From the NCBI GenBank assembly GCA_019787685.1, contig JAHNUO010000025.1, forward strand, positions 248,001-312,000: a stretch of 64,000 nucleotides of DNA, in the 5' to 3' direction. Position 1 is the stretch's first letter, and each line of letters opens with the position of its first letter. This DNA comes from Chiua virens (Eukaryota; Basidiomycota; Agaricomycetes; Boletales; Boletaceae). The notes under the pieces are model-generated. The model had not been told where the DNA came from, made no database searches, and saw nothing but the letters and a program-made list of their open reading frames with translations. Made by a program: the position numbers and the translations under genes. Below are positions 1 through 64,000 of the stretch, piece after piece.

Positions 1-789
1 TGCGGACGTCGGGGCGACCTTTGGAGGGGGTGGCACAGCGTTGTTCATAGCTGACATTCATCTCCGCTTCCGCTGCTGAAACTATTCGGGATCGGCATCA
101 AAGTCAACGTTCATCTGCTAATGTAGCAAGTTAGGGATTGGATTGCAGTAATTTGGCACCAACGGCTTACCGGCAGGGGCCAATTAGGAGAATCGACGTA
201 TATGGAGTTGTAATGTTCTTCTACTTCTTCTTTGGTCCGAGTCCCGACGTGCTCGGCGATCATTTGCCAGTTTCCAAGGCCAGCTTTTGATATGCCCTCG
301 ATCAGCAATAGCTCCCTAGCAAAACGCAAAGTTAACAGCGAATTTAGGTGACACAAAATGAGGACGACATACTCATCAGCACCCCAATCATCCGAGAAGA
401 TAGGATACGAATGGAGCTCCTGAGGAAAAGACTGTTATAGTAAGCAGCGCTGACGCCCAACGATTTACGATGACACGGTATGCATGGGCGCGTTGATGCT
501 TTGCGAACTCTTTCCCAGAACAAAAACACGCAGGACAAATGTCCACCCCATCCCCCGGTTGACAGGCGGGATCCGCACATTTTATTCGGACAGAATGAGT
601 GAGATCACACATGCATGAGTCGCATTGGATCTGCAGGCCAGGCTCGTTGACAGCTGCACAAGATTACCCAAACCAACCCCGTGAGAAATACGATTGGATA
701 GAACAAACTAGGAGCGGGGTAGAATGAGCACTAGACGCACTTTGTATTTCATCAGGTTGATGTTCGCGTTTCCGGTGAGAGATGGTCAT
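1..789 (-). pseudogene. ADA2: ADA2 (SAGA transcriptional adaptor), 5' half, with two nonsense codons
   Basis: Ada2 is a subunit of the SAGA/ADA histone acetyltransferase complexes in the nucleus. Five exons can be joined by GT-AG introns: 741-789 (ATG at 789), 469-653, 373-419, 171-315 and one from about 125 to the window edge. All phases fit. Exon 2 carries the ZZ zinc finger (paired Cys motifs such as CADPAC and CPAC, then the AKHQRAH histidines). Exons 3-4 carry the SANT/Myb domain ([32 protein letters not shown]). Exon 5 continues the expected family sequence but has TAG at 82-84 (between DADPE and FQQRKRR) and TGA at 58-60 right after KRR, where CGA would be expected. No intron can remove the TAG because conserved residues flank it in the same frame. 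The rest of the gene lies outside the window. It is either a second decayed copy or a truncated allele. Confidence 0.85.
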
Positions 790-1504
790 AGCGGATGGCC
801 GGGAGTGCTCGCTGTAAATCCAGTAGACGCTGGTTTACCTAAACACCACGTTGACCCGCGCCGAGTAGTTACTAGTTGGCTGTGAAGTCAATGGTACTTC
901 GACGTCTCAGCCTACCAAGACCAGTGGCCAAGCTTGTCGTCGATGTGGCGGGAGGGAAAGTCGTCCGGCACTGTGTCGTCACCGTCGTTGCGCGCTAGGG
1001 CCTATATGGGTATGAGGGTACCCGGGTAACCTGGGGTGGTCAACCTGCGGGTTGAGGGCAGGTCGGGTCATAATGGGTATGGGTGACCCGGGAGTGATGA
1101 ACCCGGGTGGGTCTGGACATTGCAAGCTGGAAGAGTACATTACCCGGGTATACCTGCAGGTCTGTGTGAGTAAGCTTGAGGGGTGAAGAATGGAGACGAT
1201 GTAGGCATCAGTAAATTCACGAGTTACTTTAACAGCTTTTTTGGACTTTCACATTACGTCAAACGCCACCAAAAGCACAAATTTAAATGCGTCAAACCGT
1301 CGAAAAGATCACAAAAAGAAAAAGAAAAAGTAGCTAACCATCAAAAGCGTGTATATTGGGTTCAAGGACAGAAATGACTAATATGAATGACTACTTTCCT
1401 ATTAAGTTTTGATACTGATTGTGCCGATAACACAATAATGCAAATCATAGTATGCCAAATCTGTTTGGTCCAGTGAGACACGGTGTGGGAATGAGTGAGG
1501 GGGG
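790..1504. other. Intergenic stretch with GC-rich CCCGGGT palindromes
   Basis: I see no gene here. Between about 1000 and 1165 there are repeated ACCCGGGT palindromes and GGGTATG words, resembling the GGGTATG-rich inside of the hAT-type MITE at 7351-7662, so this may be a degenerate relative. No target duplication was found. The rest is unremarkable. Confidence 0.4.
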
Positions 1505-1632
1505 TAGGGGGCATGAGTAATGTGAGAGATGAAGCAAAGTGAGGTCCATACCATTCAAATAGTTGTTGTCAAGACGGCGGTTCTAGGTGAATAACATGAG
1601 CTGCGAGGCGAACATCTTGCTTTTTGAATATA
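1505..1632. repeat. Dispersed host repeat, segment 1 (left of Tc1-like element)
   Basis: It contains the words CATGAGTAATGTGAGAGATG and CAAATAGTTGTTGTCAAGAC, which recur at about 7030-7065, 7170-7195 and 7255-7310. It ends with CATCTTGCTTTTTGAAT, which is also found at about 39010. The Tc1-like element follows immediately, so this is the left half of an interrupted repeat. Confidence 0.7.
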
Positions 1633-3224
1633 CAGTGAGCAACAAAACTGTTCCAATAACTAACCCTGACGCAGTGCGCGAAGCGCACTGCAAACACCTG
1701 TGGGAATCTCGCTTAGTAGTAGTGGGACCAAATGATATACAAACTCTTGGCTACAAATCGGTCCCTGGGTCATGTGATTTGGCCCAGGGGTGGTGGAGAT
1801 ATGACCATTTTAAATCACTCATGTCATTGGAACAGTTTTGTTGCTGATATTAGGGGTATTGCAAATTAGTATGAAGTGTATCCTCCTTTGGCCTTGATGA
1901 CCTCCTGAACCCTTCTAGGCATGCTCTCAATCAATCTCTGACACTCCCCAACCTCAATCTTGTACCACTCTTCCTGAATCCTCTCCCAAAGTTCCAATAC
2001 CCCCTTGGCTAGCTCAGGATATTCTGCAAGCCTTCTTTTGAGGAGAAACCATAGATGTTCTATGGGGTTAAGGTCTGGAGACTAAGCAGGCCATACCATG
2101 ACCTCATATCCATGCTCTTTCAACCACTCCTTGGCCCTCCTACTGGTATGTTTGGGGTCATTATCCTGCTGGAAAATAATGTCCTCTGGGGTAAATCCAT
2201 AATCCACAAGGGTTTTTTGGAGTTCATCCTCCAAAGTCTGCACATAAAGGTTAGCATCCATCTTACCATTAATCCTACAAGCCATCCCAACACCTTCCCA
2301 GGTCATACAACCCCATAACATGACTGATCCTCCTCCAAACTTGACTGTACTCTCCACAAGTCTATCACTAAGGCCCTCTCCTGGCTTTTTCCATGCCCAT
2401 TTCCTACCATCTGACCCAATGCGATTAATCTTGGTCTCATCTGACCATATAACTCACTTCCAATCATCCACAGTCCAGTCCTGATGGCTCAAAGCAAAAT
2501 CTAATCTTTCTCTCCTATGGCGCTTGGAAAGAAGAGGGTGTTTCTTCTTTACTACAGCCTTCATACCAGCTTCCTTCAAGTGATGACGGATGGTCTGGGG
2601 AGAGATGGGATGGTTCTTGACATCCTGAAGAGTCTTGGTGACCTGAACAGCATTTTCAGCCTTTCCAGTACCAAGAAGTTGAATGGCATGTCGCATATCA
2701 GTGGGAGAAATGATGGATGGACGACCACCAGTGGCTTTGGGAAGGTTGGGACAGTGTTCAGTGTGAATATGACTGATGGTAGAGTTACTGAATCCAGTAG
2801 AAGTGGAGATCTGACGAGTTGTTTGACCCAATTCCAAGAAAGCAATAACTTGGTTGATTTGATCAGTGGAAAGGGATTTCATGGTGAAAGAAGTGGTAAA
2901 AGGAATGGTGTTTGGCTGTGTTTATGTCTTGTTGAACTGTTTATCCATCACATGACTCAATGCTGACATAATATCCCAGTGCAACATATGAGTTCTGTGT
3001 TTCAATATGACAGCAACAAAACTGTTCCAATGACATGAGTGATTTAAAATGGTCATATCTCCACCACCCCTGGGCCAAATCACATGACCCAGGGACCGAT
3101 TTGTAGCCAAGAGTCTGTATATCATTTGGTCCCACTACTACTAAGCGAGATTCCCACAGGTGTTTGCAGTGCGCTTCGCGCACTGCGTTAGGGTTAGTTA
3201 TTGGAACGGTTTTGTTGCTCACTG
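1633..3224 (-). mobile_element. Tc1/mariner-type DNA transposon, copy 1
   Basis: The 1592-bp element is flanked by TA (1631-1632 and 3225-3226), the target duplication of the Tc1/mariner superfamily. Its terminal inverted repeats are long, 1633-1846 and 3011-3224, 214 bp each and nearly identical, both starting CAGTGAGCAACAAAACTG. The inner end of each TIR is an inverted version of its outer end (CAGCAACAAAACTGTTCC), so each TIR looks like a self-folding unit. Inside each is a perfect 9-bp hairpin GCAGTGCGC-GAA-GCGCACTGC. The transposase gene between them is broken. A related element lies at 27218-28829. Confidence 0.92.
1866..2882 (-). pseudogene. Tc1-like DDE transposase, two nonsense codons
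   Basis: The coding region starts at ATG 2882 and ends at TAA 1866, about 339 codons, which is full length for the family. The N-terminus has helix-turn-helix DNA-binding modules (INQVIAFLELGQTTRQIS; GGRPSIISPTDMRHAIQ). The catalytic triad is still recognisable as WSDETK, FQQDNDPKHT and SPDLNPIEHLW (DD34E type). TGA at 2454-2456 replaces the Lys codon before VIWSDETK, and TAG at 2082-2084 lies just before SPDLNP where CAG would be expected. The protein is therefore not made from this copy, although both TIRs could still be mobilised in trans. Confidence 0.9.
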
Positions 3225-3335
3225 TATGACGGGGTTAGCCTCAACTTTTGTGAACCCAGGAGATGACGCTGCTGATATGCTCTTTGTGGTGTGGGCCTTG
3301 ATACCGGGAACACTGATGATGCTGGGGACAGTGAT
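3225..3335. repeat. Dispersed host repeat, segment 2 (between Tc1-like and hAT elements)
   Basis: It includes AACCCAGGAGATGACGCTGC, similar to the sequence at about 39062-39082, and GGAACACTGATGATGCTGGG, similar to about 7206-7225. It joins segment 1 on the left and segment 3 on the right once the two transposons are removed. Confidence 0.7.
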
Positions 3336-6300
3336 TAGTGATTCCGTGGCCCGGCCTGGCCCAAAAGCCCCGGCTTAGGCCCGGCTTAGGGGGCTAGTGG
3401 CTTCACAAAATCACAAGCCTGGCTCCAGGCCTTTAAAGCCCCTAAAGATGGCCAGGCCCAGCTCGAAAGCCCGAGCCTAGGCCTAAGCCATGGCTTGATA
3501 TAAGGTGCAGTACCAAAACACTAAGTACAAGATACAAATGTAGTACTATAGACTCGAAAATAAGCTATTCAATATTACCATCCCACTCATCCTCAGTCTC
3601 CTCCTCATATCACCAGAATCTTGCTTCCCATGCACCTTGCAAGTGAGCAAAGGATCCTCTGAGTCTTGAACCAGGACACTCGACCTTGTACTACACTTCA
3701 AGAATTGAAGGGCTTCCACAACATCAGCCTTGAGATGGTTGCAGCGCTTGCTGATGGTTATCCCCGCAGACAAAAATGTGCGTTCCGATGATACAGAACT
3801 GGCCATGATGGGGAGAAAGTCCCATGCCAGGGATCCCCACACTGGGTATTGCGTGGAATGCATTCCCCACCACTGCACAATGGTGGTGTTGCCAAGGTGT
3901 TCCCGCATGTTGAGGTAGTCATGGAATCCTTGTAGCCACAGGTGTGTGGGATTGCCACCATGCTTGCTGCTCTGGTTCTGGCCAATTGCATCCTCATCCT
4001 TGCCATCACTCTTGTCGTCGATATCAGACCCCAAAAGGGTGTTGAGTTTGGGGTTGCGTGTTATGATGTGACGTTTGTGGTCCATGGGCTGTGGGGCATC
4101 GGTGTCAGAGTTGTACATCACATAATAATGTTCCTTGTACTGTTGGATTCATTAATGGAGAACATGATTGAGAAAAAAAAACTTACAATTAATTCGGCAT
4201 GCTTCACTGCTTCATTCGCAAGCCGTTCGCCCCAATTGGCATGGATGTAGTTGAGCTTTTGATGAGGATCAAGAACTAAAGAAAGAAAGCAGGCATCAGA
4301 TAGGTATGACATATTGCAAGACCACTTACTCATTGCTATGATATGTGCGTCGGATGTCGCCATACACTCATAGTAGTGTGAGATTTTTTGTACCCCTGCT
4401 TCAAGTGCGGCACTGAATTTTGTAAACTTCTTGCTCTTTGTGCATGATGACCATGCTTTGTGTAGCATCTCCAAGGCTGGGAGGGCTGTGTGCAGTGTAG
4501 GTCCCTGCTCTGTCGAGAATGTGTGTTAAGCATTTTCAGCAAACTAATGTGAATGGTGTCACATCAGTGTGTGATGAAAAGAAAGATAATAATGACGTAC
4601 CACAAGCAGGGCTAGGAGGAGGCAGACTTGGTCCCACTCCTCTTCTGATAACTGGAGCCCCAGGACTTTGCAGCACTTCTCTGGATCATTCCTGTGATCT
4701 TTGAATGCCAGTTGTTTAACAAAAGTATTGACGTCCTGTATTAATATCAGTGAGTGGAGTGTAAGCACACAAACATTATCAGATATTATGCTTACCTCTT
4801 TGAGTTCGAGCATGTGACTGAGCATGTTGAATGTCGAGGACCATCGTACTTTCATATCAAGGATGAGTTGCAAGGGGGGGGAGCATGTCTGAATTGTCTT
4901 TAATAATTCTTTGTACTGTGCTGATGAACGAGCCTGAGAATGCCTGTCAGTGTCTTAGCAACTCCAATTACATGTAAGAGTACCTACCTTCACAGAGATG
5001 GCATGAACAAGGCCAATCGGGTCCTGATCCTCATCATTACTCAAGACGACAATGTCGGCATCCGGTGAGGAGGGATCATAGTGTTTTGATGTGCTATATG
5101 TTGCAAGGAACGTCTGCGTCGCAAGATTGATGATGTGGGCCATACAGCTGTGATAGACGCATGTAACAGTCAATATATGTAGTTGCCAGGCGTTATGATT
5201 AGGACTGACTCACCGTAATCATCGCTTTGCCCCATCAAAGGGCTTACCTGTCTTGGACATCAGAAGACGTGCGAACTCTGTCATCATCATGTCATTGTTG
5301 GTTGCATTGTCACTTGTGACATATCCAATCTAATTTGTTGGTGAGGAGATGTGAGCAGACAGGTATAAGCAGCAGATCACGCACCCTATGAGTTATACCC
5401 AGGCATTTGACGGCTTTATACAGTGCCTGCCTGAGACAGACCCTGTTGTGTGTGTTGTTGAGTTGGATGAATGTGATAAGGCCCGTGTGAAGTGTCCACA
5501 TGTGGGGCATGTTCTCTTCAATCCATGACACGGTGACAGCAAAGTACCCATTGCAGTTTGAGGCTTGCCACGCATCACATGTGAGGTTGATTCGTCCTTG
5601 AGCATTTTGACCCTATTGTACTATGTTAGTTGAGTAATGTGTAAGGGCATGCATACGTACCGATAGTCTTTTTTTGAGTGACAGGAAGTCGATTTTGAAT
5701 TTCTTGATAATGAGCTCGCGCATCATAGTGCGACTGGGCACCTTGATCTTGTTGGGAGCGCGTGAAACAATGTTGAGTAATCTTTGGAATGTTGGATGTT
5801 CCATGCAATGGATAGGCTTTAGCATCATTTGTTAGCGAGTCGATTGCTGTTGGTGAGATCACTCACCTGGTCTGTCACAACGAGCCACTCGATAGTGGCA
5901 TTGCAAAATGCAGACTCTGAATACTGAACAATCGTGCCTGACAGCACAAGATGACTGTTGAGGGAAGGTTACCTACTGATGGCGCCAGACGAGGTGGTGT
6001 TGCGTTGACGAGCTTCTTCATCTTGGTGGCATTTGGTGTCCATGGGTAGCATAGACATGAACCCATTGTCAGCAGCCCACTTCTGATACGTTTCTTCGTG
6101 GGCTGCTTGCTGATGATGCCACAATGTAGTTGTTTGGTCGACGATAGCGACACACTTTTTGAGCTATTTGCTAGTACATAGACAGTTAATGAAAATTTGA
6201 TCATGCAAAGAAAAGGTAACGCACCTGCAAGTGTTGCAATCCCGAACCTTCTTGTTGTCCGAGTTAAGGTATGGAGTGGAGAAGTGTGCATCGATGTCTT

Positions 6301-6997
6301 GAGTATGTTCAGCCTGTCCCCTCTTGGTTGGCTCATCTACATCAATGACTTGGACATCCTTGAGCAGGCCGTCAGATCCAGTGGCATCACAGGCATGATC
6401 TTTCTGAAGCCCTACAAAATATTCGTGAGGAATTAGTACAGAGTCGCTGTGAACTTACCTTTTTTCTTTTTGGGTGGGCTCTCGGCATCAGACTCGGCGG
6501 AGGACATGGCAGCATCAACGTTGATGACTTTCTGAGTCCGTTTTTGACCAGCCTTGCTGCCAGGTGCGAGTGTATTTGCTGTGTTGTCACCTTCAGTTGG
6601 CTGTGTTGCTACCTGAGCTTTCCAGTGGGAGGAAAGCTCCAAATTGGCAGCATTATCAGCACATGTTACATGTGTGGATGGTATGGCCGTATGTTTGGGC
6701 TGGTGAGGCAGTTCTTCAGTGTTGGACATATTCCCTGTAATAAGTGAATGAATGGGATTAGTAGATGAACAAATTTCATATCCGCATAGTTATCAGCTCT
6801 TGCCAGTAACAGGAACGCGTAATCTTCTGCATGGCTTAAGGGCTTCTGGGGCCTGGCTTGGCTTGGCTCATGGCTTCTCAAAACAGCAAGCTGGGCTCCA
6901 AGCTCCACCAAGCCCCTAATGCAGCCCAGCTCGGCCAGGCTTTTTGGGGCCTAGCTTGGTTGGCTCAGGGCTTCCAGGCTGGGCTGTGGAATCACTA
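3336..6997 (-). mobile_element. hAT-superfamily DNA transposon
   Basis: The 3662-bp element is bounded by an exact 8-bp target duplication ACAGTGAT (3328-3335 and 6998-7005). The terminal inverted repeats begin TAGTGATTCC followed by GCCC(A/G)GCCTGG. Both ends carry subterminal GGCCTGGC/GGCTTGGCT words over about 150 bp, as expected for hAT transposase binding sites. The paralogous repeat at about 7203-7265 preserves an uninterrupted version of the insertion site. The element encodes one multi-exon transposase on the minus strand. Confidence 0.92.
3546..6729 (-). CDS. hAT transposase (BED finger plus C-terminal dimerisation domain)
   Basis: The gene starts at ATG 6729 with a low-complexity N-terminus (basic patch PPKKKKGK, a possible nuclear signal). 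A BED-type zinc finger follows (RDCNTC, intron, then TTLWHHQQAAHEETYQKW at about 6080-6250). Central blocks such as MEHPTFQRLLNIVSRA, INLTCDAWQASN and WSSTFNMLSHMLELKE are those of the hAT RNase-H-like fold. The last exon (4121-3546) has the hAT dimerisation motif (YPVWGSLAWDFLPIMASS, ERTFLSAG). At least eight short introns are needed. I found no certain nonsense codon, but not every splice was verified, so coding integrity is open. Confidence 0.8.
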
Positions 6998-7005
6998 ACA
7001 GTGAT

Positions 7006-7342
7006 GGGGAAGGGGCCAGCTACTAGCAGGAAGCATGAGCAATGTGAGAGATGAAGCAAAGCATTGTCCATACCCCAAACGTGGTTAATCCGATGGCAAA
7101 CATGACTCAGATGGAAGGCTGAGGAAGGGGAAGTTGAGGGGGCTCGCTAGGGAGGCCACCCTGGAGGTGACCATACAAATAGTTGTTGTCAAGACGGCTG
7201 TACCAGGAACACTGACGACACTGGGGATGACAGTGGGAAAGGGGCTGGCTACAAGCAGGGTGCATGATTAATGTGAGAGATGAAGCAAAGTGTGGTCCGT
7301 ACCCCAAACATCACGATGCTCAATCTGAGGGTGACAACAGTA
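7006..7342. repeat. Dispersed host repeat, segment 3, with a second tandem copy
   Basis: The 3' continuation of the repeat broken by the hAT element is followed by a second, uninterrupted copy (about 7203-7320). Both contain TGTGAGAGATGAAGCAAAG and TACCCCAAAC. The second copy reads straight through the position at which the hAT element sits in the first, which proves the insertion. Confidence 0.7.
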
Positions 7343-7350
7343 GGTGGAGG

Positions 7351-7662
7351 TAGGGATCTGCATGGGTATGGGTATGGGTTGGACTTTGGATACCCATACC
7401 CATACCCATACCCATGCTGTGGGTACAGTGGGTCCATAGCAAGGTGAGGATGATGGTGATGATGGCTTACCATGAGTGAGTGAGGTTTAGCTAAGTTAGG
7501 ATAAGGTATAAGATAGCAGAATGAGTATAGATATGATGTTTAGAACAAGGTTTAGTCTATAGTTTAGGCTTGGTACTACTAAACCCATGGGTATGGGTTT
7601 TTGGTGGGTATGGGTATGGGTATGAGCTATGATACCCATGGGTGTACCCATGCAGAACCCTA
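7351..7662. mobile_element. 312-bp hAT-type MITE
   Basis: An exact 8-bp duplication GGTGGAGG (7343-7350 and 7663-7670) flanks inverted termini TAGGGATCTGCATGGGTA and its near complement TACCCATGCAGAACCCTA. The interior is dominated by GGGTAT/ATACCC words forming strong foldbacks near each end (7360-7420 and 7583-7650). No ORF is present, so it is a non-autonomous element. Its termini differ from those of the hAT at 3336-6997, so its parent is another family. Confidence 0.85.
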
Positions 7663-7774
7663 GGTGGAGGTCATGTAAACTGCTGTGGAAGGGTTTGAGA
7701 TATGTGGTGATAGCAGATCCCACGAGTTAAATTTCATAGTATATACCAGTAGGTGGACGGAACAGGGAGATTTA

Positions 7775-10700
7775 CTAGAATGCCATTGCAAAGGCATGGT
7801 GGTCAGCAAACTTGTTGACATAGAAACAATCATATGTGCTGTGTGGGTGAATGCCTTCTGGGGGGATTGGAGGGGACTCAGAATATACAGGAATGAGATG
7901 AGCAGCATGAAAAATTGAGTCGACATGGATAATGGCCATCTTGGGTTGTCTTGCTGTGGTGATCGCTGGTTTCACCACCCACATGCCTGTGTCCTCGCTT
8001 GGAGCATCTCCAACGCAGTCAAACCATCGTATGACTGCACATTTGTGATGAGATCCCTGAAAAAAAGGAGAAAAAACAGAACACTTGTGCCACATCCATC
8101 CCTCGAAATCCAGCAACATCTGGATTTGTGATGACAAAAACACAATCGCGATGGGGACCTTCGCTTCTCCAATTGGGACAAGCATGTATGTATTCTCGGT
8201 GCATGCCTCCCAATCCGGATAAGTCACTTGGGGCATGAAAAGTCGATGATGCTGAATTGAAGACTGAAATATTTCCTGTGTAGAAGGGACACATGTTGCA
8301 GGGTAGGTCATCATCTGAGTGTATCTGCGTGTGGAGAAACGATTGGACAAGTTGGGGGAGATGACGGATACCAAGTTTGTCAGCCAGTAGCAGGACAGTC
8401 TTTGCATGATGTCGTTCTGTGTTTGTGAGCAAAATATGTGAATATGAAGTGCTAAAGACTTATGCGGTGTCTTTGTGAGAAGTACAAAGGCTTCTACATG
8501 CTCACTGTTGATCACATGAGAGTCCCCCAGATCATCTTCCTGGCTTCCACTTTCTTCAGGTTCAACATTCTGCTCTTCATTCATGTTCCGTTGGATCTTG
8601 TTGTGTTGTACTGAGCAGGTGCCAGATAGTGAGCAAATTTTCTTCAAGTCACTGTCCACCATGAACTACTTACCAATAATATCTGACATGTTTGAAGCAC
8701 CAGCGCGTGCGACAAGCATACCATGTTGTTGGAAATCAATCTGGGCAGCTGTGAGCTTATCCAGCTGCTGGTTGATTACAGGCATCTGTCCTAATGCTCA
8801 ATGGTGGCTAGATTGCCAGTATGGCTTCTTTATGGCTTTGATATGCTTGGACTCGGTAATGGATGAGCAGAGACCATTAGGTACACCAAATAATCTAATT
8901 AGCTCAAAATAATGAACTAATGAGTGCTGCCGAGGAAGAGAGAAGGATTGTATGACATTGGCATTCTTGAACACCTCACAATAGTGATGAAAGCGGGTGA
9001 GTGTCTCTTCTAGCTGTATTAGGTCTGTGGTCAAGATTACATCCTTGTGGACGAGATAACAAAACTCCAAGAATGCATGGAAAGTCTGCACCATATCACG
9101 AGGAACGTGGCCTTCGATAGCAGCAAGGTAGACCTGTCCTCGCATGTCATTCAACGAGACAGTTTCATGCCATAATTTGGACATACCTTCATAAGAGCTT
9201 TGGAATTGTCGCCAGTCCATTGCTTGAAGTGTTGGCCCTGAGGGAATCATTGGAGGCCAGCAAATGAAGGAACGGCTGCAATACCATAAAGTAGTATTGA
9301 TTAATGGACTAACCAACAATCAATATCATTGAGAATTTCATTAATTTCATTAGCTCGTTTGTGACCATATGTGAGGACAAAGTATTTTTCCACCCAATCG
9401 ACCAGGTGGTCCTTGAATGCTCCTTTGACTATCTGATGGAGTATATCTGGGGATAAAAGCTGACAAATGTCAGCATGGGGAAAATCATTTGTGAACGGCT
9501 GGGACTGTTAGAAACATAGAAAGTAAGATACAAAGATGCACTTACTACGATATCTCCAACAATTCCAAACACTTGCCATAAATCCTCAAGGTCAAGAACT
9601 TCAATTAAAATGTCAGTATGTATACACCACTGCCACAAACTTGATCCACCGTCGTCGAGGTCTGTATGATGCCCTAGACATCTGCCAAGGCCCAAAAATA
9701 GTAGCCACTTAGTTGCAAAAAGAGTAGTAGAGGTTGAATCACAAACCTTGCACACCAATTACGAATGATGCAAGCAAGCAGTGCTTGCTCCTTGTAATCA
9801 GCAATGTATGGACCGAGACTGTAGACAACTCAGCGGTAATGGTGGTCACAACAACGGACAACCTCCCATTGCTTCATAAATGGTTTGATAGAAGCCAGTA
9901 TCCAGGATAGTGATACATGAAAGAGTTGCTGGTGAAACTTATGAAATTGTGCCGATCTGGCTTCCAGACATGAGGCTAAAAATGCATTCTGATAGTTCAA
10001 TGCAATAATCATGAAGGAATGACATGCTTACTCTTTGGTGTGGCCAGAAAACCAATCAGAGCCACACCATTGCGATAAGATCGTCGTGCACCATTGTGCA
10101 AATTACTGATTGAGAGGTACAATATAGCGGGTAATAGTCATGTTGACCGGTTGCCACTGATACCGTGGTCTTATCACTACCAAGAATGATAGGGACAAAT
10201 GCGGCCCCCTCACAGTCTGGGTGATTGCGTGAAATCATATCCTGACATATCATTGAGCGGGATCTGTGAGAATGATGAGGAAGGGGAACATACTGCCTGA
10301 TCCCAAGCCCAATCACCTGAAAAAATATCTTGAAATCATCGTTTGTTTGTCTGAGCATCGTATTCACAGTAGGGCCAGAAGTTGAAGTGGTTTTTGAGTT
10401 CTGGATTTGCAAGCATATTGTGTATCGTCTCACAAGGACACCTGAACCAGACATCAAAGATGTCATCCATCCATGTCACATGTTCATCACCATCCTCAGG
10501 GTTGTGGATGTACTTGACACCAAAGCCTTGCCATTTGACGTCACCATGCCAAATTGTATCTATGGTCTTGTACAAGTCCTTGTGGTTCACGTATAATGAT
10601 TGGCCACCTGCCTTGAGGAGTGTGTCTATTTGCTGTGCAGCCATCTGATTATGTGTGTATAAAAGGTCAGCCAATTCAAAGTGGAGGCAACCATGAAAGG

Positions 10701-11175
10701 GAGCCCAGTTGTTGTGGGCAAGTAAGTCAGGTGGCTCGGGTCCAGTACCTGGGGGGAGAAAGACTCCATCGGAGTTACATGGCTGCCCTGCCGGAACAGT
10801 TTAAGATTATATCTGAAAGGATGAATGGAACATACTGGTTAAAAAGGGATGGTAGTTTCGAAGTTTGGCTTTCCCTGGACCAAGGTATTCCGTGTTGAGA
10901 GATGGTTGATCAGGCTGATCTGAAGGTGGAATATCGAGATCTGCAAAGTCTTGAGTTGGGGAATGAGAGGCTGGACGGGGGGGAGTTGGTGTACGTGGGG
11001 GAGTTGGTGTATATGAAGGGTCCACTGGAGATTGTGTATGGGGAGAAGAAACATGAGGATGCCTGGCATTGGTGTGTTGCGTCAGGCCAGACTGGTTTTT
11101 GAAGTGTCAACCACAACCCTCAAACAGGCAGGGGTATTTCAACTGCACATGTTCAAACTGGGGAGGTTGCAACAT
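7775..11175 (-). pseudogene. Plavaka-family transposase, copy 1
   Basis: The gene runs from ATG 11175 to the stop at 7775. The N-terminus has a C2H2 finger (YPCLFEGC, then QSGLTQHTNARHPH), followed by a Pro-rich linker and the family signature CNSDGVFLPPGTGPEP. The core includes WMDDIFDVWFRCP, MLANPELKNHFNFWPYCEY, a block on exploiting VPIILGSDKTTVSVATG, and FSLPRQHSLVHYFELIRLFG with SSITESKHIKAIKKPYW. The C-terminus has APSDLSGLGGMHREYI and ends FADHHAFAMAF. It is interrupted by many introns. TGA at 11107-11109 breaks the zinc finger, where family members have Arg or another residue. Plavaka is a basidiomycete DNA transposon family. The outer ends of the element could not be placed. Confidence 0.82.
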
Positions 11176-11380
11176 GGGCATTCAAACTTGAACTAAGATG
11201 TGGAGGCGAGTTGAGCAGGGTCCTGCCTTACACAGAAAGTCACCTGATTTTTTGGGGAGTCAGATTCAAATAAATGAGAAGATTTCATATAGAAAACGTT
11301 ATCTCACTCTTTTTTCATTCAACCACACACCCACACTCAGGTCACACTCCATTCGTTATTCGTGTCTTGCTGTCTCTCAT

Positions 11381-13355
11381 ATGGTAGCTTCTAGTCATTT
11401 GTTAGGTAGAGGGGATAGTGAAGCAATGTCACCCCCACTATCCCCCAGAGAATTCATGCATCAAACACAACAGTTCATCCAGGGCTGCCTGACAAACCTG
11501 AGCCTAGGTGCACCAGTGAACAAAAAAGGGCTGATGAAGAGGAGATCAGATGCACCAAAGATGTGAAGGAAAAGGTGCTGCAAGATTCCTACCACCAAAT
11601 TTCTGCCCTGCAAGAAAAGATGGTGGAGGAGCAGGTTGCGGCCTTGACCTCAAACCATGCTCCTGTACACCCAAAGCCTTGCCCTCGTGTCTTGCAGAAG
11701 GGCCAGGGAACAAAGAACCCTATGCCACCCTGTGACCCTTGTAAGTGATAAAGTTAGAACATGCAGAAAATAATCACTCAACATCAAATCATAGTCGTCG
11801 GGCTCGAAAATAAATCCAAGGAACATGATGTTCACAAGCTTCTTGTTAGTGTTACGATTTATTTCTTTTCTTTGTTTCACTTGTACTACTTTGCTTCGCT
11901 CGATACCTAGATATCTTCGTACGCTCATCCGTACGCGTTCCACCTTTACGTAACCCCGCCGGCGTCACCTGGTGCTTACTGATTTCCTCGTCATCATCCG
12001 ATGGCATCGTACTTAGTCATTTCATCTTCGTCATCGTCCGTTGCCTTTGCATCGTATGATTCCCTTTTTGGCCTTTCCCGTTCCGCTCTTCTTGGCCACC
12101 CCTTTTGGACATTGTGCACTCCCCTTTTGGCCCTTCGCTCTTCCGCTCTTCTGGCCTACCCCTTTTAGTTACTTGGTCTGTGCACGATTCTCATAGTATA
12201 AATACCTCGCAGCGATACTCATGTACACCAGTCTTGATCTCCACAATCTAGCTGAGTATCTCTGCCTCCACTTGGGAACCCCCCTGTGACCTCCTTGATC
12301 CTTGACCCTCAACACCTACAGCCAACGTCTAGGTACCACCTTGATCACACCCTTGGTCCCTCGGGTATAGATTCCCAACAGGACGCTCTCAGCAACGCCT
12401 GAGTTCCATCTCGTTTCCACTGTTGGCAATACGCTAACAGTAGACCTCCTTGAACTCTTACAGTGCGCCACGTATCAAGTGGTGGTTGTTCGAGTTATCG
12501 CAGCCACTTGATCCTTAGTGCTTTTGCGGCTACACTAGGTCCTACCCAGATCTATCGTAACAGTTAGCATTTGTCATGAGCGGCTGAGAGAGGCAAAGGC
12601 AAACAGTACAAGCAGTGAGTTTCCCGCTGCAATCCGTTCATATGGTACCTCACATACCATCACAGTCAATACAGAGGTCAAAGATGGTAGTCAGGCCACA
12701 GGAACGCAGATGACAACAGACGATGATAGTGATGAGCTGCAGTTCGCATCACAATTTTCGAAGGGTCGTGGTAGAGTACATTCTAAACTTCTAGTGAATG
12801 ACACTGAAGCATCAAGACTGACCGATTCACTCACCTTAGAGGCCACTGTGGCATGAATATGTGGTGGCCAATCTTGAAGAGGTCAAGTCTGCCAGTGACT
12901 GGCTCCCTACTAGTATGAACCGTGACTCGCATAAGCTACAGAAAGGGAAAAGAAAGTGTGACGCACTGAGTGATGGAGAAAAAACAGAGAGAGAGGGAAG
13001 TCAAACGCCCAGCCAGCAGGGTCAGTGGCGCTTTGTGTCAAAGGTCAGCTTGCTGGTGGGTAGAGACCAGCTAGAAAGCTGACACTCACCAAACCCGTCC
13101 CTCAGAGAGTGCAGAAGCCCACTTGGAGCAGAGCAGAGGAGATGGAGATTGAGGATGGATACAAGACAGAGGTATCCAACCTCATGGAGACAGATCCGCC
13201 TGAGTTTGCTCAGGCCAGCCTGGCAGGGCACCATCTCACATCAAAGGTAAGCTTGACATGTCTTATAAAAAAAACTCTGGCCACTCACGAACCCTGAACC
13301 CACAGACTGTCGTAGGTGTCATCGAAGACCACCCAATTAAGATCAAGGCGTTGTA
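11381..13355 (+). pseudogene. Unrecognised multi-exon gene split by a solo LTR
   Basis: I do not recognise the product. Exons can be read from ATG 11381 (or 11427) with a polar N-terminus (SPPLSPREFMHQTQQFIQG) and a short coiled-coil-like stretch (VLQDSYHQISALQEKMVEEQ), across an intron after about 11742. Coding continues through KSKEHDVHKLL and then, after the LTR, SICHERLREAKANSTSSE and DDDSDELQFASQFSKG. Further exons run to about 13082, 13109-13247 and 13303-13355, ending IEDHPIKIKAL and TAG. Coding sense is continuous when the LTR at 11850-12562 is removed. It might be a transposon-associated ORF or a host gene. The stretch 11176-11380 upstream holds nothing recognisable. Confidence 0.45.
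11850..12562. mobile_element. Solo LTR (713 bp) with GTTAG duplication
   Basis: The sequence starts TGTTACGATTTATTTC and ends TCTATCGTAACA (TG...CA with short inverted ends). It is flanked by the 5-bp duplication GTTAG (11845-11849 and 12563-12567). A TATA-like ATAAATACC lies near 12200. No internal retrotransposon sequence remains, so two LTRs have recombined. The insertion falls inside an exon of the surrounding gene. Confidence 0.9.
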
Positions 13356-14056
13356 GAAAAGAAATAATAGGCGATAAGAAGAAAGGTGGGGCGATAGGTT
13401 CGTCCCAAGGGGGGTTATATTTGAAGGAATGATGGATTCAGGTTTGTCTAAGAGTCCTAGAGGCTGCTGAACGATCCGGAATGAAAAGCGGTCAATGAAA
13501 AAGTATCCAGGTGGAGGTGAGGCAATGAGAGTATTGATTCGAGTAGATGAGATGCAGAGGAATGATAGGATGAGGTAAAAGAGAAACTATCCAGCTCACT
13601 CACACACGGGAGAGTAAACAGGAGATCTCCTGAACGCAGAAAGACAATATTTTTGTGTTTGAAACATGGTTTTATAGTCCTGGGCATAACCCAGGACTGT
13701 TAAAGGTAATCCGACCCTAAGTAAGTGTACAGGATCGACGTAGGGTGAGTATGCTAAGAAGGAGTGTCAAACCTTGTAGATGACAAAGAAAGGAAAGGTG
13801 TTAGGATAGTAATGACCCTAATAAGGCCAAATCGAGTAGAACAAGTCAAATCGGATGAAGCGGAATACATACGAAGGAACTGGATTGGATCGCGTTGACT
13901 CAGATTGGACTCGGATTGGATTCAGATGATCTGTAAACGCTAGGAATGAAACCGGGCTGGCACGAAGTCGATGGCAGATAAGACGGGAGGTGATATGACA
14001 TGATGAAGAGCGAGGAAAATGTATCCTACAACCATAGGGAGTATCTAACTCCTACA
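13352..14056. mobile_element. Probable LTR of a second family (TGTAG...CTACA)
   Basis: About 705 bp bounded by TGTAG and CTACA, with an internal TTTTATAGTCCT and AAGTAAGT block that recurs in the sequence at 22255-22742. I could not find a matching target duplication (flanks GGCGT and GCATC), so this may be a rearranged or truncated LTR. No ORF of note. Confidence 0.5.
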
Positions 14057-16075
14057 GCATCTTGATTCCAGCTGAAGGTTTCTAAGAATTCCTCCTGCTA
14101 TCTTGCCATACCCTCCTGTAGGGCATTGGCTTGATAAAACTCTCTTTGAGTTGGGGGGTAATTATTTGTTTCATGTTGTAGGGCAAACTTGTTTCCATCG
14201 TCAAGGTCATCATGTTCCCTTGCTACTTCGTTTGCCCATCTGGAGCACCTATTCAGACTTTCTGTTTCATCTGATGCTGAGGTATATGTGCCTTCTGGCC
14301 ATTTTTCCCCTTCTTCTCTGAAGAGGCAGGCCTTATGCTTTGGCATGGTTGATGCTAGAAACATTGCAATAGCAACATAACCATGCATGGCAGCATGGGG
14401 TGCCTGGTATTCAATTTTGCCTCCCCAGCCTTTTGCATACAGCACTAGCTCATCTGATGGGTTTCGTCCTCTATTCCAGTTAGGATAATCAGGGCATCAT
14501 TCTCTCTCGTATTCCTCCCAAGAGGGGAAACATCCCCCAAGTAGTGTTGCAGTTAGCTCAGCTTCTACTAGCTCTGCTGACTTTGGGGGTGCCCTTCCTC
14601 TTCCTCGGTCAAGGATATCCCTGAGCATAGTGAGGTGTGGTTCAAGCCACTTCTTTCACTCTTTGTGCCATAATGGGCAATCAAGGAGTATGTGGTGAAT
14701 TTCCAACCGATCTTCCTGGAACTCTTTATGACACATAGGGCATGTTTCCTCAGGAAGATGGCTATAGTTCTTTCCTGCAGCTTTTAGGACATCACGTCTA
14801 TGGTGACTTGTACACCAAGCTGAGGTTTGGATTCAGACTAGCCAGATAATGCTGCCACTAAGGTGTGGCATGTGGGCAGCAGCCTTGACGAAGCGTCGGC
14901 TTTCACCAAATTGGCATCTGGTATACATCATGGAGGCCTTGATATGACTTTCTGTAGCAGCATCAAAGGCTCTCTCCAATATGTATAGGCGTAGGTTCTG
15001 ATGTTCATGTGCCTGTGTGACTTCAAGACTCTCTTCTGGGTCATGCAGTGGGCAAGTCAATTTCCCTTCATTTTGAAGGGCTTTAGTGAACCATCGGTGT
15101 TCTAGCTCATCATTTTGGAATGCTCTTTTGGCACCCTTCATGGAGCATGCAGTTTGACTAGACCATGTTCTTTTGCTAGAGTGTAGTCTGTTTTCTTCTG
15201 CTGCTAGAATTGATAGCCAGGTTTTCAGTGTCTTTGCCTTCTGCCACAGTCTGAGATGTAGGTCTGCCATCTGTTCTTCAACTGTGGGTATTCCCAGTTC
15301 CCAAGCAGTGATTTTGGATGCATGTAGATGACTATTGGCTGGCGATCTGTCATATACCGCTCCGTTCTCCATTCCTCTGGATATAACTCTGTTCTCTTAG
15401 ACCATAACTCCAGGTTGATCACCCTCAGGATGCAACTCCGTGATCCCGGACCTCTGTTACGTATATATGTTTCCTCTTTGATTTTAGTACATAACCTGTG
15501 TCTCACTTACAAGCACAGCTCCAGCTTTCTCAGTACCTGACTTACCTCCGGCTATGTAGTTTCCCAATCTTCCGTCTTACTCAGTTTCTTACCAACTCTG
15601 TTACTAATCTCCATTCCACTCCGAGTATATAAACTGTAGTACCCCGACTGTGTACCCTTAGTCTGAATATTAGTTTATGTGTATGACTCACTCCGAACAC
15701 TCCGAGAAGTCCTTGATGGTCTTCACTCCACTCGACTCCACTTCATGTGTTGAGTCCTACATCTACCTCCATTCTCCGCACGTCCGAAATATAGGGACAG
15801 ACTATGACAAGGGTGCACCACATACAGTGAAGCCAAGTCCCGTCCGACGCTACAACTCCGGAGATCCGGAGTTGGCTACCTCCGAGTTGCATGGTCTCTA
15901 ACATGATCCCAAGACCAACCTGAGTGCCTTATTGACTTCAGTTTGTATGATATTGGTTCTTTTCTGACACATTCCCACCCATTCTCCTCCATAGATTCCT
16001 AAGGAGATGATTTTGGATTGAATGACAGCCAGCTTGAGCTCCAATGGATAGTGGAGGTCCTTAAGAAAGGGTCAT
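14057..16075 (-). pseudogene. Non-LTR retrotransposon (LINE) 3' end, decayed and split
   Basis: Reading the minus strand from 16075, the frame gives the end of a reverse transcriptase/thumb region (ELKLAVIQSKIISLG, YGGEWVGMCQKRTN, NKALRLVLG). It is broken by the solo LTR at 15348-15903 and continues SNSHLHASKITAWELGIP and LRLWQKAKTLKTWLSIL. Further down there is a C-terminal zinc-knuckle-like segment (ETCPMCHKEFQEDRLEIHH, then LLDCPLW at about 14690-14740) and a tail to about 14098. Stops occur near 14832, 14660 and 14499. No 5' part (endonuclease, most of RT) is present, as is usual for 5'-truncated LINE copies. Confidence 0.7.
15348..15903 (-). mobile_element. Solo LTR (copy C) of the LTR-A/B family
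   Basis: The 556-bp LTR starts TGTCATATACCGCTCCG and ends CTCTAACA. It is the reverse-oriented relative of the LTRs at 16729-17249 and 20498-21307. Flanking pentamers CGATC (15343-15347) and TGATC (15904-15908) differ by one C-to-T change at a CpG and are taken as the target duplication. The LINE frame continues on both sides, so the LTR landed in an already resident LINE. Confidence 0.85.
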
Positions 16076-16079
16076 TGCA

Positions 16080-16728
16080 TATCAACTAGCGGTCAACCAT
16101 TGGACATCAGCGCTCCCTTCTTTGGCCTAGACATTTGTTCTGCCTATTCTCTCATCGGCCCACCCGTGCATATTGGTCTGTTTCTTGTTTGGCTTACTAC
16201 TCACTATCGGCCTGCATCAAATCAGCCCTTCCATATCCCTCGGGACATCATTCATCAGCCTGCCAATATATATCGCCGTCTATTATCTCGGCCATTCTGT
16301 TCAGCCCCAGTGGAGATCTAATTGGCCTACCCGTTCATCTCACTGCTCACACCCTTGGCCTATCAGTCACTCTCGGACCTCCCTTCATTGACCGACAGGA
16401 TATCTCCTCTATGATTTTCCTTGGCCCCTCCGTCTCTTTTGCCGTTCCATTCATCAGCCCACCCATTGCCATCAGCATTCCCTTGTTGGCCATACTCATC
16501 GGCCCATTGAGATGTCGGCCTGCTTAAAATCGGCCCACTGGTCTGCACTGCAACTCTACATCTACCTTATTTAACTACTAATCTTTACTACATATAGGCT
16601 CGGCCCATCCATCTCATTCGGTTCCCCCACTCTTGCTCAGCCCAACGTCGGCTGGCCATCTCAGACGGCCTATTTGCAACCATTGGCTCCCCATCTTCAT
16701 CAGTGCAGGGTGACTGCAGTATGTGTTT
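16080..16728. repeat. Degenerate CGGCC/CAGCC-rich short repeat tract
   Basis: The tract has many imperfect short units built on (A/T)TCGGCC, CATCAGCC and CCCACCC, spaced about 20-40 bp apart. The ORFs it produces are low-complexity and overlap in several frames, so I read it as non-coding satellite-like sequence. It ends exactly where LTR A starts. Confidence 0.5.
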
Positions 16729-17249
16729 TGTTAGGGACCGTGCGACTCAGAGGTAGCCAACTCTGGATCTCCAGAGTTGTAGCATTGGACAGGACTTGGC
16801 TTCACCGTATGTGGTGCACCCTTGTCACAGTCTGTCCCTATATTTTGGACGTGCGGAGAATGGAGGTAGATGTAAGACTCAACACATAAAGTGGAGTTGA
16901 GCAGAGTGAGTCGTACAAATAAACTAATATTCAGACTAAGGGTACACAGTCAGGGTACTACAGTTTATATACTTGGAGTGGAATGGAGATTAGTAACAGA
17001 GTTGGTAAGAACTGAGTAAGACAGAAGATCAGGAAACTACATAGCCGGAGGTAAGTTGGGTACTGAGAAAGCTGGAGCTGTGCTCGTAAGCGAGACACAG
17101 GTTATGTACTAAAATAAAAGAGGAAACATATATATATAATGGAGGTCCGGGATCACAGAGTTGCATCCTGAGGGTGATTGACCGGGAGTTCACATCTAAG
17201 AGATCCAGAGTTATATCCAGAGGAACGGAGAATGGAGCAGTATATGACA
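16729..17249 (-). repeat. LTR A (3' LTR of the minus-strand element)
   Basis: 521 bp from TGTTAGGGACCGTGCGACTC to GTATATGACA on the plus strand. It aligns along its length with LTR B and LTR C, apart from a deletion of about 32 bp that is present in A only. Confidence 0.85.
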
Positions 17250-17383
17250 GTATTCCCCTTTTAGGCCTGAACCCTTGAAGGCCTTTAGCAAGGAACAATA
17301 GTCAAGTGGAGTCAAAGCACGAACAAAGCGCGAGTGGAGGTGACAGATGTGCAGAGTTTGAATTCAGAGTGTGGGTGACGTGC

Positions 17384-17395
17384 TATGTATATAAG
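17384..17395 (+). promoter_or_regulatory. TATA-like promoter of the antisense ORF
   Basis: TATGTATATAAG lies about 45 bp upstream of ATG 17439, with a pyrimidine-rich leader (GTTTCATTCC) between them. It sits between LTR A and the ORF and faces away from the LTR, which suggests independent transcription opposite to the retrotransposon mRNA. Confidence 0.55.
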
Positions 17396-17438
17396 TCCAG
17401 TGGATAGCTGTTTCATTCCTTAACCATTAATTTCAACC

Positions 17439-18421
17439 ATGTCCAATATCAGCAACATCAAGGAGTGGGACAACACGCGTCTCAAGGAGTGGGACGATGA
17501 CAGCGACAAGCTGTTTGATGCGAAGGTGATGGAGTGGCGACGACAGATGAAGGTGTGGAGAGAAGCGGAGGAGTGGAGGAAGGCGGAGGAAGCTGAGGAG
17601 GTGTGCAAGGCTGAAGAGGCGAGGCATGAGGCAGAGGAGGCAGAGAAAGTGAGGAGGGCTGTGGAGGAGCACGAGGCATGAGAGGTTGAGGAGGCCAAGA
17701 AGAGGGTAAGTGGCGTGGAGGAGCACGAGGCATGAGAGGTTGAGGAGGCCAAGAAGAGGGTAAGTGGCTTGTAATGTCTGGCTTCTGGAGCTGACAGAGT
17801 TAATAGGCCGAGGAGGTCCATGTGGAGCAGAGTGCTCCCAAGGAGAAGGGCAAGGAGAAGAAGAAGGCACAAGGGTTGGAGTGGGAGGCATGTAACAGGT
17901 ATAAGGACCGAGGCCTGGAGTGCGTACTTGGCGCAGGGAGGAAGTCAATGGCTTGCGAGCCTTGTTGAGATGCCAAGGTGAAGTGCGAGAGACCCGGAGA
18001 GGAGGTGATGGAGAAGAAGGTGGGCCGGAGGAAACAGGTGGAGGATTCAGAGGAGGTGCTGAAGTCGAAGAAGAAGGCGAGGACCGAGTCGTCATTCACT
18101 GGTCTGAGCAGGGCTCAGGCCTTGTCTCTCCTGGAGATGTTCGTGCAGGCAGCAGAGTCTTGGGCAGGAGTTGCAAAGCAGATGACGGAGGCCATAAGGG
18201 ATCTTCAAGCAGCGATGAGATCGCAAAACAGGCGTCTGGATTACCAGAACGCTCTGCTATTGAGGCTCGTGGAGCTGAAGGTGGAGGAGGTGTATGGAGC
18301 GAAGTCGGAGGAGTCGGATATCAAGGATGTCGATGTGGAGGTGAGTGAAAAGGAGCTCGCGGAGATGGGCACGGAGGTGGAGACGGGTGACTCGGCGGAT
18401 GCAGAGGGAGAAGTAGAGTAG
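17439..18421 (+). pseudogene. Antisense accessory ORF, coiled coil plus Zn2Cys6-like cluster, copy 1
   Basis: The protein starts SNISNIKEWDNTRLKEWDD, continues as a long Glu/Ala/Lys-rich coiled coil (EEWRKAEEAEEVCKAEEA) and, after an intron (about 17760-17807), a cysteine cluster and a C-terminal helical region (VQAAESWAGVAKQMTEAI; RLDYQNALLLRLVELKVEE) with an acidic end. The cluster matches C-x2-C-x6-C-x10-C-x2-C-x6-C in copy 2. Copy 1 has lost one Cys (CNRYKDRGLEC), has TGA at 17966-17968 where copy 2 has CGA, and carries a tandem duplication of about 55 bp at 17665-17770 that adds stops. Zn2Cys6 clusters are otherwise known from fungal transcription factors, so DNA binding is a guess. Confidence 0.65.
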
Positions 18422-19210
18422 AACATGTACCTATGAAGTTGCAAAAGCAACAAGATACGATTCTTGGAGGAAAACGGAGTGAGCGGAGATGGAAGTGTGA
18501 GGGAATGGGAGGTCCATATCCCTCTCTTAGGCTAGATGTCCCAGCATCTAGCAGCGGAGGTGGATGGAGGGAGTTCGGGGTACGAAGGAGGAGGGATGTG
18601 AGTGCCTTTCAAAGTAATCCAGGAAAAAATGGTATATGTTGCTGAGGTTCCATGGAGTTTTCAATGTCGAGCAAGGAGGGATGACCAGAGTAACCTAGAG
18701 AATCGGAGTAGTAGCTGGAGTTGCCAGAGGGAACACCCAAAGGCACAGAGTCGAGCTCACGTGTTCCCATCCATGTTCAGGTGAACAGAACAAGTTACTG
18801 TCCATAACTTGTCACTCAACAGAGTGTTAGCGAGCGGATCAGTGGTATCCAAGAATCAAGAGAACAGGGGGACCCAATGGAGGTGCACAGAGTGCAGTCA
18901 GAGTGATCATAGGGTAAGGTCGGAGGAGTTATGAGGAGGTCGGGGTAACGGAGATGAGAGTCGGGGTAAACGGAGTTGAGAGTCAGGGTGAATGGAGTTC
19001 TGAGGAGTGGAGGAGTAGGGAGTATCGAGGTGAAGAATCATGTCCTCGAACTCTCTCGGGGTGAAAAGAAAAAGGGAGGTGACCACATAAACTGAAGTTC
19101 ATGAGGTCCAGAGTGTCGAAAAGACTGGATGTGTTGGTTCTGGGTATACTCCTTGTTGTGCAGTAGAAGGTAACACTCCTTCAGAATACACAGAGTCGGG
19201 GGTCGGAGGC
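18422..19210. other. Internal spacer of the LTR element, no recognisable gene
   Basis: The stretch lies between the antisense ORF and the end of gag. Minus-strand reading gives Pro/Ser-rich fragments with stops, and I found no protease, RT or integrase motif. It may be the remnant of the deleted pol region. Confidence 0.4.
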
Positions 19211-20334
19211 TTAGTTGGTGTCCTTGGAGGAGGATGCCGGAGTTGCTCGTGTAGCACGGGGCTTCGCAGAGTGAGAAGTGGACTTGGGGCAGTCCTTAGC
19301 CTTATGTTCTGGGAGGCCACAGAACATACATAGGAAGAGGTCAAAACATCTCTGATGTTCGATGGAGGTGAGTTTACCATCTTTACCGAGTGGTGATTCA
19401 GGTTCTTGGGGTGCAGAGGTAGACTCGACAGAGTCGTCGGAGTCATATTCTTGGTCAGATTCAGAGATGGGAGGTGATGCGGGTGCAGAGTTGCTGGAGG
19501 ATTGCGTGGAGGCACGATTAATCTCGGAGTTGTGCTCCCAATGGCGAGCATCAATAGCTTGTGCCATGTAACGCATTTCAGAGAGTCTTGGGGGTTTGCC
19601 TACACGAGAGATTTCATCTTTGATGCAGTTTGGCAGACCATTGTAGAAATGGGTATGGAGAGCACCTTCTCCATAACCATGGACTTGAGCAGCTAAGCGG
19701 TTAAACTCAACTACATATTTGTTGATTCTTTGTCCATCACTCATGGACAGATCTCAGAGTTCATACTGCGCATCTCTGACCGGATCATGCGGACCAAAGT
19801 TCATCTGGAGTTCCAGAACGAAGTCAGTGTAGTGATCTTTCCAGAGGGGACAGGAGACGGAAGGGTCAGATTTGAGGAGGTCAGGTTCAAACCACTCAAG
19901 GGCAGTTCCTTTCAGATAAGACAGTCCAAATGTGACTTTGGCACGGTCTGAGTGGAAAGCCTTGGGATGGTCCTGGAAGTTCAACTCACATTGAACGAGA
20001 AAAACTTGGAGTTTGTGGGGGCTTGTCCCATCAAACTGATCAGGTTCTCTGACTTTAGTGCGAGGGGAGGAGCTAGAGGAGGGGCGACGAGAGGCGTGAG
20101 TGAGACTTTGGATTGCATTTGTCAATCACCCATAGGTATCGTCAGGGGCGAGTTTAGTTTTGGGGTCAGAGAAGTCATCTCCGGAGTTGGGTTCATCAGA
20201 GGGATGTCCCCTGGAGGAGCCCGGAATACTCGGAGATTGATAATGGGAAGACAGAGTTCACACACCCAGGAATATGGGTGCTTGAGAGGTGGAGAATGCG
20301 ATAAGTCAAGTGGAGAAACCTCGGAAATCTTCAA
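19211..20334 (-). pseudogene. Ty3/Gypsy-type Gag with CCHC knuckle
   Basis: A Pro-rich N-terminus (20334-20122) is separated by a frameshift from the capsid-like part beginning about 20125 (EPDQFDGTSPHKLQVFLVQC, KVTFGLSYLKGTALEWFEPD, FGPHDPVRDAQYEL). A TGA just before the next block (SDGQRINKYVVEFNRLAAQV, FYNGLPNCIKDEISRVGKPP) interrupts the frame at about 19752. The C-terminus has a zinc knuckle CMFCGLPEHKAKDC. The order and motifs are those of fungal Ty3/Gypsy Gag. The product would package element RNA, but this copy is broken at least twice. Confidence 0.8.
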
Positions 20335-20497
20335 TGACTTCAGGAGTTCATTGATGACTGAGGAGGTTTCTGAGGGATTGGATGTGGGTAGTGTCAGATA
20401 GGTTCAAGGTAGAGATACCAGTAGTACTGGTCTGAGGGTGGGTGTGAGAGGACATAGGTTGTGAGGTGACTGATGACAAGAAGTAGTCTGAATATAC

Positions 20498-21307
20498 TGT
20501 TAGGGACTGTGCAACTCGGAGGTAGCCAACTCTGGATCTCTGGAGTTGTAGCGTCGGATGGGACTTGGCTTCACTGTACATCAGCAAACCAACCATTATC
20601 TGGACAGTGCTGGACAGCTCTGGACAGTTTTTGACAGAAAGGTTCCCAACTGTCTAGAACTGGACAGATTTTCGAAAAAAAAATCCTGCCTCTAAACTTC
20701 TTCTCAAAATTTCACAAGGTAAAATTTCCATCAAATGAAGCCAATTGAGATAGTTTTTGTGAGCCTAGACATTGATTTACTTGTGTGGCAAGCCCAAACT
20801 TTCAACAGTGTGAAGGCTGTTCCACTGATGTATGTGGTGTGCCCTTGTCACAGTCTGTCCCTATATTTCGGACATGCAGAGAACAGAGGTAGATGTAAGA
20901 CTCAACACATAAAGTGGAGTCGAGCGGAGTGAAGACCATCAAGGACTTCTCGGAGTGTTCGGAGTGAGTCATACACATAAACTAATATTCAGACTAAGGG
21001 TACACAGTTGGGGTACTACAGTTTATATACTCGGAGTGGAATGGAGATTAGTAACAGAGTTGGTAAGAACTGAGTAAGACAGAAGATCGGGAAACTACAT
21101 AGCCAGAGGTAAGTTGGGTACTGAGAAAGCTGGAGCTGTGCTCGTAAGCGAGACACAGGTTATGTACTAAAATAAAAGAGACAACATATATACGTAACAG
21201 AGGTCTGGGATCACAGAGTTGCGTCCTGAGGGTGATCAACCCAGAGTTCACGTCTAAGAGATCCGGAGTTATATCCAGAGGAACAGAGAACAGAGTGGTA
21301 TATGACA
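20498..21307 (-). repeat. LTR B (5' LTR of the minus-strand element), carrying a small insertion
   Basis: TGTTAGGGACTGTGC to GTATATGACA on the plus strand, 810 bp. Removing the 252-bp insertion and one TA leaves 556 bp, exactly the length of LTR C. Confidence 0.85.
20579..20830. mobile_element. 252-bp TA-flanked MITE-like insertion in LTR B
   Basis: It starts CATCAG and ends CTGATG and is bracketed by TA (20577-20578, 20831-20832). LTRs A and C read straight through the site, so the insertion is certain. It contains three TGGACAG words close together near its left end. The TIR is only about 6 bp, so family assignment is uncertain. Confidence 0.7.
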
Positions 21308-21337
21308 TTTTTGCAACATTCATAAGTACATTCTATT

Positions 21338-22235
21338 CTACTCTACTTCTCCCTCCGCATCTGCCGAGTCACCCATCTCCACCTCCGTGCCCATCTCTGC
21401 AAGCTCCTTTTTGCCCACCTCCACATCAACATCCTCATCATCTGACTCCTCCGACTTCACTCTGTACACCTCCTCCACCTTCAGCTCCACAAGCCTCGAT
21501 AGCAGAGTGTTCTGGTAATCCAGACGCCTGTTTTGCAATCTCATCGCCGCTTGAAGATCCCTTATGGCCTCTGTCATCTGCTTCGCAACTCCTGCCCATG
21601 ACTCCACCGCCTGCACGAATGTCTCTGGGAGAGACAAGGCCTGATCCCTGCTCGGACCAGCGGACAATGACTTGGTCCTCGCCTTCTTCTTTGACTTCGG
21701 CACCTCCTCTGAATCCTCCACCCATTTCCTCTGGCGCACCTTCTTCTCCATCACCTTCTCTCCGGGTCTCTCACACTTCACCTTGGCGTCTCGACAAGGC
21801 TTGCAAGCCGTTGACTTCCTCCCCACACCAAGCATGCACTCCAGGCCTCGGTCCTCACACCTAGTGCATGCCTCCCACTCTGACCCTCGCGCCTTCTCCT
21901 TCTCCTTGCCCTTCTCCTTGGGAGCACTCTGCTCCACATGGACCTCCTCAGCCTATTAACTTCATCAGCTCCAGAAGCTAGACATTGTGAGCCACTTACC
22001 CTCTTCTTGGCCTCCTCGACCTCTCGTGCCTCGCACTCCTCCGCTTTCCTCAGTTCCTCCGCAGCCCTCCTTGCTTTCTCTGCCTCCTCTGCCTCGCGCC
22101 TCGCCTCTTCAGCCTTGCACACCTCCTCAGCTTCCTCCGCCCTCCTCCACTCCTCTGCTTCTCTCCACACCTTCATCCATTGTTGCACTCCTTGAGACAT
22201 GTGTCATCCCACTCCTTGATGTTGCTGATATCGGT
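21338..22235 (-). CDS. Antisense-type accessory ORF, copy 2, with intact Zn2Cys6-like cluster
   Basis: This is the same protein as at 17439-18421, on the minus strand. The N-terminus lacks a clear ATG and begins near ISNIKEWDD at about 22230. The coiled coil (22200-22030) and the second exon (about 21955-21338) are better preserved. The cluster reads CTRCEDRGLEC, then CKPCRDAKVKC, with all six Cys in Zn2Cys6 spacing. The tail is acidic (DSADAEGEVE). It adjoins the 5' end of LTR B directly, so it belongs to another, truncated copy of the element family. About 30 codons of the first exon are missing relative to copy 1. Confidence 0.6.
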
Positions 22236-22254
22236 GAAGGTAATAAATCCCGGC

Positions 22255-22742
22255 TGTAGTGCAATACTCAGGGGGATTGAAAGAAAGAAAAGGGTGAAGG
22301 AATGCGATTCCGTTCGACCCAGGGACAACACTGAGTTGGTGAACGACAAGAAATGGTTTTTGAGTAGTCCGAGATGAATCCAGGGCGAATCCGGATTAAA
22401 ACGGATAGAAAAGCGGACACGGCAGTCCAATCCAGATCGAGAAAATACAAGGAGAGTGAGAGAAAATGAACGTCGACTGAAAATGATGTGAGACAGATGC
22501 ACACAGGCAAAAGCTACTGTATTTTGTCAATACAGTGAATTTTATAGTCCTCGGGAATACCCTCAGACTTGTCCTAAGTAAGGATAATAATAATAAAAAA
22601 AGGTTTTCATACGGTATAAAGTTCGAGAGGCACCCGAATGTCCCTGCAAGGGCTGTGTGACATGGTCTAGCCAATGCTAAGTATGAATAAGGAGCATCAA
22701 AAATAAAATAAAAGAGTCCAAGGCAAAACGGGCGTGGATACA
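22255..22742. mobile_element. Probable LTR (TGTAG...ATACA), related to 13352-14056
   Basis: 488 bp from TGTAGTGCAATACTC to GTGGATACA, sharing the TTTTATAGTCCT and AAGTAAGGATAAT blocks with the LTR at 13352. The two flanks belong to different elements (accessory ORF on the left, Plavaka on the right), and no target duplication is visible, so a rearrangement has happened at this point. Confidence 0.5.
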
Positions 22743-25700
22743 GCAATCCAGATGAGTTCGCACAAGCAGACAGATCAGGATCGGGTGACGATGGGGTGCA
22801 GAAACGTGCTATGCGAGCACAGGGAATACCTATTCCTTACAGCGGCAACTCTAATTGAGGCTAATCCCGACAATCCTGAGTCACAGAAACCACCATTTAC
22901 AGGTGTGAAACATCTGTACGATGTCATCGATGATACGCCATTAGCTGGTATGAAGTGGCAGAAGTTTCACATCAAATACGATGGCAACGTGCAATCACCA
23001 GGTCGGCCACCGTGGATGGACCAAACATTTGACGTTTGGTTTCGTGATCCACTCATTTGCCTTCGCAATATGCTCGCCAACCCGGACTTCAAGGATTCGT
23101 TCGACTATGGGCCATACTGCGAGTATTCTGTTGAAAGAAATGAACGGCGCTATCAAGATTTTATGTCTGGACACTGGGTATGGCTGCACACAGTAAGTCA
23201 ATTACCATCATGTCAACATCATGCCTGACAAGTTCCAGGATAAAATAGCAGAATCACAACACACACATGGATCAACATTCGTTCCTGTCATTCTGGGAAG
23301 TGACAAGACCACCATATCTGTTGCAACTGGCAACAACGAATACTACCCACTCTACATGTCAATTGGCAACATCCATAACACTGTCTGTCGTGCACGTCCT
23401 GATGCCGTCATGGTGATTGGGTTCCTGGTGATTCCGAAAAGTAAGTTTGATTTGTATGGCCGAATCTGCCTGTACTGGATTTTTTCATCTGCTGATCCAG
23501 CTACAAAAGAGCATGCATCGTCTGACAAGTTTCGTTTGTTCCGACGTCAATTATTTCACAACTCATTGTCGACAATACTTCAAAGCTTAAAACAGGTAAT
23601 GGAAACCCCGGAGATTGTGCGCTATGGAGATGGTCATTTCCGAAAAACCATATATGGACTCGGACCATATCTTGCCGACTATGAAGAGCAGGCGCTACTT
23701 GCCTGTATAGTTCACGGGTGGTGTGCCCAGTAAGTAGTAGTTGACGAATTGAATGGAACTGCAGGATATTCACTAATGACCTTGCAGTTGCACTGCAGCA
23801 TGTAAAATACTTGACTCAGACCCAGAGACTCTGGATCGTTGCAAGACATTGACTGAAATGTTGTTTCAAAATGCAAGTTTGGACAACATGTGGGATGATT
23901 TTGGCATAGTTGGTAGCCTTGTTGTACGACATATCATCTATCTATTTTGTCACTGCGGCAATACTGATCAGTGATTTGTTAGCCATTCACAAATGACTTC
24001 CCCTGGGCTGATATACACCAACTAATCGCCCCAGATATACTTCACCAGCTCATTAAGGGAGCGTTCAAGGATCACCTGGTCGACTAGGTCGAGAAGTATA
24101 TTCTACAAGTATCAGGATCGACATGACAAGCAGAACAGATTATGGATAATATTGACCAACAGTTCATTTATCATTTTATGTATTGTCATTGCCCAACTCT
24201 CTGAATATCGTGATAGTATCGCTGTAGTAGCACCTTTTTCCGGCCTTCGTTGCTTCCCACAGGGTCGGGGATTCAAACAATGGACCGGTAATGATTCCAA
24301 AGCACTGATGAAGGTCCGTCAGTCCAAGTCTCTTGTAGTTCCCCCTTTTTTTACAATGAAATCTCTCAAGGTTTATATTGCAGCCATAGAGGGCTATGTC
24401 CCAGACGAAGTTCTGCATACTTTTCGCGCATTCCTAGAAATGTGCTACCTCGTCCATCAAAATGTCATAACTGACTCCATGTTAAGTAAGGTCAAAGATG
24501 CAATCGAACATTTCCACTACTACCATGAAATTTTCAAGACAATGGGCATCACCTCCACATTCTCACTTCCTCGTCAACATGCCATCAAGCATTACCCCGA
24601 ACTGATCTGGCTCTTCGGTGCCCCAAATGGACTCTGCTCATCAATCATGGAGAATAAACATATTACTGCAGTAAAGAAACCATACCGTCGTTCAAACAAA
24701 TACAAGGCACTTGGCCAGATACTTGTTACCAATCAGTGCCTTGACAAGCTCTTGGCCGCACGAACAGACTTCAGCTCTTGTGGTATGCTTGCTGGAACGT
24801 GCTTATCAAATGCTCTTAAATTAATAGGTACGTGATCAGATTCCAAATTATAAGGTAGTACTTGAAGTATGACCTCTAATTTCAAAGCCCAAATGGCCCC
24901 ACCATCCAAGTTTGCTGCCACAGTTGATCGCAATCCAGGTGTTGCTTCAAATTCCGAGTCTGCCAACTGTGGTGGGAAGTTCTCGAATGATAACCAGGAC
25001 GAGGAATTAGATCATAGTGCGACTGTACTTGCTGCACACATTGAGCTCTCTCAAAGGCCACGTGCGTTATGGTTTATCTGTGGTATTTTTACTCATGACT
25101 TTACAGAGTATAAACGTGCCAGAACTGTGGGTGCATTAACCACAGAGCTTGCAATCCCAAACTTGGCTATTCTCCTTCAATGCTTCCTATTTGAGTGCCT
25201 GAACCCCAATGATCCACGCGATACTGTGGATATTCCACCAGGGGAACTTCCTGTCTATGACGGTGCCATGTCTGTCTTCAATTCTGCATTGTCTAGGTTT
25301 TATGCCCCCAGCGACCTGAGCAGAATGGGTGGGATGCACAAAGAATACATCCGATCATGTCCGATGTGGAGGGGTGAAGGCCCATGATACGACTGCGTGT
25401 TTGTTGGAACAGATCCAGGAGCAGAGGGGATGCATGGGTATGAGATCGCCCATGTTTTCTGTTTTTTCTCCTTTGTCCATAAGAGTGTCACTTACCCTTG
25501 CACAGTCATTCAATGGTTTGATAAGGTTGGTGAAGAGCCTAATGAGTCCACTGGGATGTGGGTCGTTTGCCCAGGAACTCTTCCTGATAACCAACGAAAC
25601 TATGCAATAATACATATCGACTCAATTTACCGTGTGGCACACTTGGTACCTATCCGTGGCACTCGCCCCATTTCACTTGAAGTAAAACTGCATCAATCAT

Positions 25701-25768
25701 ATGATACCTTCAACTCGTTCTACATTAATAAGTATGCTGACTACCACTCGTTCATGCTTGCAACTTGA
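22743..25768 (+). pseudogene. Plavaka-family transposase, copy 2, 5'-truncated
   Basis: Coding begins abruptly at the LTR edge, without the C2H2 finger and proline linker seen in copy 1. It then aligns block by block: WMDQTFDVWFRDP, MLANPDFKDSFDYGPYCEY, FVPVILGSDKTTISVATGNN, YIAAIEGYVPDEVLHTFRAF, FSLPRQHAIKHYPELIWLFG, SSIMENKHITAVKKPYRRSN and APSDLSRMGGMHKEYIRSCP, ending INKYADYHSFMLAT. TGA at 25385-25387 follows RGEGP, where CGA is likely (copy 1 reads GPHRDCVF). About seven short introns are needed. It is clearly more similar to copy 1 than a random family member but diverged throughout, so the two copies are not a recent duplication. Confidence 0.82.
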
Positions 25769-26148
25769 TATCCTGTGTATGAGTTTCTTTCTTGGTGAGT
25801 TCTCTTTCATTGACTACTAGATCACGAGGCTTACTGGCGCCCTCCACACTTCCTACCCTCGTTTTGCGCATCTTATTCATCTTTGTTGTATCTAGCATTC
25901 GCTCTACTCTTGCACTCCCCCACCACTATTGCACAATCACTCGAAGCAGCATAATGTATACATGGATCCACAGCGACCTACCCGCCCCCACCCTAGATCT
26001 GAGTGTCTATATCCCGTTTCTTTCTTCCGTTGAACTGCTACTCCTCACAACCACCCTTTCCAAAGGGTTGTCTGTCTGACCCTCCTTTGCCTCCTGTCCC
26101 CACCAATGTCGCTCCCTAGAGTGGTCCCCCTCCATTACCTCCGGTCCT
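25769..26148. other. Spacer after Plavaka copy 2
   Basis: I see no gene or repeat here. Pyrimidine-rich sequence yields only short low-complexity ORFs. The 3' end of the Plavaka element presumably lies in this stretch, but no inverted terminus could be identified. Confidence 0.3.
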
Positions 26149-27217
26149 ATGCCTCCAGCACCAATCCCTCTCACCACCTCCTTCTCCAATGACCAAATCA
26201 ATGCCCTTCACCCCCAGGATCGTCGAAGTCACCGTCAAGATGCAAATGGGTATCCCTCCCACCACCCCAGCACAATCCATCTCCACGCTTGGACGAAGAG
26301 GCCTCATCAGCCCCTTCCTCCAATAATCCACCCCTCTGACTTGTCAAGGTGCCTCTTCCTCAACGAAGATGCTAATTCCAGCATTTACCCTTATAATGCT
26401 TTCCGCCTTCTTTTCACCCATCTCACCTGTTCCACCGATGTCGACCCAACCATGTTTGCCACTCGGGTATCTAAGGTCACCAAGCAACCCTCCCTACTGT
26501 GGGACGCTCAAGGATTATCAGTTCGAAGGGTCGCAGTAGATGGTGAGCTTGTACAGCAATAAGTTGAATGACATTTTAGCAGACGAAATGGTGCGCTTTT
26601 ATTCATACCTTGCATATATGCGTGCTTATCTCCTTTTTCAGGGTCTCATCGAGACGATCCAAATGATTTCCCTTGTCATCTTCCTTGTCGGGGTCAAGAA
26701 GTAGCATGGGCCTTACCTTGTCATCGTTCCACTCAGCACCATGAACTGGTCCAGTGAATTTCCCAGGCGAGCACCAACAGTCAAGACCATCTTGTACAAG
26801 GGCAACCCACGCAGCGTCGCAATCTACAAGTGGAGCCACGTGTCGGTCAATTCCAAGTCCTGTTGACAACCTATGAGTATATCATTAAAGATCGACCAAT
26901 TCTCTGCAAGACAGGCGGATGAAGAAGCACAAGATGATTGCGGATGGAAAGGACCCAAAAGGGCATGTACCCTTCAGTCTAGCTGAGTTTCTCCTACTAA
27001 CCTTACTGATGTTTACAGGAAATCTGGAGGCATCAAAGGGCTGAGCAATGAACTCATGCAACTCCGAAAGATCTGTCAACATCCTTTCCTGTTTGAGAGC
27101 ATCAAAGACAAGGTTAACCTGTCTGCAATAATCGATGATAAACTCATTTGTTCTTCTGGGAAACTCGAGCTACTCTCTCGCATCTTGCTCAAGTCCTTCA
27201 CTACAGGCCACAGAGTA

Positions 27218-28829
27218 CAGTGACCTCAAAAACCCTTTCCATACTAACCGCAACTGCAGTGCGCTTCGCGCACTGCCAGACACCGTGGGAATCTTGCTTA
27301 GCTTTGGTGGAGTTATAAATAATACTTACTCTCAGCTACAAATCAGCCGCCAAGATCATGTGATTTGGTTCACACGCTGTTAAGATATGATCATTTTGAA
27401 ACAGTCATGTCATGGAAAAGGTTTTTGAGCTTTTGAAATCACAAGGGTATTTTGGTATTATTAGTATTTGGTATAGCCTCCTTTGTCTTTAAGCACTGCC
27501 TGAACCCTCCTAGGCATGCTCTCAATCAATTTCTGACACTCCTCAACTGGTATCCTCTCCCACTCCATCTGAACTCTTTCCCATAACTCATGAATCCCAT
27601 TAGGAGGGTTTCATGCTCTGCAAGCCTCCTTTTAAGCCATCCCCAGAGATGTTCTATAGGGTTTAGGTCAGGAGACTGTGCAGGCCCACCCATGGTATCA
27701 AATTCCTGCTCCTCTAGCCATTCCTTGACCTTCTTGCAGGTGTGCTTGGGATCATTGTCTTGCTGAAAGATGGTATCAGGAGGATTGAAACCATAATACT
27801 CCAATGTTTGCTTCAGCTCATCCTTCAAAATCTGAAGGTAGAGGTCCCCATCCATCCTACCATCAATCTTGGAAGCAAATCCAACACCCTCCCAAGTTAT
27901 ACAGCCCCACATCATCAGAGAACCTCCCCCAAACTTGAGGGTCCCATTTACCAGCCTATCACTAAGCCCCTCACCTGACCTTTTCCAAGCCCATTTATGC
28001 CTATCTGACCCTAGGCAACTGATTTTGGTCTCATCAGACCATATTACCTTCTTCCAGTCCTCTACAGTCCAATCCTTGTGGGCATAAGCAAAATCCAAAT
28101 GAGCCTTGCAATGCCTAGCAAAGAGAATAGGGTGTTTGGACTTGACCACAGCCTTCATACCAGATTTCTTCAAATGAAGATGAACTGTACTGGCAGAGAG
28201 AGGTTCATTGATGATATTGGAGAGAGCTTTGGTCACTTGGACAGCATTTTCAGCTCTGCCAGAGGTGATAAGGTGCTGGGCATGGTGAATATTGGCAGGA
28301 GAAAGCTTGGAAGGACAACCTCCAATAGCTTTGGGAAGGGTAGAACACTTCTTGGAGTGAAGTTTGGATATAGCAAAAGAGCTGAGACCAGTTTACTTGG
28401 CAATGGCTTCACCAGAGTGGCCAGCATCAAGCAAAGAAAGAATGGTGTTTTGCTGAGTGAGAGAGAGGGATTTAACCATGATAGTAGTTGAGAATTAAGA
28501 AGTGTGTGAACTTTTTTAAACTTAGACATGCTATTTACATGTATATCCTTGTTTTCATTAACAAATAATGACAAATATTGAATGATTTGATTGAGATCCT
28601 AATTATCATTTCAAAAGCTCAAAAACCCTTTCCATGACATGGCTGTTTCAAAATGATCATATCTTGATGGCTTGTGAACCAAATCACATGATCTTAGGGG
28701 CTGATTTGTAGCTGAGAGTAGGTGCTATTTATAACTTCACCAAAGCTAAGCAAGATTCCCACAGTGCCTGGCAGTGCGCTTTGCGCACTGCAGTTGCAGT
28801 TAGTATGGAAAGGGTTTTTGAGGTCACTG
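27218..28829 (-). mobile_element. Tc1/mariner-type DNA transposon, copy 2
   Basis: The 1612-bp element is flanked by TA (27216-27217, 28830-28831). TIRs of about 222 bp (27218-27439 and 28608-28829) start CAGTGACCTCAAAAACC and end internally in an inverted version of that sequence (AAAAGCTCAAAAACC), the same design as copy 1. Each contains the hairpin GCAGTGCGCTTCGCGCACTGC or a one-base variant. Removing the element and one TA restores the splice donor GTAAGT of the SNF2 relic. Confidence 0.92.
27461..28479 (-). pseudogene. Tc1-like DDE transposase, one stop and one frameshift
   Basis: The gene runs from ATG 28479 to TAA 27461, about 340 codons. A stop (TAA) interrupts the N-terminal helix-turn-helix after the GEAIAK residues near 28395. 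The catalytic segments are intact: VIWSDETKIS, FQQDNDPKHT and SPDLNPIEHLW. A frameshift lies shortly after KRRLAEHET near 27612, beyond which the expected C-terminus (ECQKLIESMPRRVQAVLK) continues in another frame. It is related to copy 1 but clearly a different subfamily. Confidence 0.88.
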
Positions 28830-29227
28830 TAAGTTTTCTCTTGCTCAAAAAGAATCCACTGACTCTCATATGTGAACCTGTAGGTCCTTATCTTCTTCCA
28901 AATGATGAAGGTCGTGGATGTTATGGAAGACTTTTCGAACATGACGGGCTGGAAATATCTTCGGTTGGATGATGGGGCAAAAACAGAAGAGCATACGGGC
29001 CATGTAGCAATGTTCAATGTGAAGGACTTGGAGTACAAGGTTTTCATCCTATCAACACGTGCTGGTGGCTTGGGGCTGAACTTGCAGACTACTGATACAG
29101 TCATCATGTAGGTATCCTGTGCCCAGTTACGCCCATACTGACTGCATTTACCCTGTGGCTGTAGTTTTGACTCCAATCAGTGGGTTAATTTGCTGACAGG
29201 ATGTTCCAACCCTCCAAAAAGTGCTGC

Positions 29228-30062
29228 CTAAGGTGCCCATGGGTGGGGGTGCACACAAGTAAGAAACCTAATGGTCTCGCTTATATTATGCAATTGAACT
29301 AATAGAAAAACCCCTCGAGGATACCACCATTTGTCACCGACAGGCATTAAAGCAGTTCCCAAGAACTTAAACTTGTGGTGTAACACAGAATACGTTACAG
29401 CATCACCCACATCAGATGCAAGACCAGAGCCATTATCAATCAGCACACGTTTGACACCTATAAAGGAGTTATCTCGACAATCAAGTGACCCAATCTTCGA
29501 TGCCTGATTTCGACCCTGCCCGGTCTGGGACATCCGGGACCGATTCAGACTCAGATCTCGACACAAACCTGTCCAAGGTCCAGGAATGTTAACTTTAAAG
29601 TTTTCAAGAATCGCAAGGTCGACTGCATCTATGTGTTCTTTTTCGGCCCCCCTGTTGGCTAGCATGTCTCCTTGATCATTACCGAGGTTGCTGTTGTGGC
29701 TTTTCGTCCAATTAAGGTTTGTGGGGGCACCTCCATCTAAGTTGGTAGGCTGCTGCTTTACTAAACCAGTCAGCATTATTGATGCCGGTCCATCCCTTGT
29801 TCTCCCACTGGCAGTGTTCAAGGTGGGCAGTGAGCCCGTCAATGGCGTATCTGGAGTCGGAGACAATTGTTATGGGGACCGTTGGATCGACCATTGGCAA
29901 TTGGAGGGTGACCGTTATCATGACAATCTCTCCTGTTTGATTTGATTGGTGCGTTCCAGGAACACGTATTGCCCTGTTCAGGGGGTTGTTGTCGCTAATC
30001 CAGATTCCACTTCCATAGACTGCCTCGGACTTGCCATCTCGGAGGCAACAGTCATCGGCGTA
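29228..30062 (-). pseudogene. LINE fragment: RNase H domain
   Basis: Minus-strand reading from 30062 gives the start of an RNase H fold (YADDCCLRDGKSEAVYGSGI), then TGEIVMITVTLQL, the second acidic motif IVSDSRYAIDGLTAHLE, and KSHNSNLGNDQGDMLANRGA carrying the last Asp. A frameshift near 29712 separates the two halves. The order and motifs are typical of the RNase H that follows reverse transcriptase in fungal Tad1-like non-LTR elements. No RT lies beside it. The fragment abuts the SNF2 relic at about 29200. Confidence 0.75.
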
Positions 30063-30239
30063 TATTATTATTGAGTCTGTTCGTTCTCTGCGTTCTCTGC
30101 GTGGGGTTTGTCAGTCTGTATGCCGGTTGATGGTTCGGGATCCCCTCCGTTCGCTATCTTGCTGGTTTTCTCTCTGCGATGCTGGTTGGTTGTTGGTTTT
30201 ATTTTTATTTGTTGTTTTCAAAAATTACCAAGTATTTGC

Positions 30240-30480
30240 CTTAGAATATCATGCCCACGCTTACTCCATCCAGCAAATTAATTGCAATACGGTAGGTTCT
30301 CTGACTCCTTCTCCAGGAATAAGTAAGTGCTGTGAACCAAGACTCTGTGATGCCTTCTATTGTAACCCGGTCAGTCACGGTTGCACTGTTACGCCTGGCA
30401 GGCGATATTTAAGGTATGTACTTACATCGTGTGATTCAGACATCCCTAAAGCCAGTACGCGTCGCTGCCACGTCCTCAAG
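30240..30480 (+). repeat. Block conserved upstream of P450 copies 1 and 3
   Basis: CAGCAAATTAATTGCAATAC and neighbouring words (GGTTCTCTGACTCC-like, GTGAACCAAG) recur in reverse orientation at about 61730-61890, upstream of P450 copy 3. The conserved stretch could include a short first exon starting ATGCCCACGCTTACT with a GTAGGT donor after it. It may be a neighbouring gene of the duplicated P450 locus, and I do not recognise it. Sequence from 30063 to 30240 shows nothing. Confidence 0.45.
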
Positions 30481-30792
30481 CGGTGACCTCGCGACACATC
30501 GAGATCTTGAAGGGTTTCTACGTCGCCAAGCCTTGCGGTAATTCCATTCCTCTTGAAACTTAGGTGCATATACTGAGATCGATTCTGCTCGCTGTTTTAA
30601 TTGATTCCGTCAGTCAGCGCCCGCAGCTAACTTGGAAATTACGACCACTTATTCGTGGCGTGTGTGCTATCGCACAAGAGGGCGTGGCTTGACGTGGACA
30701 GCACGGTGGCGCTAACTGTGACTTGCTTGTTGCAGGATTTTCATATTGAACCTCGTGAACATATACCGGCTAGCACAGGAAATCTCCATGAG

Positions 30793-30800
30793 GATAAATA
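30793..30800 (+). promoter_or_regulatory. TATA-like box of P450 copy 1
   Basis: GATAAATA lies 37 bp before the ATG at 30837. The same box lies at 51317-51324, 37 bp before ATG 51361 in copy 2. About 200 bp upstream are also shared between the copies, so the promoter was duplicated with the gene. Confidence 0.5.
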
Positions 30801-30836
30801 GTTCGAGGTTTCGCCCCGTCTCGGATAGAGATCAGC

Positions 30837-31100
30837 ATGTCTCTCTTCACCCGCATTCTTTCGTACACTTTGACGATCCTCACAAGAATCACAAGATCTA
30901 TCTTCTCATGTCTTTTCGATTTATCAAATGCTTTCCTTCACACACCGAGCTTTTTGGTAGGATGTGTCAACGGGATGCTGTACGCGCTGAGCCCGAGCGC
31001 ATTTCTCGCTCGCTGCCAGTAGGTTTCAGATTATTGACTTGAAGGGACCTATCAATTGATACAGATTTCAACGTTCAACTAGCGAACGCTACGGTCCCGT
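30837..31100 (+). pseudogene. Cytochrome P450 copy 1, 5' part (exon 1 and first 18 bp of exon 2)
   Basis: Exon 1 is 30837-31018 (60 codons plus 2 nt), with a hydrophobic N-terminus (LFTRILSYTLTILT), the usual ER-membrane anchor of microsomal P450s. The intron is 31019-31082 (GTAGGT to CTAG). Exon 2 starts at 31083 (ERYGPV) and breaks at 31100 where the 17-kb element begins. The coding sequence resumes at 48234. Both halves together have exactly the exon lengths of the intact copy 2, so the gene was open until the insertion. Confidence 0.9.
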
Positions 31101-31189
31101 CACATACTTCAGTCAATCACTCTCGCAAAAGTGGTTCCCCCGGCATGTACATTTCCTCGTCAAAGTGGTACCCGCGGCATTCCGGCCGG

Positions 31190-32470
31190 AAATCAGTGAT
31201 TGGTACCGGCCGCCCCTCACTGTAGGCCAGCCAGTACCAATGCTGATCTAATGGGTCATGCATGAGTAGTACCAGCCCATCCTCTTCTCTGTGAGGGGCC
31301 AGCTGGTACCAGTGCCCAACTAATAGCTCACATGTGAGTAGTACCGGCCGTCCCTCTTTGCCTGTGACTGCCAGTGGTACTGGCTGACCATGTGAGAAAG
31401 GGCTGGCTGGTACCAGTGCCTAGCCAGATGGGTCATGTGTGTGGTACCAGCTGATCCTCTTGTGTAAGAAAGGGCTGGCCGGTACCAGTGCACATCTACT
31501 GAATCATGTGTACAGGGTACTGGCCGGCCCTCTCAAGAACAGGGGGCCGGCCAGTACCCCCAGCATCCAATCAGATAGCTCATGTGGGAGTGGTACCAGC
31601 TGGTCCACTTTGTCTGTGAAGTAGTACTGGCTGACCCTCTCATGTGTGAGGGCCGGCCAGTTCCAGTTCCCAGCCAGATAATGTGGGAGTGATACTGGCT
31701 GTTCTCCTCATGCGTGAGAGGGTCAGCCAGTACCAGTTGCACATGCACTACTGGGTCATGTGTGCATGGTACCAGCTGACCCTCTTGTGTGTGTCAGTGA
31801 TGGGGCCAGCCGGTAGTACTAGTGCCAAACTAGATATGTCATGTGGAGGTGGTACCAGCTGGCCCCTTTCATCTGTGACTGCCAATGGTACTGGCTGACC
31901 CTCTTGTGTCAGCATGTGAGGGAGTCGGCCAGTACCAGTGCTCACATAATAGGTGATGCTGTGTTGGTACCGGCCAACCCTCTTGTGTCAGCATGTGAGG
32001 GAGTCGGCCGGCACCAGTGCTCACATAATAGGTGATGCTGTGCTGGTACTGGCCGACCCTCTTGTGTCAGCATGTGAGGGAGTCGGCCGGCACCAGTGCT
32101 CACATAATAGGTGATGCTGTGCTGGTACCGGCCGACCCTCTTGTGTCAGCATGTGAGGGAGTCGGCCGGCACCAGTGCTCACATAATAGGTGATGCTGTG
32201 CTGGTACCGGCCGACCCTCTTGTGTGTAAGGGGGCCAGCCGGTACCAGCACAACAGTGCCCAACTAGATATCTGTGGCAGTGGTACCGGCCAGCTCCCCT
32301 TTATCTGTGACTGCCAGCAGTACTTAGTGGCCCTGTCGCAGTTGTGTGTGGGGCTGGCCGGTACCAGTGCACACATAATGGGTGATGTTGCGAGTGGTGG
32401 TGCTGGCCAACCCTGTTGTGTGCAAGGTGGCCAGACAGAGGTTGGCCAGTACCTGTGCAGGAGCAAGTAA
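31190..32470. repeat. Left subterminal GGTACC-rich array, with four 79-bp units
   Basis: A diffuse repeat based on GGCC(G/A)GTACCAGTGC, CTGGTACCGGCC and TCACATAATAGGTGATG, which between 31964 and 32280 becomes regular with a period of 79 bp (unit starts 31964, 32043, 32122, 32201). Each unit contains an imperfect palindrome (GGTACCGGCCGACC against GGGAGTCGGCCGGCACC). ORFs crossing it are repeat artefacts. A position just inside the transposon end fits subterminal transposase-binding repeats. Confidence 0.8.
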
Positions 32471-32576
32471 AATTGGCACAGCCTGAGAGGACAATTGGTA
32501 ACCACTTTACAAAGTACATTTAAGAATGCATTCAGTCCATTACATTTGCCTGTGGGAATACAACACAATAGTAATT

Positions 32577-34985
32577 CTAAGCATAATCAGAACCAAGAAG
32601 TCTTTTGCTTGGCTTGGTGGCCCGCTTGCCAGCCCTGGTATTGTTCGTACCTTTCTCAACTGTACCTTCCTTTCCCCTCTCCTTTTCAGTCTCTGCATTC
32701 AGTGTCTGTTCTTGACCATCCCTAGCATTTGTTCCCTTTGACTCTGCATCGAGCCTCACCTGGATTTCCTTTACCACTGCCAAGACGTCCTCACAGCTCT
32801 TTACTCCTAGCAAGGAATCTCGAAGCATTTTGGGGGCGTTTTCATCATCTGGTTCAGTCTCCATGGCCCTCCAACACTCACGTAGTAGGAGTCCCAAACC
32901 CAGAACAACAGGTGTACCTTTGTTCCCATCAGAAAACTTACAGGTGTGCAAAGAATGGAGTGTGTGCTGAAACTCTTCCTGATTGATGTGAAGCTCGACA
33001 GGGAGGTATTTTTTGGTCCATCGCCAAGAAGCCCAGGAGGGCAAACTGACCTTGGATGATGGTCCAGAAGACAAAGGGTCTGTAGATGTCTTGACATGTA
33101 TCTTCAACACAGAAGGATCTACAAGACCAAAAAAAGCACTCACAACACGGGGTAAAGTGTACAATTTGTCTAGAAGGGTTTGAAAGGGAGAGGACAGGGA
33201 GAGAGATCTCAAGAAATGGCCCCTATCATGTTGATTGATTGCCGGGCTTTCATTTTCAGCAGTAGAGGAAAGATCAAGGAGACGAGGCCGTTTGGATGAG
33301 GGGGGTTTGATGGACTTGGATGATGAAGAACCTTTGCCCTTGCCAGTACTAGTATGATCTTCCATATCAACGGCATGATCCTTCTCAGGAGCGTCCTCCT
33401 TGTTGGCACTATCTCCCTGATTGTTGTCAGCAACCTCACCTTCACCAGTCCCAACATCAGACTCATTGTCAGAATCTATTTCCCTGTAAGCCTTCCTCTT
33501 GCGTAGGAGAGGCCCAGGATGTTGTTCCTGACGAAGGGCTGCCAAGCTCATGTCCTCCCGCCTGGCCTTGATGAAGCGGACAATTGGGAGCCGTAACTTT
33601 GCATGGGACTCCCAGAAATGCCAGAGCTCGTCAATTGAACTCTTGGTCAATTTTGAGGGGTCAACAACCACCCATCCATCGGGCAGAGAATCAGAGTGAA
33701 GGTACTCCTCTGGCGTCTTGGACAAAGCAAGCCAGGGAACATGAACTTTCTCTTTCTTTGCAACACGTACTAAAACAAAGTAGTAGCGTAAACATCAATT
33801 GAAAAATATACCAGGACCCACCATAAGCCTTTCGGAAGATTTCACGGATAATGTCTTGACGCGTTTTGATACGGACAAAGTTTTCTTGAGGAAAGATGGG
33901 ATGACCTGAAATATCCACTTCAATCTCAGGCGCAGTCTCATCATCATCATCAGATGAAGTCTTCTCCTCGCCTTCTGTCTCTGTTGTTAAGGCAAATAAA
34001 GATATAATTCATCTAGCTTGAATGGTCTGATAAACACCAACCTTTTGTTTCCATGTATTCAGCCAGGTGATCCGCCCCTTGCCGAGCCCAAGTCTTACGG
34101 CTACTGGATGAAAGAGTGAAGCATTTTTCATTTCCAACACGGGCATCAGCTTCGATGCTGAAATAACATAAGTATGATTCTTAAGGGGAAAGAAGTACTT
34201 ACAATGTGGTCCTGATCCCTTCCGGAACCTCATAGCCCATCAGGACTACAGCATGAACCCCCATACTCCGCCGTATAGCATCAATGAACTCAGCAGTGCG
34301 ATTTTTCAGATTTTTCTTGCGGTAGCTAAGAAAACAAAAAGTGGGAGATCATGAACTCAGATCTGTTGAAGAGAAAGAAGCTTGAAAGACCACCTACATT
34401 CTCATCTTTTCGTCATTCTGACAACCTTTTGCATTCCATTTCTCCGCCACCTTCTCAGCCTCTTGCAGCTTGCTTTGCGGAAGCTCATTGAACCACTTCC
34501 TCACGGCAACAGTGCGATTTCCCAGACTCTTCTTGTTGGTCTTGTCCCTGGCCTCACTGTCAACCTTCGCCACCTCATTTGCAAACAGGCGTTGGGCTGT
34601 CCGGAACACATCCCATCTGGTCCAATAGTCTCCAGCGTCAACAGGCCTGCAAGCTGCTTCCCGGTCCTCAGCTGACAGAGGTTCTGCATCCTCAGGCCCA
34701 TCGTCATTGTCCAAGTGGTGGCGAAATTCTGACTGGATTGCCTTAGAATATTAGAATAAATTAGTACTAGAATATGAGAGGTCAAACACAAGTAGTTACC
34801 CGTTTCAAAGGGGACGGGAGTTCAATGGCTTGCTGCTTGTGCAAGGGAGAGTTTACGATCTCATCCCTGCAAGTCTTCAGGATCTCATTCTGAGCAGCTA
34901 CATCCCCCCGAGCCATAATGTAGGGGTCAATGTACTGAAGAAGAATAGGAAAAAAAATGACATTCCAGGCTGACATTGTGCACAA
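32577..34985 (-). CDS. Cargo gene 1: nuclear-looking protein with HMG-like basic region
   Basis: I do not recognise the family with certainty. The last exon (33725-32577, 370 codons) is preceded by exons at about 33832-33990, 34150-34230, 34210-34320, 34394-34740 and 34795-34916 (possible ATG 34916). The early part has a Lys/Arg/Trp-rich helical segment (RTVAVRKWFNELPQSK, EAEKVAEKWNAKG) similar in character to HMG-like regions of transposon-linked mushroom proteins. The final exon has an acidic linker (IDSDNESDVGTGEGEV), a basic stretch (SKSIKPPSSKRPRLLDL) that could be a nuclear signal, and a conserved globular segment (WASWRWTKKYLPVELHI; GTPVVLGLGLLLRECWRAM). Its position inside the element makes it cargo or an accessory factor. 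Confidence 0.5.
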
Positions 34986-35140
34986 TGGATTGCAGGTATA
35001 AAGTCAACAAGGTGAAAATGAGAGGAAATTGTGCGAAACGAATCAACGAACCATCAGATCTGAAGATCAACTCCACTTTGGGTGATTATGTGATAGTGAC
35101 CCAATCAGTCACACCTCGGGCACACCTCGGTAGGTATAGA

Positions 35141-35222
35141 GAACATATTGGGAACATACTGTTCATTGCCATGGCAACTGCCCTGTTGCCATGGCAATGA
35201 ACAGTATGTTCCCAATATGTTC
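35141..35222. repeat. Perfect 38-bp inverted repeat with 6-nt loop
   Basis: Left arm 35141-35178 (GAACATATTGGGAACATACT...) and right arm 35185-35222 are exact complements; the loop is TGCCCT. It lies between the two minus-strand cargo genes, about 150 bp past the end of one and 160-230 bp before the start of the next. A transcript through it would form a stable hairpin. Confidence 0.9.
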
Positions 35223-35368
35223 ATAGAGCATAGTTGCTCTTGCCTGTGGTGTTAATGTAACATACATTTCATCACTGTACATTTTTAGAACTTCATTTGA
35301 CAAACTCAATCAAACCAAACAAATTCAGCAATTGCCAACCCAATGAAATTGAAGTACTAATATGTAAG

Positions 35369-36902
35369 CTAAACGACAACAACCTTGAGCCAAGCCCAAG
35401 GAGTCTGTCGCTTGTTGTGAAGTATAGTACATTCAGGACGCTTAACTACAAAACCATACCTTTCCACATCTTCATTTCCACACAACTCATTGTTGCATTC
35501 AAAGGAGTAATCGCGGCCAGACAGACACACACCTTCCCACTTCTGAAATACCCCACACTGGGGGCACTGCACAGGGTTTCGCTGTCCCCATGGCTGGATG
35601 TTTTTGTGAGCCCAGGTATAACGTGTCACAGTACCTTGATGAAAGTGTAACACCGCAGAATGGCGACCCAGCTCACTCACTTCCTGCAAGTTCTCCTCCA
35701 GGCACTTGACAAAGTCATACCCGTGAACCACAATGCCCCGAGTGAGCCGCATCAACAGTTCAGCAGTTGTAAGGGCCTGTAAGTGAGGGGCATCAAATGC
35801 CAGCGCATGGCAAACATCAAATCTAATACAAGTTGGAATTTGTGAAGAGACACAAAAAAAAAAAACACTTACGATTGAACAGCAACACATAGCTTCTGGA
35901 AGGACTCGGGTTTGTTGACCACAGACCCACACGACACGAAATAGACTGTAGATCCCTTGAGGTAATTCGCAAAGGGACCTAGAACATACTTCGCGAACTA
36001 TCGGACGCAGTTAGCAAAGTATTGGTTGAAATAAAAGAACACACCTGATCGACTTCAGCCGCTTGCTTGATTCCGTTTTCATCCGTCCCGAGAAAAAAGT
36101 CGCCCGTGTCCGCGTCGGTGTGGTTAACCACCAGAACGACTGTTCGCTCGTAGCTGGGAGTGAGGGACTCGAGATGCTGGGCCACCTGGGCCGGCCACCG
36201 CTCCAAGGCAGTATCAGCTCCCACATCGAACGGGAGCACGAGGCAATCAAGCCCCCCATGAGGGAAGTACTCCCTCAAGGCGAGCTCAATCAGTTGACTG
36301 ACCGTACTGACATTAAGCGTAGCGAGGTGAAGCGTGATGTACAAAGTACGAGGACTCTGTAGGAGGGAGGCCGTCCCGAGCTCAAACGACCCTACCACCT
36401 TCAAAAAAGAAGGTAGCAGGGGTTGTCCGTCTCGAGTAAAACCCTGCAGCTCCCTCAGTAAATAATCACACAATGATAAGGTAAAAAAGGGACGCACCCA
36501 GTAGGGAGCGCGTGATTTTGTGCGCTGCTCGTGGAGCCAGTGGCAGGAGACGCAAGTGAACTTGACGTCGTCGGCAGACATGGCCACGTCGTACCCATTC
36601 GGTATCTCGATACAACGGTCGCAGACGACACGCGGGCACTGGTGGCAAGGGAAGAGCCTGCCACCATCCTGACAAAGACTGCAATACTGCAATCCAGTCT
36701 GAATGAGATCGATATAGCCTGAGCAGGATGAATTAGTCACGCACCTGAGCTATCCCCGTCTCGTCAAAGCGCAAGCGTTTCCCAACGTTCCCGACAGTCT
36801 CCTCAGCAGCCAGGGCGAGTTGCTTTCGCTTTGCCAAACCTCCCGTCGATTTCTTGGCCGTTTGACGAGTCCGGGGCAGGTTAGATGAAGACTTAGGAGC
36901 CA
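35369..36902 (-). CDS. Cargo gene 2: PHD-like zinc-finger protein
   Basis: From ATG 36902 the product starts with a basic, Lys-rich tail (PKSSSNLPRTRQTAKKSTGG), then after an intron a PHD/treble-clef-like cluster (QYCSLCQDGGRLFPCHQC, VVCDRCIEIPNGYD, VKFTCVSCHWLHE) at about 36530-36700. A central globular part follows (LIELALREYFPHGGLDCLVL, YERTVVLVVNHTDADTG), then after two introns ALAFDAPHLQALTTAELLMR and a C-terminal Cys pair set (VQCPQCGVFQKWEGVC, FECNNELCGNED). PHD fingers read histone tails, and the tail resembles a nuclear signal. I infer a chromatin-associated function but cannot name the family. The stop is at 35369, about 60 codons after the last Cys. Confidence 0.6.
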
Positions 36903-37192
36903 TTGGCAGGATGCGGGGTGCGTGGGAACGAGCAGTCGTAACGGAGCGGGTTTGAGGATTGAAAAAGCAAACGAATGCGAATGGTTTACTGTTGCACGTG
37001 ACCGTTGGTCGCGACTCGCGATCCGCGTTCCAATCACGTGCATATCCGCAAAGAGGACAAATAACAAAGCCAAATAAAAAGTGTTGATAATGCCACACGC
37101 TACTCACATCCCACATTGTCCCCCCCCATTGTCTTCCGGCTTCGCCTCTCACTCTTTTATTATTCCACGGAAGTCACCACCTGTTCTCATGC

Positions 37193-37237
37193 TACTTTTA
37201 CATTGTTCAGGACTGCAGCCTGAACAATGTAAAAGTA
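37193..37237. repeat. Perfect 19-bp hairpin
   Basis: TACTTTTACATTGTTCAGG (37193-37211) and its exact complement (37219-37237) are separated by ACTGCAG. It is about 290 bp upstream of cargo gene 2 and 200 bp before the internal satellite array. Confidence 0.85.
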
Positions 37238-37429
37238 CTTGAATCGTGTTAGGTATGTCATCAACGTTTTCCATCATTGCGCTGATCTTTATCTTACAGA
37301 ACCGTCGTGGTCCCTGGTCTACCGTGACGAGATCCGATCAGTGTTGAGATTCGAGCTCACTGGCAGCCTGGTGCGTGTTTCCTTTATTATTCAAAGCTAT
37401 CTACTAATCTCACCATTTACATTTCGTCT

Positions 37430-38330
37430 GGGTTCGCGGGCGGCGGGGCGAATGAGGGCTCGCGGTGTGTGGGTGCGTTTGCACCCCTCTCGCGTTCCTG
37501 CCGTCGTCTCCGTCGTCTGGGATCGTCGGTGGCTACTTGGGCATAGGGTTTGCGGTGTGTGGGTGCGTTTGCACCCCTCTCGCGTTCTCGTCGTCACCGC
37601 CGTGGTTTGGATCGTGGGTGGCGACTTGGGCGTAGGGTTTGCGGTGTGTGGGTGCGTTTGCACCCCTCTCGCGTTCTCGTCGTCGTCGTCGTGGTTTGGA
37701 TCGTGGGTGGCGACTTGGGCGTAGGGTTTGCGGTGTGTGGGTGCGTTTGCACCCCTCTCGTGTTCTCGTCGTCGTCGTCGTGGTTTGGATTGTGGGTGGC
37801 GACTTGGGCGTAGGGTTTGCGGTGTGTGGGTGCGTTTGCACCCCTCTCGTGTTCTCGTCATCATCGTGGTTTGGATTGTGGGTGGCGACTTGGGCGTAGG
37901 GTTTGCGGTGTGTGAGTGCGTTTGCACCCCTCTCGCGTTCTCGTCGTCGTCGTCGTCGTGGTTTGGATCGTGGGTGGCGACTTGGGCGTAGGGTTTGCGG
38001 TGTGTGGGTGCGTTTGCGCCCCTCTCGCATTCTCGTCGTCGTCGCCGTGGTTTGGATTGTGGGTGGCGACTTTGGCGTGGAATTTGCGGTGTGTGGGTGC
38101 GTTTGCACCCCTCTCGCGTTCTCGTTGTCGTCGCCATGGTTTGGATTGTGGGTGGCGACTTGGGCGTAGGGTTTGCGGTGTGTGGGTGCATTTGCACCCC
38201 TCTCACGTTCCCGTCGTTGGTGGGTAGTTGGGCGTAGGGTTTGCCTTGTGTGGGTGCGTTTGCACCCCTCTAGCGCTCCCGTCGTCGGTGGCAAGTTGGG
38301 TGTAGGGTTGCGACTTTGTCATGGGGTTCG
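37430..38330. repeat. Internal 89-bp tandem array, about 10 copies
   Basis: The unit begins GGGTGCGTTTGCACCC (a hairpin) followed by CTCTCGCGTTCTCGTCGTCG, GTGGTTTGGATCGTGGGTGG and GACTTGGGCGTAGGGTTTGC. Starts fall at about 37471, 37561, 37650, 37739, 37828, 37914, 38006, 38095 and 38184, i.e. spacing 86-92 bp, and then shorter units. Length variation comes in threes from a (CGT) run inside the unit. Overlapping ORFs on both strands are by-products. CpG-rich. Confidence 0.85.
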
Positions 38331-38639
38331 TGGTGTGCGGGTGCATTGGCACTCCCTCACGTCCCCATTTATCCTTGTCAAGTATGGTGTGCGGTGTGGT
38401 CGGGATCGGTTGCGTCATGTGGGTGCGGCGTCTTTTCATTTGCCCTTTATGTCTGCAAGCCTGGGTGGACATATGCCATGTGTCCCTCTTGCAGGTATGT
38501 TTTCCAGTTCATTTATTCGTTCTAAATTTCATGCTCCGAGCTATAGGCTTCAGCCAATGTCTTGGCTCGGCTTGCTTCTAAGTACGGATGCTTACTTGAC
38601 CTAATCAATTGGGAATGATAGCTGTGACGAATGGTTTCG

Positions 38640-39190
38640 TCAGTATACCTAACATAGTATAGTTTCGAACCTGTGGCCAGCGCATCAAGGGGTGGGCCCC
38701 CTCTTGGTGTTTTGGCTTCAGCCTTTAGCTTTTGTTGATTCTTTCTCTAGTAGTAAAAATTGTTAAAATTACACATGTACTTCAAACTGTACCAAGTAAA
38801 CACAGAAGAAGCTTTGTCATCTGAATTTAAGTCACGTGATCTGCGATGGTTGCGGAAATTTTGTCCAACCTGGGGGCAGCAAGCACCGTTAAGGCATGCA
38901 TTTCGGTTCGCAGAAAACATGGGTATTATGAACAAATTCCAAATCACCACTAGTAGTATGTTAGCTAAAGTGTATGGAATTACCAGGTGGCTGGTGATAC
39001 AAAGGTGAACATCTTGCTTTTTGAATGTCACAGTGCAATGGAGATGAGTTCGGCTTTTGCGAGGCCAGGAGACAACAATGCTGATACCAGTACAATCTTT
39101 GCGGTGTGGTCCTCTACACTGGGAGATGTTGGGGGGGGTACTGACAATGCATGGGATGGGGAGTGCAGTGGGAAAGGAGCATCTGGGGAG
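38640..39190. repeat. Spacer with a copy of the dispersed repeat seen at 1.5-7.3 kb
   Basis: CATCTTGCTTTTTGAAT at about 39010 and the following AGGCCAGGAGAC and GCTGATA words match the repeat at 1605-1632 and 3245-3290 without the Tc1-like insertion. The stretch before it (38640-39000) is AT-rich and shows no gene. Confidence 0.55.
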
Positions 39191-39457
39191 TCATGTAGGC
39201 CGCAGAAGCATTGAGAGGTGGTGGGGAAATTGGCTTGGGTGGTGATGGATATTGCTGGCTGCACAACAATGGCCGGCTGGTACTTGGTGCAGCTGTGAAG
39301 GGTTCGTGGAAGGTGGTGGGGTGGACTTCTTTGTTGGGAGTAGAATGTAAGTGGGATGGGGACTGAGGCCGGCGAAATCCTTCCGCATCATGTCCTCGAA
39401 CTCCCTTAGCGTGACGGTGGAATCAGCATTTAATTCCCACTCAAGGTACTGGCACAT
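39191..39457 (-). pseudogene. Small coding fragment, unrecognised fungal repeat protein
   Basis: Minus-strand reading from 39457 gives CQYLEWELNADSTVTLREFE followed by DMMRKDFAGLSPHPTYILLP. It looks like the C-terminus of a repetitive mushroom protein family, but I cannot name it. A related word (REFEDMI) occurs at about 19045 in the spacer of the LTR element. Upstream frames are broken. Confidence 0.35.
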
Positions 39458-39564
39458 TCCTGAAGCAATAACGGACCAAGACTTGTGGGAGTGCGTACCA
39501 TTACAGATCTGATTTGAATCTAACTTGGGCCAGTTGGTATTTTTTCTTTCTATTTCAGTAGCTA

Positions 39565-41080
39565 GTGTGGCATGTATTTACAATATCAATGTTGCTATGT
39601 TTTGGGGATGCCTTACGAGTGGCACCTGATTTGCAGGCTTGGCCAAATGATGTGTTTCGTAAAATCTTTGGTAAAGCGTGGGATAATGTTGAAAGTTTAT
39701 TTTTCACACCGTCATTGAACCCAACCTTCGAAACAATTGTTACCTCAGATGGAAAAGGATCTGGCAGATGGTTTGTTACATCATTTGAAGGCAGTTCTCA
39801 TGGAGACAACAATCAAAGTTCCAATTTTTCGAGAGGGGCTAGTCAATATGGAGAAGATGCGGAAGCCTAGGTATTTCATTTATTTCATCTTTTCTCTTTC
39901 CCCAGGTTGATGGAAATTTTGGTAGGCTGAGAGCCAGAGGCCTTGTAGATGATCTGAGCCAAAATTTGGTTCAAGGGCCACATGCTGTGGCTTCAGGTTT
40001 GGCAGATGCTGAAGTGAAACGCTGTGCTGCCTTAATTGCCGCTGCCTTCTTCAACCCCAGTGAGTAGAAACAGCGGCTAACTTTAAGGGCTCTGTGGCTA
40101 ATCAAGTTAGTCCCAGTTGACTGGGATTACGACAGGTTTGCTGAATCGGAGGCCAAAAGGTCCACAAAAAAGTTTTTTCGCATCCGCAAGCTGGGTTCCA
40201 TAACCAAACCCTCAACAATCGTGGATTTGCATGGCAAAATTGTGGCATGGTACCTCCCAGGATTACTCCTTCCTTATCAGGTGGTGTGTTCTTCAGCTAA
40301 TAGTGGCAGGAAATATTCTAACATCCAGGACAGGAAGGGTGGAATAGCTCTATCCTGATGCTGAATGATCTGCTAAACATAGAAGATGGTTCCTCTTGGC
40401 GATCTCACGGATTCGTTGGAGGCGAGAACTCTATTTTTGGCACTGGGAGGCTTGTTGTCTCAGTTGGCAGGTTCATTCAGGGTCACACGGTGAGTTTCAT
40501 TGGTCATTTCTCTAGTTCTCTTCACTCTGGCCCTGATGACTAAGTAATTCAGCGTCTCATTGATCCTATTTACCCTTCATCTTCCCTCGGGTCAGAGAAG
40601 GTTCAGAAATGGCTCAGTGCTATAGAACCATTTGAACAGCTCCTGGATGCTGTTCTCAGGGTGGTGCATCCTGAGATGTGGGCAGTGAACCAAGCGGCCA
40701 CTAAGTTGTTGATTGAGCAGTTAAAGAGGCCCATCCCAATATGGCCAAGTTCTTATGCCAGCATGGATGTCATTGTTAACCGGGTAACGCCCCTGCATAG
40801 TGACCAAGGTGGCGCTTTTTCCTTTTATGACCTTCTAGTGAGCCTGGGTCAGGGCCATGATGCCAAACTCTGCTTGAATGATCTCCAAGCAGAGTTTGCT
40901 TATTCACCAGGAACCATCTTGCTATTTACAGGGAAAGGATTGGCTCACTCTGTGCCTGGGTGGTCTGTGGGGGAGAGGGTAGTTGTTGCACATTATTCAA
41001 AAGATGATGTTCATAACAGGCTAGGGATCAAGCGACCATCATTACCTACTCAGTTACAATGGTGGTTAGTTCACAGCTAG
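39565..41080 (+). CDS. TET/JBP-family 2-oxoglutarate/Fe(II) dioxygenase, with an in-frame TAG upstream of the core
   Basis: TET/JBP enzymes oxidise 5-methylcytosine or thymine in DNA. Exons: a doubtful 5' exon (39565-39870), 39906-40279 (ALIAAAFFNPSE, WLIKLVPVDWDYDRFAE, TIVDLHGKIVAWYLPGLLL), about 40330-40488 (EGWNSSILMLNDLLNIED, FGTGRLVVSVGRFIQGH) and about 40553-41080 (MDVIVNRVTPLHSDQGGAFS). The iron ligands are visible: H and D of LHSDQ (His codon at 40796) and the distal His in GKGLAHSVPGW, followed by GERVVVAHY with the 2-oxoglutarate-binding Arg. TAG at 40065-40067 interrupts the second exon between conserved blocks, so full-length protein is doubtful, although the catalytic exon is open. 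It lies 160 bp before the KDZ transposase on the same strand. Confidence 0.8.
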
Positions 41081-41240
41081 GCTGCATTTCGGCTGCAATG
41101 TATTAAACACTAAATGATTTGGGCAGTTCATATAACTAAGTTCCGGACTCTATGTTTGTCCCATTAGGAATTGGTCCCTAGCACCTATAACTGTCCATGC
41201 AGTGTTTGAGGTTTGCGTTCTTGGACCTTTGACTCAGAGC

Positions 41241-44200
41241 ATGGTGCAACCAAAAACCTCAAAGAAAGCCAGACTTACTACCCTCCATAAGCCAAGGGGT
41301 GCAACTCGTGGCTCTGGGTCTATGATTGTCTTCACACCAACAACTACTAGACGGGGGAAAAAGGCATATAAAGAAGTGGATGCCACCTCCTATTATCAGT
41401 CATCAGATGAGGAAGAGCATACCCTCAGAAGGAAGGTTCCAATAGTCCCTACTCACTCTACCCAAGCTCCTGGCATGCCTGCTGTAAGCTTTCAATAACA
41501 CCCTGACTCTGCCCAGATACTGAGTAAGCTTGGTACAAAGGGTGCTATTGAAGAAGATTTTGAACCTTTGGAAGATGGAGGATTCGCATTCTCACCAAGA
41601 AGAACAAAAGTAAGAGTATGGATTAGTTAAAGGCTGTCTATTTTGCTGATGACAAAAGACCCAAAATGATTTTCTGCGAGAGTGGATTCCGTACAGGTCT
41701 CTCTATCTCTCAACTCTATTACAGTCAGAATGCTTCCACCATTCAAAGTGTACAAGCTGCCATCAGGCTGATGCCAGCATTCGATGTCTTTCATGCTTTG
41801 GCAACCATTCCTGGTGTGGCCCCTGTGCCGTAGATGCTCATTCCTCCCTACCTTTTCACCAAGTTCAACAGTGGAATGGGAGGTTTTATGAAGGGATAGC
41901 TCTTAAAGAGTTGGGGTTTAGTTTAAATCTGGGTCACAATGGAAAAGTGTGCCCTGCCAGTGGTAATGGAGGGGCAGAGTGGTCCAGCGACCAATTTGTT
42001 ATTGTTGACTCTGCTGGCATATTCACACACTCAGTCAAATGGTGTGGGTGTAATGGGGCCTTGGTGGAAAACAAACACCTCCAACTTCTACAGTGTGGAC
42101 TTTTTCCAGCCTCAATCACGAAGCCACAAACTGCCTTCACATTTCGTGTACTGGATGAATTTCTTGTAGATGCACTGGAGTGCAAGACATCTGCTTCAAG
42201 CTTCTACATGAAACTCAAAAGGCTAACAAATAATGCTTTCCCTGATTCACTCCCTGTAAGGCTCTTTCCAATGGTAGTGTGTATAATTTTACCTGATTTT
42301 GTCAGGACCGGTACCGGGAGTTGATGAGAGTGTCCAGAATGTGGAGAGACCTCTGTAACCGAAAGAGAGCTGGTTTTGGTCATGATACCAATATGGGTCT
42401 GAACACGGGGGCCCTTGCCTTATTTTGCCCTGCATGCCCCCAACCAGGAATTAATTTACCTGACAAATGGGAGGAAAAATATAATGAGTGAGTTTATGTC
42501 AGTCACTTTGGAATTAATGACAATGTTGAATTAATGTGAATTTCTAGCGATGTGATTGCTCTTCGTTATGTGGTGGATGGAAACTTCACTGCTCAGCACA
42601 TGAAGATGAAAAAACCTGAGGAGGATGTGTCACTTGCTGATGGGCTGGCCTATATGGTGGAGAATGAGCCTTACCAAGCCCATATCTCCTCAGCCCTGGA
42701 TAGCAAGGAAGCAAGTTGTGACTTCTTATCTAAATATATAATGATCCTGACATTGTCTGCTATAGAGGTCAACTTGCCAAAACCACAGGGCTGTCAATGA
42801 CGCCAACATCGTGAAATCCAACCTTCGTGCCACAGGGATAGGGGCCACTGCTTGTGCTCGGCATGGTTGCTTCGTCCCCCACTCCGTGGTGGATTTCTAT
42901 AAGGGTGAACAGTAAGCATCTAGTCATAAGTCAAATTTCAAACCTGACACTTGGTTTTTAGGCAAAAAAATATGGACTACTCAATTTGCCAAGCAGTTTC
43001 TTATCACTCAACTGGTGTGCAAAAGGCCTTGGTCATATATGACATTGCATGCCAATGGTACACCAATTTCAGGAAAAGGGTAGAGTCTTACAATGGTTTA
43101 TCCTTGCCTAAGGACTTGGAGATCATTCCTGCAATTGGGAAATTTCATTTAAGTGCTCATAAGCCTAGCTGTTTTCCTCAATACAGCCTTATGTTCATCA
43201 AGGGAGCAGGACATATTGATGGGGAGGTCCTAGAAACACTCTGGTCCTCATTTAACAAAATATCCCCCTCTGCTAGGTCAATGAGTTTATCGCATAGGCA
43301 AGAACTCTATGACGACCATATGAGAGATTCTAACTGGAAGAAGTTAGTGGGACTGGGTATGTAGCATCTTAGTCATATTATGTAAATGCTGATGCCATGG
43401 GTTAGTTAAAGCATTGCTCAAGAAGTATAAAACTGCCCTGAATGGCATCAAAATGACAGAAGGTCCCTACCAGGACCTTTGTACTTCCTTGGACCTTGAT
43501 CAATTGGAATGTTGGATGAAAGATGCTGAGAAAGCTGATATTGAAAGAGGAGAGGAATTGGATCTTTATAGCTTGCAGATCAACAAAGGTTTATTTCTTT
43601 TGGATGGAAATTGAAAGGATATACTAATTATGCTGTTATTAGCACCTACTCTATTGGAGATGAGGTTGAATATTATGGGTGAAAAAGCATCACTATCCAT
43701 GGGACAGGGTTCTCTGTCTTGGTTGGTAGAGGGAATAAGTATAGAGGATGCCCAGTATGTTGAAGTCAACCCAGTTATCATTTGCCCTTGTCTGAAGAAC
43801 TTTACAGAGATGCATTGCGTGCTGAGATCAGGGGTTTGCCCAGTAACCCTACTGTCCTCCAAAAGATGGCTATTGCTGAGAAACGTCAGCATCTATCTGC
43901 AAAAATCACCAAGTTCCACCAGTCTGCTTTCCCTTTTCTAGCTGGCATGGATTATGTGGAAATGGCATCTCTGGCCAACGATGATTCAGAATTTTGTCTT
44001 GAAGAGAATAGGGCTGATTCAGAGGATGAAAACCAACAGAACTCTGGGTATGGAGCTGAAGAAGAAATATACAGTGAAGATGACTCAGAAGCTGTCGAGG
44101 AGTGTCCTGAAAACCATCCACTTGTAATGCCTTCTTCAATGGAGGTGTCCTTCAAAAGCGAGTTGGGCTTGAGAAGTTTGATAAAGGAGGAGCTTCAGCT

Positions 44201-44883
44201 GCGTATAGGACAGGCCAATGACTGTCTGGAGCAACTGAGAACTCATTTAGGTCAAAAAGCAATCCTCTACAGAATGAACATCCGAAGCTCAACCTCAGTT
44301 CGCACCGACACCCGATCCAAACAAGAAATTCACAGAACTACATTGAAAATCAACAGGGACATCCGAAGTTACCATCGTGCTAGGAAGGCCCTAAAGTCCT
44401 TGGGAGCAAATCAAGATGTTCTTCAAAAATATCAAGATATACAACAGGCAGATCTCCGTCTCTCCAAAGATATTACAGAGGAGAACAGATTTGGTCAAAG
44501 TTCAGATGTCCTCCCTTGGTTTTGGAGAATTGAAGGTCACTCAGGACAGTCAGATATGTGGAATATCGAATGTAAGTAGCAAGTCCTTCTCTGAAGTGGA
44601 GGATTGTAACTATATCATGATGGCTTGAAAAGTTCTTAGGGTCAGCTGGCTGAAAGCTAGGGCTAGATATACACGGTGGAAGGAGGAGCTGGAGATGGTG
44701 AGACATGAAATGTTTTGGATCACATTATGGTTCAAACATCAGGAGGAAGAGTGGGAGAAAAGATCAAAAAACTCTCAGGAGCCAGGGCATGTTGCATATG
44801 CCGAAAAACAAAAGGACCTTTGGCAAAGGTTCAGACAAAAAGCAGAAAATACATTTGGAAAAGAGATGCTTGTTACCATGTAG
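41241..44883 (+). CDS. KDZ-family transposase with CxC2 cysteine cluster
   Basis: The start is ATG 41241 (basic N-terminus with PKTSKKARL, then SYYQSSDEEEHT). After two introns comes the CxC2 cluster (SECFHHSKCTSCHQADASIR, CLSCFGNHSWCGPC, about 41715-41830), characteristic of KDZ transposases in mushrooms. The RNase-H-like core shows YVVDGNFTAQHMKMKKPEED (first Asp, about 42576), ARHGCFVPHSVVDFYKGEQ, ALVIYDIACQWYTNF (second Asp, about 43045) and GAGHIDGEVLETLWSSFN (Glu, about 43225). C-terminal helices are RVSWLKARARYTRWKEELEM and EPGHVAYAEKQKDLWQRFRQ, ending at the TAG of 44881-44883. About ten introns. I found no certain inactivating change, although two splice junctions (near 42720 and 43775) remain unresolved. 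Confidence 0.88.
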
Positions 44884-44949
44884 CATGAGTTTATGATCTT
44901 CTTTGGACAGCCCAGACAGCCCAAACTGTAGATATACTTCAGTCATACA

Positions 44950-47900
44950 CTAGCACAATCAGGCCAGCCAGTGTCACATAGTATGCATGTTTCTAGGGGA
45001 CTGGTAATAGCCAGGTGGGTGCGATGTGGCTCACCCAGCCATGGGGCTGGTGCTGGCTGAGAGGGTATGACATAGCTCATCCGGCCAGTACCATCCCCAT
45101 GGTGACCATACATCCACAGGACTGGTACCGGCTGTGTGGGTCAGACATGGGTCAACCAGCCGGTACCACCCCCATGGTGACCATACATCCATGGGACTGG
45201 TACCAGCCGGGTGGGTCTGACATGGCTCACCCGGCTGGTACCATCCCCACAGTGACTACACATCCATGAGACTGGTACCAGCCATGGCTCACCTGGCCGG
45301 TACCACCCCTGTAGTGACCATACATCCATGGGCCTAGTACCAGCCGGGTGGGTCTGACATGGCTCACCCGGCTGGTACCATCCCCACAGTGACTACACAT
45401 CCATGGGGCTGGTACCAGCCATGGCTCACCCGGCCAGTACCACCCCCATGGTGACCATACATCCATGGGTCTGGTACCAGCCGGGTGGGTCTGACATGGC
45501 TCACCTGGCCGGTACCATCCCCACAGTAACTATACATCCATGGGACTGGTACCAGCCACATAGGCCAGATATGGCTCACCCAGCCAGTACCACCCCTGCA
45601 GTGGCCATACATCCATGGGCCTGGTACCAGCTGGGTGGGTCTGACATGGCTCACCCGGCTGGTACCATCCCCACAGTAACTATACATCCATGGGACTGGT
45701 ACCAGCCACATAGGCCAGATATGGCTCACCCAGCCAGTACCACCCCTGCAGTGACCATACATCCATGGGCCTGGTACCAGCTGGGTGGGTCTGACATGGC
45801 TCACCCGGCTGGTACCATCCCCACAGTGACTACACATCCATGGGGCTGGTACCAGCCGCATAGGCCAGATATGGCTTACCCAGCCAGTACCACCCCTGCA
45901 GTGACCATACATCCATGGGCCTGGTACCAGCCGGGTGGGTCTGACATGGCTCACCCGGCTGGTACCATCCCCACAGTGACTACACATCCATGGGGCTGGT
46001 ACCAGCCGCATAGGCCAGATATGGCTTACCCAGCCAGTACCACCCCTGTGGTGACCATACATCCATGGATCTGGTATCAGCCGGGTGGGTCTGACATGGC
46101 TCACCCAGCTGGTACCATCCCTGTAGTGACTACACATCCATGGGGCTGGTACCAGCCATGTAGGCCAGATATGGCTCACCCAGCCAGTACCACCCCTGCA
46201 GTGACCATACATCCATGGGCCTGGTACCAGCTGGGTGGGTCTGACATGGCTTACCCGGCCAGTACCACCCCCATGGTGACCATACATCCATGGGTCTGGT
46301 ACCAGCCGGGTGGGTCTGACATGGCTCACCCGGCTGGTACCATCCCCACAGTGACTACACATCCATGGGGCTGGTACCAGCCACATAGGCCAGATATGGC
46401 TTACCCAGCCAGTACCACCCCTGCAGTGGCCATACATCCATGGGCCTGGTACCAGCTGGGTGGGTCTGACATGGCTCACCCGGCTGGTACCACCCCCACA
46501 GTGACTACACATCCATGGGGCTGGTACCAGCCGCGTCGGCCAGATATGGCTCACCCAGCCAGTACCACCCCCATGGTGACCATACATCCATGGGCCTGGT
46601 ACCAGCCGGGTGGGTCTGACATGGCTCACCCGGCCAGTACCACCCCCATGGTGACCATACATCCATGGGTCTGGTACCAGCCGGGTGGGTCTGACATGGC
46701 TTACCCGGCCAGTACCACCCCCATGGTGACCATACATCCATGGGTCTGGTACCAGCCGGGTGGGTCTGACATGGCTCACCCGGCTGGTACCATCCCCACA
46801 GTGACTACACCTCCATGGGACTGGTACCAGCCGCATAGGCCAGATATGGCTCACCCGGCCAGTACCACCCCTGCAGTGGCCATACATCCATGGGCCTGGT
46901 ACCAGCTGGGTGGGTCTGACATGGCTCACCCGGCTGGTACCATCCCCACAGTGACTACACATCCATGGGGCTGGTACCAGCCACATAGGCCAGATATGGC
47001 TCACCCAGCCAGTACCACCCCTGCAGTGACCATACATCCATGGGTCTGGTACCAGCCGGGTGGGTCTGATGTGGCTTACCCAGCCAGTACCACCCCCATG
47101 GTGACCATACATCCATGGGTCTGGTACCAGCCGGGTGGGTCTGACATGGCTCACCCGGCTGGTACCATCCCCACAGTGACTACACATCCATGGGGCTGGT
47201 ACCAGCCACATAGGCCAGATATGGCTCACCCAGCCAGTACCACCCCTGCAGTGACCATACATCCATGGGCCTGGTACCAGCTGGGTGGGTCTGACATGGC
47301 TTACCCGGCCAGTACCACCCCCATGGTGACCATACATCCATGGGTCTGGTACCAGCCGGGTGGGTCTGATGTGGCTTACCCAGCCAGTACCACCCCCATG
47401 GTGACCATACATCCATGGGTCTGGTACCAGCTGGGTGGGTCTGACATGGCTCACCCGGCTGGTACCATCCCCACAGTGACTACACATCCATGGGGCTGGT
47501 ACCAGCCGTGTAGGCCAGATATGGCTTACCCAGCCAGTACCACCCCCATGGTGACCATACATCCATGGGTCTGGTACCAGCCGGGTGGGTCTGACATGGC
47601 TCACCCGGCTGGTACCATCCCCACAGTGACTACACATCCATGGGGCTGGTACCAGCCGCATAGGCCAGATATGGCTCACCCAGCCAGTACCACCCCTGCA
47701 GTGGCCATACATCCATGGGCCTGGTACCAGCCGGGTGGGTCTGACATGGCTCACCCGGCCGGTACCACCCCTGCAGTGACCATACATCCATGGGCCTAGT
47801 ACCAGCCGGGTGTGCCATGTCAGACCCACCCGGCCGGTACCACCCCCAGGTGTTTATAGCCAGTACCACCTCCATGGTGTCCATGCATCCATGGCATTGG

Positions 47901-48120
47901 GCTTTCTTACATGGCATGCCCGGCCGGTACCACCTGCATAGTGCCATAACTCCGTGGGAATTGTACTTGCCAGAAGAGTCCCCACAATGTTGGCTCAACT
48001 GGCCGGTACCAGTCCCAGGGTGTTCATGCGTCTATTGGCTGGTACCACTGCTGTGGTCTCCTCATGAATTCCATATAAATTCTTAGTGTCAGCCAGTACC
48101 ACTTTCACGACCTAGATGTG
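44950..48120. repeat. Right subterminal 75-bp satellite array
   Basis: From about 45015 to 47830 the sequence is a tandem array of 75-bp monomers, about 37 copies, arranged in alternating types: one with CCGGGTGGGTCTGACATGGC, the other with CATAGGCCAGATATGGC. All contain CTGGTACCAG and CATCCATGG palindromes. Because 75 is a multiple of three, the array is open in frames of both strands for about 800 codons, with no real gene. Beyond 47830 units are more diverged up to the transposon end. CTGGTACC/GGCCGGTACC words are shared with the left subterminal array. Confidence 0.9.
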
Positions 48121-48225
48121 TCCCAGATGTGCGTCAACCGGCCGGTCCTCGGCCAGCCCCAGCCAAGCAATGATTTGTACATGTCGGGTGTACCAGTTGT
48201 GCGATGATTTGTGACTGAAGGGTCT

Positions 48226-49561
48226 GGTCCCGTGCACACCGTGTTACTTGGTAGTTTCCGGGTCAAAGTGATCTCTTCAGGAGATGCAATTTCCTCGGTT
48301 TTCTCGGCTTCCCACCAGCTGCTCAATAACGACATTGCGCACCGTTCGGCATTTAGCATCATTTCCGGAGTCACATCCAACCATGCGCATTTCCGCGAAG
48401 TTATGACTCGCGAGCTCTTTCCATTAGTCTACAAACGTTTGTCGCCGCGCCTCTTAGGACAGACAACACAGGGACTCGGGCCTATCCTGTTATCCGAGAT
48501 CAAGAGCTTTCTCCATAATCGCAACGGACCAATATCCTTGACCTCTCTCACCAACGAGCCTCTTTACAACACGACGAATCTTGTTCTTTTCGGAAGTGCA
48601 TTTCCAGCTGGAACATACAGAGACTTCAGGACATTCGACAAAAGCATTCCATACCGATTCTGCATGTCATTGTTTTGGCATTGGCCATCCAACGTAGCGC
48701 GCACGAGGCTATTAAACTCTCTCAAAGGATATTTGCAACAGGAAGAAGCCATCGACCACGATGACCAATTTTCCCGTGGACTTGCGAAGACCTTTAAAGA
48801 CAACGGCATCCAGCCGTTTAAGGGAGCGCAGTTGATCCTCCCTTTATTCTGGGTTATTCATAGCAACATGTCGACCAACTTGCTCTTTTTGCTCTCGTTT
48901 TTACTTGGAAACCCCAACGCCTTTGCGCAAGTTCGCACAGAGATCGATTCAGCGGTCAACAAGTTCGGCAGCTTGAAGGCGCTCCTAGAAGCTGGTGCCG
49001 ACGAGCTGGATGATTCGTCCTTCCAGCTGCTAACATCTGCGATCATGGAGACCCTGAGGATTACAGCACTGTACGGCGGGGTACGGCAAGCAAATTGCGA
49101 CTTTGATTTAAGCGTCAAGGATGGGGTGATACCAATAAAGAAGGGAGAACTCGTGTTATCGAATCTGCGCGCCGTCCATATGGACGCAGACACCTTTCCG
49201 GATCCCGAGAGCTTTGTAGTCGATCGGTTTGCACAGCAACCCTACCGTAGAAGACAACTACAGACAGAAGGATATCCATTCCACTCGCTAGGTGGTGGCA
49301 AGCATATCGTACGTGCGCCTTTTACATGTCAGTCATTTCGCAGTGTTCATGGGATTGCAGTGCAAAGGAAGATGGCTGGCCATCTACACGATCAAAGTTC
49401 TTATGGTCATCTTACTCCACGAATATGACATTCTTCCGGCCAAGGAGGATTCAGTTGGCTGGTGCAAGCTTCGAATCCATCCGCGCAGCATTTCCGTTGC
49501 ACATACAGAAGATGATATTTCTGTGCGGATGGTGCCACGGAATGACGGGGCGAGACTTTGA
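48226..49561 (+). pseudogene. Cytochrome P450 copy 1, 3' part
   Basis: Continuation of the gene begun at 30837. Exon 2 resumes at 48234 and ends at 49308 (18 + 1075 = 1093 bp, the same as copy 2). Exon 3 is 49361-49561 (67 codons with TGA). P450 signatures: K-helix ETLR (SAIMETLRI), the PxxFxxxRF-type segment PESFVVDRFAQQPYRR, and the heme-binding loop split by the intron, HSLGGGKHI joined to CKGR, with the Cys thiolate ligand first in exon 3. The frame is open throughout, so only the transposon blocks expression. The 3' flank (to about 49640) matches copy 2. Confidence 0.92.
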
Positions 49562-49639
49562 ATGGCACCGGGAAGAAATGGTATTGTAGCGAATTCTACC
49601 GAGATGATGTAACTTTGAATGCATGTACTGTCTCTATTT

Positions 49640-50280
49640 CTTTATCAATAACACACCGCGCCATCGCCTTTCTTCTATTGTGATTCTGACTTTTTTTTCT
49701 AGGAACATATCTATGCAAAAGTGAGAGCCAGGCTCAGCGAGAAAGACGATCCCCTTGGGTTAGCCTCTAACCCGACGGGCGAGGGGATGTTACCCGAAAG
49801 AGACGCAACACACACTCTCGAGCCGGGTAAATCTAAGCCAGCAGCCGTCCAGAACGCCAGGATGTCCGACATGCACGAGATCATCAATACTCCCCTTGGT
49901 AGGCAGCGCCTTTTCTCTTTCTCGTCGTACTAATTTTTAATCAGCAAGGTCTAATAAAGTAGAGCCACAGAATGACTCTTCCAGACCACGAAGAACTCCA
50001 CCGCCTCTGCCATCACCACGAGAGGAGGCGTACTAGTAGTACTTATCAACTTGAAGAAGTTTTTATCTCTATTCTTTATTCTCAACCACCGAGTTACTCG
50101 AACCTCGACGACCTCAGGCTCTCAGGCCCTGAGCCCACTCGTTTAACACCGGTCGTCAAATTGAGTTTCTCGAACTGAGTCACTTTATCGATTGATTCGC
50201 ACTTTACACGCACGTTCCACTCACCCCACTGCAACAACTCGTTCGTTTCACTCTGTCATCTCGTTCAATCCCAGTAAGTG
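49640..50280. other. Spacer with a 3' block shared with P450 copy 2
   Basis: An open stretch at 49700-49930 (LSEKDDPLGLASNPTGEG) could be an exon of an unrecognised gene. The stretch 50050-50175 (GTTTTTATCTCTATTCTTTA, GTTACTCGAA, CTCGACGACCTCAGG) recurs at about 53797-53915 behind P450 copy 2, which shows that the duplicated unit extends beyond the gene. The remainder shows nothing. Confidence 0.45.
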
Positions 50281-50282
50281 AT

Positions 50283-50473
50283 CACTTCTGACCAATGCTT
50301 GACATTCGCCGAACGCCTGGTCGCATTCACCGCCGTCGAGAGCTTCTTCTCAGATTCCTTTGCATCCATTTTCTGGCTCAAGAAGCGCGGTCTGAAGCGC
50401 GGTCTCACGTTCGCTAACGAGCTCATCAGCCACAGCGAAGGCATGCATACCGACTTTGCTTATCTGCTCTTCA
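50283..50473 (+). pseudogene. Ribonucleotide reductase small subunit (R2) exon fragment
   Basis: The frame reads [37 protein letters not shown] and [20 protein letters not shown], which is the central helix region of class Ia ribonucleotide reductase small subunits, including the EGMHTDFA segment that carries an iron-binding Glu and His. One residue is missing in the ESFFSDSF segment relative to the family pattern. Homology starts at a CAG-like boundary near 50280 and stops after LLFSHL at about 50473. No other part of the gene was found nearby, so it is an isolated exon-sized fragment, not a working gene. Confidence 0.8.
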
Positions 50474-50479
50474 GCCACC

Positions 50480-51147
50480 TCCCTACACCTTATCCCCCGA
50501 GCCACCCTTCGTGCCACCTGGGCACGATGACGATGTCACAGCGTGCTGCTTCAATGACGCAGCACATTGTCGCATCGTCAACGCGCCTCACCCTCCCTGC
50601 ACTCACTCACCCTCCTTCGCCCTCTGTCACGGTGCCACCTCACCCCATGACAACTCAGACACGACACACAATACGACGATGACGACATGTGCGTCGACAA
50701 CACCCCTCCCTCCCCTCCTTTCTGCTCTCCCTCTCCCTCTCGCCTGTGTATTGCCACAACGACTTGGACGACGCATGACGACGACGCAATGAAAATGAGA
50801 CGTCGACATGATGTGATGACGATGCGACAATGTGTCACATCGTCCATGCGTCGTGTTGTCTTCCTCTGCGTGTCGACTCACTCCGGACCCGTGCTAACTT
50901 GCCGTAACACGATGGGGACACGACGACGACGGCACAATGAGAACGATTGTGTCGTCTCGTTTCGCTGGTCATGTGCCACGGCCCGCCACGTCGATTCACC
51001 ATTGCGTTGGACGTACCCTTTCTTTGGCACAGACTCGCTGCACGACCCGTCACGGATTTCCACTTTCAATCATGTATGTAGGTGTATTCTGACGATGTGG
51101 TTACGACTCATCATCTTGTTAGCTCAGTTGATTTATGCGGATAATTG
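50480..51147. other. Low-complexity CGA/GATG-rich spacer
   Basis: It is rich in GACGATG, CGACGA and their complements. A 17-bp inverted pair CACATTGTCGCATCGTC (about 50563) and GACGATGCGACAATGTG (about 50818) is present. The ORFs crossing it (for example 50687-51241) are compositionally biased and unlikely to be genes. Confidence 0.4.
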
Positions 51148-51360
51148 TGGGGTGACAAATGACATTACGACCACTTATTCGTGGCGTGTGTGCTATCGCA
51201 CAAGAGGGCGTGGCTTGACGTGGACAGCACGGTGGCGCTAACGGTAACTTGCTTGTTGCAGGATTTTTATATTGAACCTCGTGAACATGCCGGCTAGCAC
51301 AGGAAATCTCCACGAGGATAAATAGTTCGAGGTTTCGCCCCGTCTCGGATAGAGATCAGC

Positions 51361-52953
51361 ATGTCTCTCTTCACCCGCACTCTTTCGTACACTTTGACGA
51401 TCCTCACAAGCATCACAGGATCTATCTTCTCATGTCTTTTCGAGTCATCAAATGCTTTCCTTCACACACCAAGCTTTTTGGTAGGATGTGTCAACGGGAT
51501 GCTGTACGCGCTGAGCCCGAGCGCATTTCTCGCTCGCTGCCAGTAGGTTTCATATTATTGACTTGAAAGGACCTATCATTTGATACAGGTATCAACGTTT
51601 CAACTAGCGAACGCTACGGTCCCGTGCGCACCGTGTTACTTGGTAGTTTCCGGGTCAAAGTGATCTCTTCAGGAGATGCAATTTCCTCGGTTTTCTCGGC
51701 TTCCCACCAGCTGCTCAGTAACGACATTGGGCACCGCGAGGTATTTAACACCATTTCCGGAGTCACATCCAACCATGCGCATTTCCACGCAGTTATGACA
51801 CGCGAGCTCTTTCCATTAATGAACAAACGTTTGTCGCCGCGCCTCTTAGGACAGACAACACAGGGACTCGGGCTTTTCCTGTTATCCGAGATCAAGAGCT
51901 CTCTCCATGATCGCAACGGACCAATATCCTTGACCTCCCTCATCAACGAGCCTCTTTACAACACGACGAATCATGTCCTTTTCGGAAGTGCATTTCCAGC
52001 TGGAACATACAGAGACTTCAGGACATTCGACAAAAGCATTCCATACCGATTCTGCAGGTCATTGTTTTGGCATTGGCCATCCGACGTAGCGCGCACGAGA
52101 CTATTAAACTCTCTCAAAGGATATTTGCAACAGGAAGAAGCCATCGACCACGATGACCAATTTTCCCGTGGGCTTGCAAAGACCTTGAAAAACAACGGCA
52201 TCCAGCCGTTTGAGGGAGCGCAGTTGATCCTCCCTTTATACTGGGGTATTCATTGCAACACGCCGAGCAACACGCTCTTTTTGCTCTCGTTTTTACTTAG
52301 AGACCCCAACGCCTTTGCGCAAGTTCGCACAGAGATCGACTCAGCGGTCAAGAAGTTCGGCAGCTTGAAGGCGCTCCTAGAAGCTGGTGCCGACGAGCTG
52401 GATGATTCGTCCTTCCAGCTGCTAACATCTGCGATTATGGAGAGCCTGAGGCTTACGGTAATGCACAGTGGAATACGACAAGCAAATTGCGACTTTGACT
52501 TGGGGGTCAAGGATGAGGTGATACCGATAAAGAAGGGAGAGGTCGTGTTCGTGAATGTGCGCGCCGTCCATATGGACGCGGACACCTTTCCGGATCCCGA
52601 GAGCTTTGTAGTCGATCGGTTTGCACAGCAACCCTACCGTAGAAGACAACTACAGACAGCAGGATATTCACACCACTCGCTAGGTGGTGGCAAGTACATC
52701 GTACGTGCGCCTTTCACATGTCAGTCATTTCGCAGTGTTTATGAGATTGCAGTGCAAAGGAAGATGGTTGGCCATCTACACAATCAAAGTTTTTATGATC
52801 GTTTTACTCCACGAATACGACATTCTCCCGGCCAAGGAGGATTCAATTGGCTGGTGCAAGCTTCGAATCCATCCGCGCAGCATTTCCGTTGCACATACAG
52901 AAGATGATATTTCTGTGCGGATGGTGCCACGGAATGACGGGGCGAGACTTTGA
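51361..52953 (+). CDS. Cytochrome P450 monooxygenase, copy 2, apparently intact
   Basis: P450s insert one oxygen atom into a substrate using heme and electrons from P450 reductase at the ER. Three exons: 51361-51542, 51608-52700 and 52753-52953, joined in phase to 491 codons, a normal P450 length. It has an N-terminal hydrophobic anchor (TRTLSYTLTILTSITGSIFS), an I-helix region near residues 255-275, the K-helix ExxR (IMESLRL), PESFVVDRFAQQPYRRR, and the heme loop SLGGGKYI-CKGR, in which Leu replaces the usual Phe of FxxGxxxCxG. The substrate is unknown. Copies 1 and 3 are broken paralogs, so this may be the only functional member here. Upstream sequence from 51148 is shared with copy 1. Confidence 0.92.
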
Positions 52954-53036
52954 ATGGCACCGGGAAGAAATGGTATTGTAGCGAATTCTACCGAGATGAT
53001 GTAACTTTGAATGCATCTGCTGCCTCTATTTCTTTA

Positions 53037-53752
53037 CTATCACTGCACCAGAGTTGCAAATTGACACAGAGATGCAAACGGCATCGTAGTACATGCAACA
53101 ATCACACAGAAGCCTTCTTATGTTACTTCTAGGATGGTATAAGTGTAATTAAGATGCTTATCTATTTTGTTTGATGAAAAATCTACGAGTGAAGAGTCTG
53201 TTAGCAATCTAATAGGCTGGACAGCCAAATCTGAGCATTGTGGGTACTCGGGAAAGACAAGTATTGGGTTTAAAATTTTGCTTTTCATTTGGGGTGTACT
53301 AGAGATACTTTGGACTATGTTGAGCATTTTTCCGAGGCCCTACAGGTTATGGATCTATTGCAATCAATGAGATGACTTCAGAGGCATGACGAGAGCACCA
53401 GTGTGACAGGACCAGTCGGAGCATGAAATCTTACACCAGCTTGTCGGTAAAAATTAATCTGCGATCACGGCTCATTGGCAGCACTCAGCGGAGATCCAAA
53501 AAGTGGTGTGACAATGTGTGACATTCCTCTCAAGTTGCTTGGAGAAATTTTGCATCTCTGTGTCAAGTTGTACTTTTTACACCGGCATCTCTCTGGCACA
53601 CGAGGCTTTTGATGGACCCTCACAATTCTTCTTGTGGGCTCAAGGCAAGGGATTTCCCCGCGTCTCCATATACTTTTTTAGTCTCAATCTACTCAATCTC
53701 ACGAACTATAGATTTTACATTGAAATTGTTTGCAACTCTGGTGCAGTGATAG
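53037..53752. mobile_element. 716-bp TA-flanked MITE (mariner-like termini)
   Basis: The inverted termini CTATCACTGCACCAGAGTTG are perfect over at least 24 bp. TA flanks both sides (53035-53036, 53753-53754). The corresponding place behind P450 copy 1 (about 49640-49655, TTTCTTTATCAATAACAC) is uninterrupted. A second, asymmetric inverted pair (TTGACACAGAGATGCAAA at 53061 and its complement at 53549) lies inside. It has no transposase ORF. Confidence 0.85.
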
Positions 53753-53796
53753 TATCAATAACACAGCGAGATGTAGACACTTGAACATCTTGAAGT

Positions 53797-54049
53797 TTTT
53801 ATCTCTATTCTTTATTCTCAGCCACCAAGTTACTCGAAACTCGACGACCTCAGGCCCGAGGGCCCTGAGTGCACTCATTTAACACCATTCATCAAATTGA
53901 ATTTCTCAGCTAAGTATCATCATGATTTCAATCATACTCGCTATGAATTACTAAAGGGCATGTGCAGATGGCGGCATTGCATGCAGCATAAAGGATAAAC
54001 GGTGGCTCAAACAGCAGGTTTAGATCGGGCCAGAAGATACATTGTCAAC
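53797..54049. other. Duplicated-unit 3' block and spacer
   Basis: The first 120 bp match 50050-50175 behind P450 copy 1. The rest up to the P450 copy 3 relic has no recognisable feature. Confidence 0.45.
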
Positions 54050-54120
54050 TAATGGAAAGAGCTTGCGTGTCATAACTTCGTGGAAATGCGCATGGTTGGA
54101 TGTGGTTCTGGAAATGATGT
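54050..54120 (-). pseudogene. Cytochrome P450 copy 3, downstream remnant
   Basis: The minus strand reads the P450 exon-2 segment around SNHAHFHEVMTR (CATCCAACCATGCGCATTTC). Homology ends near 54050, so this copy is 3'-truncated. The upstream part is at 61082-61471, on the far side of the Gypsy element. Confidence 0.8.
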
Positions 54121-54563
54121 TGTAGTGGCACACTCCGCTGTGTTGGTGAAATGTGGAAGGCGAGTGCGAGTGCGAAAGGGGAAGGTGACTGAGCCGGTAG
54201 GTGGTTTGTTGAGTGTGCGAGAAAGAGTGAATGCGTCCGTGAGTAGAGAGAGAGTCGGAAAACGTGTGGAATCGGGAGAATTGGAAGGCGTGCGGAATCG
54301 GGAGAATCGGAAGGCGTGCAGAACGTCGGAATACTTCGGATTGAGCTGAAATGATCAGGACTGGACTTTAAAACTGATTATTATTGATTGATGGAGACGA
54401 ACGTACAAGGAGGCTTATATACGAAAGTGAAAAGGCTATGAAGTGTATGGTAAACAGAGAGCTTAGAGACAACTGAATAGTGCTGAATAACACTGACAAA
54501 TAAAATGAAAAGGCAGTGGTCGCTTGGACCAGATCTGTAGCCGGATGCATAGCAATCCTTACA
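54121..54563 (-). repeat. Gypsy 3' LTR
   Basis: 443 bp, TGTAGTGGCACACTCC to GCAATCCTTACA on the plus strand. It contains a duplicated stretch of about 22 bp (GGAATCGGGAGAAT... GGAAGGCGTGC) that is single in the other LTR. Confidence 0.9.
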
Positions 54564-54578
54564 CCTCCCTTTCACTTT
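54564..54578 (-). promoter_or_regulatory. Polypurine tract
   Basis: On the minus strand AAAGTGAAAGGGAGG directly precedes the 3' LTR. Such a tract primes plus-strand DNA synthesis in LTR retrotransposons. Confidence 0.8.
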
Positions 54579-54611
54579 GAATAGTGACTGTCCCAGTCGC
54601 TCTGCAAACAC

Positions 54612-57600
54612 CTAAGGTTCTTCTTCGGCAGCAAGACCAGTGAGATCTGATGGATTGACAAAGCGAGTGACATTGACATGAGTGGGTGAACAGGGATAGT
54701 ACGGAATGAGGCGGAATGCAGCAAAACGAAGCTTCGAAACAGTTCCATCGACTTCGGCGAGACGGTAGGAGCCGATATTGTGGGAATGAGAGATGACGAC
54801 CATGGGACCAAAGTAGCGTGGGCGACACTTCGCGTTGGATGTGGGTTCGATTTTTTTGTTCAAGATGAGGACAAGCGATCCGGGGTGGAAATCGTGATCG
54901 TGAATCGCATGCGCCAGGCGACGTTCGAAGTCGGCGACGGATGAGAAGCGGCTGCACAAGATCTGGTCATGGATTGCAGATAAGTCTTCGTCTCGTTTCG
55001 CAAGCTGGCGAGTGCAGACAGCAATGAGCTCGTTGGTCGTGACGCGCTTGGTTATGTGTGGAATGAGGAACGTGGCCTCGGTGATGTCAAACGGAAGGAG
55101 CAGCTCAGTGCCATGAGCCATGTAGTACGGTGTGTGTCCGGTTGCTTTGCGGGTTGTGACGCGATCGGCCCAAAAGACGTGCAGGGCGAGCGATGGCCAT
55201 TGCGTGATATCCCCATTACATGCTTTGACGAGCGAGTCACGGATGGTATGGTGTGAGCGTTCAACAATGCCGTTTGCTTTTGAGTTGTAGGCGGAAATGC
55301 GAATGTGGCGGATGTGATACTTCTCGGCGAGCCAGTTAAGTGTGGCGACAAACGGGGTTCCATTATCTGTGACGATCTCCTCAAGACCTCCCCATCTGCA
55401 TAAAATTTCTTCAAATATAAAGGATCCGACAGTGCGTGCGGTCTCATTCTTGAGTTTCCACCATTCCGGCCATCCGGTGAGTGAGCAGCAAGCTTGGACA
55501 ATGTATGAGTATCCCTGTGCAGTTGGCATGTGCATGGAATCAATGTATGCTTTGTGGAAGAGTGGTGCTGGTGTAGCGACGACAGGCAGAATGACAACCT
55601 TCTCGACTGAGCGGATCTGGCACTGATGACACGTCTTGATGTACCAGGCAACGTCTGCTGTAAGTGATGGCCACCAGAAGCAGTCAGCGATGGTGTGGCG
55701 GGTAGCATAAATTCCCTTGTGGCTGAGCTTGTCGTGTGTTTCCTTGAGAAAGCGAATGCAATCCAATCCGAATAAGACTTTCTGATTTCGTCCGGTGGAT
55801 TCTTTGTGCCAGAGATGATCTGCGGATATGAAGAACTTGGTTGCACATTTGATAAAACGGCTGCATTGATTGTCTGCAATGTTGGATGGGATCGAGAGAG
55901 TGGAGAGAAACTGAAAAATGTCCTTGAGTTCGTGATCACACTGCTTCATTGCTTCACTCGTCGGTAGGGTAATGTCTTCATCGTCTGATCCATTTGTTGC
56001 TGAGAGGACTAGTGGTCCTCCTCCTCCCTGGGGATTCTGAAAAATTTCGTCCTCAATCACCTTTGAAATCCAGATTCCTAATCCTAATGCTTCATCAAGC
56101 CATTCCTCAACCTCTGCTTCTTCTTCCTCGTCGTTCTCCTCATCTTCTCCTTTTCTTCGGCATGAAAGGCCATCTGGGCCTTGGTGGTGTGATGCGGGAA
56201 CATGTTTGAGCTCGAAATCGAACATGAGAATACCCGCGATCCAGCGGTTCATTGCAGCGTTCGGCTGGATGTCCGGATTGTTCAGCATGCCTTTAATATA
56301 CTTCGCATCGACTTCAACAATGAGTTTCTTGATGCCAATGATCCAGACTTTAACAGATCGGAGTGCGCGAAATAGACCATATAATTCGATTTTGGCCTGC
56401 GAGTAGCGAGATTCACGATCATTCCATGTGATGGATCTGAAACGAGAGGGGCAACGTGCTTGGTTTTCATCTTCTTGGTAGAGAATATATCCGACTGCAA
56501 TGCAGGATGAGTCGACGGCAAGGATGACAGGGCATGCGGAGGTGTAATCGATCGGGCGAATTGCGGGCGAGCTAACTACAGCAGCTTTGAGGTGGTTCAT
56601 TGCATTCCGGTGCTCATCAGTCCAAGTGAAGGGAATGGCATCGCGGGTTAGGTCGACGAGTGGTCAAGCAATCTTTACATAATCCTTGATCCAATTCCGG
56701 ACAGTTCCTGTTGTCCCTAAGAATCCACGGACTTCTGTGCGAGACTGGCATGGGCTGGGCCATTTTGTGATTTTCGCGACTTTCGACTGGTCTGGGACAC
56801 GCCCATTGTAATTGCAGGACTGTCCAATGACAATGACTTCGGGTTGGCAAAGAAAAAGCTTCTTTGCGGATACAGTAGCTCCAGCGTGCTTCAAACGATG
56901 TAAAACACAGTTGACATCAACACAATGCTCCCATACGAAGCGGCGGATACCTGGGTTGTCGGCTATGGTTTTGTAGGTACCATCGGGAAGTTCATAGCGT
57001 GTACGTGGGCTGAGAACATTGATATCATCTTGGAAATTCGGGGCAATGTTGATTTCGGCTTGGAGAATGAATGCGACATCGTTCTGGAAAATGGCAGGTG
57101 AATCCGTCCATCCCATAGGAAGCAATGTGAGACGGAAGGTCCCGAGAGGTGTCTGGAATGTCGTGAGGTCATGGGAATCTTCAGCAAGAGCACGGTGGTT
57201 GAATCCAATGAATAGATCCATCATGGTGTAGATTGCACGGCCTGCGGATTGCTCGGCAAACATCTCAACGTATGGGAGAGTGGCGGCATCTTTAACAGTG
57301 ACAGCATTGAGCGGCTGTAGGTTGTGAACAATGCGGACAGATCCATTCTTCTTCGCGACACAAAACCATTTCAACTGGTACGAGCTGTTTGAAGGCTCAT
57401 AGACTCCGGATGCGATCTTTGATTTAATGAGCTGGATGACTTCGTCACGGATTCCAGGTGGGATTGGTGGCTGACGTTGGACCCATGGCGTGTGCTCGAT
57501 GATTGGGATGACTACAGGTGGGAAATAGTCATCACGGAAGCGTCCTTTCTCAGTTTCATCCCATGTGAGACCCAATTCATTGTTTTGTAAAACGTGCACG

Positions 57601-60488
57601 GCGAGTTTCTGTTCCTCCAGTAGTAAGAATTTGTTGGAAAAGATGCCGAGATCGGTCATCCGTTCATGTGTGATGCGCTTTCCGGGTGAGAATGGTGGTG
57701 GATTAGGGGATAGATGTGGAAGTGAGTCGAGTGGGTCTTCTGGAAAATGACGGACAATACGAGCATGGTGGGGCATGGTGGTAGTAACTGGCTTGACTCG
57801 GTTTGCAACTTTCTTGTATGTGAGCACATGGCAGATTGGATCTATGTCGAAGGTCTGTTGAAGCTGGTATTCTGCGAGCGAGGACATGGAAAGCGACGAG
57901 ATCGCTCCCTGCCATTCGGTCTGGGTTAGTGCTAATGCATGTGCACTGTGCAGCTTGTGAGGGAATGGTCGTGCATGCGTAGGGATCATCCAGACGTTGG
58001 ATGGGTCAAGCGGATCTGCAATGGTAATGCTAACATCGCATGCGGTTTCGTGTTTCTGGAGGCAGACGAGGTGCTGCCATGGGCGGCCAAGAAGGAGACG
58101 ATATGGGGCATTTGGGACGACATATGTGTGAGCCCAAGTCTTGAGACCGTCAACTGTAATTTCTAACATCTCGATACATCCCATCATTGGTTGCAAGTCG
58201 CCGTTTGCCGTTTGCATTGTCATTCCTGTGTGATTCGAGATTGGTGTTCCGAGATGCTCCCAAACGTCCTGGCGGATGACTACGATTTCGGATCCTTCAT
58301 CAAGTAGCGCAAGCTCGTCAATTTTCCCATTTAAGACAACTTTGATTTCGCGAAGGGGTGTGGCATGCTCGATCTGGACTGGCGGCAAGGTAGTGACTGC
58401 GGTTGTCAACAGAGTGGGAATCCGATGCGTTTTGCAATATTCAACTGCTTCCTTTCGTAAGTCAGGGCTGATGGCTAATAAATCTGCGACGGAAAGGTTC
58501 GGAATCATCATATGAAGAAGCAATTCATAGACCCGTTTGGCAGTGTCAGGGGATGCAGCTTTCGATTCATACGTATACGCCGGAACATGCTTGAGTGGTG
58601 CAGAGTCTCTGGACGCTGGTATGGATTGTGCAGGTATGGAAATGGGCAGTTCGGGTGTCTCTGGTGTTTGTTTAGCTGAGTGAGTGGGTTCCAGAGGTGG
58701 GATCTCTGTATCAGTGCGAGCAGCCACGCGTGCCTTGGATCTCATGAGGGCTAAAACATCAGCATCCTCCTCATCAGGTACTTCCTCGATGGATGCTCGG
58801 GTGTCTGTGATAGCATCTTCGATGCGGTTGCATTCAAAGAGAACCGCAGACGGTTCTGGTGCAACAAACATATTTGTAGTGGCTTGCTGAAGATGCGGCG
58901 GGGATTCTCTGACGAATTCGGATGGAGTGCAAGCAGGTGGGATTGCGTGGTTCTGATAGTACTCGTCAATTGTGTCCTTGAATAAATTGGTTGTCGCATG
59001 ACGTTTGATACGTCCTCCATCGGGAAAGTTAAGATAACCGTTTTTGTGGATGACGTGGCCTGCTCGGATATACTCGAGTACGCATATGCAATCACGAAGA
59101 AAATGACCTCCGCCACACATATAGCATGAGGAGTTGGCGACGGTGGTGCTTTGTGGGCGACTCTGGTGTGGGGTCTGTGACTGACGGGAAGATGGGGAAG
59201 CCCAGGCCTGTGCCGTGGCTGGAGTGAGGCATGCGAGGCGAGTGTAGAGAGCCGAGTAGGAGACATCTGCTAAGTTGAGCATATGTAACTTACAGCCAAT
59301 CTCTTCAACTTCATCGATATGCGCCTTGGAGATCGCGCTTGAATCAAACGTGACTCGCTTGGTCTGTATATCACGAGGGGCTTCTTTCTTGCGACTATTT
59401 TCATCATCTGATTCGTCGTCAGAGTCTTTGATCTGTGCAATTCGACTTGTTCGTGACTGATCCTTCTTATCAGCTGAGCTGCCTCGTCTGTTGCGCAGGG
59501 ACTTCATACGTGCGGCTATCGGGTCATTGAGGTCTGCGTCAAACGCGTCATCAGAAAGGACGAAACGTCCAGCCTCCATCACCTTCTCGTAATGGGTTGG
59601 TTCATCGCAAGAATACTGTGAGTCTTTCAACTCAAGGCGTCGGTCGATAGCGCAGTGGACAGAAAGCGGCAATCCAGTCCAAAAATAGCGATCCCGTTCA
59701 TTGGCAGAGATCTTCTTCTGATCAACAAGCCAGACAGCAATGGGACAGAAATGGTGATAGTATTGTTGTAACTCGGTTTCGGTGGAGATATCGTCATTGG
59801 AAGGGGCGGCGACGGCTAGTTCAAGGTCGCGACGAGTGTATTTGATGCCTTTGTCTGCACCGGGGTACTGCTCAAGAATGCTCTGTTTGAATACAACGTA
59901 GTCATGACTCTCGTATCCTGTAAGCGTAACCCAAAAACGCTTGGTCATCTTATTGACGTAGCGAATAACCAACTTGCATTTTTCCACATCGGAAAGGGTA
60001 CTCGTGTCCGCATCATCCTCGAAGAGTTCGAAGAACTCAAGCAGCTCGGACATTTCGCCATTAAACGTTGGCACTTTCAAAGACATAGGTGACGGCATTG
60101 CATTAATGCCCTTCAAATTGATGGTATTCGTGGTGCCCGTGGAAAGAGATGACATGATCGCGGATGGAGCTGGCGGCGGTTGCATGAGGGACAGCTGTGG
60201 TGGTTGTACGAGAGCAGGTGGCAGTGGCTGTACAGGTGAAGGTGGAGGCGGCTGCAGGAAAACTGCTGGGGTGCGTAATTGAAAACAGGCGTGCGAAGGC
60301 TGAAAGATTGATGATGCGGATGGGATGCTCGACGTGAAGGGTGATACGGAGATGGACAGCGATTCAGGTGGGGACTCGGATTCGACAGGTGATGGGATGC
60401 GATCTATGGATACTTCGGCTGGGGTCGCGAAAACTTCTTCTGGCTGATCTGCAGAAAACGGCGTGTTCGGCTGTGTGGGTTGGGTCAC
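54612..60488 (-). pseudogene. Ty3/Gypsy Gag-Pol polyprotein, one nonsense codon
   Basis: One frame of about 1960 codons from ATG 60488, interrupted only by TGA at 56664-56666 (VKIA stop PLVDLTRDA, CGA expected). Domains in order: Ser/Pro-rich N-terminus; Gag core (FNGEMSELLEFFELFEDDAD); zinc knuckle CYMCGGGHFLRDC; protease with LLDEGSEIVVI, where DEG stands in place of the usual D-S/T-G; reverse transcriptase (YTMMDLFIGFNHRALAEDS, LLPMGWTDSPAIFQNDV, active site FQDDINV); RNase H (VILAVDSSCIAVGYILYQ); integrase with an HHCC-type zinc finger (HKGIYATRHTIADCFWWPSL, CHQCQ) and catalytic Asp/Asp/Glu (YIDSMHMPTAQG, IVTDNGTPFV, GIVERSHHTI); and a GPY-like C-terminal module (RYFGPMVVISHSHNIGSYRL). 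No chromodomain was seen. Confidence 0.92.
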
Positions 60489-60639
60489 AGCTCGTCGGGT
60501 GGCTCCTCTCGTTAGGACACCGGGCGGAAGCAGTGGGTGCTTCAGGATACGAGCAGGAACAGACGCGTTGCTGTGGGATGGTTTAGGTGGAATGGTGGAA
60601 ATAGGCGCAGGAGGATGTGGCTAAATCAGAACTTCCCCT

Positions 60640-60658
60640 CACGGTGGGCTCCAATGTT
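60640..60658 (-). promoter_or_regulatory. Primer-binding site candidate
   Basis: Just inside the 5' LTR the minus strand reads TTGGAGCCCACCGTGAGGG. A TGG start immediately after the LTR is what a tRNA 3' CCA end would pair with. The tRNA identity was not determined. Confidence 0.65.
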
Positions 60659-61081
60659 TGTAGTGGCATGCTCCGCTGTGTTGGCGAAACATGGAAGGCG
60701 AGTGCGAGTGCAAAAGGGGAAGGGGAAGGTGACTGAGCCGGTAGGTGGTTTGTTGAGTGTGCGAGAAAGAGTGAATGCGTCCGTGAGTAGAGAGAGAGTC
60801 GGAAAACGTGCGGAATCGGGAGAATCGGAAGGCGTGCAGAACGTCGGAATACTTCGGATTGAGCTGAAACGATTGGGACTGGACTTTAAAACTGATTATT
60901 ATTGATTGATGGAGACGAACGTACAAGGAGGCTTATATACAAAAGTGAAAAGGCTATGAAGTGTATGGTAAACAGAGAGCTTAGAGACGACTGAATAGTG
61001 CTGAATAACGCTGACAAATAAAATGAAAAGGCAGTGGTCGCTCGGACCAGATCTGTAGCCGGATGCGTAGCAATCCTTACA
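60659..61081 (-). repeat. Gypsy 5' LTR
   Basis: 423 bp, TGTAGTGGCATGCTCC to GCAATCCTTACA on the plus strand; a few substitutions and one short indel relative to the other LTR. Confidence 0.9.
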
Positions 61082-61471
61082 ATGTTAAATACCTCGCGGT
61101 GCCCAATGTCGTTACTGAGCAGCTGGTGGGAAGCCGATAAAACCGAGGAAATTGCATCTCCTGAAGAGATTAATTTGACCCGAAAACTACTAAGTAACAC
61201 GGTGTGCACGGGACCGTAGCGTTCGCTAGTTGGAACGTTGATATCTGTATCAACTGATAGGTCCTTTCAAGTCAATAATCTGAAACCTACTGGCAGCGAG
61301 CGAGAAATCCACTCGGGCCCAGCGCGTACAGCATCCCGTTGACACATCCTATCAAAAAGCTTGGTGTGTGAAGGAAAGTATTGATAACTCGAAAAGACAT
61401 GAGAAGATAGATTCTGTGATGCTTGTGAGGATCGTCAGAGTGTACGAAAGAGTGCGGGTGAAGAGAGACAT
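61082..61471 (-). pseudogene. Cytochrome P450 copy 3, 5' part (frameshifted)
   Basis: The minus strand reads exon 1 from ATG 61471 (SLFTRTLSYTLTILTSITES), with a one-base deletion near 61385 relative to copy 2 that shifts the frame (SSNAFLHTPS becomes LSILSFTHQ), then an intron and exon 2 from about 61222 (VLLSSFRVKLISSGDAISSV) to 61082, where the Gypsy element starts. The order and sequence match copies 1 and 2. The copy was probably dead before or soon after the retrotransposon arrived. Confidence 0.88.
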
Positions 61472-62243
61472 GCTGATCTCTATCGGGCGAGACCTCGAAC
61501 TATTTATCCTCATGGGGTGCTGTCCCGGGCCAGTGTCCATGTCAAGCCACGTCCAAATTTGCATGAGCAGGTATTACAATGAGGTACGATCTCATGGTAA
61601 TTTATGGGCGAGGTCTCCGATTTCCAGTGTAATGACGTGGCAGCGACGCGTGCCAGGCGTAACAGCGCCACCGGGTGACGATAGAAGGGGTCTACACGAG
61701 TGCTATGTACCTTCTGGATCAGTGAGCGACAAAACTTGGTTCACGGCACTTGGAAGGCACTTGGAAGGGAGTCAGAGAACTTACCGTATTGCAATTAATT
61801 TGCTGGATGAATACGGTAGAATTCTGTACGAACACCCCGCTGCTTTCTGTGCATGTGACCGTGGACGGCGTGTCTTCACGATATCCTAAGGAAAATGCTT
61901 GATAAAGAAAAATCAACTCATAGCATGTATTACAGGGAGCAAATGATTTGTATTCCACAATGCAACGATTCCCCATCGGTACAGGCCGCATGTGTTCATG
62001 TCTGTTGATCTCTGTAGGTCCCAATTGATGTGTCAACACCTCATGCCCTTCTTATTTATTGTTTTTTTTGGAGGCTTCTTTGTTTTCGGTTGCAAGGTAC
62101 CACAGCTTCTGTGTACGACAGTACACACGGATTCCAGGCATCACCGAACGCCCATGAAATGAATAAATTGCCCTCGCCTCACCGCCAATTAGCAGCAGTT
62201 CCATCATTCCCCCTCTAATACCCACTGACAGCGCCACGCAGAC
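61472..62243. other. Upstream region of P450 copy 3 and intergenic spacer
   Basis: 61730-61890 (reverse) matches the block at 30240-30480 upstream of P450 copy 1 (CAGCAAATTAATTGCAATAC). Outside this block I see no gene. Confidence 0.45.
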
Positions 62244-63368
62244 ATGCTTTCGTCGTCCGTCTTTAAACAAGCTGAAGAAGTCCTGGACGATGTCCTCTTG
62301 ATCATTCAAGATGATCATCGGGCCAGGTATTGCGCGTTATTCGAAACAGAACGAAGGAATTACGTGGAAGAGGAAGAATCGTAGGCACCAATCTTTGAAA
62401 CTAATGCACGTCGATACTGATGAAAACATCCATTTACAGACTGAGGAAGCGTCTCAAAGAAATAAACGACTCAGCGTCTACCTCTTCGATCTATAGCTTG
62501 AGGAGACTGATCGGTCTGCCCCCACTACAAGCATCCGTGTGCTTCGAGGACGCGGAAAAGCTCCGCAAGCGTGTCAAGGTGGGTTGATTAGCTCGATGTA
62601 TTGTTCACGACCATGGTTCTGACTACTTCGGAAAGGATGAGATTAACGAAAGACGAAGGTCCACTCTCACAGGAAGGAGTAGTCCATTTGGTTCATCGAT
62701 AGGCGTGAGGATGGCGGACAGACGACTTCCGGTGGATGATACGTCAAGGTCGACAAATGAGATAGTAACGTCACCACTCAACATGCAGTGTTCTGTCTCA
62801 GAGCTTCCAGAACTGAACGTGGATCTTACATTCGAAGATGGTCCAGACATTAGGATCGATATGAACGAGGCGATGAGCACTCCGATTAGTAAGTAGTTCC
62901 CGTCTCTTTCCTTCCTTTATACTTATGGATTGTCAGGACCAATCAAAGACCGAATGAGTGACCTTTATCATGATTTTCAGCCTGAGAGGATGTCGCCGTC
63001 GCCGTCGCCGTCACCACCAATCATACGAGTAGCAGGGTCGAGTATTTCGGAGATGCCTGAGTCTCCTCGCCGCTCTCGCTCTGTCAGGGGGCCACCTCTT
63101 CGTTCGCCGCAACCGACGAGGCAATCAAGAGTTCACTCACCCCGTTCACCCGCCATGTTACCTTCCATCGCCAGCTTTCCTCAGGAGGTAAGTTGGCTTG
63201 CATTGCGCTTGTCGAGGACTTACATTGGCTAGTCTGAGACATACGGTTGGCAGGGAATCAGAGCAAACGAAGATTACACTAGCAAGACCAACTGTGTGGA
63301 CATCCGAGGAGGTTCGATCGTCGAGGGTATGACCATCAACAATGGCGGGTCCAATAACTCTGGTGCTG
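62244..63368 (+). CDS. Host gene of unknown function, apparently intact
   Basis: Exons join in phase: 62244-62380, 62440-62578, 62636-62888, 62937-63187 and 63254 to about 63368, all with GT-AG introns of about 50-65 bp. The product begins LSSSVFKQAEEVLDDVLLII, a helical, coiled-coil-like N-terminus with many Glu/Arg (FETERRNYVEEEES, LRKRLKEIND). A polar middle follows (VDLTFEDGPDIRIDMNEAM) and a Ser/Pro/Arg-rich region (SPSPSPSPPIIRV, SPRRSRSVRGPPLRSPQP) that looks like a phosphorylation-prone disordered segment. I do not recognise the family. Its end is uncertain: the last exon may continue past 63368 or splice near 63417. It is the only multi-exon gene here, besides P450 copy 2, without an obvious defect. 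Confidence 0.6.
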
Positions 63369-63625
63369 GTACGTTCTTCGTCTCCTTCCCTCGGTCCATT
63401 CTGAACGCGATATGTAGTCATTCACAAGATGATTCCGCAACGTTTTCCCCAAACTGTCTCGTGATTTTGAGCATGCTTGTTTTCGCTGCGTATCATAGGC
63501 TTGACGGAGGCTCACGCGCATGGCTCGCTATAGCGGGGAAATTCCTGTGTCATAAGGACTATAATGTATTGAAATGCTATATCATAAATCAAGTCCCCTG
63601 CGTGAGGCGAAGTACCCAAGCATAA

Positions 63626-64000
63626 AACAACACGAAAAAACCGGTCGAGGAGGCAGACTTAATTGGCTAGGTGACTAGGCTAGGACGAATCCAAGTCATC
63701 CTGTGAGGACCACTACCAGATCATGAAAGCAAATCATCCATTTGGCCACAGCGATGATCTCCTGGCAGATGAGCCCCGCGTCAGTGATGAAATCTCTTCA
63801 TCCTGTGCCACTCACCGAGTACTAGTGGCACCATAGATATGAATACACGGTGTTATGCCTGGGCAACGTCCGTGCCAGTGGTATATTTGGGTCTCGACTG
63901 GCAGACTCTTGTCAGGACTTGGCTTCAGGAGAGGAAGAAATAGCACGGAGGGCAGTGCTAGTAGTGAGCATGACAGCATGCAGTGACCGACTCAAAGGAC
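63626..64000. other. Right-end stretch without a recognised feature
   Basis: No ORF with coding character, repeat or RNA gene was seen. Confidence 0.4.

Follow-up and report, generated by a model that had tools for sequence, protein, structure and literature searches.

A recently active TET/JBP-bearing Kyakuja-type KDZ transposon in a P450 exon of Chiua virens, with a putative histone H3-tail mimic among its genes

The window, i.e., the whole stretch of 64,000 nucleotides analyzed here (contig JAHNUO010000025.1 of Chiua virens, positions 248,001 to 312,000), contains a P450 exon that is interrupted by a single mobile element carrying four genes and three arrays. Its features are as follows, in window coordinates.

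31094-31100, target-site duplication (7 bp, GTCCCGT), left copy
31101-48226, + strand, whole element of 17,126 bp with CA..TG termini and imperfect inverted ends that have CTTCAGTCA in common
31886-32225, left subterminal array of 79-bp units with GGTAYYRGCC sites, 12 of them in the element's first 1350 bp
32577-34916, - strand, gene A, a basic, fast-evolving, possibly HMG-like protein (exon 34397-34744; splice model approximate)
35369-36903, - strand, gene B, with an H3-tail mimic, a PHD-like finger, a CHAT/caspase-like domain and a C-terminal Cys cluster
35929-35931, - strand, codon of the invariant Cys C294 (SCGS) of the caspase-like domain
36120-36122, - strand, codon of the invariant His H246 (NHTD) of the caspase-like domain
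36814-36876, - strand, H3-tail mimic PRTRQTAKKSTGGLAKRKQLA, encoded in coding exon 1 of gene B
37455-38309, central CpG-rich array of 89-bp units, flanked by the gene pairs A/B and TET/KDZ, which are divergently oriented
40068-41080, + strand, gene C, a TET/JBP dioxygenase (catalytic exon 40544-41080; exon layout upstream of 40068 provisional)
41241-44579, + strand, gene D, the KDZ transposase (CxC2 cluster 41668-42291; KDZ core 42972-43358)
45039-47848, right subterminal array of 75/150-bp units, with 63 GGTAYYRGCC sites in the element's last 3226 bp
48227-48233, target-site duplication (7 bp, GTCCCGT), right copy

The element starts at 31101 with CACATACTTCAGTCA and finishes at 48226 with TGACTGAAGGGTCTG. 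Joined through a single copy of the duplication, its flanks align without a break to 51227-52024 (94.6%), the empty paralogous site in P450 copy 2, and the open frame around the insertion site is identical to that of this copy; the exon part downstream of the insertion matches Pfam p450 with an E-value of 7.5e-18. The preliminary description, which had proposed a single KDZ transposon whose cargo is of TET/JBP and chromatin type, with imperfect inverted ends and an uninterrupted paralogous P450 site, is thus borne out by the Pfam matches, the single pair of ends and the alignment. Its left end stands, but its right end, placed at 48225, moves by one base, and its 8-bp duplication is in fact 7 bp long. 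An 8-bp duplication was ruled out by exact 7-bp duplications in 6 of the 8 end-paired copies; the match at the eighth base is due to chance, because the element's own last base is G.

The same description had staked the single-unit reading on ends that co-occur elsewhere and on genes and arrays that travel together, and both were found in the Chiua virens genome. It contains 8 convergent pairs of these ends, at distances of 14.5-17.4 kb, and the genes accompany the arrays. The end pattern CANANNCTTCAGTCA occurs at 32 genome places, which exceeds chance, against 0+3 for the reversed pattern. Although CA was fixed in this search, the 7-bp duplications nonetheless abut CA in the six copies that have them, while C3a and C5a (2 of the 8 paired copies) show no duplication at their ends. 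Near-identical copies are present, and the gene order A-, B-, TET+, KDZ+, together with the three arrays, is constant and recurs in three subfamilies, of which subfamily 2 has long inverted repeats at its ends. Gene A is missing at one of the 11 CACATACTTCAGTCA ends (C3:1086896), and the locus C14 contains B and TET, with no A or KDZ found within the 9.9 kb examined. Thirteen of the 23 TET matches in the genome lie outside these elements.

The transposase and dioxygenase genes are well defined by their domain matches. Gene D matches KDZ (PF18758, 5.7e-30) and CxC2 (PF18803, 1.1e-29), and gene C matches Tet_JBP (PF12851, 2.8e-13), with the HxD...H iron ligands intact; the earlier calls of KDZ, CxC2 and TET/JBP ligands therefore hold. 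The assignment of gene A is weak, since neither Pfam, Foldseek nor VIA-align returned an HMG match for it, and its predicted fold consists of three helices at a pLDDT of about 50-63. The founding KDZ paper, Iyer et al. 2014, reportedly describes a divergent HMG protein in such elements.

Gene B encodes a protein whose N-terminus resembles the histone H3 tail. The H3K9 position is retained in 5 of 5 aligned proteins, and the K4-equivalent position is never Lys in these rows. No histone fold was found in protein B, in which the PHD-like and caspase-like parts follow the tail; because they stand in place of the histone fold, the protein is regarded as an H3 mimic and not as a histone. There are two candidate starts for gene B, an ATG at 36903 and a CTG at 36879, the latter position being occupied by ATG in C14 and in subfamilies 2 and 3. 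No H3-like stretch lies within about 420 bases upstream of the distant B paralogue C8.

The finger region of gene B scores below the Pfam cut-offs, with 13.1 of the required 24 bits for PHD and 3.9e-5 for CK2-beta, and the profile of the protein B family matches the PHD fingers of CHD4 (3.5e-6) and PHF21A (4.9e-4). The predicted fold of the paralogue P0002, which is 63% identical to the element's protein B, corresponds to the caspase-haemoglobinase fold, with non-caspases at ranks 2 and 3 of its list of matches. In P0002, H214 follows the strand 206-212 and C262 the strand 256-260, and this His and Cys are invariant in 5 of 5 rows. Pfam peptidase models gave no match at E 1 or better to the gene B exons or to P0001-P0003; an alignment-based protein search for further relatives returned only the same 3 proteins, and the scanned prokaryote genomes contained none. 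The predicted union of an H3-tail mimic, a PHD-like finger and a CHAT/caspase-like fold in one gene, as read from sequence and structural modeling, is new here.

The three satellite arrays of the preliminary description are likewise present. The dyad motifs of the end arrays vary by subfamily, and in 10 of 10 copies the middle of the element has none, the motif patterns having been picked post hoc on arrays that were already inspected; the subfamily-specific dyads are GGTACCGGCC and GGTGTCGGCC. As single-stranded DNA, one left-array and one right-array unit fold better than shuffled sequences (z -2.7 and -3.9, respectively); for a unit of the central array, z is -2.2. A subfamily-2 unit whose array membership is assumed (L033:9154-9228) folds no better than shuffles and was left out of the evidence. 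By analogy with CACTA elements, both end arrays resemble protein-binding sites that are specific to a subfamily.

Taken together, the element is a recently active TET+ Kyakuja-type KDZ DNA transposon of Chiua virens, and is probably autonomous. We propose that the KDZ protein would cut at the CA..TG ends, whereas the GGTACCGGCC dyads of the end arrays would be bound by an element-encoded protein, either the CxC2 cluster of the transposase or protein A, as TNPA-like proteins do in CACTA. The TET protein may oxidize 5mC on the element, and protein B, with its H3-tail mimic around lysine 9, PHD-like finger and caspase-like domain, may interfere with host histone-based silencing; jointly, these activities would leave a new copy expressed and mobile ahead of methylation and decay. 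We judge this whole explanation to be fairly probable, its observed basis being the paired ends with 7-bp duplications, the near-identical copies and the four-gene, three-array module that is present in two diverged subfamilies too. It suggests, rather than proves, that the element works against two layers of host silencing. Counting against it are the decay of the central array in resident copies, the interrupted copies of gene B, the end and the locus at which part of the gene set is missing, the TET and gene-B loci outside these elements, the result for C8 and the post hoc choice of the motif patterns. A more specific version is offered tentatively, in which TET oxidizes 5mC while B would be either a caspase-like protease that finds H3 through its PHD-like finger, with its own H3-tail mimic as a pseudosubstrate that holds or guides it, or a decoy that offers K9 to the H3K9 methyltransferase/HP1 machinery of the host. 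The transposon would then encode a histone mimic that acts alongside a TET enzyme.

A simpler account would take the element as an ordinary TET+ Kyakuja, with A and B as incidental passengers and the H3-like start as a functionless captured or convergent basic stretch. Such elements have already been published, Boletales included, gene B is interrupted in three diverged copies (C2 and both subfamily-2 copies), and 4 of the 14 gene-B loci lie outside these elements. However, the amino acids of the mimic are conserved, as codons 1-13 past the start position differ between the element and C14 by 5 synonymous changes and by 2 nonsynonymous ones that are confined to the K4 and Q5 positions; the mimic directly follows Met, in H3 register, in C14 and in subfamilies 2 and 3; and A and B are both retained across three subfamilies, so that we regard this account as somewhat unlikely. 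Between subfamilies dS is saturated and gives no measure of selection, and within subfamily 1 nonsynonymous changes exceed synonymous ones in A and B of C10b, in counts that are too few.

The preliminary description had read the arrays as methylation targets that TET keeps unmethylated. Its premise of methylation fares well, since 231 of the 379 private changes in six copies of the same subfamily are CpG transitions, at 5.2% of sites, an excess pointing to CpG methylation of the copies as judged from their sequences, and the cytosine methylase family is represented by 3 matches in the host genome. The CpG observed/expected ratio of the central array is also high in 7 of 8 paired copies (1.00-1.24 vs. 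0.26-0.64 in the arms). Better CpG preservation of the arrays was not seen in resident copies, in which CpG loss amounts to 29/462 site-copies in the central array and 18/288 in the left array, compared with 184/3306 in the rest; moreover, the central ratio falls to 0.50 in the old copy C5a and to 0.36 in C2, and binding motifs account better for the end arrays. Array protection as the role of TET thus appears unlikely. Copy numbers of the arrays differ among element copies, as would be expected of passive satellites grown by slippage or unequal exchange, but the same three array positions are shared by subfamilies 1 and 2 and, over its examined part, by C2, and the end-array dyad units are related among these, which makes a purely passive origin quite improbable.

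If the proposed whole explanation is right, fungal DNA transposons oppose silencing on both DNA and histones through one gene module, an H3-tail mimic has been evolved or captured by a mobile element, and the purpose of transposon-borne TET genes becomes directly testable. The switch of end arrays between subfamilies would constitute a natural experiment on the co-evolution of an element and its binding protein.

Histone mimics are known from G9a and influenza NS1, and protein B shares with them a short H3-tail-like peptide around K9. It differs in that the peptide belongs to a transposon protein, has a PHD-like finger and a caspase-like domain as neighbors, and lacks Lys at the K4 position (5 of 5). 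No account of a transposon-encoded H3-tail mimic with a TET module was found in the open-licence literature at the level of listings, a scope outside which Iyer et al. 2014 falls. With CcTET of Coprinopsis cinerea (PDB 7vpn, 8jkk), gene C shares the iron ligands and the equivalents of the substrate residues Gly331 and Asp337, in an alignment of only about 100 residues (E 3e-13), and its enzyme activity is predicted.

The KDZ transposase, AG-type TET/JBP gene, 7-bp duplications and CA..TG termini are those given in the main text of Kojima 2025 (PMC12730594) for TET+ Kyakuja, with Boletales among the hosts; because these are the published signs of such elements, the transposon core is already known. 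The preliminary description had missed this published group with its 7-bp duplications, as well as the H3-tail mimic and the CHAT/caspase-like domain. The same main text contains none of the terms "PHD", "zinc finger", "subterminal", "tandem repeat", "HMG", "caspase" and "CHAT", and describes no H3 mimic. It reports inverted repeats to be absent from the Kyakuja families of Laccaria, whereas here the ends are imperfectly inverted, and long in subfamily 2; their absence is doubtful as a defining feature of Kyakuja. Judged by its 7-bp duplications and its CA..TG termini, the element belongs more probably to Kyakuja than to Zisupton.

CACTA En/Spm and Tgmt*, as described in excerpts of PMC2613891, similarly combine short terminal repeats with many subterminal palindromic motifs, richer on one side, that vary by subfamily while the transposase is conserved, although their transposase and motif sequence are unrelated and they carry no TET. 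A further likeness is to transposon-encoded anti-silencing by VANDAL/VANC, which, as presented in excerpts of PMC5735166, also involves quickly changing tandem-repeat targets; comparing the proteins by description, VANC is not a dioxygenase, whereas the element of Chiua virens pairs a predicted TET enzyme with a putative H3 mimic.

The 48.3-Mb Chiua virens genome (136 contigs) was searched, in which the window corresponds to C25:248001-312000. The element extends from 31101 to 48226 of the window, and its ends are imperfect inverted repeats. The flanks, once joined across the insertion, align without a break with 51227-52024 at 94.6% and regain the open frame of P450 copy 2, bearing out the uninterrupted paralogous P450 site of the preliminary description; the exon downstream of the insertion is also P450. 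The target-site duplication is GTCCCGT, i.e., 7 bp, rather than the 8 bp claimed earlier. Several diverged P450 copies or pieces lie near the insertion, one of which is the empty-site reference:

48226-53036, P450 copies or pieces
53792-54119, P450 copies or pieces
61082-61515, P450 copies or pieces

The end pattern CANANNCTTCAGTCA occurs at 32 genome sites (11 CACATA, 10 CAGACC, 10 CAGATC, and 1 CACAAC), compared with 0+3 for the reversed-pattern control. Genome-wide, eight convergent CACATA/CAGACC pairs were found with a spacing of 14.5-17.4 kb; the co-occurrence of the two ends, proposed earlier as a check, thus holds within Chiua virens. An exact 7-bp duplication flanks six of the eight paired copies, C3a and C5a having none at their paired ends. 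Additionally, ten CAGATCCTTCAGTCA sites (e.g., C2:268751 and C5:1878719) have no CACATA partner and perhaps represent a shorter related family; stretches close to two of them resemble inserted sequence of C5a (78-92%).

Along their long blocks, four copies (C10b, C25a, C12, and C5b) share about 97-99% identity with ours. C5a, about 89-97% identical and carrying insertions, is older than the other copies of this subfamily. C10a and C3a form a second subfamily, with a transposase nucleotide identity of about 68% and a similarity between the inverted ends that, judged by eye, reaches inward far past the first 60 bases. A third begins with C2:2762880, where two transposase exons are separated by a gap of ~7.5 kb and the stretch compared contains no right end. 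Gene order and strands are common to all three subfamilies:

gene A, minus strand, fast-evolving basic protein
gene B, minus strand, protein with H3-tail mimic, PHD-like finger, and CHAT/caspase-like part
gene C, plus strand, TET
gene D, plus strand, KDZ transposase

Subfamilies 1 and 2 share three arrays, one at each end and one in the centre, where the two gene pairs diverge, so genes and arrays do travel together, as the earlier description had asked; C2 has arrays at the same three positions within the stretch compared. A locus on C9 retains A and D and lacks B and TET. In the compared exons, half of the paired copies (ours, C12, C25a, and C5b) are stop-free in all four genes. Stops in gene A occur in C10b (one) and C5a (four), those in gene B in C5a (two), C10a, and C3a (one each), that in TET in C10b (one), and those in KDZ in C5a and C10a (two each). 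A fourth array of 39-bp units was seen at C12 element positions 4038-4392 (9 units) and in C25a (3 units); the same repeat scan reported none in the remaining paired copies.

All genome-wide gene counts are lower bounds. Gene A has at least 15 matches at no fewer than 10 loci (the eight pairs, C9, and C2), and the CACATACTTCAGTCA end adjoins it at 10/10; one of 11 CACATACTTCAGTCA ends, C3:1086896, is without gene A. Gene B has at least 19 matches at at least 14 loci, comprising nine inside these elements, C14, where TET adjoins, and four others (C8, C11, C9:1958287, and C83). KDZ matches number at least 124 and TET matches at least 23 (eight in pairs, a single match in C2 and another in C14, and 13 elsewhere). 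For 7/13 TET matches outside the elements, the opposite strand carries a KDZ match no more than about 4 kb away, a second TET-KDZ layout that differs from the present family:

C17:648489, TET with opposite-strand KDZ
C21:153051, likewise
C26:25024, likewise
C4:495991, likewise
C23:85792, likewise
C28:338927, likewise
C11:585301, likewise

Two equal-scoring, stop-containing TET matches (C21:306742 and C21:310514) lie ~4 kb apart in opposite orientation.

The end arrays carry subfamily-specific motifs, the patterns for which were picked post hoc from arrays already inspected. In ours, with both strands counted, GGTAYYRGCC has 12 sites in the left 1,350 bp, 63 in the right 3,226 bp, and none in the intervening 12,550 bp, against 0.05, 0.27, and 0.07 expected from shuffles. 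C10a has GGTRTYRGCC (9 left, 40 right, 0 middle); each pattern occurs once in the other copy, C2 carries both, and the middle region has neither in 10/10 copies. Between ours and C10a, dN is higher for A (0.54) and B (0.57) than for TET (0.35) and KDZ (0.33); since protein A outpaces TET and KDZ, it was chosen as the candidate binder of the end-array motifs.

The first exon of gene B reads MAPKSSSNLPRTRQTAKKSTGGLAKRKQLALAAEE. In a phmmer search against PDB chains, 131 matches were obtained at E ≤10 (best 2.3e-5), and the best 60 of these are all histone H3. The H3 register starts directly after Met in C10a (MARTRFTTKKATGG), C3a (MARTRFTAKKATGG), C2 (MARTAQTVKKTTGA), and C14 (MPRTLRTAKKSTGG); in our subfamily, CTG replaces that Met codon, the next ATG lying 24 bases upstream, and the mimic is eroding in C10b and C5a. 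Relatives include P0001 (99% identical) and P0002 (63%) of Chiua virens, and P0003 of Amanita muscaria, in which TAQTAKKSTGG stands inside a predicted start that is longer and perhaps misannotated. Among five aligned proteins, H3 residues T3, T6, K9, T11, and G12 are invariant, R8 is K throughout, and K4 is R, L, A, R, and A. For six sequences, 0, 0, 4, 0, 4, and 0 of 20,000 shuffles reach the observed 13-residue match; over 21 residues, the C2 match is weaker (23/20,000). A weak match to the H3-like start at C20:109587 (E 0.008, 51% over 37 residues) may come from the H3 gene of the host itself.

The TET catalytic exon matches CcTET of Coprinopsis cinerea (7vpn; E 3e-13). Since HSDQGGAFSFYD aligns with HRDTSGPIEGMD of CcTET, His326, Asp328, Gly331, and Asp337 have equivalents in our TET; Gly331 and Asp337 are linked to 5mC and 6mA use by Kojima (PMC12730594).

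Decay was followed in six subfamily-1 copies over gapless columns with at least 5/6 equal, other columns being dropped (13,030 positions, 676 in CpG). CpG transitions make up 231/379 private changes:

ours, 2/5
C12, 8/8
C25a, 4/6
C5b, 6/7
C10b, 33/47
C5a, 178/306

In C5a, transitions affect 26% of CpG positions versus 1.4% at C/G outside CpG and 0.4% at A/T. Deamination of 5mC leaves an excess of CpG transitions, and the excess here is consistent with such a trace; the host has three above-cut-off matches to the C5-methylase family. The earlier idea that the element undoes methylation of its CpG-rich arrays thus keeps its methylation signature, but the central array is not spared CpG loss (29/462 site-copies versus 184/3306 in the rest and 18/288 in the left end). 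The CpG ratio of this array is 1.00-1.24 in 7/8 paired copies, 0.50 in C5a, and 0.36 in C2; that of the arms is 0.26-0.64 and that of the window flanks 0.50 and 0.97. We read these values as suggesting long-term protection or selection of the central array in the mobile lineage, and none after a copy falls silent, with array-unit turnover as the competing explanation.

We infer each functional step of the following scheme. Newly inserted copies would risk heterochromatin formation and 5mC, the latter being the predicted substrate of TET. Protein B could bind H3 via its PHD-like finger, could clip it, or could employ its own H3 mimic as either a pseudosubstrate or a K9 decoy. In the literature searched, the founding KDZ paper lying outside that coverage, no report was found of an H3-mimic/PHD-like/caspase-like protein, of the four-gene module across three subfamilies, or of the subfamily switch of end motifs. 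A TET-positive Kyakuja element with 7-bp duplications is already published, as are transposons whose cargo acts on histones (SET methyltransferases) (PMC12730594), and VANDAL transposons encode anti-silencing proteins (PMC5735166). Furthermore, CACTA elements, as described in PMC2613891, have subfamily-specific subterminal palindromes bound by TNPA-like proteins, and our element has the same build, with subterminal motifs that differ between subfamilies.
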